A stretch of DNA of 40,932 nucleotides from Zoogloea sp. (GTDB lineage: Bacteria > Pseudomonadota > Gammaproteobacteria > Burkholderiales > Rhodocyclaceae), in NCBI GenBank assembly GCA_023150095.1, contig JAKLLO010000022.1, positions 1 through 40,932 of the forward strand, given 5' to 3'. Positions 1 through 40,932 of the stretch are shown in pieces; the stretch's first letter is position 1; each line of letters opens with the position of its first letter. Under the pieces are notes generated by a model. It was given only the letters and a program-made list of their open reading frames with translations, searched no databases and was not told where the DNA came from. The position numbers and the translations under genes were made by a program.

Positions 1-33
1 AGCAACTTGTCATCTCTTGGAGATTGTTTCTGC

Positions 34-1086
34 ATGAATTCTAAATACCAGGTATTTGTCAGCTCAACCTATCAGGATTTAAGGGAAGAGAGAGATCTTG
101 TAATTAAGGCCGTTTTAGAGATGGGGCACATTCCTGTCGGAATGGAAATGTTTAGCGCTGCAGATGAGGAGCAGTGGAGCATAATAAAAAAGCAAATTGA
201 CCAATCTGATTACTATGTTGTAGTCGCGGCGCATAGATATGGGTCATGTGACTCGTCAGGAGTTAGTTATACAGAGAAAGAATACGACTACGCCACTTCG
301 TGTGGCATTCCAACTTTGGGGTTCGTTATTGATGGCGCAATTGAATGGCCCAAGGATAAATGTGATTTAGATAAAAACTTAATAAAAAAGCTCAATAAAT
401 TCAAGGAAAAAATAAAGCAAAAACCCGTAAGTTTTTGGCGGTCTGGTGAAGATTTGTATGGTCGATGCTCAATTGCTCTTATTAAAGCATTTAACACATA
501 TCCTCGGGAAGGCTGGGTAAGGGCCTCTAAGGTTCAAGATGTCGCTGCAGCAAGGGAAGTGCTTAGGCTTAGCTCTGAGAATTCGGAGCTAAGAGAAAAA
601 CTTGCAGCCTTTGAATCAATCAGCAGTGAAGATGCTGCCATCTCAAAAACTATTGAAACACTCAGAAACAATAAAAGAAAAATTGCTGTATGGAAGAACG
701 GTGCTGACGACTGGGAAAAGGCTAAGGAAGTAACTCTCTACCAAATTTATGAAGTAGTCGCGCCGGAAATGCAAGTAGAGTTTTCGTTGACGGAATTGGC
801 TAGATATATGGCGACTAACGTTCTCTCTGTGCCAAGAGATGAGCTAAGAAGAAGTTGGCCAACGCCAAAAAATGTTAATCGATCCATACTTGCGGATCTG
901 TCTGCGCTTGAGTGCGTCCAGCCATCCAGCAAGAAAAAACCGGTATCAGATAATGATGAATACTGGTGCCTTACAGAATTTGGAATGAAAGTAATGCATC
1001 AAATGCGGCGCAGACGATTGGAAAAAGTTGAAAATTTAAAGCAGATACCTCCGCCGCCTGTTGAAGACGGAAAAATTGAAGAGTGA
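34..1086 (+). CDS. DUF4062 domain protein
   Basis: The N-terminus (YQVFVSSTYQDLREERD, then a GxxxVGMEMF stretch and a YYVVVAAHRYGS strand about residues 60-75) is the DUF4062 signature. This Rossmann/TIR-like domain is known from the N-termini of NACHT/STAND ATPases, and also as stand-alone proteins. Residues 180-210 are heptad-like (LRLSSENSELREKLAAFE), a likely short coiled coil. The C-terminal half looks like a winged-helix-type or unknown domain, and no NTPase motif follows, so this is a short single-effector form of about 350 residues. The ATG at 34 is preferred because GGAGA sits 10 nt upstream; an in-frame TTG at 7 is possible, and the gene could start before the window. It is AT-rich in both base and codon use compared with the nos genes, which suggests horizontal acquisition. 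The biochemical role is unknown; a defence function is only an inference. Confidence 0.8.
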   Translation: MNSKYQVFVSSTYQDLREERDLVIKAVLEMGHIPVGMEMFSAADEEQWSIIKKQIDQSDYYVVVAAHRYGSCDSSGVSYTEKEYDYATSCGIPTLGFVIDGAIEWPKDKCDLDKNLIKKLNKFKEKIKQKPVSFWRSGEDLYGRCSIALIKAFNTYPREGWVRASKVQDVAAAREVLRLSSENSELREKLAAFESISSEDAAISKTIETLRNNKRKIAVWKNGADDWEKAKEVTLYQIYEVVAPEMQVEFSLTELARYMATNVLSVPRDELRRSWPTPKNVNRSILADLSALECVQPSSKKKPVSDNDEYWCLTEFGMKVMHQMRRRRLEKVENLKQIPPPPVEDGKIEE

Positions 1087-1566
1087 TACCCAACAGTTTC
1101 GAGGGTTGTCCCCCACACCGCAGGCTGTGTCTGAATATTCCTTTTGCGACTACACTGATATAAAGGCTCTTCATTCTTTGATGTTGAGTGAAATCTTTTC
1201 TTAAAACTCTACATCGGCATTAGGTTTTGGATTTCGTTAGTTGGCGCAATGGTTTGGTGAAATCACACTGCTTTAGCTTTGTAGTTATTGAGGGCGGACA
1301 GTCACGGAGGATGCTTTGCCGTGCTTTTGAAAGATCGCCGATATTATGTGTGGAGATGAGTTGGCCTGATCGAACTATGTCGGGCGCTGCATTGATACGA
1401 TCTGCGAAAATTTTCAGTCGTTTTTCACGATATTGTATTGATTGTATAGGTTTTTTAAAAAATACAGCCAAGCCAAGTAGGTCGGGTCAGCGCAGCGTAA
1501 CCCGATATTTTATATACCGATTAGTCCGCAGGATTTCAAGCTATAACAAGTTAGGTAACCTAGCCC
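1087..1566. other. AT-rich intergenic stretch without a convincing gene
   Basis: This 480-base spacer lies between the DUF4062 gene and the next plus-strand gene. An open frame at 1227-1586 has no ribosome binding site, reads as low-quality protein and overlaps the next gene, so it is not called. The only structure seen is the short palindromic repeat at 1482-1505. Confidence 0.6.
1482..1505. repeat. Short dispersed-type imperfect palindrome
   Basis: The arms TCGGGTCA and TAACCCGA (7 of 8 pairs) enclose GCGCAGCG. Palindromes of this TCGGGTTA-GCG-CAGCG-TAACCCGA type are scattered through intergenic DNA of many proteobacteria. One copy is seen here. The family assignment is from memory of the pattern, not from a search. 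Confidence 0.5.
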
Positions 1567-2148
1567 ATGTCTCCTCGAGGTCATAATCATCCGCCGTATT
1601 GCACGTGCCAATTCTGTCAGCCAAGCAAGCTCGCCAAAGATAGTCAACTGATCGCAGATCTCTTTTCGGAGGAGGATTCCCGCCACAGCTACACGGTTCC
1701 TATGGTCTGTTCTGCATGCGGAAATGCTGTATTCCTCTACCAATCTAAGCATGGGGGATGTGCCATCTTTGATGAATTGGGTCCGCCATGGCCCAAGCAC
1801 CCCTGCTCTGATGGAGCCAGGGCCGTGCGGTTGTCAGCTTCGGATCAGTCTCTACTAACTAGGCGTTACTCTTGGCAGGAGGCGGGCTGGTTGCCCATCA
1901 CTGATCTGATAGTCGATCCCGTCGGCTCAAATCATGTTCGGTTGCACGGTAAGCACAACTCTCAGTTGCTCACCCTCTACATTGCAGTCGCTACGGTCGA
2001 TGCTGGTGTTGATCCAGTAGCTCAGATAGCCGACTCACCAATACACGCGAGACAGATGGTCGACGGAACCTATGAACTGGCGTTTCTGACTCAAGACTTT
2101 AGACATGTGCTAGCCAAAGCCTCCACTCAACCTCCGGTTGCTCTGTGA
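1567..2148 (+). CDS. Conserved hypothetical protein with Cys/His clusters
   Basis: This is a 193-residue protein without a signal peptide. The N-terminus carries a CTCQFC cluster (residues about 12-17). A second block at about 50-80 reads CSACGNAVFLYQSKHGGC followed by FDELGPPWPKHPC, which looks like a zinc-ribbon or treble-clef type fold. The FDELGPPWPKHPC phrase is one I recognise from uncharacterised proteobacterial proteins of unknown function. The C-terminal half shows no recognisable domain. The gene stands alone, with 480 nt before and about 230 nt after it. Base composition is intermediate between the AT-rich neighbours and the GC-rich nos genes, so it may belong to the same accessory segment. 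Zinc binding is inferred from Cys spacing only. Confidence 0.65.
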   Translation: MSPRGHNHPPYCTCQFCQPSKLAKDSQLIADLFSEEDSRHSYTVPMVCSACGNAVFLYQSKHGGCAIFDELGPPWPKHPCSDGARAVRLSASDQSLLTRRYSWQEAGWLPITDLIVDPVGSNHVRLHGKHNSQLLTLYIAVATVDAGVDPVAQIADSPIHARQMVDGTYELAFLTQDFRHVLAKASTQPPVAL

Positions 2149-2245
2149 CATGTCCGTGTTTCTGCTTACTTTTTTCGCTCAAGCTAACGACGCTACGTGG
2201 AGCATAAGTTCCAAGTTGAACGGCTGCTTTTCGCAAAAGCTTAGC

Positions 2246-2262
2246 TGCGACACTGTGTCGAA
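2246..2262. promoter_or_regulatory. Possible degenerate RegA/RegR-like palindrome
   Basis: TGCGAC-ACTGT-GTCGAA differs at one base from the TGCGAC-N5-GTCGCA palindrome seen before nosZ and nosD, with the same 17-nt length. It lies about 120 nt before the secreted protein gene at 2380. It may be chance. Confidence 0.25.
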
Positions 2263-2379
2263 AGCGCCTTCAGTTGATTTCAAGTGAAGCGACCTTTATT
2301 CGGGCAGCCCCTGCCGCTCCGACAGCGTTAAAGACCGGTGAAATCAGGCTTTTTTTCTAAAGCGTTTAGGGAATACACA

Positions 2380-3027
2380 ATGACTCAGTTAGCTTCACGA
2401 TTTTTCTCGGCAATTGCTGCGCTTCTGCTTGCTACGTCGGCCAACGCACAGATGTCCCTCGGCGAGCGCCTGGTCTCGTCGCTGTCCTACTGCGATGCGC
2501 GTTTCTTCGATGAGGTGAACGCGAGCCGTGGCGAGCTGGATCGTCATGCGCAGGTAATCGCCCGGGGGCGTGCGGCGACGTTTCCGGTGCCGGACATGAC
2601 CCATGACACCGAGAGCAAGAGCTTCTTTGCGCTGCCGGTGGAGGTGCGGGGGCTCATCGTGATCGGCTACTTCGACGAGATAAAGCGAATCCCGGGTGGT
2701 TTGATTGTTTCGTGGGGGCTGCTGGTGCCGACGTCGACTACCGAGGCGGCGCAGAAGCTTGGTGGCCTGTTCTGGGAGGGCGAGCGCTTGCGGATGGAAG
2801 GCGAGGTGTTCGTTCGCTCCGAGGTGTGGCATCACGACGAGCCAATGAGGGGCTGGGCGAAGGAGACGACCGAGTCAGGCTTGCCCAAACCGAAGACGGT
2901 GGAGCGGGTGCTGATGGTCGAGCCTTACAGCGGGGAAACTGCGTTCATCCGCGTGGGGTGTTCGTTGCAGGGGGCGGTGACGCGGGAGATGCTGGATGTA
3001 CTGCGGCCGGATCTGCCGCTGAAGTAA
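2380..3027 (+). CDS. Secreted protein of unknown function
   Basis: This is a 215-residue protein starting MTQLASRFFSAIAALLLATSANAQ, a classical Sec signal peptide with likely cleavage after ANA. The mature part has two Cys (YCDARFFDEVN near the N-terminus and VGCSLQG near the C-terminus) that could form a disulphide in the periplasm. No catalytic motif or family is recognised. The ATG at 2380 is chosen because it begins the signal peptide; an in-frame GTG at 2338 would add a charged stretch in front of it. Base composition is GC-rich, like the core genome and unlike the flanking genes at 34-1086 and 3169-3900, so the accessory region is a mosaic. A degenerate palindrome lies upstream at 2246. 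Confidence 0.7.
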   Translation: MTQLASRFFSAIAALLLATSANAQMSLGERLVSSLSYCDARFFDEVNASRGELDRHAQVIARGRAATFPVPDMTHDTESKSFFALPVEVRGLIVIGYFDEIKRIPGGLIVSWGLLVPTSTTEAAQKLGGLFWEGERLRMEGEVFVRSEVWHHDEPMRGWAKETTESGLPKPKTVERVLMVEPYSGETAFIRVGCSLQGAVTREMLDVLRPDLPLK

Positions 3028-3168
3028 CAGTGAGATTTATTCAGACTGGGCGTCAGTTGAGTTATGGCAGATTACGCTAGGATGACTTCGCTCAAATTTC
3101 CCCGCCTTATGAGACGTTTCAGATTTTAGTTCCGATTGCTGGCTTCTCTTGATTTCATTTTTTTGAAT

Positions 3169-3900
3169 ATGCTTAAATTTTATCCTAATAAGACTAAAGT
3201 AATCTTTTTTGATCTCGAATATTATGTCCCTGCCAAAGATCGGTCTCGTTCGACTCCGGCTGGGATGACGTTTTCCCCGGTGCTGTCTGATCACAAAATT
3301 CTAGGGGGCTCATTTCTGACTTACTATCCAATGCAAGATCGTGTTGGGAAGAGGCATAACATTTGGGAGTGGCAACTTGGAAGCGAAGAGAAGGTTTTGT
3401 GCGAAATATTTCGAGTGATTCAGGATGAGTGGAAATCTATCGAGTCGAAAGATCAGGCTGGTTCTTTAATGCTTGCGGGTATTGGAATTTCTCATAGTGA
3501 CGTTCCGGCTTTGTTGGCTCGAATGTCTTTGAATTCAATCGCTAGTAATGAGCGGGTTTACGATGTTTTGTGTGGGTGTCGCCAGATCGATCTTTCTATT
3601 GCCACATTCTGCCAATTTGCGTTTAATCAATCTTATTTTGCATACCCCAAAACCAAATCGGCTTTGTATCAAAAATACCTTAAAGGCAAAGTCTTGGAGT
3701 CTGGGAAGGGGGTTTGGGAGTTGTATGAGAGCGGCGACGTCAGTGCTATTGAAAAGCGCTGTGCTGAGGAGGTTGCTGATGCACTAGAAATATATAAATC
3801 TATGTTCGAAATAAAAAAGAAGAATGATGCCTCACTTGTTAGACTTAAGAGGTTGGATAAAATTGCTGAAATGAATGTTTCTGCTTTGGATGAGAAGTGA
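3169..3900 (+). CDS. Predicted 3'-5' exonuclease-like protein (RNase H fold, PF10108-like)
   Basis: The first strand KVIFFDLEYYVP carries the DxE pair of DEDD exonucleases (motif I). GIGISHSDVPALLARM (residues about 107-122) matches the motif II strand-helix with an Asp. The tail GKGVWELYESGDVSAIEKRCAEEVADALEIY strongly resembles the motif III region of the predicted PolB-type 3'-5' exonuclease family PF10108, where the WxLYxxGD-x5-8-RCExEVxxxLxIY pattern is typical. Length is 243 residues from the ATG at 3169; an in-frame TTG at 3136 would add 11 residues, and neither has a clear ribosome binding site. Composition is AT-rich like the DUF4062 gene, suggesting transfer. The nuclease activity is inferred from motifs; the target (DNA or RNA) is unknown. 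Nothing nearby is obviously its partner. Confidence 0.6.
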   Translation: MLKFYPNKTKVIFFDLEYYVPAKDRSRSTPAGMTFSPVLSDHKILGGSFLTYYPMQDRVGKRHNIWEWQLGSEEKVLCEIFRVIQDEWKSIESKDQAGSLMLAGIGISHSDVPALLARMSLNSIASNERVYDVLCGCRQIDLSIATFCQFAFNQSYFAYPKTKSALYQKYLKGKVLESGKGVWELYESGDVSAIEKRCAEEVADALEIYKSMFEIKKKNDASLVRLKRLDKIAEMNVSALDEK

Positions 3901-3991
3901 CTTGTTCAGAAAGGTTGATCTTTTAGGGTGGATGGAGGACGACGATTTTCTTTGCTGGATATCGATCTCGTTTGTTTGGTGAACCGCCAGC

Positions 3992-4513
3992 CTAATGGTT
4001 ATGCGCGCCGGCGAGGCTCTTGATGACTTCCCGCGTCACATCCCCAAACGCCAGCACCTTGCCGCCTTCGGCCTTCACGTGCGCTTCGGCCGCTTCGCGG
4101 CTGGCGAAGGCGGGGAGGTTGGGTTCGTTCATGGGGCCGCGGGCTTTTGATCCGAGGACGTAGAAGGCCTTTTTCGCATCCACCCAGGCTTTGGTGGTGT
4201 AGTCGGCAACCCAGATGGCGCCGATGTCGGCGGGTTTGTGGGTTTTGTCGAAGAGCATCATGTTGCCCACGAAGCGGAACATGTCTGCGGGCGAATCGAA
4301 GCTGCTGGCGGTCTGGTCGTTGAAGACGATCTGGGCCGTCCATTGGGGGGTGCGGTAGGGGTACATGCCGCACACGGGGCAGCGGGTGGAGCGCTGGACG
4401 TATTGGGGCGAGAGATCCGCGGCGCTTGCTGCAATGGGCTGGCCGATGACGAGGACGGCGAGGAGGGCGGGGACGATGGCGGCGGCGAGTGTGGGCAGAA
4501 CGCGGCGGGTCAT
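3992..4513 (-). CDS. NosL-like copper-binding accessory protein (second copy)
   Basis: This is a 173-residue exported protein with a Sec signal (residues 1-31, ending IAASAA). The metal motif RCPVCGMYP (about 43-51) is the Cys-x2-Cys-Gly-Met motif typical of NosL/NosL-like proteins. It is followed by the family's tail pattern (WVDAKKAFYVLGSKARGPM, then FASREAAEAHVKAEGGKVLAF, with VTREVI). NosL binds Cu(I) and supplies it for NosZ CuZ-site assembly. Unlike the other NosL at 5192-5728 it has no lipobox Cys, so it should be soluble in the periplasm or held by its uncleaved leader. It is the last gene of the nosDFYL operon; its ATG overlaps the stop of the preceding gene by 4 nt (ATGA), showing translational coupling. 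The two NosL-like proteins are clearly diverged paralogues. Confidence 0.85.
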   Translation of the reverse strand: MTRRVLPTLAAAIVPALLAVLVIGQPIAASAADLSPQYVQRSTRCPVCGMYPYRTPQWTAQIVFNDQTASSFDSPADMFRFVGNMMLFDKTHKPADIGAIWVADYTTKAWVDAKKAFYVLGSKARGPMNEPNLPAFASREAAEAHVKAEGGKVLAFGDVTREVIKSLAGAHNH

Positions 4514-4881
4514 GGCTGGGCTCCGGGGGTGTTGTCGAGCAGCGGGTCTTGCAGGATGGCGTGGATGACGCGGGTGAGGTTGTCGAGGGGCGCGGCGCCG
4601 CAGTGGGTGAGGGGGTCGGCGCGCAGTTTACCGTCGGCGGTGTGCAGGTGGTTGGGGTAGGTGGGCAGATCCTTGTGGAGCGGGGCGGTGTCGATGCGCA
4701 GTTCGGCGTCGCCCCAGGCCCAGGCGATGGCGTAGGCGTCGGGGGCGGCGATGCGCGCTTCGAGCACCACGCCGTTATCGAGGCGGGCGATGAGGGCGTC
4801 GTACTTGACGTCCACCGGGCTTTCGAGATGTTGGCCGAAGCGCTCGTCGAGGAGCGCGGCAAGGTCGAGATGAAGGCTCAT
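4510..4881 (-). CDS. TumE/DUF6516-like protein inside the nos operon
   Basis: This is a 123-residue cytoplasmic protein with no signal or membrane segment. The central part (YAIAWAWGDAELRIDTAP followed by HKDLPTYPNHLH) resembles the DUF6516/TumE family, in which a strand, an aromatic-rich segment and a xPTxPxHxH block are conserved. TumE is the toxin of the TumE-TumA toxin-antitoxin pair. This copy sits between a 90-residue unknown protein and a NosL-like gene, overlapping the latter by 4 nt, so it is co-translated with nos maturation genes. A metal-linked role of the His-rich segment is conceivable but unproven. The resemblance is by eye and needs a profile search. Confidence 0.6.
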   Translation of the reverse strand: MSLHLDLAALLDERFGQHLESPVDVKYDALIARLDNGVVLEARIAAPDAYAIAWAWGDAELRIDTAPLHKDLPTYPNHLHTADGKLRADPLTHCGAAPLDNLTRVIHAILQDPLLDNTPGAQP

Positions 4882-4908
4882 GGGCGTGGGCGTGGCGGTT
4901 TGCTGGGG

Positions 4909-5181
4909 CTAGACCTGGTTGGCGATCTTGACGCGCTCGGCGAGGTCGGCGCGCACTTCGGCGTGCAGGGTGTCGAGGATGCGGGCGGAGAGGTATTGCT
5001 CGTAGCTGGGGTGCTCGGGCATTTCGCCGCGCACGATGCAGTCGAGGGCCTGGGGGGCATCTGCGGCGCCAAGCTGGGCGAGCAGGGTGTCGCGGGCGCC
5101 GCGCAGTTCGTACATCAGCCGGGCGCATTGTTCGATTTCCTGGGCCTGATCGGCGGGGATGTTGCTGTAGAAGTTGTCCAT
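4909..5181 (-). CDS. Unknown small helical protein in the nos operon
   Basis: This is a 90-residue protein starting MDNFYSNIPADQAQEIEQ. It is rich in helix-forming residues with two single Cys (about 19 and 48) and has no signal peptide, membrane segment or known motif. The ATG at 5181 is used because the frame upstream of it lies antisense-like within the NosL gene and reads as non-protein. It lies 10 nt downstream of the NosL lipoprotein gene and 27 nt upstream of the TumE-like gene, so it is within the operon. It could be the partner of the TumE-like protein. No function is assigned. Confidence 0.6.
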   Translation of the reverse strand: MDNFYSNIPADQAQEIEQCARLMYELRGARDTLLAQLGAADAPQALDCIVRGEMPEHPSYEQYLSARILDTLHAEVRADLAERVKIANQV

Positions 5182-5191
5182 GGCTTGCGGT

Positions 5192-5728
5192 TTACATTCG
5201 CTGGTCGTGGAGGGCGCCGCCATCGAGGCGGGCCATGTCGGCGGTGACTTCGGCAAAAGGATAGACCTTGCCGCCTTCGGCTTGGGCAAACTTTGTGGCG
5301 CCTTCGCGGGTGCCAAACGAGGGGATGGTGGGGCCCATGGCGCCGCGCTTCTTGGAGCCGACCACATAAAAGGCGCTGCGGGCGTCGATCCAGCTGCCCT
5401 TGGGGGCTTCCCAGGGGGTTTTATCCAGATCCTGCACGTAGATGCCGGCGACCTTGCGGGCCTGTTCGGGCTTGAGATAGAGCGAGAACATTTCCATGGT
5501 GTCGCAGAAGAACTCGGGGGCCGTGGCGCCTTCGTAGAGGATCTGCGCCTTGGGGCCGGGGAAGTCGGCGAGGAACATGCCGTCGAGGGCGCAGGCGCTC
5601 TCTTTGGTGATCTCGGTGGGGCCGACGCTGTTGCTGCTCTGTTTGCCGCAGGCGGAGAGCAGGCTGACGGCCACCAGCAGGGCGGCGGTGTGAAGGACGA
5701 GAGGTGGCACGGAGCGGGGCAGTTTCAT
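5192..5728 (-). CDS. nosL: NosL, Cu(I)-binding lipoprotein for nitrous oxide reductase maturation
   Basis: This is a 178-residue protein with a lipoprotein signal: the lipobox LLSAC puts the acylated Cys at residue 26. The metal motif is CALDGM (about 46-51), the variant of the NosL motif in which Met and Cys flank an Asp-Gly. It is followed by FLADFPGPKAQI, a characteristic NosL stretch. The tail pattern WIDARSAFYVVGSKKRGAMGPTIPSFGTREGA and KVYPFAEVT is the family core. NosL delivers Cu(I) to the NosDFY-assisted assembly of the NosZ tetranuclear CuZ site and is anchored in the membrane. Its start codon overlaps the nosY stop by 4 nt, the usual nosY-nosL coupling. By position and lipobox this is the canonical NosL; the copy at 3992-4513 is the extra one. 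Confidence 0.92.
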   Translation of the reverse strand: MKLPRSVPPLVLHTAALLVAVSLLSACGKQSSNSVGPTEITKESACALDGMFLADFPGPKAQILYEGATAPEFFCDTMEMFSLYLKPEQARKVAGIYVQDLDKTPWEAPKGSWIDARSAFYVVGSKKRGAMGPTIPSFGTREGATKFAQAEGGKVYPFAEVTADMARLDGGALHDQRM

Positions 5729-6549
5729 CGTTCAAATCTCCAGATGGCAGCGGCCAGGGGGCCGACGATCCAGGCGAGCATCACGCCGCCAAGGGTAGCG
5801 GGGTGGCTCAGGGCTTCGGGGAAGACGGTGGCAAGGCCGTAGAGGGTGCGCACTTCATCAAGGCTGAACACGTTGAGCACGCGGAACACATCGGCCGGGT
5901 TGAGCAGCAGCAGGTAGGGGAAGACCGCGCCGCCGTAGTCGCCGGCGGTGACCACCAGCGCGCCCAGCAGCAGCAGATCAAACACCAGCACAAAGAAGAA
6001 CCACGTGCCGATGGCGAGGCCCGAGGCGCGGGTGCGATCGCTGGCAAACACAGAGAGCATCACCGCCAGGCTGAGGAAGGCAAAGCCCAGCAGGATGGCC
6101 GAGGCCATGAAGCCGGCGTAGTGGAAGAGGGCGTTGAGATCGAGCTGCGGCGAGAGGATGACGCCCACCGCGCCAAAGCCGGCGATGGTGGAAAACGCCA
6201 GCGCGGCGGCAAGCCCGGCGTATTTGCCGAGGATGAGCTCTTTGCGGGTGATGGGCAGGGTGAGGAGCAGATCGAGCGAACCGCGCTCCCGCTCGCCGAC
6301 GATGGCGTCGAAGCCGAGGATGAGGGCGATGAGCGGGATGAGGTAGATCACCAGGCTGACGAGGGAGGCGATGGTGAGCTCGATGGAGCGGAACCCCACC
6401 GCGCCCTGCTGGGCCGCGCCGAAGTAGGCGATGACGAGGGCGAACACGGTGAACACGATGGCCACCGCCAGCACCCAGCGATTGCGGATGCGATCCCAGA
6501 ATTCCTTGCCGGCGATGATGCCGATCTGTCTGAAGTCGATGGAGAGCAT
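5725..6549 (-). CDS. nosY: NosY, ABC permease for nitrous oxide reductase maturation
   Basis: This is a 274-residue integral membrane protein, close to the usual NosY length of about 276, with about six hydrophobic segments. It begins MLSIDFRQIGIIAGKEFWDRIRNRWVL, as NosY proteins do. The coupling region FDAIVGERERGSLDLLLTLPITRKELILGK is typical of ABC-2 type permeases. NosY pairs with the ATPase NosF and periplasmic NosD to drive copper-sulfur site assembly in NosZ. The ATG at 6549 is chosen from family length. The frame stays open upstream to nosF but reads as low-complexity non-protein there. Oddly, the sequence just upstream of the ATG is pyrimidine-rich and shows no Shine-Dalgarno, and a G-rich segment lies within about 10 nt. 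Confidence 0.93.
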   Translation of the reverse strand: MLSIDFRQIGIIAGKEFWDRIRNRWVLAVAIVFTVFALVIAYFGAAQQGAVGFRSIELTIASLVSLVIYLIPLIALILGFDAIVGERERGSLDLLLTLPITRKELILGKYAGLAAALAFSTIAGFGAVGVILSPQLDLNALFHYAGFMASAILLGFAFLSLAVMLSVFASDRTRASGLAIGTWFFFVLVFDLLLLGALVVTAGDYGGAVFPYLLLLNPADVFRVLNVFSLDEVRTLYGLATVFPEALSHPATLGGVMLAWIVGPLAAAIWRFER

Positions 6550-6709
6550 GGGCTTGATGGGGAGTGGGGGTTGGGTAGTGGGTAGTGGGGGAGCGGAGGG
6601 GCTTGGCCGGGGTTCCGTTTCCTGTGGGCGGTTGGGGAGTGGATAGTGAATGAGTGGGGAAACAGGTGGAGCGGAGAGGCCTGACCTACCTCCTACTCCC
6701 CATTTCCCA
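6550..6709. repeat. Low-complexity spacer with inverted repeats and G-quadruplex-type runs between nosF and nosY
   Basis: On the plus strand, 6559-6591 has five G-runs of three or more separated by 2-4 bases (GGGGAGTGGGGG, then TTGGGTAGTGGG, then TAGTGGGGG). A second GGTTGGGGAGTGG segment follows near 6630-6660. Opposite-sense matches (CTACTCCCCATTTCCCATTACCCATTCTCC-type sequence) lie at about 6690-6720, so the G-rich and C-rich parts could pair. The plus strand is the template strand for the nos operon. No gene lies here. Confidence 0.65.
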
Positions 6710-7630
6710 TTACCCATTCTCCGATCGGTATCCGAAGAACACATCCTCGAGCGACGGTTCGCGCACGTGGAGATCGCGCATGGTGTCGCCGAGGGTGGCG
6801 AGGCGGGTGAGGGCGGGCATCTTGGCTTCGCGGGGCAGGCGGATGTGCAGCACGCTGCCGGCTTCTTCGATGCTTTCGATGGCCATGCCTTCGAGCAGGC
6901 GGGTGACCTGTTCCTTGAGCCCGGCGCCGCCGGCGATCTCGAGGGTGAGGGGCAGATCCATGGCTTCGCGCAGATCCTGCACGGTGCCGGTGGCGCGGAT
7001 GAGGCCGCCTTCCATGATGGCGAGGCGATCCACCCGTTCCTGGATCTCGGCGAGGATGTGGGAGGTGAGCACCATGGTCACGCCCTCGGCTTTCAGCTCG
7101 CGCAGGATGCGGTAGAAGTCGCGGATGGCGCCGGGGTCGAGGCCGGTGGTGGGTTCGTCGAGAAACAGCAGGCGCGGCGTGCCGAGCAATGCCTGGGCAA
7201 AGCCGAGGCGCTGGCGCATCCCCTTGGAGTATTCGCGCACGCGGCGGCCGGCGGCGTGGGAGAGGCCGACCTTCTCGAGCAGGCCGGCGCATTCGCTGCG
7301 CGGCACGGCTTTGAGGTCGGCAAAGAAGAACAGGGTTTCGAGCCCGGTGAGGTTGTCGTAGAGCACGACGTTCTCGGGCAGGTAGCCGATCTTGCGGCGG
7401 GTCTCGCGGAAACGCGGGCCGGTGACGGATTCGCCGTCGAGGCGGATCTGGCCGCGGGTGACGGGGATGAGCCCGAGCATCATCTTGAACAGGGTGCTCT
7501 TGCCGGCGCCGTTGTGGCCGATGAGGCCGAACAGCTCGCCCGGGGCGATGTCGAGATCGACTCCCTTGACGGCCTGAATGGTGCCGAAATCCTTGGTCAC
7601 CCCGCGGGCTTCAACGATAGTGCTTGCCAA
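6710..7630 (-). CDS. nosF: NosF, ABC ATPase for nitrous oxide reductase maturation
   Basis: This is a 306-residue cytoplasmic ATPase. Walker A GHNGAGKST is at about 38-46, the ABC signature is YSKGM (about 133), Walker B is LLFLDEP with the catalytic Glu (about 153-159), and the switch is TSHI. The C-terminal 80 residues form the small NosF-type domain. It powers the NosDFY complex with permease NosY. The start is a TTG at 7630, overlapping the nosD stop by 20 nt; the next in-frame start candidate (GTG of GVTKDF) would remove the first strand of the ABC domain, so TTG is preferred. A 160-nt spacer separates it from nosY, which is unusual for this tightly packed operon. Confidence 0.94.
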   Translation of the reverse strand: MASTIVEARGVTKDFGTIQAVKGVDLDIAPGELFGLIGHNGAGKSTLFKMMLGLIPVTRGQIRLDGESVTGPRFRETRRKIGYLPENVVLYDNLTGLETLFFFADLKAVPRSECAGLLEKVGLSHAAGRRVREYSKGMRQRLGFAQALLGTPRLLFLDEPTTGLDPGAIRDFYRILRELKAEGVTMVLTSHILAEIQERVDRLAIMEGGLIRATGTVQDLREAMDLPLTLEIAGGAGLKEQVTRLLEGMAIESIEEAGSVLHIRLPREAKMPALTRLATLGDTMRDLHVREPSLEDVFFGYRSENG

Positions 7631-8885
7631 GCCAGTTTCTCCAGTCGGAATGTTCGGGGCGCATGCGCGGTTTTGGGTCCACGATGCTGGGTGCGCGCAG
7701 CAGCGGAAACTGCTGGCTGATGAGGCGCAGGGTCTGGATCGCCGGGCTGGCGAGCAGCAGCTTGACCATCGGGTGGCGCCACGAGAGGCGGTCGACCATG
7801 TCGTTGGCTTCGTAGGGCACGTCGCCGATGCCGTCGCCGTTGCGGTCCCAGCCCACGTAGTTGCTCCAGTGGTTGCCGTCCTGCTTGCCCCAGGTCTCGT
7901 CGCGGGCGGCCACGTATTTGACCTGCTCGCGGTTGGAGATGAAGTCGTTCTTCTCGACCACGTTGCGCACCGACCCGGCCCACAGGTGCACGCCCACCTG
8001 GTTATCCACCACCAGGTTGCCCCGCACGGTGTTGTATTCGGCGTCGTAGATGAAGAAGCCGCGGGCGTTGCCGGCCACCACGTTGTTCTCGACGATGGAA
8101 TCCTGGATGGTGCGCAGCATGATGCCGTGGTCGGAATTGCCCCACGCGCGGTTGTTGCGCACGATCTGGTCGCGCACTTCCATCAGCGCGAGGCCGCCGC
8201 GGTTGTAGTAGCTGTCGTTGTCCTCCCACAGGTTGTGGTAGGAGTTCATGTAGTGGCTGCCGTAGCGGGCGTGGTGCAGGCGGTTGCCACGAAATACCGC
8301 GTGGTGGGACACATCCACGTAGAGCGCGTCACGCACGAAGCTCACGTTGTTGCCGATGATCCTGGCGCCGTCGGTGTTGTAGAGCTGGATGCCGTTGCCG
8401 CGCTGGGCGGAGTCGAGATCGCGCTTGCCGGTGATGGTGTTGTGCTCGATGAGCACCTGGTTGGACTTTTCGATCCACAGCCCGAACAGGGTGTAGGTGA
8501 AGGTGCAGCCAGTCACCCGCGCCCGGTGCGCGCCGGGCTGGATGTAGATGCCGGCATTCTGGGCGCCCAGGTCGTCGCCGGAGTCCGCGACGATCACGCC
8601 TTCGATGGCCACGTCGGGCGCGGCCACGCGGATGGTGTCGCCCTTGCCGCCGCCGTCGATGGTCGGGCGGTCGACGCCGACGAGGGTCAGCGGCTTGTCG
8701 ATGCGCAGGTTTCCGAGGTAATGGCCGCGGGCGACGCGCACGGTGTCGCCGGGGGCGGCGCGATTGATGGCGGCCTGGATCGACTCGCCCGGTTTTACAT
8801 CCCAGCTGGCCGCCTGGGCGCCAGCAGCCGTTCCTGCAGCGAGGAGAGCCAGGGCAAGGCGGAGCGGGCGGAAATGAAGGGGCAC
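7611..8885 (-). CDS. nosD: NosD, periplasmic beta-helix copper-site maturation protein
   Basis: This is a 424-residue protein. The signal peptide starts at a GTG (MPLHFRPLRLALALLAAGTAAGAQA, cleavage before ASWD). The body is a right-handed parallel beta-helix of CASH/NosD repeats with regularly spaced Asn-rich turns (RGNRLHHA, VRNNRAWGNS, VENNVVAGNA, VRGNLVVDNQ). The conserved C-terminal block NHWSNYVGWDRNGDGIGDVPYEANDMVDRL is diagnostic of NosD. The open frame reaches 8996, but the GTG at 8885 (or TTG at 8891) fits the signal peptide. An FNR-like box at 8945-8958 and a RegR-like palindrome at 8921-8937 lie just upstream and would otherwise be inside the gene. It is first in the operon nosD-F-Y-L. 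Confidence 0.93.
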   Translation of the reverse strand: MPLHFRPLRLALALLAAGTAAGAQAASWDVKPGESIQAAINRAAPGDTVRVARGHYLGNLRIDKPLTLVGVDRPTIDGGGKGDTIRVAAPDVAIEGVIVADSGDDLGAQNAGIYIQPGAHRARVTGCTFTYTLFGLWIEKSNQVLIEHNTITGKRDLDSAQRGNGIQLYNTDGARIIGNNVSFVRDALYVDVSHHAVFRGNRLHHARYGSHYMNSYHNLWEDNDSYYNRGGLALMEVRDQIVRNNRAWGNSDHGIMLRTIQDSIVENNVVAGNARGFFIYDAEYNTVRGNLVVDNQVGVHLWAGSVRNVVEKNDFISNREQVKYVAARDETWGKQDGNHWSNYVGWDRNGDGIGDVPYEANDMVDRLSWRHPMVKLLLASPAIQTLRLISQQFPLLRAPSIVDPKPRMRPEHSDWRNWLGKHYR

Positions 8886-8920
8886 GGGCAAGGTGTGGGA
8901 AATCCGGTGAGGCTGCAGTG

Positions 8921-8937
8921 TGCGACGCAATGTCGCA
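8921..8937. promoter_or_regulatory. RegA/PrrA/RegR-type palindromic box before nosD
   Basis: The sequence is TGCGAC-GCAAT-GTCGCA. Read on the minus strand the core GCGACATTGCGTCGC fits the RegR box GNGRCRTTNNGNCGC at every position, and the general RegA/PrrA pattern GCGNC-N5-GNCGC. It lies 36 nt upstream of the GTG start. The family of the binding protein is inferred from the consensus; no RegA homologue lies in this window. Confidence 0.6.
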
Positions 8938-8944
8938 GCAAGCC

Positions 8945-8958
8945 TTGATTTGGGTGAA
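8945..8958 (-). promoter_or_regulatory. FNR/DNR-like box before nosD
   Basis: On the minus strand this reads TTCAC-CCAA-ATCAA, 8 of 10 matches to TTGAT-N4-ATCAA. If centred at -41.5, transcription would start near 8910 and leave a 25-nt leader before the GTG at 8885. The -10 at that spacing (CACACT) is poor, so this is a moderate prediction. Confidence 0.45.
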
Positions 8959-9015
8959 GACCAGCGAGCGGCACGCCTTTCGTAGGGGCGGGGCATGTCG
9001 GTGAGTCGCTTATAT

Positions 9016-9514
9016 GTGGGGGCGACTTCAGTCGCCCAGCTGCGCGTTCAGCAATCCTTGGTTCCTGGCTGGGCGTCCGCGGGCGGCTGAAGCCGCCCCC
9101 ACAGGGGCGGGGGCATGTCGGTGTGTCGATTACTGTGGGGGCGACTTCAGTCGCCCAGCTGCGCGTTCAGCAAATCTTGGTTCCCGGCTGGGTGTCCGCG
9201 GGCGGCTGAAGCCGCCCCCACAGGGGCGGGGGCTTGGTGGTGTGCCGCCTTTCGTGGGGGCGACTTCAGTCGCCCAGCGGCGCGTTGAGCAAACCTTGGT
9301 TCCTGGCTGGGCGTCCGCGGGCGGCTGAAGCCGCCCCCACAGGGGCGGGGGCTGGGTGGCGTGCCGCCTTTCGTGGGGGCGACTTCAGTCGCCCAGCTGT
9401 GCGTTCAGCAATCCTTGGTTCCCGGATGGGCGTCCGCGGGCGGCTGAAGCCGCCCCAACAGGGGCGGGGGCTTGGTGGTGTGCCGCCTTTCGTGGGGGCG
9501 ACTTCAGTCGCCCG
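9016..9514. repeat. REP/BIME array: 119-bp unit, four full copies plus a partial fifth
   Basis: Units start at 9016, 9135, 9254, 9373 and 9492, an exact 119-bp period with scattered substitutions. Each unit holds two related perfect palindromes in opposite sense: GGGCGACT-TC-AGTCGCCC at the unit start and GGGCGGCT-GA-AGCCGCCC about 65 nt later (9081, 9200, 9319, 9438). Both are flanked by GTGGGG/CCCCAC tails, as in bacterial REP elements arranged head to head (BIMEs). The last partial unit overlaps the 3' end of the HAD gene. The array fills the space between nosD and the HAD gene; no RAYT transposase is in the window. Confidence 0.9.
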
Positions 9515-10151
9515 TCGGGTTGCTGGCGGGCAGGTGTTCGGGGAGTTCGTCCAGCCTTTGCAGTAGCGGCGCGTCGCAGTGGGCCTGCAGCGCTTCGGGG
9601 TGGGTGTAGCCCCAGGCGACGCCGAGAAAGTTCATGCCCACGGCCCGGGCGGCGTCGGCGTCGCGGATCTCGTCGCCGATGCAGGTGACGGCCTCGGGCC
9701 TGAGGCGGGTGGTCCAGAGCAGCTCGCGCAGCTTGAAGCGCTTGCCGAACAGGCTGGCGCCGCAGTGCAGGTGGTCGAAGCGCGCGAGGGTGTCTGCGCC
9801 CAGCACGGCGCGGGCGGCGTCGCGGGTGTTGGAGGTGACGAGGGCCAGCGCCACGCCGTCGCCCTGCAGGCGGCGCAGGGTGGCTTCGACGCCGGGGAAG
9901 GGGCGCACGGCGTCGATGCGCGCAAACATCCGCCGGCGCATGTCCACCGCGAGGGTGGGCACTTTCCAGATCGGCACGCCCAGGTGGTCCATCAGTTGCC
10001 GGCTCGACATGCGGCGGATGCGCTGGGTGTCCTCGCCGGCGAGGCTGCGAAAACCATGCACGGCCGCCGCTTCGTCGAGACAGACGCGGAAGGTGTCGAA
10101 GGAGTCGGCGAGGGTGCCGTCCAGGTCGAAGACGACGAGCTTGCAGGTCAT
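9504..10151 (-). CDS. HAD-superfamily hydrolase (phosphoglycolate-phosphatase-like)
   Basis: This is a 215-residue protein. HAD motif I is FDLDGTLADS (residues about 7-16, nucleophile Asp and acid Asp), motif II is LVTSNT (about 103), the Lys motif lies in FGKRFKL, and motif III is CIGDEIRDADAA (about 160). An alpha-helical cap lies between motifs I and II, as in the Gph-like subfamily. The substrate cannot be told from sequence. The ATG at 10151 places motif I at the N-terminus; the longer open frame upstream has no family support. The stop codon and last codons lie within the partial REP palindrome at 9492-9514, so the REP element forms the natural gene end. Confidence 0.85.
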   Translation of the reverse strand: MTCKLVVFDLDGTLADSFDTFRVCLDEAAAVHGFRSLAGEDTQRIRRMSSRQLMDHLGVPIWKVPTLAVDMRRRMFARIDAVRPFPGVEATLRRLQGDGVALALVTSNTRDAARAVLGADTLARFDHLHCGASLFGKRFKLRELLWTTRLRPEAVTCIGDEIRDADAARAVGMNFLGVAWGYTHPEALQAHCDAPLLQRLDELPEHLPASNPTGD

Positions 10152-10488
10152 CGGGGCGGGGGCTGGCTGCTGCAGTTCGGGGCGCAAGGATCGCTGTTTT
10201 TCGCGGGCAGCGCCAGCCTGGCCCGAAAGGCGTGAGATGACGGCCCGGCGCGCCTTCGAGACGGGCTCGCGCGTCGGCCGTGTCAGAAAAATCCTACCGA
10301 CCAACTGTTCAATTCCGACACACATTTGGCGTGCCGCTGACAGACGTGTCGTTTCGCTGATGAAATCATTCATTCCACAAATCAGTCACCCCGCGTGATC
10401 GTAAGCCTCGAAGAAGGCTGGCGGCGGGAGATGGCCTGGACCGGGATTCGCCGGACCAAAAAAGATGCGAGACGTGGAGGAGACAAGC
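10152..10488. other. Intergenic region between divergent HAD and phasin-side genes
   Basis: These 337 bases separate the minus-strand HAD gene from the plus-strand small ORF and phasin. Open frames run through it on both strands but have no family resemblance. It presumably holds the two divergent promoters; no clear -35/-10 pair is seen. Confidence 0.5.
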
Positions 10489-10740
10489 TTGACCAACCAT
10501 GGCAATTCTTTGGTGTGCGTTCCGACCTGGGGTGTCGTCACATCCCTGTCAGCGGATCAACTGGCCTCCAGCGCAGGGGGGCATGCGCCCGGCAGGTATT
10601 ACTTCCTGCTGCCCAGGCGGCGCAGGAGGGCGCGCATCGCAAGCGAGAAGCTGGTGACTCTGTGCGCCTTCGGGCCCTATGTGACCAGCGACGCAGTGAA
10701 CTTCATCCGGACCAGCGCGCTGGCTCTGGGCCTGCTCTAG
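10489..10740 (+). CDS. Possible small protein upstream of the phasin gene
   Basis: This is a candidate 83-residue protein starting at a TTG (10489) with a very strong ribosome binding site, GGAGGAGA, about 5 nt upstream. The sequence has an Arg cluster (PRRRRRARIASEKLVTL) and no membrane segment or known family. Third codon positions are GC-biased like real genes here, but this is weak evidence in so short a frame. It ends 72 nt before the phasin gene and could share its transcript. It may instead be a non-coding leader. Confidence 0.35.
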   Translation: MTNHGNSLVCVPTWGVVTSLSADQLASSAGGHAPGRYYFLLPRRRRRARIASEKLVTLCAFGPYVTSDAVNFIRTSALALGLL

Positions 10741-10812
10741 CCGGTTTCATCCCTGCCGCAGGGCTGCGCGGCCAGGGGCGCTCAACTTTTTTTTCCAGAA
10801 GAGAGCCACAAC

Positions 10813-11325
10813 ATGGACTTTACCCACACCCTGCAAGGCTTTGCCGAGGTCGCTGCCATCAATGGCGACGCCTGCAAGTCGATCTATGGCGTTGCGCTGA
10901 AGGCGACGGAGCGGATCTATTCGCTCAACACCGATTTTGCCCGGGCCCTCATCGAAGGCTATGCCGTCGGCGACACCCACAGCGATTATCAGGAACAGCT
11001 CCGCACGCAGCTCCGTCAGTTTGAACGGGTCAGCGAATATCTCCGCGATGTGAGCGAGGTCTTCGTTGCGACCCAGGCGGAAGTGTTCTCGCTGGGTTCG
11101 GCCAACGCCGAGGAAGTCACCCGCCGGCTCGCCGCCGAGGTGGAAAAGCAATGCCTGTCGTCGGCGTCCGGTAGTCAGACGGCGTTCTCCGACGTGCTGC
11201 ATTCGGCCCTGGACGCCGCCAGCAGCACCTACGAGAAGCTGATCGGTACCTCCCGCGAGATCACCGAAGCCAGCCTCGGGGTGGTCGAGAAGGCCCGCCC
11301 GGGTACGGTGAAGAAAGCCGCGTAG
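10813..11325 (+). CDS. Phasin family protein (PHA granule-associated)
   Basis: This is a 170-residue, almost wholly alpha-helical, Ala/Glu-rich protein without a signal peptide. Its start MDFTHTLQGFAEVAAINGDACKSIYGVALKATERI and the amphipathic helices that follow match the phasin_2 type of betaproteobacterial granule proteins. The C-terminus is Lys/Ala-rich (VEKARPGTVKKAA). Phasins coat polyhydroxyalkanoate granules and set their size and number. A purine-rich ribosome binding site (AGAGAG) precedes the ATG. A 14-bp hairpin lies right after the stop. It stands apart from any PHA synthase in this window, so the role rests on family resemblance. Confidence 0.75.
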   Translation: MDFTHTLQGFAEVAAINGDACKSIYGVALKATERIYSLNTDFARALIEGYAVGDTHSDYQEQLRTQLRQFERVSEYLRDVSEVFVATQAEVFSLGSANAEEVTRRLAAEVEKQCLSSASGSQTAFSDVLHSALDAASSTYEKLIGTSREITEASLGVVEKARPGTVKKAA

Positions 11326-11338
11326 CAAGGGTTGGTGG

Positions 11339-11378
11339 CCGTCGCGTCGCCGGCTGGGGGCGAGCGGCGACGCGACGG
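11339..11378 (+). terminator. Strong hairpin after the phasin gene
   Basis: A perfect 14-bp stem (CCGTCGCGTCGCCG with CGGCGACGCGACGG) surrounds a 12-nt loop, starting 13 nt after the phasin stop. Only two T follow, so it may be a weak or Rho-assisted terminator or an mRNA 3'-end stabiliser. Confidence 0.55.
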
Positions 11379-11475
11379 TTCGCCGCTCGTAGCCCTGTTC
11401 CGGGTGGTGTTGCTCGACCGAGCGACGCGGCCTGCCGTTTGCGGGGCCGCATCGAAAGCGTGACGGGAGGCAGTC

Positions 11476-12864
11476 ATGGCGATGGATCTGCTCAAGTTCG
11501 CACACGAGGTCAAATGGCGGGACGTGTCCTGGTCCGCCTGCACCGGCTGGTTGCGGAGCCTCTCGCTGACCCAGCATCTGCTGCTGCTGGCCCTGACGCC
11601 GCTGCCTTTTCTGCTGGCGGCGTTCTTCATGATGCACCCGGTGGAGCCGAAGCCGTCCCAGGAGCCCGCGAGGCTGGCCCGAGGCGTGGCCTCGGTGCGT
11701 CTGCTTGCCACTGCGGTGGAAGCCGGTGTGTATTTTGGCCGCCCCCAGCAGCTCGAACAGATTGTCGATGCCCTTGGCGGCGCCGACAACGTGACCGCGC
11801 TGGCGATCTACGACCACACTGGCCGTCCGCTGGTGGAGCGGGGCCGGCCGGCGGTCGCCACGCGGGAGCAGGTTCGCGCCGTGCGCGCCGCGAGCTTCAT
11901 CGATGAACGGAGCGGGCGGATGGCCTTTGCCGCACCGGTGATGTCCATGCCGGCCGCCCGCGACGATGGCATCGGCGATGCCTTGTTCACCCTCGTCGAA
12001 CCCCGGGCGGCAGGCTGGGTGCTGCTGGAGTTTGATGCCGCCGCGCCGGTGCCGGCGGATGATCAGCGGTTTCTGCGCCATGCCCTGCTGACGCTGGCTG
12101 CACTGGCGGGCAGCATCTACGTGGCGCTGCGCCTGGGCCACGCCTGGGGTGATCCGATGCTGCGGGTGGCCGACGTGGTGAAGCGCGTGCGTGCCGGACA
12201 GTGGGACGTGCGGCTGAAGGCCGACGTGGCCGGCCGCGAGATGCAGCAGCTGTACGAGGGTATCAACGCGCTGGTCGGCACGCTGGAGGAGACACGCCGC
12301 GCAGTGCAGGCCGGCGCCGATGAAGCCCGGGACCGCTTCGCCTACCAGGCCATGCACGACCACCTCACCGGGCTGCCCAACCGGCGGGCCTTCGACAAGG
12401 CGCTGGACGAGGCCGTGTCGGCGTCGAGGCGGGCTTCCGATCGCTGTGTGCTGTGCTTCATCGACCTCGATTTCTTCAAGGCGGTGAACGATGTCGGCGG
12501 CCATGCAGCCGGTGATGCGCTGCTGCGCGAGGTGGCGAGGCTGATCCAGCAAGGGGTGCGCGTCGGGGATCTGAGCAGCCGTATCGGGGGCGACGAGTTT
12601 GCCCTGCTGCTGCGCGATTGCAGCGCCGACGACGCCCGGCGGATCGCCGAGGGCTTGTGTCATGCGATCTCGGCCCTGCGTTTCCGGTGGGAAGGCCGCG
12701 TGTTTTCCGTGAGCGCCAGCTTCGGGCTGGCCGAGATCGACGCCTCGGTGGAAAGCTGCGCCGCCGCGCTGAAGATTGCCGACGACGCCTGCTACGCCGC
12801 CAAGCGCGAAGGGCGCAATCAGGTCGTGCTGCGTCACGCGGGGAGCCCGGGCCGGGTGGTGTAG
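11476..12864 (+). CDS. Membrane-bound diguanylate cyclase (GGDEF)
   Basis: This is a 462-residue protein. TM1 is at about 31-52 and TM2 at about 200-218, enclosing a periplasmic or extracytoplasmic sensor of about 145 residues. A HAMP-like linker (about 216-270) follows, then a GGDEF domain. The catalytic motif RIGGDEF is intact (GGDEF at 371-375), and the allosteric I-site RVGD lies five residues before it (362-365). The enzyme should make c-di-GMP and be subject to product inhibition. The ATG at 11476 is preceded by GGGAGG at good spacing. It precedes a multi-PAS histidine kinase on the same strand (81-nt gap), suggesting a shared signalling cluster. The sensed ligand is unknown. Confidence 0.9.
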   Translation: MAMDLLKFAHEVKWRDVSWSACTGWLRSLSLTQHLLLLALTPLPFLLAAFFMMHPVEPKPSQEPARLARGVASVRLLATAVEAGVYFGRPQQLEQIVDALGGADNVTALAIYDHTGRPLVERGRPAVATREQVRAVRAASFIDERSGRMAFAAPVMSMPAARDDGIGDALFTLVEPRAAGWVLLEFDAAAPVPADDQRFLRHALLTLAALAGSIYVALRLGHAWGDPMLRVADVVKRVRAGQWDVRLKADVAGREMQQLYEGINALVGTLEETRRAVQAGADEARDRFAYQAMHDHLTGLPNRRAFDKALDEAVSASRRASDRCVLCFIDLDFFKAVNDVGGHAAGDALLREVARLIQQGVRVGDLSSRIGGDEFALLLRDCSADDARRIAEGLCHAISALRFRWEGRVFSVSASFGLAEIDASVESCAAALKIADDACYAAKREGRNQVVLRHAGSPGRVV

Positions 12865-12945
12865 ATCGCGGCCCGCTGGCGCCCGGCGCGATTGCGCACC
12901 ACGGCGGGCGGAACGGCGCGAAAATCCCGCCAAGGCAATCGATGG

Positions 12946-15900
12946 ATGAGTCTAATGGCCGATGACGATAGATGGCGTGACGAGGCGGACGAAGACCCGC
13001 TTCCCCTCGGCGACCTGTGCCGTGAGCTCGACGCGCTGACCACCCGGGAGGCGCAGCTGGAGCTCGAGAACGCCCAGCTGCGGCGCGAACTGATCGGGCT
13101 GGAGGCCGCGCGGGCCAATTACTTCGACTTCTACGAGCTGGCGCCGGTTGGCTTTCTGACCATCGACGAACGGGGCGTGATCCTGCAGGCCAACATCCGG
13201 GCCGCCACGCTGCTGGACGTTCCGATGGGGCGGATCATCGCCCAGCCGGTGGTGAATTTCGTCTGCGAGGGGGATCGGGAGCCTTTCGCCCGCTACTGCC
13301 GGCGTATCTTTGAAACCGCCATGCTGGAAACCTACGAGCTGCGGATGCGCCAGGGTGACGGGCGGCGCGTGTGGGTGCTCGTGGAGGCCGGCGCGGTGAG
13401 GGATTCCGGCGGACAGCCGGTGCTCAACCTGGCGCTCAGCGACATAGGCGAGCGCAAGGAGGCCGAGGCGCTGATGCGCGAGAAGTACGAACTGCAGGCG
13501 CAGCTGACCAAGATCGCCGCGACGGTGCCCGGGGTGATCTGTTCGTTCCGGCTGCGGCCGGACGGCACATCGTGCATGCCCTACGCCAGCGCGGCGCTGG
13601 AGCAGATCTACGGCGTGCGCCCCGAGGAGGTGTGCGAGGACGCGTCGGCGCTGTTTGCGCGGATGCATCCGGGGGATGTGGGCTATGTCCACGAGACGGT
13701 TGCGGCCTCGGCCAGCACCCTGACGGCGTGGCGGGCCGAGTATCGCGTCCTTCATCCCACCAAGGGCGAGCGCTGGGTCGAGGGCCATTCGATGCCCCAG
13801 CGGGAGGCGGATGGCAGCATCCTGTGGCACGGTTTTCTCAGTGACGTGACCGAGCGCAAGCGCATGGAGGCCGCGCTGCGCGACAGCGAGCGGCTGTACC
13901 GCGCCATCGGCGAGTCCATCGACTACGGGGTGTGGGTGTGCGCGCCGGATGGCCGCAACATCTACGCCAGCGAGTCCTTCCTCAAGCTGGTGGGCATGAC
14001 TCAGGCGCAGTGTTCGGATTTCGGGTGGTTCAGCCTGCTGCATCCGGACGATGCCGAGCGCACCCTGGCGCGCTGGATGGAATGCGTCAAGCGGGGTTCG
14101 GTGTGGGATGTGGAGCACCGTTTTCGCGGCGCCGACGGCAACTGGCACGACATCCTGGCGCGGGGCGTGCCGGTGCGCAACGAGCGTGGCGAGATCAGCC
14201 ACTGGGCGGGCATCAACCTCGACATCAGCGGCCTCAAGCAGGTGGAGCAATCCCTGCGCGAGAGCGAGGCGGAGCTGCAGCGCGCCCAGGCCGTGTCGCG
14301 CACGGGCAGCTGGCGGCTGGATCTCGAACGCAACGAGCTGCGCTGGTCCGACGAGAACTACCGCATCTTTGGGGTTCCGAAAGGGGTGCCGCAAACCTAC
14401 GAGACCTTCCTGTCCGTCGTTCACCCGGACGACCGCGAGTTCGTCGACCGCGCCTGGAAGGCGGCGATGAACGGCGCGCCCTACGACGTGGAGCATCGTC
14501 TGGTGGTGGATGGCGAGATCCGCTGGGTGAAGGAGCGCGTCGAGCTGGTGTTCGACGCCGCGGGCAAGCTGGTTGCCGGCATGGGCAGCACCCAGGACAT
14601 CTCCGACAGCAAGCGGGCCGAGGCCGCCCTGGCGGCGAGCGAGTCGCGCTTCCGGCTGGCGATGGAGGCGGTGGCAGGAATGGTCTTCGACTGGGACCGG
14701 GAGAGCGATTCGTTCTACTGCTCGGCGGGTTTCAGCGCGATTTTCGGGCGCGGGACGGAATCCCGGTTCGACCGTCACTGGTGGCAGGCGCGGATTCACC
14801 CGGATGACGCGCGGCGGGTCCGGGAGTCAGTGATGCACTGCCTGAAGCAGCGTTGTGATCGCCTTCAGCTGGAATACCGCCTGTGCAGCGACGACGGGCG
14901 CTGGGTGCATATCTCCGACAGCGTGCGCATCATCCGCGATGCCCGCGGGCGGGTGACGCGGCTGGTGGGCAGCCTGACCGACATCAGCGCCCGCAAGGAG
15001 GTTGAAGCGGCGCTGATGCGCATCAACGATACCCTTGAGGAAAAGGTGGCCGAGCGCACCTTCGAGGCGGAGGAGCGGGCCCGGGCGCTGCTGGAATCCG
15101 AGCGCTTCACTCGGGCCACCATCGACGCGCTCAATTCACCCCTGTGCGTGCTCGATGCGAACGGCGTCATCATCGCGGTCAATCGCGCGTGGCGCGAGTT
15201 TGCGGTGGGCAACGGCGGCGACCCGACGGTGATGAGCGAGGGTGCCAACTACCTGGCGATCTGCGATATGGCCACGCTGGCGGAGTGCTCCGTGGCCGGC
15301 CAGGTGGCGGCCGCCATCCGGAGCGCGGTGGCGGGGTGTCGCGATGATGTGTCGATCGAGTACGAGTGCGCATCGCCCACCGAGCGGCGCTGGTTCGTGC
15401 TCAACCTGAGCTGCTTCCAGGGTGACGGCCCCCTGCGTCTGGTGGCGGTTCACGAGGACATCACCGAGCGCAAGCTGGCGGCCGAAGAGCAGGCCGAGAG
15501 CGCGGCGCGCCTCAAGCGACTTGCGGCCCACCTGGAAACCGTGCGCGAGGAGCAGAACACGACGATTGCCCGTGAGGTGCACGACGAACTCGGAGGCACC
15601 CTGACCATGCTCAAACTCGGGCTGGCCACCACGGTGGACGGCCTGGCGCTGCCGGCGTCCACCCAGGCGCGCTTCGACCGACTGCTGGAACAGGTGGATT
15701 CGGCGCTCAAGACGGTCAAGCGCATCTCCGCCGGGCTGCGCCCTGCGATGCTCGACACGCTGGGGCTGATTGCGACGGTCAAATGGTACGCGGCGGACTT
15801 TTCGCGCATGACGGGCATCGCCATCGACGTGCGGATGCCGGAACGTCTGACGCTTTCCGCGGTCCGTAATACGGCGGTGTTCCGCATCGTCCAGGAAGCG

Positions 15901-16194
15901 CTGACCAATGTGGCCCGGCACGCCGAGGCCACCCGAGCCTCCATCGTGATGGAGATTCAGCACGGCATGCTGGACGTCGAAGTGCGGGACAATGGAATAG
16001 GGCTCGCCGACAGCGAGCGCGATAAATTGGATTCCTTCGGTCTGATCGGAATGCAGGAGCGGGCCCAGTATCTCGGTGGCTGGTTGTCGATCAGCAGCGA
16101 ACCGGGGGCGGGCACCAGTCTGACCCTGCACATTCCGCTCGAAGACTGGGCCGAAGGCTGGAGAGCAGTTGATGGCGAGCGTGTTGATCGTTGA
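12946..16194 (+). CDS. Soluble six-PAS NarL-family sensor histidine kinase
   Basis: This is a protein of about 1082 residues with no membrane segment. A short N-terminal coiled coil (EAQLELENAQLRRELIGLEAAR) leads into about six PAS domains, several ending in the PAC-type DIS/ER motif (DIGERKEAE, DVTERKRME, DISGLKQVE, DISDSKRAE, DISARKEVE, DITERKLAA). The kinase core is HisKA_3: the phosphoacceptor is His879 in REVHDELGG, and the ATPase N/G1 motifs include DNGIGL near 1015 and the final GAGTSL. This is the NarX/DegS-type family that pairs with NarL/FixJ regulators. It overlaps the next gene by 23 nt, so the two are a pair. The ATG at 12946 or 12955 may be used; no clear ribosome binding site decides. 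PAS cofactors cannot be told. Confidence 0.88.
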   Translation: MSLMADDDRWRDEADEDPLPLGDLCRELDALTTREAQLELENAQLRRELIGLEAARANYFDFYELAPVGFLTIDERGVILQANIRAATLLDVPMGRIIAQPVVNFVCEGDREPFARYCRRIFETAMLETYELRMRQGDGRRVWVLVEAGAVRDSGGQPVLNLALSDIGERKEAEALMREKYELQAQLTKIAATVPGVICSFRLRPDGTSCMPYASAALEQIYGVRPEEVCEDASALFARMHPGDVGYVHETVAASASTLTAWRAEYRVLHPTKGERWVEGHSMPQREADGSILWHGFLSDVTERKRMEAALRDSERLYRAIGESIDYGVWVCAPDGRNIYASESFLKLVGMTQAQCSDFGWFSLLHPDDAERTLARWMECVKRGSVWDVEHRFRGADGNWHDILARGVPVRNERGEISHWAGINLDISGLKQVEQSLRESEAELQRAQAVSRTGSWRLDLERNELRWSDENYRIFGVPKGVPQTYETFLSVVHPDDREFVDRAWKAAMNGAPYDVEHRLVVDGEIRWVKERVELVFDAAGKLVAGMGSTQDISDSKRAEAALAASESRFRLAMEAVAGMVFDWDRESDSFYCSAGFSAIFGRGTESRFDRHWWQARIHPDDARRVRESVMHCLKQRCDRLQLEYRLCSDDGRWVHISDSVRIIRDARGRVTRLVGSLTDISARKEVEAALMRINDTLEEKVAERTFEAEERARALLESERFTRATIDALNSPLCVLDANGVIIAVNRAWREFAVGNGGDPTVMSEGANYLAICDMATLAECSVAGQVAAAIRSAVAGCRDDVSIEYECASPTERRWFVLNLSCFQGDGPLRLVAVHEDITERKLAAEEQAESAARLKRLAAHLETVREEQNTTIAREVHDELGGTLTMLKLGLATTVDGLALPASTQARFDRLLEQVDSALKTVKRISAGLRPAMLDTLGLIATVKWYAADFSRMTGIAIDVRMPERLTLSAVRNTAVFRIVQEALTNVARHAEATRASIVMEIQHGMLDVEVRDNGIGLADSERDKLDSFGLIGMQERAQYLGGWLSISSEPGAGTSLTLHIPLEDWAEGWRAVDGERVDR

Positions 16195-16801
16195 TGACCA
16201 TGCCGTGGTACGGGGTGGACTGAGACAGTTTCTGGCGGATACCGACGACCTGGAGATCACGGCCGAGGCGGCGTCGGGGCATGAGGCGATTGCGTTGGCG
16301 GAGAAGGGCGACTGGAGCCTGGTGTTGCTCGACATTGCCCTGCCGGACGTCAACGGGCTGGAGGTGCTCAAGCAGATCAAGCGCCTGCGCCCGAGCCTCC
16401 CGGTGCTGATCTTCAGCATGTTCTCGGAGGACGAGTTCGCGATCCCATCCCTCGAGGCGGGCGCGTCGGGCTTCCTCAATAAGGACAGCCCGCCCAACCA
16501 GATCCTCACCGCGATCCGCACGGTGGTGGGCGGCGCCCGCTACCTGAGCCCGACGCTGGCCGAGAAGCTGCTGGCGGGGGTGGCGCCCGTCGGGCGCAAG
16601 CTCGCCCACGAGGCGCTGTCGCGCCGCGAGACCGAGGTGCTGCTGATGCTCAGCAAGGGCACCTCGCTCACCCGCATCGGCGAGATCCTGCACGTGAGCG
16701 TGAAGACGGTGAGCACCTATCGGGCGCGCATCATCGAGAAGCTCGGCGTCCAGTCGAACGCCGAACTCACCCGCTACGTGATCGAACACCGCCTCGGCTG
16801 A
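16172..16801 (+). CDS. NarL/FixJ-family response regulator
   Basis: This is a 209-residue protein. The receiver domain has the acidic pair DD near residue 8-9, phosphoacceptor Asp54 in LVLLDIALP, the switch Ser in IFSMFS and Lys in LNKDSPP. The C-terminal LuxR-type helix-turn-helix (about 148-205) includes LSRRETEVLLMLSKG and the recognition helix VKTVSTYRARI. It should be phosphorylated by the overlapping multi-PAS kinase and then bind DNA. The start used is ATG 16172; a TTG at 16169 adds one residue. The overlap of 23 nt with the kinase gene indicates coupling. The target genes are unknown; nitrate-type sensing cannot be claimed. Confidence 0.9.
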   Translation: MASVLIVDDHAVVRGGLRQFLADTDDLEITAEAASGHEAIALAEKGDWSLVLLDIALPDVNGLEVLKQIKRLRPSLPVLIFSMFSEDEFAIPSLEAGASGFLNKDSPPNQILTAIRTVVGGARYLSPTLAEKLLAGVAPVGRKLAHEALSRRETEVLLMLSKGTSLTRIGEILHVSVKTVSTYRARIIEKLGVQSNAELTRYVIEHRLG

Positions 16802-16818
16802 GCGCCGGGGCGCGGGGC

Positions 16819-18474
16819 TCAGGCGGCTTCGCGGGCGCGCTTGGCCTCGTTGAGCAGGAAGCGCTGGTAGTCGTCCAGGTCGCCGTCGAAGGGCTCGATG
16901 CCGCCACGGGTGACCAGCCAGAACTCGTCGCACACCGCGCGCAGCAGGGCGCGGTCGTGGCTCACCAGCATCACCGTGCCTTCGAACTCGTTGAGCGCCA
17001 CGCTCAGGGCTTCGCGGGTGGACAGATCCAGGTGGTTGGTCGGCTCATCGAGCAGCAGCAGGTTGGGGCGCTGCCAGACGATCATGCACAGCACCAGCCG
17101 GGCCTTCTCGCCGCCGCTCATGGTGCCCACCGGCTGCTTGACCATGTCGCCGCTGAAATTGAAGGTGCCCAGGAAGCTGCGCAGATCCTGCTCGCGGCCC
17201 GCCACCCAGCCGCTGCGGCCGGCGGCGATGGTGTCCTTGGCGAGGCGGATCATGTGCTCCATCGGGGTGTCGGCGGGGCGCAGCACGTCGAGCTCCTGCT
17301 GGGCGAAGTAGCCGATGTTGAGGCCCTTGCCTTCGGTGAGTTCGCCGCTGATGGGCGCCAGCGCCCGGGCGACGGTCTTCACCAGCGTGGATTTGCCCTG
17401 GCCGTTGGCGCCGAGGATGCCCAGCCGCTGGCCGGCATGCACCGAGCGGTTGATGTTGCGCACGATGGTCGTGGGCGGCGTGCCGGCGGGGGCGTCGTCG
17501 GGCGGCGGGTAGCCGACGCTCACGTCGGCCATCGCCAGCATGGGGTTGGGCAGGTTGGCGGGTTCCTGGAATTCGAAATTGAACTCGGCGTCGGCCAGCA
17601 CCGGGGCGATCTTCTCCATCCGCTCCAGCGCCTTGACCCGGCTCTGGGCCTGCTTGGCCTTGCTGGCCTTGGCCTTGAAGCGGTCGATGAACTTCTTGAG
17701 GTGGGCGATCTTGTCGGCCTGCTTGGCCACCGCCGCCTGCTGGAGCAGCATCTGCTCGGCGCGCATGTCTTCAAAGGTGCTGTAGTTGCCGCCGTAGCGC
17801 ACAAGCCGGGCGTTGTCGATGTGCAGCGTGACCGAGGTGATGGCGTCGAGGAATTCCCGGTCGTGGCTGATGACGATGAGGGTGCCGGCGTAGCGCTTGA
17901 GCCAGGCTTCCAGCCACACCAGCGCGTCCAGATCCAGGTGGTTGGTGGGTTCGTCGAGGAGCAGCAGATCCGACGGGCACATCAGTGCCCGGGCCAGCTG
18001 CAGGCGCATCCGCCAGCCGCCGGAGAAGCTGTTCACCGGCTGGGACAGCTCCGACACCTTGAAGCCGAGGCCGAGGATCAGGGCCTGGGCGCGGGCCTCC
18101 GCGTCGTGGGCGCCGGCGTCGTGGAGCTCCATGTAGGCGTGGGCCATGCGCATGCCGTCGTCGCTGGCTTCGGCCTCGGCAACTTCGCGCTGGGCGGCGA
18201 GCAGCACCGTGTCGCCCTCGATCACGAAGTCGGTGGCGCTCTGCTCGGTCTCGGGCATGTCCTGGGCCACCTGGGCCATGCGCCACTGGGTGGGGATCGA
18301 GTAGTCGCCGGCGTCTTCGTGGAGGCTGCCGTTGAGCAGGCCGAACAGGGACGATTTGCCGGCGCCGTTGCGCCCGACCAGACCGACCTTCTCGCCGGGG
18401 TTGAGGGTGACGGAGGCGCTGTCGAGGAGCACCTTGGCGCCGCGGCGCAAGGTGACGTTTTTGAGGGTGATCAT
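16819..18474 (-). CDS. ABC-F family ATPase (YheS-like translation factor)
   Basis: This is a 551-residue protein with two ABC domains and no membrane segment. The first has Walker A GRNGAGKSS (about 34-42) and LLLLDEPTNHLD. The second has GANGQGKST, SGGEKARL and LLLLDEPTNHLD. The linker between them (about 230-310) is Lys/Arg-rich helical (KKFIDRFKAKASKAKQAQSRVKALERMEKI), as in ABC-F P-site proteins. The N-terminus MITLKNVTLRRGAK is typical of the YheS/ABCF group. Members bind the ribosomal E-site and relieve stalled translation. The ATG at 18474 is used. It lies convergent to the response regulator, 17 nt away. The precise subfamily is by resemblance. Confidence 0.88.
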   Translation of the reverse strand: MITLKNVTLRRGAKVLLDSASVTLNPGEKVGLVGRNGAGKSSLFGLLNGSLHEDAGDYSIPTQWRMAQVAQDMPETEQSATDFVIEGDTVLLAAQREVAEAEASDDGMRMAHAYMELHDAGAHDAEARAQALILGLGFKVSELSQPVNSFSGGWRMRLQLARALMCPSDLLLLDEPTNHLDLDALVWLEAWLKRYAGTLIVISHDREFLDAITSVTLHIDNARLVRYGGNYSTFEDMRAEQMLLQQAAVAKQADKIAHLKKFIDRFKAKASKAKQAQSRVKALERMEKIAPVLADAEFNFEFQEPANLPNPMLAMADVSVGYPPPDDAPAGTPPTTIVRNINRSVHAGQRLGILGANGQGKSTLVKTVARALAPISGELTEGKGLNIGYFAQQELDVLRPADTPMEHMIRLAKDTIAAGRSGWVAGREQDLRSFLGTFNFSGDMVKQPVGTMSGGEKARLVLCMIVWQRPNLLLLDEPTNHLDLSTREALSVALNEFEGTVMLVSHDRALLRAVCDEFWLVTRGGIEPFDGDLDDYQRFLLNEAKRAREAA

Positions 18475-18586
18475 GGGGAAATGCCGCGTGGGGGTCGCGC
18501 ATGATAGCGACCGCAGCATGATCGGCCCATGACTATTTTGCCGGCTCCGTGATGTGGACTGGTGACACGGGCCGGGATCGGCGGGT

Positions 18587-18889
18587 TTAAAGCGGCGCGC
18601 GGTCGATGGCGGAAAGCTCGCCGTTCACGTCGAAGATCTTGCCATTCACCACCGGGATGCCGAAGCCCTTGAGGCGCGCGGTGTGCATCGTCAGGTAGGC
18701 CTCGGCGCTGGGGCGGTCGGCAAACAGGTAGATGCCGCCGGCTTCGCTGGTGGCGGCGTTTTCGGTCCAGATCTTCCAGATCAGGCCGGGCTCCTGGGCG
18801 ATGGAGGCGGCGAGGCCTTGCAGGGCGTCGGTCATCTCCGGGCCCCAGGGGCCGGAAAAGGGGAAATCGACTTGCAGCAGCACGGGCAT
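18587..18889 (-). CDS. YdhR-type putative monooxygenase family protein
   Basis: This is a 100-residue protein with one ferredoxin-like alpha/beta fold domain. It starts MPVLLQVDFPFSGPWGPEM and carries the W-K-I-W block (PGLIWKIWTENAATSEAGGIYLF) and a conserved central YLTMHTARLKGFGI, as in E. coli YdhR (about 101 residues). YdhR-like proteins are dimeric, of uncertain substrate, related to Dabb/monooxygenase folds. The upstream region shares the intergenic gap with the HicA-like gene on the other strand (125 nt). Family by resemblance; catalytic activity is unproven. Confidence 0.8.
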   Translation of the reverse strand: MPVLLQVDFPFSGPWGPEMTDALQGLAASIAQEPGLIWKIWTENAATSEAGGIYLFADRPSAEAYLTMHTARLKGFGIPVVNGKIFDVNGELSAIDRAPL

Positions 18890-19014
18890 GGTGACGTCTT
18901 TCTTTGTCGTGGATCAAAGGTGGTGCGAAGGCCGGGCGATCGCGCCTGCGGGCGGTATGCGGGCCGGGCTCACAGTGCAAGAATATTGCCAACGATCAAA
19001 GGGAGGAGCAAACC

Positions 19015-19290
19015 ATGAGCAACAAGCACCGTCACGTCCTTGAAGCGATCTTCCGCGAGCCGGTCAGCAGCAACATCCAGTGGCGCGAGGTCGAATCCCT
19101 GCTCAAGCACCTCGGGGCGGATGTGGAGCCCAGCCACGGGGCGCGCTTCCGCATCCTGCTCAACAAGCACGAGTTCTTCGTCCATCACCCCCATCACAGC
19201 AACGAGTTTGCCAAGCTGGAAGTGAAGCACTTGCGGGAATGTCTCGCGGCGGCGGGGGTGAGCCTGTCGGCCTACGACGAGGCGCACTGA
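19015..19290 (+). CDS. HicA-like (YcfA) family protein without a HicB partner
   Basis: This is a 91-residue protein, MSNKHRHVLEAIFREPVSSNIQWREVESLLKHLGA, matching HicA/YcfA-like N-termini of the 'AIF..PV..NIxWRxxExLLxxLGA' type. The GSHxxF-like segment here is SHGARFRILLNKHEFFVHHPHH, so the usual catalytic Gly-Ser-His pattern is not clearly present. Ribosome binding site GGGAGGAG precedes the ATG. No HicB-type antitoxin gene is adjacent on either strand. It may be a domesticated or solitary family member rather than a live toxin. Confidence 0.7.
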   Translation: MSNKHRHVLEAIFREPVSSNIQWREVESLLKHLGADVEPSHGARFRILLNKHEFFVHHPHHSNEFAKLEVKHLRECLAAAGVSLSAYDEAH

Positions 19291-19476
19291 GCGCGCACTG
19301 CGATTTTTCCCCGGATTCGCGCGGTTTCGCGCGGTCTTCCACGCTACGATCGACGGCCCCGATGTATCATCGCGGCCGTTCTGCCTGGCAGAAATGTTAA
19401 ATGATGGTCGTCGTGTCGGCCGCTCCGCCGGGGCGGTCATCGTCCGACGACAGCGTTGTGGAACGGGTGAAAGTCG

Positions 19477-20769
19477 ATGCGAACATTGAGGCCACTTGTC
19501 CGGGCCGTGACGCTGTTGCTGCTGGCGCTGGCCGGCACGCCTGCCCCGGCGCAGGAGGTGGCGGTCTCGGGTTTTGGCACGCTCGGCTACGCGGTGTCGA
19601 ACCAGCCGTTCAAGTATCAGCGTTACATCGACAACGGCGGCAGCTTCGAGCGGGACAGCCTGCTGGCCCTGCAGATCGATGCCTCGCTCACCTCGCGCAT
19701 CGGCGCGACCCTCCAGTTCAAGCTCGCCCCCGAAGCCGGCGACGACACCCGCTGGTCGCCAAAGCTCGCCTGGGGCTTCCTCTCGTGGCGGCCCGACGAT
19801 GACCTCCTGCTGCGCGCCGGCAAGCTGAGGATTCCGCTGTATCTCCACGCCGAGAACATGGATGTGGGCGCGTCCTTCGACTACGCGCGGCTGCCCGCCG
19901 AGGTCTATCTGATGACGCCGACGTCCGATTTCACCGGCGTGTCGGCAACCAAGTCGTGGGACATCGGCGAGGGCGAACTGAGCCTCGATGGCTACTGGGG
20001 CGATGCGCGCACCAAGTGGCGCCAGTACATCCGGGACGACGTGCCTGGCTTCCTGCGCTCGGGCACGTATTTCGACCAGGTTGACATCACGGCCCGAGGC
20101 CTTGCGCTCACCTATCGGGACGACGGCAACATCTTCCGCGCCGGGCTGCTCAAGTCATCGGTGCGGCGGAGCAATGGCGAGAACTGGCTTGACCGGCCCG
20201 AGCTGATCTCCGATCCGCTGATGCCGTCGGTGAGCTATTACTGGTTCCTGCCGGGGGCCGGCATTCCCGAGAGCCGCACGATCGAGCTGCTGATCGCCAA
20301 CGTGGGCCTCGATACCAGCATCGGCAAGCAGTTCCGGGTTGGGGCGGAGTACTTCATCCGCAAGTCGGGTGACGTGCAGCGGGGGCTGGATGGCTCCGGT
20401 GGCTATGTGTCCCTGCGTCGCCAGATGGGCGCCTGGACGCCCTACGTGTACTACGCCCAGCTCAAGTCGGATTCGTCGGGCCTGGAAAGCTACCGCACGA
20501 TCAACAGCCATACGGTGCCGTCCTACGTGCCCTTGAGCTCGGTGATCAACGCCTCCCAGCGGGCGGTGGCGGATTCCCAGTACGTGGCTGACCAGCAATC
20601 CTGGGCGATCGGCACGTCCTACGCCGTGACGCCCAAGTCGCGGGTGAAGGCGGAGTGGCTGCGCACGCGCGTGGGCGTGGTGAGCAACCTTGTCGACGCG
20701 CCGAGCGGAACGGACGTTAGAAATCAGAACATCGATGTTCTCTCCGTCTCGTACAGCTTCATTTTCTGA
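19477..20769 (+). CDS. Porin-like outer membrane beta-barrel protein
   Basis: This is a 430-residue exported protein with a signal peptide MRTLRPLVRAVTLLLLALAGTPAPAQ. It is rich in alternating aromatic/polar strands (AVSGFGTLGYAVSNQ, YVSLRRQMGAWTPYVYYAQ) and ends in the C-terminal aromatic SYSFIF, the typical barrel-assembly signal. Strand content suggests a 16- to 18-stranded general porin of the betaproteobacterial type. It lies 11 nt upstream of a PBP-like gene, so both are likely co-transcribed. The substrate is unknown; phosphate or other anion uptake would be an inference from its partner. Confidence 0.8.
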   Translation: MRTLRPLVRAVTLLLLALAGTPAPAQEVAVSGFGTLGYAVSNQPFKYQRYIDNGGSFERDSLLALQIDASLTSRIGATLQFKLAPEAGDDTRWSPKLAWGFLSWRPDDDLLLRAGKLRIPLYLHAENMDVGASFDYARLPAEVYLMTPTSDFTGVSATKSWDIGEGELSLDGYWGDARTKWRQYIRDDVPGFLRSGTYFDQVDITARGLALTYRDDGNIFRAGLLKSSVRRSNGENWLDRPELISDPLMPSVSYYWFLPGAGIPESRTIELLIANVGLDTSIGKQFRVGAEYFIRKSGDVQRGLDGSGGYVSLRRQMGAWTPYVYYAQLKSDSSGLESYRTINSHTVPSYVPLSSVINASQRAVADSQYVADQQSWAIGTSYAVTPKSRVKAEWLRTRVGVVSNLVDAPSGTDVRNQNIDVLSVSYSFIF

Positions 20770-20780
20770 GGATGACTCCG

Positions 20781-21200
20781 ATGAAAATGAACCGCTACCT
20801 CAAAACGCTGCTGTGCCTGCTGGGCATCGCTCCGGCGATCGTGCTGGCCGATACCGTGGTCATCATCGGTCATCGCCAGTTGCCGAAGCTCGACAACCAG
20901 ATCATCCGCAAGCTCTACACCGGCCGCGCCACCGAGGTGAACGGCTTGCCGGTGACGGTGGTCAATGCTCCGTCGGGCAGCCCGACCCGCGAGCACTTCA
21001 CGATGAGCTACCTCAATCAGCCGGACGAGAAATACGAAGCCTACTGGACGGTACGCCGCTTCATCGGCAAGGGGGTGCCGCCCCGGGAGCTCGATTCGTC
21101 CGAAGCCGTCATCGAGTTCGTGCAGAAGAACCAGGGCGCGATCGGCTACATCGAGGCCGCCGAACTCAAGCCCGGCCTGAACGTGCTGAGCCGTCAGTGA
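20781..21200 (+). CDS. PstS-like periplasmic ligand-binding domain protein
   Basis: This is a 139-residue exported protein. The signal MKMNRYLKTLLCLLGIAPAIVLA is followed by DTVVIIGH, then the pattern KLDNQIIRKLYTGRATEVNGLPVTVVN and a REHFTMSYLNQ stretch, as in small phosphate ABC transporter substrate-binding (PBP-like) proteins. It ends with GAIGYIEAAELKPGLNVL, again the family's tail. The ATG at 20781 has GAGGA at ideal spacing; an earlier ATG at 20772 does not. It is encoded right after a porin gene. A typical PstS is about twice as long, so this is the short single-domain form seen near porins or signalling proteins. Confidence 0.78.
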   Translation: MKMNRYLKTLLCLLGIAPAIVLADTVVIIGHRQLPKLDNQIIRKLYTGRATEVNGLPVTVVNAPSGSPTREHFTMSYLNQPDEKYEAYWTVRRFIGKGVPPRELDSSEAVIEFVQKNQGAIGYIEAAELKPGLNVLSRQ

Positions 21201-21244
21201 GTGCTGGCGCCCGTTGGGGCGTCGCGCGACGGTTCAAGGTGAAT

Positions 21245-21277
21245 ACGGCATCTGGCTGAACGTCGATGCCGTTTTTT
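21245..21277 (+). terminator. Intrinsic terminator after the porin/PBP operon
   Basis: The 8-bp stem ACGGCATC/GATGCCGT surrounds a 12-nt loop and runs into a T-run. It lies 45 nt after the PBP stop. It does not look bidirectional for arfB. Confidence 0.8.
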
Positions 21278-21304
21278 GTTGGCCAGCGACGTCGGTCGGG
21301 CGCT

Positions 21305-21706
21305 TCATTCGACGCGTCCACGATTGGCCTTCACGGCGCTGCGCCGGGCCTTGCCTTCCAGGCGCCGGGTCACCGAGCCGCGGGTCGGTTTGGTCGGGCG
21401 GCGGGGCTTGGCCACCACCGACACGCTGTCGATGAGTTCCTGCAGCCGCCGCAGGGCTTCGGCGCGGTTCTTCTCGAGGCTGCGGAATTCCTGGGCCTTG
21501 ATGACGACGATGCCGTCCTTGCTGATGCGCTGGTCGCCCAGCCGGAGCAGGCGCTCCCGCAGGTGCTCGGGCAGCGACGAGGCGGCGATGTCGAAGCGCA
21601 GATGCACCGCGCTCGACACCTTGTTCACGTTCTGCCCGCCGGCGCCCTGGGCGCGGATGGCGGTGAACTCGACTTCGTCTTCGGAGATGGGGTGGGCGGG
21701 GCGCAT
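21305..21706 (-). CDS. arfB: ArfB (YaeJ) alternative ribosome-rescue peptidyl-tRNA hydrolase
   Basis: This is a 133-residue protein. The catalytic motif GGQ is in [21 protein letters not shown] (residues about 20-40), as in release factors. The C-terminal tail is strongly basic ([32 protein letters not shown]), the part that enters the empty mRNA channel. ArfB hydrolyses peptidyl-tRNA on ribosomes stalled without a stop codon. The length is close to E. coli ArfB (140). The ATG at 21706 is favoured; an in-frame GTG at 21715 would add three residues. It lies 49 nt downstream of the small membrane protein gene on the same strand. Confidence 0.92.
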
Positions 21707-21755
21707 GGGCGGCACTTTACCTCAAGGCCGCCGCATGCTTTTGCCCAAAGCCTGC

Positions 21756-22178
21756 TTACACCTGCACGATGCCCAGCGTGCGCAGCCCGATGAACAGCGC
21801 GGCGCCGATCAGCAGGTTCTTGAAGCTCACGTAGCAGATCATGTCCATCACCGTGGCGCGGCGATACAGATGGCCCCACCACGGGCCTTCCTTCACATAC
21901 GGTTTGGCGTCGAGGCGGACGATCACCTCGAAGACACTCCAGCCGAACCACCAGCCGATGATCGCGCCGGCTTCCAGGCGGCCCATGGCGGCCATCACCC
22001 AGGCGACGGTGGCGGCGAGCGCCAGCGCGAAGCCTGCGCCCTGGATGGCCTTGCGGGCCGGCTGGCCGCGGCCGGCCCAGGGCCACAGGTGATCCCACAT
22101 CTCGGCGGCGAGCCAGGCGATGCCGTGGGCTTCGCCGTAGGCGGGCTGGCGCAGTTCGTTGCGGTCGGCGATGGTCAT
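21756..22178 (-). CDS. Small membrane protein coupled to nosR
   Basis: This is a 140-residue protein. The N-terminal 45 residues are polar and Trp-rich (AWLAAEMWDHLWPWAGRG). About three hydrophobic segments follow (about 50-68, 75-90 and 112-135). No domain name comes to mind. The ATG overlaps the nosR stop by 4 nt (ATGA), showing tight translational coupling. I suspect it is a NosR-associated membrane component found in related denitrifiers, but I cannot confirm that. Its roles could include anchoring or electron-transfer assembly for NosR. The stop is 49 nt from arfB. Confidence 0.65.
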   Translation of the reverse strand: MTIADRNELRQPAYGEAHGIAWLAAEMWDHLWPWAGRGQPARKAIQGAGFALALAATVAWVMAAMGRLEAGAIIGWWFGWSVFEVIVRLDAKPYVKEGPWWGHLYRRATVMDMICYVSFKNLLIGAALFIGLRTLGIVQV

Positions 22179-24385
22179 GCTGCGGTTCCTTCCTTCTTCT
22201 TGTCGACCGGGGCGGGGTGGATGGGGATGAAATAGCCCTTGCCGTCGATGGGCGTGAGCGGCTGGCCGGCCTTGGTGCGGCGCTTGCGTTCCTGGGCGAG
22301 CGGCGGGCAGGCGTGATCGTCGTAGTAGAACACCATGCAATCCAGGCACAGCATGCACTCGCGCTGGTCGATGTTGCCCTTGGCGTCGATGGCCAGCGAG
22401 CCGCAGCCCTTGGCGCAGGCCTTGCAGCTGGTGCATTCGTCCTTACGCTTGAGGCCGAACCAGCGGAAGGTGGTGGGCATGGCGAGCGCAGCGCCCAGCG
22501 GGCACAGATACTTGCAGAACGGCCGCTCGACGAAGATCGCCAGGCCCAGCAGGCTGGCGGCAAACAGGCTGTAAGGCCAGCTGCGGTTGGTGATGCCGAC
22601 GAGGAAGGTGGTCTTGAAGGGCTCGATCTCGGCGAGCTTCTCGGCCAGCCCCATGCTGAAGAAAGACACCGCCAGCAGGCCGAAGAACACCACGTACTTC
22701 ACCCACTTGAGCTTGTCGTGGAGCGCCTGGGGCAGGTGGCGCTGGAAGCGCTTGAGGCCGACCGCCTGACCCACTTTGTAGAGCAGCTCCGACAGCGACC
22801 CGAACGGGCACAGCCAGCCGCAGAAGAAGCCGCGACCCCACACGAAGGTGGTGACGATGATGAAGATCCAGAACACGAAGATCAGCGGGTCGGACAGGAA
22901 CAGCTCCCACTTCCACTGGAACAGCAGCGAGTGGAACCAGGTGAGCACCTGGGTGATGGAGGGCTGGGCCATGGCGTAGAAGCCGACGAAGCCGATGGAC
23001 AGCACCCAGCCGGTGTACTTGAAGGCATTCACCGGCCACTTGTTCTTGTGGGTCGAGCGGCGCACCAGCTTGTCGCGGCTGGCGTAGGCGGCCGAGAGGG
23101 CGAGCAGGAAGACGATGAAGCCGGCGATCTCGACCTTGCGCTCCTTCCACACCTTGAGCCAGGTCGGATCAGGCTTGACCACCACCGGACGGCCGCCTTC
23201 CAGGTATTTGTCGGCGAGCCAGTATTCCTTGTCGAAGTTGGCGAAGGTCTTGGCGGCGGTTTCCTTGTCGATCTTGTTGCCGAGGAACACCAGCTTCCAC
23301 GGGAAGGCGCCGGAGAAGCTCTTGCCGCGGATGATGAAGATCGCCGATTCGTCGAAGGCAGGCGCACCAGCGGCGGAGACGCCCCACAGGTTGACGTAGT
23401 CCAGATCGCGGAAGGTGAAGCCGTCGCCGCCCTGGCGCACCTGCACGCGGTCGTAGATGCCGCCGCGCACGAAGCCGGAGCCCTTGAACGAATCCATGCC
23501 GCCCGTCTTGACGATGAAGATGGCGTGCTCGCCTTCCTTCAGGCGGCTCATCAGGCCGGCGTAGCCGGTCTTGCCGAGGATGGCTTCGCCGATGGTCGGC
23601 TGGTTGAGGTAGCCGAACCACAGATCCATGTAAGGCCGGCCGTCGCTCTTGAGACCGACCTCCTCGGGCTTAACGGTGAGACGCTGGACGCTGCCGTCTT
23701 CCACCAGCTGCGCCCAGCTCGGCGAGGCCGCGGCGGCGGGCGGGAACTTGGCCTGGGGCCGGATCACCGGCTTGAGTATGCCGACCTGCTTGGCCACCTC
23801 GCCGCCGGAGACCATCATCACCTGGTTCTGGGCGATCACGGTGACGGTGGCGCCGGTGATGGCGTCGAGGCCGATCAGGTTTTCCTCGGGGCGCGACTTG
23901 CCGATCTCGATGTTGTCGCCGACGAACTTGCCCAGGTACTGGTTGTTGAACTTGATGAGCGCCGATTCGGGGATGCCCAGCAGCAGGATGGGCTCGGAGT
24001 GCTTGAGGATCTTGACGCCGGCAAACTTGCCGGCGGTGTCCATGCCGATCAGGGTGACCACCGGCTTGCCGGAGTACGCCGGCGTGTCGGTGATGTCGGT
24101 GGACAGCATCACGTAGCCGATCAGCTTCTTCTGGCCGGCTTCGTCGGCGTAGGCCTCGACGAAGGGCGGCTGGCCCTTGCGTTCCGAGAAGCTGGTGGCG
24201 CCGGGCATCACGTCCTTGCACGGGGCGTAGTCGCACATCTTCGGCGAGGAGGTGAGCTCGGGCGGGAGCTTGACTTCATAGGTGTCGGCCAGGGCGCTGC
24301 CGGTGAGCGTCAGGGCTGCGAGGCCGGCGGTGATGCGGGCTGTGAAACGTGGGGCGAGGGTGCGCAGGGCGCGCAGGGAAATCAT
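22175..24385 (-). CDS. nosR: NosR, flavoprotein/iron-sulfur membrane protein for N2O reduction
   Basis: This is a 736-residue protein. A signal peptide (MISLRALRTLAPRFTARIT... SALA) opens it. A periplasmic FMN-binding domain follows with the flavin-attachment motif GATVT (about 180). The membrane core has several helices from about 415 and two CxxxCP motifs (CGWLCPFG, CKYLCPLG). The C-terminus has two 4Fe-4S clusters (CTSCKACAKGC and CMLCLDC). NosR supplies electrons to NosZ and is needed for nos expression in Pseudomonas. ATG 24385 is preferred; GGAG lies about 7 nt upstream, and the longer frame from a TTG at 24400 adds five residues. It follows nosZ after a terminator, so it likely has its own promoter (24445-24458). 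Confidence 0.95.
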   Translation of the reverse strand: MISLRALRTLAPRFTARITAGLAALTLTGSALADTYEVKLPPELTSSPKMCDYAPCKDVMPGATSFSERKGQPPFVEAYADEAGQKKLIGYVMLSTDITDTPAYSGKPVVTLIGMDTAGKFAGVKILKHSEPILLLGIPESALIKFNNQYLGKFVGDNIEIGKSRPEENLIGLDAITGATVTVIAQNQVMMVSGGEVAKQVGILKPVIRPQAKFPPAAAASPSWAQLVEDGSVQRLTVKPEEVGLKSDGRPYMDLWFGYLNQPTIGEAILGKTGYAGLMSRLKEGEHAIFIVKTGGMDSFKGSGFVRGGIYDRVQVRQGGDGFTFRDLDYVNLWGVSAAGAPAFDESAIFIIRGKSFSGAFPWKLVFLGNKIDKETAAKTFANFDKEYWLADKYLEGGRPVVVKPDPTWLKVWKERKVEIAGFIVFLLALSAAYASRDKLVRRSTHKNKWPVNAFKYTGWVLSIGFVGFYAMAQPSITQVLTWFHSLLFQWKWELFLSDPLIFVFWIFIIVTTFVWGRGFFCGWLCPFGSLSELLYKVGQAVGLKRFQRHLPQALHDKLKWVKYVVFFGLLAVSFFSMGLAEKLAEIEPFKTTFLVGITNRSWPYSLFAASLLGLAIFVERPFCKYLCPLGAALAMPTTFRWFGLKRKDECTSCKACAKGCGSLAIDAKGNIDQRECMLCLDCMVFYYDDHACPPLAQERKRRTKAGQPLTPIDGKGYFIPIHPAPVDKKKEGTAA

Positions 24386-24444
24386 CGGGTGACTCCACAA
24401 ATCAGTATGTGACCGGATTCTGATGATTGGGCCCGGGGGGCGCC

Positions 24445-24458
24445 TTAAGCTGAGTCAA
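24445..24458 (-). promoter_or_regulatory. FNR/DNR-like box before nosR
   Basis: On the minus strand this reads TTGAC-TCAG-CTTAA, 7 of 10 to TTGAT-N4-ATCAA. At -41.5 it would give a start near 24410 and a 25-nt leader. CAGAAT at 24422-24417 (4 of 6 to TATAAT) sits at the right place for a -10. No RegR-like palindrome is seen here. Confidence 0.45.
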
Positions 24459-24530
24459 TTCGCCGCAGCCGCGGCGGTGAGGGGCTATCGCGCGTCAGGC
24501 GCGGGGGCCGGTAGCCGGGGGATGGGAACG

Positions 24531-24557
24531 AAAAAAAGGGAGACGCGCGCGTCTCCC
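24531..24557 (-). terminator. Intrinsic terminator after nosZ
   Basis: The perfect palindrome GGGAGACGCG/CGCGTCTCCC (24538-24557) is followed on the minus strand by seven T (24537-24531). It begins about 40 nt after the nosZ stop and separates nosZ from nosR transcription. Confidence 0.9.
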
Positions 24558-24597
24558 CAAATTACTTCTCGATAAGGAATCGTTGCTTCGTCGCCGC

Positions 24598-26547
24598 TTA
24601 CTTCTCGACGATCATCCGGCTGCGCATTTCAAGGTGCAGCGCGTGGCAGAAGTTGGTGCAGTAGCACCAGTAGACGCCCGGCTTGTCGGCCTTGAAGGTG
24701 ACGGACTTGGTTTCCTGGGGGTTGACCAGGAAGTTGATGTCGTACTTCGGGATCGCGAAGCCGTGGGTCAGATCCTCGACCTTGTCCAGGTTGGTGAGGA
24801 TGATCGTGACCTCGTCGCCCTTCTTGACGGTGAACTCGGGCAGGCTGAACGCCGGCGCCTGGGAGACCATCTTGACGGTGACCTTGTTGCCGTTGCGGAA
24901 GACGCCGGATTCCTTCGGGTCCTTGATCGCGTTCGGGAAGTCGTCGAGGTTGTACACCTGGCGGGTCTTGATGAGGTCGCGCTTGACGATGATCGAGTCG
25001 TGGGGCTCGGAGTACACCGCGTGGTCGGCCACGACCTTCATCTTGTCGCCGCTGATGTCGATCAGCTGAGCGGTTTCGGGGTGCAGCGGGCCGACCGGCA
25101 GGAAGCGATCCTTCGAGAACTTGTTGTCGGACAGGAAGTACTTGCCGTCCGGCGCCTTGGTCTCGCCCATCGAGGTGAAGCCATGGCCCGGCTGGTATTG
25201 CACGTCCACACGGTCGAGGACGACCTTGGCGTTCTTGTCGCCCTGGAAGGCCTTGATGGCGGCGTCCACGTTCCACTTCACGATCTGGCTGTCGAGGAAC
25301 AGGGTGGTGTAGGCGTTGCCCTTGTTGTCGAAGCCGGTGTGCAGGGGGCCGAGGCCGATTTCCGGTTCGGCCACCACGGCCTCTCGGGCATCCTTCAGCT
25401 CACCGTCGAACCACTTCAGCACCAGGTCGTGCTGGATGACGGAGGCGGTCGGGGAGAGCTTGCCGGAGCACACGAAGTACTTGCCGTCCGGGCTGGCATT
25501 GACGCCGTGCGGGTTCTTCGGGATCGGCACGTAGCAGGTGAGGGCGGTCTTCGGGTCCTGGTTGGCGGCCTTGGTGCCATCGACGACGGGCACCTTGGAG
25601 CTGCCGTAGGTCTTGAACTTGCCGTCCTTGACGGCCTGCTCGATACGGGCCACGTGGAAGAACAGGCAGGCATCGCGCTCGGAGGCCATCATGTCCTGGT
25701 AGTGCGCGCCGTTCTCGGTGTTGTACTGGTTGGTGGCGGCGAGCTTGCCGTCGTAGGAGGTGGCGACGAGGTCGCAGTTGCCGTCGATCAGCACCTGCCA
25801 GCGCACTTCCATCGATTCGGAATCGACACAGCTGAACAGGGCGCGGTACTTGGAGTCGTCGCCCATGTTGCTGCCGTCGTTGGGCAGCGGGATCGAGAAC
25901 TCGGCGCCGCAGAAGACGCGGGTGGTGTAGTTGATCTTCTCATCGACCGGGTCGCGCTTGTCCGTGAAGGTGCCATGGAAGCCCTGGATGTTCGGCAGCT
26001 CGGTGATCTTGTCGCATTCCATGGTGTCCATGCGAACGCGGGCCAGGCGGCCGTGGATCTTGTCGTTCACGAACATGTACTTGCCGTCGTACATGCCGTC
26101 CACGTAGGTCTGGTGCACGTGGTGGGTGTCGCCGGTGTGGTACTTGAGGCTGCCGTCGGGCTTGGTGCCGATGATTGCCTTGGATTCGTTGGTGATGCCC
26201 CAGCCCACCAGGCAATCCATGTTGAAGACCGGGATGCGCTTGAAGAGGCGGCCGGACGGCAGGCCGTAGATCCGCACTTCGCCGGAGTGACCGCCGCTGG
26301 AGAAGGAATAGTATTCGTCCAGCTGGCCGGGCGCGACTTCGTATTTGCCGACTTCGGCGGCGGAGTGCGCGGTGGAGGCTGCGCCAGCTGCCGGCGCGGC
26401 GGCAGGCGGCGCGGCTTCCTGCTTGCAGGCGGAAAGACCCACCGACAGACCTGCACCGGCAAGGCCGGCAAGGGCTGCGGAATTCAGGAACTTGCGGCGT
26501 CCCGGAACGAGGGTTTGATCGTCTTGCTTGATGTCATCGGTGCTCAT
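24598..26547 (-). CDS. nosZ: NosZ, nitrous oxide reductase (Tat-exported, clade I type)
   Basis: This is a 649-residue periplasmic copper enzyme reducing N2O to N2. A Tat signal (RR at 17-18 in GRRKFLNSAAL) marks the clade I type. CuZ His ligands are visible: HH at 142-143, H145 (DTHHVH), GFHGTF near 191, then NPHGVN, PLHTGF, PGHGFT and EPHDSI. The CuA ligands are THGF, and C630, C634, H638 and M641 in CYCTNFCHALHLEM. The residue at the position of Pseudomonas stutzeri Trp620, which is a backbone ligand, is Asn here. The ATG at 26547 has GGAG 10 nt upstream; an earlier frame start is unsupported. It has its own promoter region and terminator, so it is monocistronic. Confidence 0.97.
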   Translation of the reverse strand: MSTDDIKQDDQTLVPGRRKFLNSAALAGLAGAGLSVGLSACKQEAAPPAAAPAAGAASTAHSAAEVGKYEVAPGQLDEYYSFSSGGHSGEVRIYGLPSGRLFKRIPVFNMDCLVGWGITNESKAIIGTKPDGSLKYHTGDTHHVHQTYVDGMYDGKYMFVNDKIHGRLARVRMDTMECDKITELPNIQGFHGTFTDKRDPVDEKINYTTRVFCGAEFSIPLPNDGSNMGDDSKYRALFSCVDSESMEVRWQVLIDGNCDLVATSYDGKLAATNQYNTENGAHYQDMMASERDACLFFHVARIEQAVKDGKFKTYGSSKVPVVDGTKAANQDPKTALTCYVPIPKNPHGVNASPDGKYFVCSGKLSPTASVIQHDLVLKWFDGELKDAREAVVAEPEIGLGPLHTGFDNKGNAYTTLFLDSQIVKWNVDAAIKAFQGDKNAKVVLDRVDVQYQPGHGFTSMGETKAPDGKYFLSDNKFSKDRFLPVGPLHPETAQLIDISGDKMKVVADHAVYSEPHDSIIVKRDLIKTRQVYNLDDFPNAIKDPKESGVFRNGNKVTVKMVSQAPAFSLPEFTVKKGDEVTIILTNLDKVEDLTHGFAIPKYDINFLVNPQETKSVTFKADKPGVYWCYCTNFCHALHLEMRSRMIVEK

Positions 26548-26632
26548 TAGTTGGTCTCCGTTTGTCCCTAACCGAAATCGACGTGCCACCTGGTCGGGTG
26601 GCTGCGCAGCGCCAGGCCTGTGGCGTGGAGAG

Positions 26633-26653
26633 GCTGCGACAATCTGTCGCAGC
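26633..26653. promoter_or_regulatory. Perfect 9-bp palindrome (RegA/RegR-like) at the predicted nosZ start point
   Basis: Arms GCTGCGACA and TGTCGCAGC flank ATC. The core TGCGAC-N5-GTCGCA has the same length and arms as the nosD site at 8921-8937. It fits GCGNC-N5-GNCGC, with one mismatch to the RegR box GNGRCRTTNNGNCGC. It overlaps the predicted transcription start (about 26649), so it may be an operator or a 5'-end hairpin in the mRNA. Confidence 0.6.
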
Positions 26654-26655
26654 GC

Positions 26656-26697
26656 ACTCTAGGGATGTGGAGACGGAAAAAAATTGATTGAAGGCAA
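26656..26697 (-). promoter_or_regulatory. FNR/DNR-dependent promoter of nosZ
   Basis: On the minus strand TTGCC-TTCA-ATCAA (26697-26684) matches 8 of 10 positions of TTGAT-N4-ATCAA. A -10 TAGAGT (26661-26656, 4 of 6) sits exactly where a box centred at -41.5 requires it, giving a start near 26649. This is the classic class II layout for FNR/DNR activators. Confidence 0.6.
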
Positions 26698-26799
26698 GAA
26701 TCGCCCAAGAAGCACCAAAAGCGGGCGCGGCTCCCGCCGAAGCCTCGGTTTTGACGCTATATATCAGAAAATACTAATGTTTTTTCGGGCGAATGGCGT

Positions 26800-27801
26800 T
26801 CAGCCGCGGCCTCCGTTGCCCGCCTGCAGGAGCACCAGCAGGGCGCCGTCGCCGCCGTCGTGGGGCCGGGCCTGGCAGAAGGCGAGGATGTCTTCCCGCT
26901 GGGCGAGCCAGCCCCGGGAGAGGTGCTTGAGCACCGGCAGGCGGCCGGGCGAGCCGTGGCCCTTGCCGTGGATCACCCGCAGGCAGCGGCGGCCCTGCTG
27001 GAGGGCGAGGGCGATGAACTGGGCGAGGCTGGCCCGGGCTTCGTCGCGGGTCAGGCCGTGGAGATCCAGCTCGCCCTGCACCACCCAGCGCCCGCGGCGC
27101 AGGTCGGTGAGCACCCGGCGTGGCAACCCGACCCGCAGGTAGGCGGCCTCGTCGCCCATGTCGAGGCGGTCTTCGAAGGTGAGCGGTGATTCGATCGCCT
27201 CGCGCAGCACCTCGCGCTCGTCCTCCTCGCGCTTGCGGGGGAGCGGGGCGGGCGTGGGGCGGTCGAGATCGGCGAGGTTGCGGTCTTTCAGCGGGGCGAC
27301 TTCGCCGGCGGCGTGGCGGAAGAGTTCGGCCGGGTCGTGGAGGGCGTTTACGTCCACCTTCGGCAGATCCGGCTCCCAGTGTTCGACGGCGCGCACGTTC
27401 GGGTTGGCGTGCTGGCGCTGGTGGCTGAGGTCGACCCGGTTGAAGTCGCGGATCGGGGCGATCTCGCCGAGCGCCGCGCGGAACACCGCGGAGGGGTCGT
27501 TCTCGTCGATGCGCGGGGCGCGGCGGGGCGCTTCCGGCTCGGGTTCGAATACTTTCGGGCGTGGTGTGGGGGCGGGCCTGGGGCGGGACAGGTCGGCGTG
27601 GTTGTCGGCGCGCAGGGGCTGGATGCGGCCGACCTGGGCGCGGAACAGCGCGGCGTCGTCGGGTTCGTCCGGCGGCGCGGCCTTGCCCGAGGCCGGTTTG
27701 GGTGCCGGGCGGGCGATGACGGTTTTCAGGACGCTGTTCGGTACCTGGTCACGGAGGGCCTTCAGGGCGTCGAGGCCGGAGTTGCGCTTGTCCTTGCCCA
27801 T
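26800..27801 (-). CDS. Smr/MutS2-domain protein with triplicated N-terminal motif
   Basis: This is a 333-residue protein. The C-terminal Smr domain carries LDLHGLTRDEA and CLRVIHGKGHGSPG (the HGxGxG motif), typical of small MutS-related endonuclease-like domains. The N-terminal two-thirds contains three copies of one motif, LFRAQVGRIQPLRADNHADL, VFRAALGEIAPIRDFNRVDL and LFRHAAGEVAPLKDRNLADL, joined by Pro/Arg-rich linkers. Smr domains nick DNA or RNA; the target of this one is unknown. It lies 73 nt downstream of trxB, with a strong hairpin in between. The internal triplication is unusual; most proteins I know of this type have one or two motifs. Confidence 0.85.
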   Translation of the reverse strand: MGKDKRNSGLDALKALRDQVPNSVLKTVIARPAPKPASGKAAPPDEPDDAALFRAQVGRIQPLRADNHADLSRPRPAPTPRPKVFEPEPEAPRRAPRIDENDPSAVFRAALGEIAPIRDFNRVDLSHQRQHANPNVRAVEHWEPDLPKVDVNALHDPAELFRHAAGEVAPLKDRNLADLDRPTPAPLPRKREEDEREVLREAIESPLTFEDRLDMGDEAAYLRVGLPRRVLTDLRRGRWVVQGELDLHGLTRDEARASLAQFIALALQQGRRCLRVIHGKGHGSPGRLPVLKHLSRGWLAQREDILAFCQARPHDGGDGALLVLLQAGNGGRG

Positions 27802-27829
27802 GCTTGCGAAAGGGGAGTGTCCAAATGGA

Positions 27830-27856
27830 AACGGACCGGGGATGGCCCGGTCCGTT
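27830..27856 (-). terminator. Hairpin between trxB and the Smr gene
   Basis: A perfect 11-bp stem (AACGGACCGGG/CCCGGTCCGTT) surrounds a 5-nt loop. Only three T follow on the minus strand, so termination would be partial; it may act as an mRNA stabiliser or attenuator. Confidence 0.55.
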
Positions 27857-27874
27857 CGGTGGGGCTGGCGCGGC

Positions 27875-28915
<1,041 letters not shown>

Positions 28916-29069
28916 CTAAATGAGCGCGCCAGTCTGGTGCCAACAGGTGACCATGCCCGTGCGTCATTCGGAGACCCTCAAGTTTGCTTTATACTTGGCC
29001 GCTAATAGCTCATGACAACTTGGTCACATCGCCAAGAAACATTTTAGCCCTTTGCTCAGGAGAGGCCCT

Positions 29070-29741
29070 ATGACCGTTACCAGCTCCGTGTCCACAATTG
29101 CCCTGCGTACCTTCCCCATCTTCCAGGGGCTGGGCGATGACCGGCTGGCTGCCGTCGCGCGCTGCGCGATGATGCGACGGGTTCCGCGGGGGTCCGCGGT
29201 GGTACATGAAGGTGATCGCACCGATTTCGTCTATTTCGTTCTTACCGGCAACCTGAAGGTCATGGTCAGCGACGAGGATGGTCGCGAAGTGATCCTGACG
29301 ATTCTCGGTCAGGGCGAGATGTTCGGCGAGATGGGCGTGCTCGATGACAGCCCGCGCTCGGCCTCGGTCGTGGCGGTGTCGCCGTCCGATCTGGTCACCA
29401 TCGCGAAGACCGATTTCAAGCGTCTCATGCAGGAGAACTTCGAGCTTGCGTGGCACGTCATGTGCAACCTCACCCGCCGCCTGCGCGACGCCGACCGCAA
29501 GATCGAAAGCCTGGCGCTGATGGATGTGTACGGCCGCGTGGCGCGCCTGCTCCTCGAGATGTCCGAGGAAGTGGACGGCCTCAAGGTGGTTCGCAAGAAA
29601 GTGTCCAAGCAGGACATCGCCAAGATGATCGGCGCTTCCCGCGAGATGGTCAGCCGGGTCATGAAGGATCTCGGCCTGCGTGGCCTGATCGAGGAAACCG
29701 ACAGCGGCGTGATCCTGCGCGAGAAAATTTACGATTTGTGA
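29070..29741 (+). CDS. Crp/Fnr-family transcription regulator (CRP-like)
   Basis: This is a 223-residue protein. The N-terminal cyclic-nucleotide-binding domain has GEMFGEMGVLDDSPRSASV, keeping the Gly-Glu and Arg-Ser of the phosphate-binding cassette. A central dimer helix follows, then a helix-turn-helix with recognition helix SREMVSRVMKDL. It resembles E. coli CRP's SRETVGRIL, implying TGTGA-type sites, not TTGAT. The N-terminal Cys cluster of FNR is absent. At the positions of CRP Thr127/Ser128, which contact adenine, the sequence reads Ala/Asp, so the effector may not be cAMP. The ATG at 29070 has GGAGAGG upstream. A terminator at 29817 follows it. Confidence 0.85.
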   Translation: MTVTSSVSTIALRTFPIFQGLGDDRLAAVARCAMMRRVPRGSAVVHEGDRTDFVYFVLTGNLKVMVSDEDGREVILTILGQGEMFGEMGVLDDSPRSASVVAVSPSDLVTIAKTDFKRLMQENFELAWHVMCNLTRRLRDADRKIESLALMDVYGRVARLLLEMSEEVDGLKVVRKKVSKQDIAKMIGASREMVSRVMKDLGLRGLIEETDSGVILREKIYDL

Positions 29742-29816
29742 CTGGTTCGTAAATCCTCCCCCGACAGTCCTGATGGCGACGGGGAAGGGACAACCAGAGA
29801 CCCTGGTTTATAATCG

Positions 29817-29850
29817 AAAGCGCGGCTTCCAACCGCGCTTTTGTTTTTTG
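29817..29850 (+). terminator. Intrinsic terminator after the Crp-family gene
   Basis: Stem AAAGCGCGG/CCGCGCTTT with a 7-nt loop is followed by TTG and a T-run. It lies about 75 nt after the gene and before ftsK. A TATAAT at 29809-29814 sits just upstream, possibly a promoter element for ftsK transcripts. Confidence 0.75.
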
Positions 29851-29882
29851 CCGCGCCCCGCAAGGCCCTGTATCGCCAAGTC

Positions 29883-32174
29883 ATGCTCAATCGCCCCTCC
29901 ACCCGTCCGCTCCCCCTCCCGGAAAAGATCGCCAGCCTGCTACAGGAGGCGCGCTGGCTGTTGCTCGGCGTGCTGGCCTGCTACGTGGCCATGGTGCTTT
30001 TCGGCTACTCCAAGGCCGACCCCGGCTGGTCCCACGCCGTTCAGATGGAGCGGGTGAGCAACCCCGGCGGGCGCTTCGGTGCCTGGTTGTCCGATCTGCT
30101 GCTCTACCTCTTCGGGCTCTCGGCCTGGTGGTGGGTGGCGTTTCTGGGGCTGGGGCTGGCCATCGGGTTCCGGCGCCTGCAGCGCAGTTTCGGGGCTGAC
30201 CGGCGATCCTTCTTCGTGGTCGTGTTCGGCTTCGTTGTCGTGCTGCTTGCCAGCAGCGGGCTCGAAGCCATGCGCTTTCATTCGATGAAGGCCACCTTGC
30301 CCCTCGAGCCCGGCGGGCTGATCGGCCTCGAGCTGGGCGCGCTGACCTTTCAGTATCTGGGCTTCACCGGCGGCACCTTGCTGCTGCTGGCGCTGATCGC
30401 CGCGGGTCTGAGCCTGTTCTCGGGCGTGAGCTGGGTCGAGGCGTCGGAGGCCATCGGCACCGGGCTCGAGAAAGTCTGGCTGTTTGCCACCAACGGCTTT
30501 CAGACCCTCGAAGACCGGCGCATCGGGCGCGAGGTCGCCCAGAAGCGCGAGGCGGTCGTCGAGACCAAGCGCAAGAAGGAGGAGGCCGCGCCGCCCCCGC
30601 CGCTGCGTATCGAGCCGGCCATCGTTGAGGTCGAGAAGTCCGTCCGCGTCGAGAAGGAACGCCAGACGCCGCTGTTCACCGAACTCCCCGGCGGCGCGCT
30701 GCCGCCGCTGGCGCTGCTCGACGAGCCCTCCCACGACGTGGAGCCGCCGTCGCCCGAAACCCTCGAATTCACCTCCCGCCTCATCGAGCGCAAACTGGCC
30801 GACTTCGGTGTCGAGGTGAAGGTGCTGGCGGCCTATCCGGGCCCGGTCATCACCCGCTTCGAGATCGAGCCGGCTGTGGGCGTGAAGGGCAGCCAGGTGA
30901 TGAATCTGGTCAAGGACCTCGCCCGCGCCCTGTCGGTGGTGAGCATCCGCGTGGTCGAGACCGTGCCGGGCAAGACCTGCATGGCGCTGGAACTCCCCAA
31001 CCCCAAGCGGCAGACGGTGCGCCTGTCCGAGATCCTCGGCTCCAAGGCCTACCACGACATGCACTCGCCGCTCACCGTGGCGCTGGGCAAGGACATCGGC
31101 GGCCAGCCGGTGGTGGCCGACATCGCCAAGACGCCGCACTTGCTGGTGGCCGGTACTACCGGCTCGGGCAAATCGGTGGGCATCAACGCGATGATCCTGT
31201 CGCTGCTCTACAAGTCCGAGCCCGCCGACGTGCGCCTGATTCTCGTCGACCCGAAGATGCTCGAACTGTCGATCTACGAGGGCATCCCGCACCTGCTGGC
31301 GCCGGTGGTCACCGACATGAAGCACGCCTCCAACGCGCTCAACTGGTGCGTCGCCGAGATGGAGAAGCGCTACAAGCTGATGTCGGCGCTGGGCGTGCGC
31401 AACCTGGCCGGCTACAACAAGGCCGTGGCCGAGGCCGCCAAGACCGGTACGCCCCTCAAGAACCCGTTCTCGATCACTCCGGAAAGCCCCGAGCCCCTCG
31501 ACAAGCTGCCCTACATCGTCGTGATCATCGACGAGCTGGCCGACCTGATGATGGTGGTCGGCAAGAAGATCGAGGAGCTCATCGCCCGTCTGGCCCAGAA
31601 GGCCCGGGCCGCCGGCATCCACCTGATCCTCGCCACCCAGCGCCCCAGCGTGGATGTGATCACCGGCCTCATCAAGGCCAACATCCCCACCCGGATGGCC
31701 TTCCAGGTTTCCAGCAAGATCGATTCCCGCACCATCCTCGACCAGCAGGGCGCCGAGGCGCTCCTCGGCATGGGCGACATGCTCTACCTGGCGCCGGGCA
31801 CCGGCCTGCCGGTGCGTGTGCATGGCGCCTTCGTGGCGGATGACGAGGTGCACAAGGTGGTCGAATACCTCAAGGCCACCGGCGAGGCCGACTACGTGGA
31901 CGGTATCCTGGCCTCGCCCGAAGACGACGGCGGCGATCTGCTCGGCGGTGGCGAAGGCGGGGAGGGCAGCGAGGCTGACCCGCTCTACGACCAGGCCGTC
32001 GAGATCGTCGTCAAGACGCGCCGGCCGTCGATCTCGCTGGTGCAGCGACACCTGCGCATCGGCTACAACCGCGCCGCCCGCCTCATCGAACAGATGGAAC
32101 GCTCCGGCCTTGTCACGCCGATGGGCGCCAACGGGAACCGGGAGGTGATCGCCCCCGCCCGCGAAGGAGAATGA
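29883..32174 (+). CDS. ftsK: FtsK/SpoIIIE DNA translocase
   Basis: This is a 763-residue protein. Four N-terminal membrane segments (about 20-180) are followed by a short linker, then the motor. Walker A is AGTTGSGKS (about 422-430), Walker B is [13 protein letters not shown], and the C-terminal gamma winged helix ([42 protein letters not shown]) reads the KOPS sequences. FtsK pumps chromosome DNA through the septum and activates XerCD at dif. It is shorter than E. coli FtsK (1329) because the linker is short, as common in betaproteobacteria. ATG 29883 begins MLNRPSTRP. Its stop overlaps the lolA start (TGATG). Confidence 0.95.
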
Positions 32175-32806
32175 TGATTCGCACTTCAATTGCCACCGTC
32201 GTCCGCGGGCTGATGCTCGCCGGCCTGCTCGCCGCCGGACAGGCCCACGCCGACGGGCTGGCCCAGCTCAAGCAGTTCATGGATGGCACGCGCGCCGCGC
32301 GGGGCAGCTTCTCCCAGCAGGTGCTCTCCAAGTCCGGCCGCAAGCCCCAGCAGGCCAGCGGCACCTTTGCGTTCTCCCGGCCGGGCAAGTTCCGCTGGGT
32401 GTACGAGAAGCCCTACGCCCAGCTGCTGGTGGGTGACGGCAGCAAGCTGTGGGCCTTCGACCAGGAACTCAACCAGGTCACCACCAAGAAGCTCGGCCAG
32501 GCGCTGGGCAACACCCCGGCGGCAATTCTTGCCGGTGACAACGCGCTGGACAAAAACTTCGTGCTGAAGGACGCCGGCGACGCCGACGGCCTGGAATGGG
32601 TCGAAGCCACGCCCAAGTCCGACGACAGCAGCTTCGAGCGCATCCGCATGGGCTTTGCCGGCGGTCAGCTCAAGGCGATGGTGCTCCACGACAACTTCGG
32701 CCAGACCACCTCACTGCAGTTCGGCCAGATCGAACGCAACCCGGCGCTGGACGCCGGCCTGTTCCGCTTCGTGCCGCCCAAGGGCGCCGACGTGGTCGGC
32801 GAATAA
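32174..32806 (+). CDS. lolA: LolA, outer membrane lipoprotein carrier
   Basis: This is a 210-residue periplasmic chaperone with signal peptide [26 protein letters not shown] (cleaved before DGLAQL). The family's FSQQV, SGTFAFSRPGKFRWVYEKPY and GDGSKLWAFDQELNQV stretches are present. LolA receives lipoproteins from LolCDE and passes them to LolB. The ATG at 32174 is 4 nt after the GGAG of AAGGAGA; an ATG at 32171 gives one more residue. It is coupled to ftsK and lies 21 nt before rarA, the ftsK-lolA-rarA order common in proteobacteria. Confidence 0.94.
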   Translation: MIRTSIATVVRGLMLAGLLAAGQAHADGLAQLKQFMDGTRAARGSFSQQVLSKSGRKPQQASGTFAFSRPGKFRWVYEKPYAQLLVGDGSKLWAFDQELNQVTTKKLGQALGNTPAAILAGDNALDKNFVLKDAGDADGLEWVEATPKSDDSSFERIRMGFAGGQLKAMVLHDNFGQTTSLQFGQIERNPALDAGLFRFVPPKGADVVGE

Positions 32807-32827
32807 GCGCGCCCGTCGCTGCTCTCG

Positions 32828-34186
32828 ATGGCCGATCTGTTCGACTCCCTCGACCCGCCGCGCCTGCCCCTCGCCGAGGCGATGCGTCCGCAGACCATCA
32901 CGGCGGTCATCGGCCAGCGTCACCTGCTCGGGCCGGGCAAGCCGCTGGCGCTGGCCTTCCAGTCGGGCAAGCCCCACTCGATGATCCTGTGGGGGCCACC
33001 GGGGGTGGGCAAGACGACCCTCGCGCGCCTGATGGCCAAGGCCTTCGATGCGGAGTTCACCGCGTTGTCGGCGGTGTTCTCGGGCGTGAAGGACATCCGC
33101 GAGGCCATCGCCCAGGCTGAAGCTGCCCGTACCCGCGGCCGCCACACCATCCTCTTCGTGGATGAAGTGCACCGCTTCAACAAGGCCCAGCAGGACGCGT
33201 TTTTGCCGTTTGTCGAGCAGGGGCTGGTCACGCTGGTGGGGGCAACCACCGAGAATCCGTCCTTCGAGGTGAACTCCGCGCTGCTGTCGCGGGCCGCGGT
33301 GTACGTGCTCCAGCCGCTCACCGCCGAAGAACTGGCGGAACTCTTCGAGCGCGCCCGCGCCCACGCGTGTCCCGATCTGGCCTTCGAGGACGACGCCCGC
33401 GATCGCCTCACCGGCTTTGCCGACGGCGACGCCCGGCGACTCCTCAACCTGCTCGAACAGGTGCAGACGGCGGCCGAGACGGCGGGCATCAACCCGGTCA
33501 CGCCGGCCTTCATCGACGAAGCGCTGTCACGCAATCTGCGTCGCTTCGACAAGGGCGGCGAAGCCTTCTACGACCAGATCTCGGCACTGCACAAGTCGAT
33601 CCGCGGTTCCGACCCCGATGCCGCCCTGTACTGGCTGTGCCGGATGCTCGACGGTGGCGCCGAGCCGCTCTACATGGGCCGCCGGCTGGTGCGGATGGCC
33701 ATCGAGGACATCGGCCTGGCCGACCCGCGGGCGCTGGAAATCTGCCTCAACGCGTGCTCCACTTACGAGCGCCTGGGCTCACCGGAAGGCGAGCTGGCGC
33801 TGGCCGAGGCCGCGGTTTTCCTGGCCTGCGCGGCCAAATCGAACGCGGTTTACAAGGCGTATAATGCGGCCCGAAAGTTTGTCGCCAACGACATCTCGCG
33901 CCCGGTACCGATCCATCTGCGCAACGCGCCCACCAAGCTGATGAAAGAGCTCGGCTACGGCAAGGCCTACCGCTACGCCCATGACGAACCCGGTGGCTAC
34001 GCGGCCGGCGAGAACTACCTGCCCGAAGGCATGGCGCGGCCCGACTGGTATCAGCCAGTGGACCGCGGGCTTGAAGCGAAGATTGGAGAAAAGCTGGCGC
34101 GCCTGCGCGAACTCGACCGGGAAGCCGAGTCACGCGCCGGGCAGGGTGATGTCAGTGGGTCGTCTGGACGGGGTGGCTCGCGATGA
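32828..34186 (+). CDS. rarA: RarA/MgsA replication-associated recombination ATPase
   Basis: This is a 452-residue AAA+ ATPase. Walker A is GPPGVGKTT (about 55-63), Walker B is LFVDEVHRFNKAQQDAFLPFVE (about 110-130), and sensor 1 is GATTENPSFEVN. The C-terminal MgsA domain is seen in YWLCRMLDGGAEPLYMGRRLVRMAIEDIGLADP and AARKFVANDISRPVPIHLRNAPTKLMKELGYG. RarA acts at stalled replication forks. It is the third gene of the ftsK-lolA-rarA cluster. Its last 35 nt overlap the 3' end of a minus-strand gene, a convergent overlap. Confidence 0.95.
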   Translation: MADLFDSLDPPRLPLAEAMRPQTITAVIGQRHLLGPGKPLALAFQSGKPHSMILWGPPGVGKTTLARLMAKAFDAEFTALSAVFSGVKDIREAIAQAEAARTRGRHTILFVDEVHRFNKAQQDAFLPFVEQGLVTLVGATTENPSFEVNSALLSRAAVYVLQPLTAEELAELFERARAHACPDLAFEDDARDRLTGFADGDARRLLNLLEQVQTAAETAGINPVTPAFIDEALSRNLRRFDKGGEAFYDQISALHKSIRGSDPDAALYWLCRMLDGGAEPLYMGRRLVRMAIEDIGLADPRALEICLNACSTYERLGSPEGELALAEAAVFLACAAKSNAVYKAYNAARKFVANDISRPVPIHLRNAPTKLMKELGYGKAYRYAHDEPGGYAAGENYLPEGMARPDWYQPVDRGLEAKIGEKLARLRELDREAESRAGQGDVSGSSGRGGSR

Positions 34187-34421
34187 ATCGTGCGCAGGCT
34201 GCCCGGAAACGCTTCGCCTTGTCGCGGTCTCCGCGCTCTTCGGCTTCTTCGACGAGTTCCTGCATGAACTGGGTGAGCAGCAGCGTACCTTCCCGGGTCT
34301 GGACGAGGCCGCAGGCAATCTGGGCCGCGGCGACATCGGGAATGTCGTGGTGCTCGGCGATGATGGCAACGTCCTCGTCGGTGAGGTCGCAGTAATCCAG
34401 GCAGTCGCGTATCGATAACAT
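34152..34421 (-). CDS. Small conserved hypothetical protein
   Basis: This is an 89-residue helical protein, MLSIRDCLDYCDLTDEDVAIIAEHHDIPDVAAAQIACGLV and so on. It has several Cys and His but no clear metal motif. I recall similar small proteins from Azoarcus/Thauera-type genomes, all of unknown function. The ATG at 34421 has GAGGAGA 7 nt upstream; a longer start at 34457 has no such site. It overlaps the rarA 3' end by 35 nt tail-to-tail and is divergent from serS. Confidence 0.7.
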   Translation of the reverse strand: MLSIRDCLDYCDLTDEDVAIIAEHHDIPDVAAAQIACGLVQTREGTLLLTQFMQELVEEAEERGDRDKAKRFRAACARFIASHPVQTTH

Positions 34422-34559
34422 GGGTGTCTCCTCAATGGTTTGGGTGCGCGACGTCATCTGCGTACGTCTTTCTTTAAGTGTGGTTTTTGAGCTGCGGAAA
34501 TCAAGAAAAGTTTAAAAATTCTGGGCTATTAACTTTCTGATTTTCATAACTTCTGCTAG

Positions 34560-35954
<1,395 letters not shown>

Positions 35955-35964
35955 GACAAATTGC

Positions 35965-35989
35965 CGCCGGCTTGATGCCGGCGGTTTTC
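35965..35989 (+). terminator. Intrinsic terminator after serS
   Basis: Stem CCGCCGGC/GCCGGCGG with a 5-nt loop is followed by TTTT. It begins 11 nt after the serS stop. Confidence 0.8.
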
Positions 35990-36009
35990 CTGATGCTGCC
36001 AATCCTGTA

Positions 36010-36027
36010 TATTAGTAAAGTCTAATA
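36010..36027. promoter_or_regulatory. Operator-like palindrome before the AhpD-like gene
   Basis: TATTAG-N6-CTAATA is a perfect 6-bp inverted repeat, 16 nt before the start codon and overlapping the ribosome binding region's upstream edge. TTAG-N6-CTAA palindromes resemble sites of ArsR-type redox or sulfide repressors, but that is a guess from pattern. Confidence 0.5.
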
Positions 36028-36042
36028 AAAGGAGTGGCAAAC

Positions 36043-36405
36043 ATGAGCAGCAAGTCCTTCGTCCAGATCACCGGCGACCTCAGCAAGGGCATGGAAGCCC
36101 TGCGCGCCGAAATCCCCGAGACCATGAAGGGTTTCGGCGTGATGGCCAAGGAAGCGATGAAGGAGGGGGCGCTCACCGCCCTCGAGAAGGAACTCATCGC
36201 CCTGGCGATCGGTGTGTCGGCCCGCTGTGACGGCTGTATCGGTTTCCACGTCAAGGCGCTGATCCGCCTGGGCGTGACCCGCGAGCAGCTGATGGAAACC
36301 CTGGGCATCTGCACCTACATGGGCGGCGGCCCGAGCCTGATGTACGCAGCCGAAGCCGTGCGCGCATACGACGAATTTACCGCTCGCACCGCAAAACCTG
36401 CATAA
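36043..36405 (+). CDS. AhpD-like/carboxymuconolactone decarboxylase family protein
   Basis: This is a 120-residue helical protein with the redox motif CDGCIGFH (about residues 60-67), typical of AhpD-like peroxidase-linked proteins of the CMD family. It contains the family stretch LEKELIALAIGVSARCDGCIGFHVKALIRLGVTREQLMETL. The two Cys and His would form the catalytic disulphide and proton relay. The ATG at 36043 has AAAAGGAG 8 nt before it. A palindrome lies just upstream. Substrate unknown; a role in peroxide or thiol stress is inferred from family. Confidence 0.88.
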   Translation: MSSKSFVQITGDLSKGMEALRAEIPETMKGFGVMAKEAMKEGALTALEKELIALAIGVSARCDGCIGFHVKALIRLGVTREQLMETLGICTYMGGGPSLMYAAEAVRAYDEFTARTAKPA

Positions 36406-36432
36406 AGTTCTGGCTTTTTCCGACGGAGTGTC

Positions 36433-36438
36433 TATAAT
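36433..36438 (+). promoter_or_regulatory. -10 element of the tRNA-Ser promoter
   Basis: A perfect TATAAT lies 14 nt before the tRNA 5' end. No good -35 sits at 17 nt; TTCTGG at 36408 is 19 nt away and weak. Confidence 0.6.
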
Positions 36439-36452
36439 CCGGCGCTTCGAGC

Positions 36453-36543
36453 GGAAAGGTGGCAGAGTGGTCGAATGCGCCGGACTCGAAATCCGGTATA
36501 CGGTTTAGCCGTATCGAGGGTTCGAATCCCTCCCTTTCCGCCA
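36453..36543 (+). tRNA. tRNA-Ser(CGA)
   Basis: The acceptor GGAAAGG pairs with CCTTTCC, then G discriminator and an encoded CCA (36541-36543). The anticodon stem CCGGA/TCCGG has loop CTCGAAA, anticodon CGA at 36487-36489, decoding UCG. A long variable arm (TACGG...CCGTA) is typical of class II tRNA-Ser. The T loop GGGTTCGAATCCC is present. Total length 91 nt. Confidence 0.97.
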
Positions 36544-36553
36544 TTGTTTCAAC

Positions 36554-36579
36554 AAAAACGCCCCTTTTGGGGCGTTTTT
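36554..36579 (+). terminator. Intrinsic terminator after tRNA-Ser
   Basis: AAAAACGCCCC-TTTT-GGGGCGTTTTT is a perfect hairpin with a T-run on either strand, beginning 11 nt after CCA. It could work in both directions. Confidence 0.92.
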
Positions 36580-36841
36580 GTTTTTGGGCTGCAGATGAGC
36601 CCTTGCGCTCACCGCGTGAGTTCCTGCTGTCGCCCGGGTTGTGGCGGGGCGGCCGGGCCTCACGGGGGGCTCCTTCCGGGCGGCGTGGACATGTCGCCTT
36701 CTCTTCAGCCTCCAGACCGAGCCTGCGCTGCCGGGTGTGGGGTGGGCTGCATCAAGCGGCGCTCAAGTCGTCCGAACCTTCGCCGTATATACATCGGTAA
36801 TTAATTATATTTGATTGTCGGTCTATTTCAGGAGGTTTGCC

Positions 36842-37390
36842 ATGTCAGTTGTCGTTGTCCGTCGTGCCCTGATCCTTGCTTTGGTGGGCCTGGGACTGGG
36901 GTTGGGTGCGGCGCCGGCCCGTTCGGAACTGCCCGCCGAGCTCAAGACCCGGGTCGAGGCCTATCAGAAGAAGATGATCGAATGGGCGGCCCATCCGTCC
37001 ATGGTCAAGGCGGTGAAGGATGCCAATGCCGCGAGCCCGGTGATGACCAACTCCCGCTGGGACGATCTTCCCGATACGGATCCGGCCGTGAAGGCCACCA
37101 TCTCGGGGCCGGTCAGCGATCAGCTCAAGAAGTGGGAAGAGGACAAGAACATCAACAAGCTCTTCCTGCGCGACGGGAAGGGGCAGGTGGTGGCGGCGTC
37201 GTCCCGGGCGTTTCTCTATAACGCGGCGAATCGCCCCCATGTGGCTGCGGCCCTGAAGGGGCAGGCTTTCCACGCCCAGGAGATCAAGCCCGACCCCGCG
37301 ACGCAGGTCAAGAGCGTGCAGGTTGCAGTGCCGGTACTCGATGGCGGCAAGCCGATCGGTGTCCTGAATGCGGCCGTCACGGCCAACTGA
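36842..37390 (+). CDS. Exported Cache/PDC-like sensor-domain protein
   Basis: This is a 182-residue protein. The signal peptide MSVVVVRRALILALVGLGLGLGAAPARS is followed by a helix (ELPAELKTRVEAYQKKMIEWAAHPSMVKAVKDANA) and an alpha/beta part (KLFLRDGKGQVVAASSRAFLYNAANRPHVAAAL... VQVAVPVLDGGKPIGVLNAAV) that matches the PDC/Cache sensor fold. No transmembrane anchor or signalling domain follows, so it would be a free periplasmic ligand-binding protein. AGGAGG lies 6 nt upstream of the ATG. It is 71 nt upstream of a chemoreceptor gene, so it may feed ligand information to that receptor. Function is inferred. Confidence 0.7.
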   Translation: MSVVVVRRALILALVGLGLGLGAAPARSELPAELKTRVEAYQKKMIEWAAHPSMVKAVKDANAASPVMTNSRWDDLPDTDPAVKATISGPVSDQLKKWEEDKNINKLFLRDGKGQVVAASSRAFLYNAANRPHVAAALKGQAFHAQEIKPDPATQVKSVQVAVPVLDGGKPIGVLNAAVTAN

Positions 37391-37461
37391 AGGCTGTCTG
37401 CGGGAGGCTGCTGCCGATTGCGGTAGCTGCTTTCCGATAACCGGATGTTGATGGAGAGGCT

Positions 37462-39084
37462 GTGTTATTCAATTCCCTTCGAGTGTCTGCCCGGCTGTCA
37501 GCGGGTTTCTTCGGACTGCTGGCGCTGATGGCGGCGATCACCGTGCTCAGTCTCGTTCAGCTCCACACCTTGCGCGACAGCATCCAGGTGGTCGTGCGGC
37601 AGGATCACGTGGCGATCAATCTGATCAACCGGATGCGCGACGCGGTTCGCTTCCAGTCGGTGGCGCTGCGGGATGTGGTCCTGCAGGAAGACATCGCCTT
37701 CAAGAAGACAGAGCTCAAGCACATGAAGGAGGCGCGCGCCGATTACGCTCGTGCGTCCAAGGAGCTGGCGGCGCTGCCCATCGACCTGGCGCCCCTCAGG
37801 CTCGACGAGATCCGCAAGCTGGAGGAGTCGGCCAGTGCCCAGATCGTGGATGTGATGGAGGCCACCCTGGCCGAGGATAACAAGCACGCTCAGGACATGG
37901 TGCGCGACGCGCTCCGCCCGCGGCAGATCGAGCTGCTGGCGGCATTGGATGCGGCGCAGGCGGTCCTCGAGAAGAAGGCCGAGGCGTCGGTGGAGGCTGC
38001 CGAGCGGGAATCCGGTCAGGCGCAGGTGGTGCTGCTGGGGCTGGCGGGTGTGTCGGTGGCCTTCGGGTTGATCATCGCCACGTTGATTTCCCGCAGCATC
38101 GTCAGGCCGCTGCGGCAGGCCCTCGATCTGGCGGACGCCATTGCCGAGGGTGATCTGACCCGCAGTGTCGAAGTGTCCGGTCACGACGAGTTTGCGCGGC
38201 TGGCGCAGCGCCTCAACAAGATGCAGGGCAATCTCCGCGGCACCCTGAGTGGTCTGCAGGCCGCCACGACGGGGCTGAACGATGAAGTCCGTCGGCTGGC
38301 CATGGCGTCCGGTGAGGGTGCCCGGCAGGCGGAAGAGAAGCTCGATCAGGTCAGCCAGGTCTCGACGGCCATCCGCGAGATGACGGCGTCGATCTCCGAT
38401 GTGGCCGCCGGGGCCGAGGCGGTGGCGGCGAGCGCGGCCGAATCCCGGACGGTGGCCCTCTCTGCCCAGGAGGCCATGCGCAAGGCCCTGACCACTGGCG
38501 AGGATGCGGTCGCGCGGGTGGCCCAGTCGGGTCAGGCGATCGCTGCCCTGACCGACGAGATCCGCAGCGTTTCCGAGTTCACCCAGGTCATCCGCGATAT
38601 TGCCGACCAGACCAATCTGCTGGCGCTCAATGCTGCCATCGAAGCCGCCCGGGCCGGCGAGCAGGGGCGCGGTTTCGCGGTGGTCGCCGACGAGGTGCGC
38701 AAGCTCTCGGAGCGGACGGCCATCAGCACCCGCTCGATCGCCGAGACGGTGAAAGGCATCGAGTCCCGTGCCCGGGATGTGGTGCAGACCATCGAGCAGG
38801 TTGGCGCAGCCGTGTCGTCGGGTCTGCACAGCAACGAGGAATCCCACGCCGTCTTCGAACGGATTGCGCGCAGTGCCGACGACGTGGCGGGGCAGATCGC
38901 CCAGATCGCCGAGTCCACCCGCGAACAGTCATCCTCCAGCGCCATCACCTCCCAGGCCATCGAGCAGATCAGCCGGCTCTCCCGGAACAGCTCCGAGACC
39001 CTGCATCACCTGGATCAGGCCGCACGGGGTGTCGAGGGGGCTTCCGGCAACCTTCGGGAGATCATGACCCGGTTCCGGGTCTGA
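37462..39084 (+). CDS. Methyl-accepting chemotaxis protein
   Basis: This is a 540-residue chemoreceptor. TM1 is about 12-34 and TM2 about 188-210, bounding a four-helix-bundle periplasmic domain (residues 35-187). HAMP follows (about 210-265), then a long cytoplasmic coiled-coil with the highly conserved tip DIADQTNLLALNAAIEAARAG and EQGRGFAVVADEVRKLSERT (about 380-420). It signals to CheA/CheW in the chemotaxis array. The start is GTG 37462 with GGAGAGG upstream. No C-terminal NWETF-type pentapeptide is seen (it ends MTRFRV). The ligand is unknown; the upstream Cache-like protein is a candidate partner. Confidence 0.93.
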   Translation: MLFNSLRVSARLSAGFFGLLALMAAITVLSLVQLHTLRDSIQVVVRQDHVAINLINRMRDAVRFQSVALRDVVLQEDIAFKKTELKHMKEARADYARASKELAALPIDLAPLRLDEIRKLEESASAQIVDVMEATLAEDNKHAQDMVRDALRPRQIELLAALDAAQAVLEKKAEASVEAAERESGQAQVVLLGLAGVSVAFGLIIATLISRSIVRPLRQALDLADAIAEGDLTRSVEVSGHDEFARLAQRLNKMQGNLRGTLSGLQAATTGLNDEVRRLAMASGEGARQAEEKLDQVSQVSTAIREMTASISDVAAGAEAVAASAAESRTVALSAQEAMRKALTTGEDAVARVAQSGQAIAALTDEIRSVSEFTQVIRDIADQTNLLALNAAIEAARAGEQGRGFAVVADEVRKLSERTAISTRSIAETVKGIESRARDVVQTIEQVGAAVSSGLHSNEESHAVFERIARSADDVAGQIAQIAESTREQSSSSAITSQAIEQISRLSRNSSETLHHLDQAARGVEGASGNLREIMTRFRV

Positions 39085-39600
39085 GCATCCTGGGGTGGCG
39101 AGTCCTCGCTGACCGCCCGGTGCCGCGACACCTTGGCGCGGAGTGCTGAGACGATCACGGGCGATGGCGACCGGCCCACCCTTCTTCAGGTCGCCGGTGC
39201 AGGTTCTGGGGGCCGGAAACGCCCTTTGACCGCTGCTCGCCATCACCGGCAGATGGCGTGCGAGCGGGTACTGCCAGACTGTCGCCGGGGGCTTCGCCCA
39301 AGGTAGGGGCGCCCATCCGCCGAGTGCCCGACCATGCTGTCGGCGGGTTGCGTCCCGCCGGCTTCCGGCCGTGCCGCAGCCCTGTTGCGGCGCGGTCTCA
39401 CCCTGCCGCCCGGACGCCCCATCCCGACCCCTCGGATCGTCGTTTCCCCATAGGCCGCGATGGGATCGGCCCGTCATCCGGCCGATCGTCTCGGGCGGCG
39501 GGGACATCGCGGCCAGCGGGCCGCGCAACGCATGTCCTGTGGCGCCGCCAAGGTCGCGCGGCCGCCGCAGGCGGTGACGGGCGGATTGCGTCCGGGTGGG
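39085..39600. other. GC-rich intergenic region without an identifiable gene
   Basis: These 516 bases separate the chemoreceptor stop from the convergent hypothetical gene. Frames are open on both strands but read as composition artefacts. No riboswitch or RNA gene motif is recognised, and no clear terminator is seen. Confidence 0.5.
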
Positions 39601-40281
39601 TCACCCGCCCACGACAATGCTCACCACATCGCTCCAGTTGCCGATCCGTTCGTCCTTCAGGCGGTAGATGGCCTTGTACTGCCAGTTGGCGGAGCCGGCG
39701 GGCAGTGGCGTGGGGTCCGGGACGCGGGTGGTGTGGGCGATGGTGAGGAGCGCAAAGCCCTGGCTGTCGCCCCGATCCCGGTGGATCTCGAGGCTGTCGG
39801 CGATGCTCTTGGTCCAGCGGATCACCGGCCGCCCGGCATTCAGGGCAATCTTCAGGATGGGCTTGGCGCGCTCGGTGTCGGCGCGCCGGGCCGACCCGAT
39901 GATGCCGAGTTCGTGACCGATGCCCTCGGTGTAATTGCGGGCTGTCTTGATGCGCGCCACCAAGCGGGCGAGGCGCGGAATGATGCCCGCCGGCACATCG
40001 GGCACGGCGTCGACGGCGACGGCGCCGTCCGGGTAAGGGAGCGGGCTGGCCTTGCCGTCGAATTGCTGTTTCTTGAACGCGGTCCACTGGCGGGCGTGGG
40101 CCTGGGCGGCGAGGGTCGCGGCCAGGGTGTGGCGATAGGCGAGCGCGTCGGCCCGGAGCGCGTCGAGCTCCACGTCGGTCAGTTCGAGGGTGCCCAGGTA
40201 GTCGGGCAGCCGGAGGGCCAGATGTTCCAGCAGGTCGGCGCGGCTGCTTTCGTCCTTGGGCAGATAGTAGTTGCGGATCAT
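39601..40281 (-). CDS. Conserved hypothetical protein with C-terminal Fn3-like segment
   Basis: This is a 226-residue cytoplasmic-looking protein beginning MIRNYYLPKDESSRADLLEHLALRLPDY. I recognise it as a family of unknown function that typically contains an N-terminal helical part (RQWTAFKKQQFDG) and a C-terminal block SANWQYKAIYRLKDERIGNWSDVVSIVVGG, which looks like a fibronectin type III-like strand pattern. No catalytic motif is visible. The ATG at 40281 has AGGA about 10 nt upstream. Its start overlaps by 4 nt (ATGA) the stop of an open minus-strand frame that covers the 21-bp array; whether that frame is coding is uncertain. Function unknown. Confidence 0.7.
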   Translation of the reverse strand: MIRNYYLPKDESSRADLLEHLALRLPDYLGTLELTDVELDALRADALAYRHTLAATLAAQAHARQWTAFKKQQFDGKASPLPYPDGAVAVDAVPDVPAGIIPRLARLVARIKTARNYTEGIGHELGIIGSARRADTERAKPILKIALNAGRPVIRWTKSIADSLEIHRDRGDSQGFALLTIAHTTRVPDPTPLPAGSANWQYKAIYRLKDERIGNWSDVVSIVVGG

Positions 40282-40932
40282 GGGCGTGTTCCTGGTCTTG
40301 AAAAAAGGGTGGGGCGGGTCGACGGGCGTACCCTGCGCGCCCCACGGCGGGGTGCGGCGCAGGAAACATCCACCCGAGGGGGGATGGCGACGAAGCGTCG
40401 GCGATGCCCGCGAGGCAAGAGCGTCGGCGCGCCGCGTCCGGGCGGCATTACGGCGGATGTCGGGGCGATGGCGTCATTGGCACGCCACGGTGCGGGGCCT
40501 ACGGGGGATGCGCCGCCAAGGCCGCGGGCGCCTGCTGCAACCCGGCAGCACGACCCGGTCTGCCACGGGGGCGGCGTGCCAGTACGAGGCGATGACGCGG
40601 TAGCGGAGGGCGATGCGGGCCTGGCGTGCGGGGATGTCGCTGTAGGTTGAGGCGACGTCGCTGCAAGTTGGAGGGACGTCGCTGCAGCATGGAGGGATGT
40701 CGCTGCGGTGTGGAGGGACGTCGCTGCGGAATGGAGTGGCGTCACTCCACCATAAAGGGACGTCACTCCGCCACAAAGTGACGTCACTTCACCGTAAATG
40801 GATATCGCTGCAGCCTGCAGGGACGTCGCCCTGCTGCATAGGGATGTCCCTGTGTGTTGCAGCGACGTCCCTGCATGTACGCGGGACGACGCTGCAACAC
40901 GCAGGCATGTCGCTTCAGCGCAGCGGCCCGCT
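40278..40932 (-). CDS. Open frame across the 21-bp array, continuing past the window edge (doubtful)
   Basis: On the minus strand this frame has no stop from the window edge to 40278. It encodes heptads of the ATSLHAA type (A-T-S-L-x-x-A) for about 14 repeats, then Pro/Arg/Ala-rich sequence with no protein character. Its stop overlaps the next start (ATGA). Because the repeat period is a multiple of three, openness alone is weak evidence. It may be non-coding repeat DNA. Confidence 0.25.
   Translation of the reverse strand, partial: AGRCAEATCLRVAASSRVHAGTSLQHTGTSLCSRATSLQAAAISIYGEVTSLCGGVTSLYGGVTPLHSAATSLHTAATSLHAAATSLQLAATSPQPTATSPHARPASPSATASSPRTGTPPPWQTGSCCRVAAGARGLGGASPVGPAPWRANDAIAPTSAVMPPGRGAPTLLPRGHRRRFVAIPPRVDVSCAAPRRGARRVRPSTRPTLFSRPGTRP
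40633..40926. repeat. 21-bp tandem repeat array, at least 14 units, running toward the window edge
   Basis: Units start every 21 nt from 40633 to 40906 without a single insertion or deletion. Consensus core is GAYGTCGCTGCA, with the rest variable. Two more degenerate units may precede it at 40591 and 40612. The palindrome GACGTC is kept in about half of the units (GATGTC in several others). The array may continue past the window edge. In the plus frame starting at each unit the peptide is DVAAxWR-like but has three stops; one minus frame stays open. Confidence 0.85.

Follow-up and report, generated by a model that had tools for sequence, protein, structure and literature searches.

What ties two nos promoters of a Zoogloea genome to one palindrome, which regulator would bind there, and would the binding turn nitrous oxide reduction on or off? 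The window, which is the whole 40,932-nucleotide stretch of Zoogloea sp. DNA analysed here, carries TGCGAC-N5-GTCGCA at 8921-8937, before nosD, and at 26635-26651, before nosZ, where the initial annotation had located both copies. N2O is a greenhouse gas, N2O reductase is its main known biological sink, and copper limits this enzyme. The reading that we prefer, with a probability of about 0.65, is a RegBA-type copper-economy switch, in which the box would be a RegA-type operator, serving to switch copper uptake on and to hold copper enzymes down.

The nos promoters of the window

The genes and promoter parts concerned are these:

24598-26547, minus strand: nosZ (nitrous oxide reductase, clade I), start ATG 26547
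22175-24400, minus strand: probable nosR, downstream of nosZ, with Fer4_5 and FMN_bind domains; adjoins nosZ in relatives
26635-26651, minus strand: nosZ box, upstream of nosZ; minus-strand reading TGCGACAGATTGTCGCA
26656-26661, minus strand: putative -10 of nosZ (TAGAGT), ending 4 nt before the box
26684-26697, minus strand: FNR-like site TTGCC-N4-ATCAA, upstream of nosZ, 22 nt before the -10
7611-8891, minus strand: nosD (TIGR04247, 459 bits against a cut-off of 300)
3992-7630, minus strand: nosF, nosY, two NosL-domain genes and a small conserved ORF, downstream of nosD
8921-8937, minus strand: nosD box, upstream of nosD; minus-strand reading TGCGACATTGCGTCGCA
8917-8922, minus strand: putative weak -10 of nosD (CACACT), overlapping the box edge
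8945-8958, minus strand: FNR-like site TTCAC-N4-ATCAA, upstream of the nosD box

The genes nosF and nosY were named from their position and from ABC-transporter matches, and the -10 of nosD was placed by analogy with the spacing from the FNR-like site to the -10 at nosZ. The nosD frame is open from 8996 and its longest version would enclose the box; the start is more likely TTG 8891 or GTG 8885, just before a signal-peptide-like stretch, and the box would therefore lie upstream of nosD. An FNR-like site is found upstream of both boxes, which agrees with the earlier proposal that an FNR/DNR-type activator acts alongside. The FNR/DNR consensus is TTGAT-N4-ATCAA, which the box itself, by inspection, does not fit.

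Several other features of the window were recorded. Just upstream of the nosD promoter, positions 9016-9513 hold a 119-base unit repeated in tandem 4.2 times (92% matches), and this unit contains two inverted repeats, GGGCGACTTCAGTCGCCC and GGGCGGCTGAAGCCGCCC. The small ORF of the nos cluster (4510-4881, 123 aa) is present in 32 of the 67 nosZ loci described below; its sole Pfam match, TumE, falls below the cut-off, and it is therefore probably an unnamed nos-cluster protein. Between nosR and nosD (11476-16801) are encoded a diguanylate cyclase, an 1100-aa multi-PAS histidine kinase and a NarL/GacA-like response regulator, and imperfect 21/42-base tandem repeats with GACGTC cores occupy 40631-40811.

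A scan of the whole assembly (5,041,592 bases in 317 contigs, 88.8% complete, 5.9% contamination), which had been suggested as a check, returned the two perfect copies of TGCGAC-N5-GTCGCA and no third. The reversed control pattern likewise has two copies, so that the box count is no more than chance and was discarded as evidence. What is non-random is that both copies stand at nos promoters and that they are conserved there. The nosD copy, read on the minus strand, fits the published RegR consensus GNGRCRTTNNGNCGC without a mismatch and the nosZ copy departs from it at one position, exactly as claimed; with up to one mismatch allowed, this degenerate pattern has 7 matches in the window versus a mean of 8.2 in shuffles, and being no rarer than in shuffles it is uninformative when taken alone. 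A third near-copy of the box, TGCGACACTGTGTCGAA, with one mismatch, was noticed at 2246-2262; it precedes by about 117 nt the ATG at 2380 of a gene for a putative secreted protein, which has no Pfam match, and no homologue of this gene was found in the 67 nosZ loci.

Conservation of the box in relatives

With the NosZ of the window as query we collected 67 loci from the species-genome collection, the nearest named relatives being Zoogloea (90-92% identical), and scanned 450 upstream bases in 64 of them (L063, L074 and L077 were left out). The box was present with at most two mismatches in 29 of the 64 loci, 26 of these having at most one, and its position relative to the beginning of the tblastn match ranged from -61 to -171; one further row, L062, with two mismatches at the different position of -204, was dropped before this count. 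The box-bearing loci include six of Zoogloea type (three named Zoogloea and three MAGs with NosZ 90-91% identical), Thiobacillus and Hydrogenophilales, Cognatazoarcus, Azoarcus sp. L1K30 and others. Within the 450 bases the box was not found in Polaromonas, Rhodoferax, Ralstonia or Paraburkholderia loci, nor, the dropped row aside, in the Massilia/Duganella group.

Before nosD, the 12-base pattern was found with at most one mismatch in six of seven Zoogloea-type genomes, the seventh site (L137) being CGCGGCATTGCGCCGCA with three mismatches, and against a stricter 14-base pattern the nosD copies show one to four mismatches. The ATCAA half of the FNR-like site and its exact 7-nt distance to the box are kept in all seven genomes. 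The comparison of nos promoters that had been proposed thus finds conservation at both nosZ and nosD, and the box is real and conserved and, by these comparative criteria, functional.

Box targets beyond nos

The nosZ sites sharpen the motif to TGCGACA-N3-TGTCGCA, a rigid 7-3-7 palindrome common to several genera, and this pattern was sought in two sets of genomes. In 200 genomes of the order (own genome included; G189 looks like a repeat of G017) the exact 14-base box has 77 sites in 46 genomes, compared to 11 sites for the reversed control. In a 19-genome set, made up of 18 of the 29 box-positive nosZ genomes and the own genome, 71 sites with at most one mismatch compare to 44 for the reversed pattern, an excess of just 1.6-fold.

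The neighbours of 58 of these 71 sites were examined, as was the DNA around 70 order-wide loci. Besides nosZ, the genes that follow the box in the 19-genome set include DUF2244-COX2 (aa3 oxidase) operons of Thiobacillus and genes for TonB receptors, PCuAC chaperones, MbnP and RegB-type kinases, and at SCO the box is situated inside a neighbouring ORF; overall its neighbours include OprC-type and other TonB receptors, PCuAC, CopC, NosL, the aa3 oxidase and both nosZ clades. A regulator dedicated to nos, one of the candidates considered, was rejected on the discovery of these other targets.

By phmmer, 34 of the 69 order-wide loci that have an ORF beside the box and 28 of 58 loci of the 19-genome set show a copper, respiratory or regB neighbour, versus 0 of 38 reversed-control loci (drawn from the 44 sites), with the qualification that the reference proteins were taken from both box sets and from the window, so that self-matches count. 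When the reference loci are removed, 28 of 63 order-wide loci still have such a neighbour (p 1e-7), and when the nosZ loci are removed as well, 11 of 41 do in the 19-genome set (p 5e-4); the genomes are related, and these p-values overstate their independence. A Pfam count of 117 order-wide ORFs, which is free of self-matches, gave 17 Plug, 10 HATPase_c, 3 PCuAC, 3 NosL, 3 TonB_C, 2 PepSY_TM, 2 nos_propeller and single CopC, SCO1 and DUF1775 matches, none of them being among the 25 most frequent families in the 65 control ORFs (34 control families are rarer than these). Copper is the common theme of the recognised targets, and at roughly half of the box loci no copper neighbour was recognised. 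An association of this palindrome with copper genes was not recognised in the literature at the level of titles and the openings of abstracts, a coverage that leaves out most subscription journals.

A TonB copper receptor gene of the own genome (TIGR01778, 698 bits against a cut-off of 472) is preceded by a one-mismatch box; the own cox and PCuAC promoters carry the weak copies TGCGTCAAAAAGTCGCA and TGCGACCTTTTGCCGCA, which at two mismatches each are hints.

Two groups of loci were noted besides. Zoogloea-type cox operons (L320:557, L321:550 and L322:2667) have a variant box, TGCGTC-A5-GTCGCA or -GACGCA, with two or three mismatches and a fixed place shortly before the first gene. Predicted outer-membrane proteins that start with CGxxFC or CACGCG lie behind the box at L114:1509-2456, L174:520-1440 and L176:1582-2592; some such proteins are encoded beside regBA, and we regard them as candidate copper-uptake proteins.

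A RegA-type regulator accompanies the box

Having a motif and a set of targets, we looked for a RegA/RoxR homologue, as the initial annotation had advised, and the own genome encodes one clear RegA-type regulator (180 aa) in a shared operon behind a RegB-like kinase (409 aa). The alignment of this RegA with 3rqi covers residues 6-178, and that with 1umq covers 127-176, the HTH. It scores 184 bits where the NCBIfam equivalog cut-off is 250, and the RegB scores 195 where it is 350; the RegA cut-off was reached in none of the 200 genomes, and for this reason the proteins are named RegA-type and RegB-type here and not as equivalogs. The quinone motif of the own RegB reads GGATNPL and not GGxxNPF.

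Of the 46 genomes with an exact box among the 200, 43 carry RegA, versus 45 of the 154 others (Fisher p 1e-15, the relatedness of the genomes applying here too). Exactly one RegA at E <= 1e-40 was found in 18 of the 19 genomes, all box-positive, versus 11 of 31 box-negative nosZ genomes (31 of 35 were checked). The one genome of the 19 without a RegA, G012, has a box-positive nosZ.

Box and regulator genes are also linked on the chromosome. The regBA locus has a box in 14 of 18 genomes at up to two mismatches and in 7 of 18 at up to one, mostly near genes for PCuAC, an outer-membrane protein or a TonB receptor, and by coordinates an exact box lies within 2.5 kb of the RegA gene in 16 of the 46 box genomes (G198, whose RegA is below threshold, was counted by reading of the locus). 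In L132 and L096 the box occupies the gap that separates regB from a divergent TonB receptor or PCuAC gene. Three Zoogloea-type regBA loci, own genome included, and the short L193 locus gave no box at up to two mismatches. A box at the own regBA promoter was considered and rejected, the best copy having three mismatches; this promoter also holds TGTCGCA and TGCGACA as half sites separated by 8 bases. From co-occurrence and linkage, the RegA-type regulator is the best-supported binder of the box, and the binding itself we infer.

Two promoter architectures

Transcription starts were predicted throughout from TAnnnT hexamers, and they place the box in two quite different positions. In 29 of 30 box-bearing nosZ promoters the gap from the end of such a hexamer to the box that follows is 4-7 nt (background 5.7%), and with a -10 at this distance the predicted start falls in the box. 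The hexamer likewise precedes the box with a gap of 5 at clade II nosZ (L189 and L250) and with a gap of 1 in eight cox operons of Thiobacillus type. The order-wide analysis covered 72 distinct sites, and here a hexamer starts 22-23 nt after the box in 42 of 144 orientations, compared to 5 or fewer at any other downstream offset to 59; a -10 at this distance puts the centre of the box near -44. Genes behind the sites of this second class include TonB receptors, PCuAC, CopC, NosL, YcnI-like proteins, outer-membrane proteins with CGxxFC, and RegB. A hexamer 1-7 nt before the box, combined with the absence of one at 22-23, characterises 20 oriented sites, of which 8 are nosZ, 8 cox and 4 neither; the L089 nosZ site has both hexamers.

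The second class is not equally clear everywhere. In the 19-genome set, many sites of which are orthologues, there is no sharp peak at 22-23 (10 matches, with 7 at offset 46), and the Zoogloea-type uptake genes deviate, their likely -10 lying about 54 nt downstream (L109 and L102) or about 39 nt (PCuAC). Repression at nosZ and nosD is suggested by the geometry of the box there, and it is the weakest step of the argument. The split between uptake genes with a box placed for activation and copper enzymes with a box placed to block the start is the basis of the copper-economy reading.

A proposed copper-economy switch and its alternatives

In the mechanism that we propose, a RegA-type response regulator of the RegB/RegA, PrrB/PrrA and RoxS/RoxR family would bind the palindrome. 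When the respiratory chain is backed up or copper is short, a signal that we infer, RegB would phosphorylate RegA. Phosphorylated RegA would activate from a box mostly centred near -44 at OprC-type and other TonB receptors, PCuAC, CopC, NosL, the CGxxFC proteins and regB, and it would repress from a box over the start at nosZ of clades I and II and at the aa3 oxidase operon of Thiobacillus, promoters otherwise activated by FNR; at nosD the box would cover the core promoter. Copper would thus be brought in while NosZ and NosD are held back, the sign at each promoter being a prediction.

A more specific version makes the RegBA-type system the betaproteobacterial regulator of copper starvation, acting through the strict palindrome and shutting off N2O reduction at low copper, and this we hold at somewhat less than even odds. 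The same tentative standing, a little under an even chance, attaches to its details, with import and chaperone genes activated from about -44 and both nosZ clades and the aa3 oxidase repressed over the start.

Precedents point in both directions, as far as the accessible parts of the sources extend. P. aeruginosa RoxSR represses the coxB promoter and is active in a strain without four oxidases (PMC5436846), and R. capsulatus RegA binds copper (PMC9147068); we count the repression and the copper binding in favour of the copper-economy reading. NosA/OprC supplies copper to NosZ (PMC7558416). In B. cenocepacia, RoxS activates cio-1 and cyd, and the aa3 cta genes are RoxS-independent (PMC11742914), the latter a point against the reading. 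RegA and FNR control nosZ positively in Burkholderia pseudomallei (PMC8191878), and in B. japonicum, where the boxes are imperfect and differently spaced, nos is under positive control by RegR, which binds the nosR promoter (PMC4064962). These positive effects in two other groups are the main evidence against repression here, although the two Paraburkholderia nosZ loci of this study have no box.

The alternative that survives best, although we think it unlikely, is that a RegA-type regulator binds the box as an ordinary respiratory redox system, that copper genes are among the targets only because respiration includes copper proteins, and that the regulator may activate nosZ. Apart from the B. 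pseudomallei result, it can draw on the sensing of the quinone pool by RegB through GGxxNPF (PMC8191878, in the part available), a motif present in the L132 RegB as GGYSNPF. Against it, many targets are genes specific to copper uptake or copper chaperones (TIGR01778, PCuAC, CopC, NosL) and not a cross-section of respiration, and the box lies downstream of the -10 at nosZ and cox. This is also where the original proposal, that a redox two-component system jointly controls nosZ and nosD, has to be divided. Its joint control through a two-component system is upheld by the shared conserved box, the RegBA pair and the co-occurrence and linkage of box and regBA in relatives; control by redox alone fits poorly with a reconstructed regulon centred on copper uptake and copper enzymes, and with a box placed to block the nos promoters and not to activate them.

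Less probable again is a different copper regulator whose genes co-occur with regBA by chance. The palindrome is more rigid than published RegA boxes, and in the three Zoogloea-type genomes examined regBA is unlinked to it, both of which would suit such a regulator. The linkage elsewhere (14 of 18 and 16 of 46) and the RegA in 43 of 46 box genomes argue against it, as does the RegA-less G012, whose four one-mismatch boxes were placed inside ORFs by a crude caller that also put some likely real sites inside ORFs.

We see very little chance that the palindrome folds as RNA into a hairpin at the 5' end of nosZ transcripts, controlling stability or translation. The predicted nosZ transcript starts within or at the box and could begin with a short stem. 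However, several single changes at nosZ break this stem while others keep a G-U pair, and boxes of the activator class lie upstream of the predicted -10 and would be untranscribed from that promoter; a structured 5' leader was rejected for the latter reason. That the box is bound by the NarL/GacA-like regulator (16169-16801) or the CRP/FNR regulator (29052-29741) of the window is scarcely credible despite their location near the nos genes, and both were dismissed because their distribution does not follow that of the box, homologues of the kinase and of the response regulator (at least 38% identity) occurring in L011 and L012 only among the 67 loci with flanks of up to 10 kb, and the CRP gene in the six Zoogloea-type loci only, whereas the box spans Thiobacillus and others.

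Relation to known systems and implications

The proposed switch shares with RegB/RegA, PrrB/PrrA, RegS/RegR and RoxS/RoxR the GCGNC/GNCGC half sites, a RegA-type HTH regulator with a RegB-type kinase, and the control of terminal oxidases and nos, including the repression of an A-type oxidase as described for RoxSR in the available part of PMC5436846. It differs in having a rigid 7-3-7 palindrome across genera, copper uptake genes among the main targets, an operator over the nosZ start, and protein scores below the NCBIfam equivalog cut-offs. As far as the accessible text of PMC5506826 goes, binding motifs of RegA, PrrA and RegR are degenerate and differ from one species to the next, At. ferrooxidans yielded no such motif, and RegA of that organism binds mostly upstream of the -35; both the degeneracy and this binding position count against the present reading. 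OprC/CueR of Pseudomonas and the CruR upstream ORF of Bordetella also control TonB copper receptors, but they belong to another regulator class, and no such palindrome appears in the available parts of PMC7558416 and PMC12914433.

In its action the switch would resemble metal-sparing regulation. Fur/RyhB and Zur are switches of this type, turning metal uptake on and metal-using enzymes down, and the system proposed here would do the same for copper with a two-component system instead of a metal-binding repressor.

Should a defined operator couple nosZ to copper uptake by way of a RegBA-type system, there would be a directly testable account of the conditions under which these denitrifiers release N2O, and a rigid 17-base palindrome in two promoter architectures would make the regulons of the RegA family readable from sequence.
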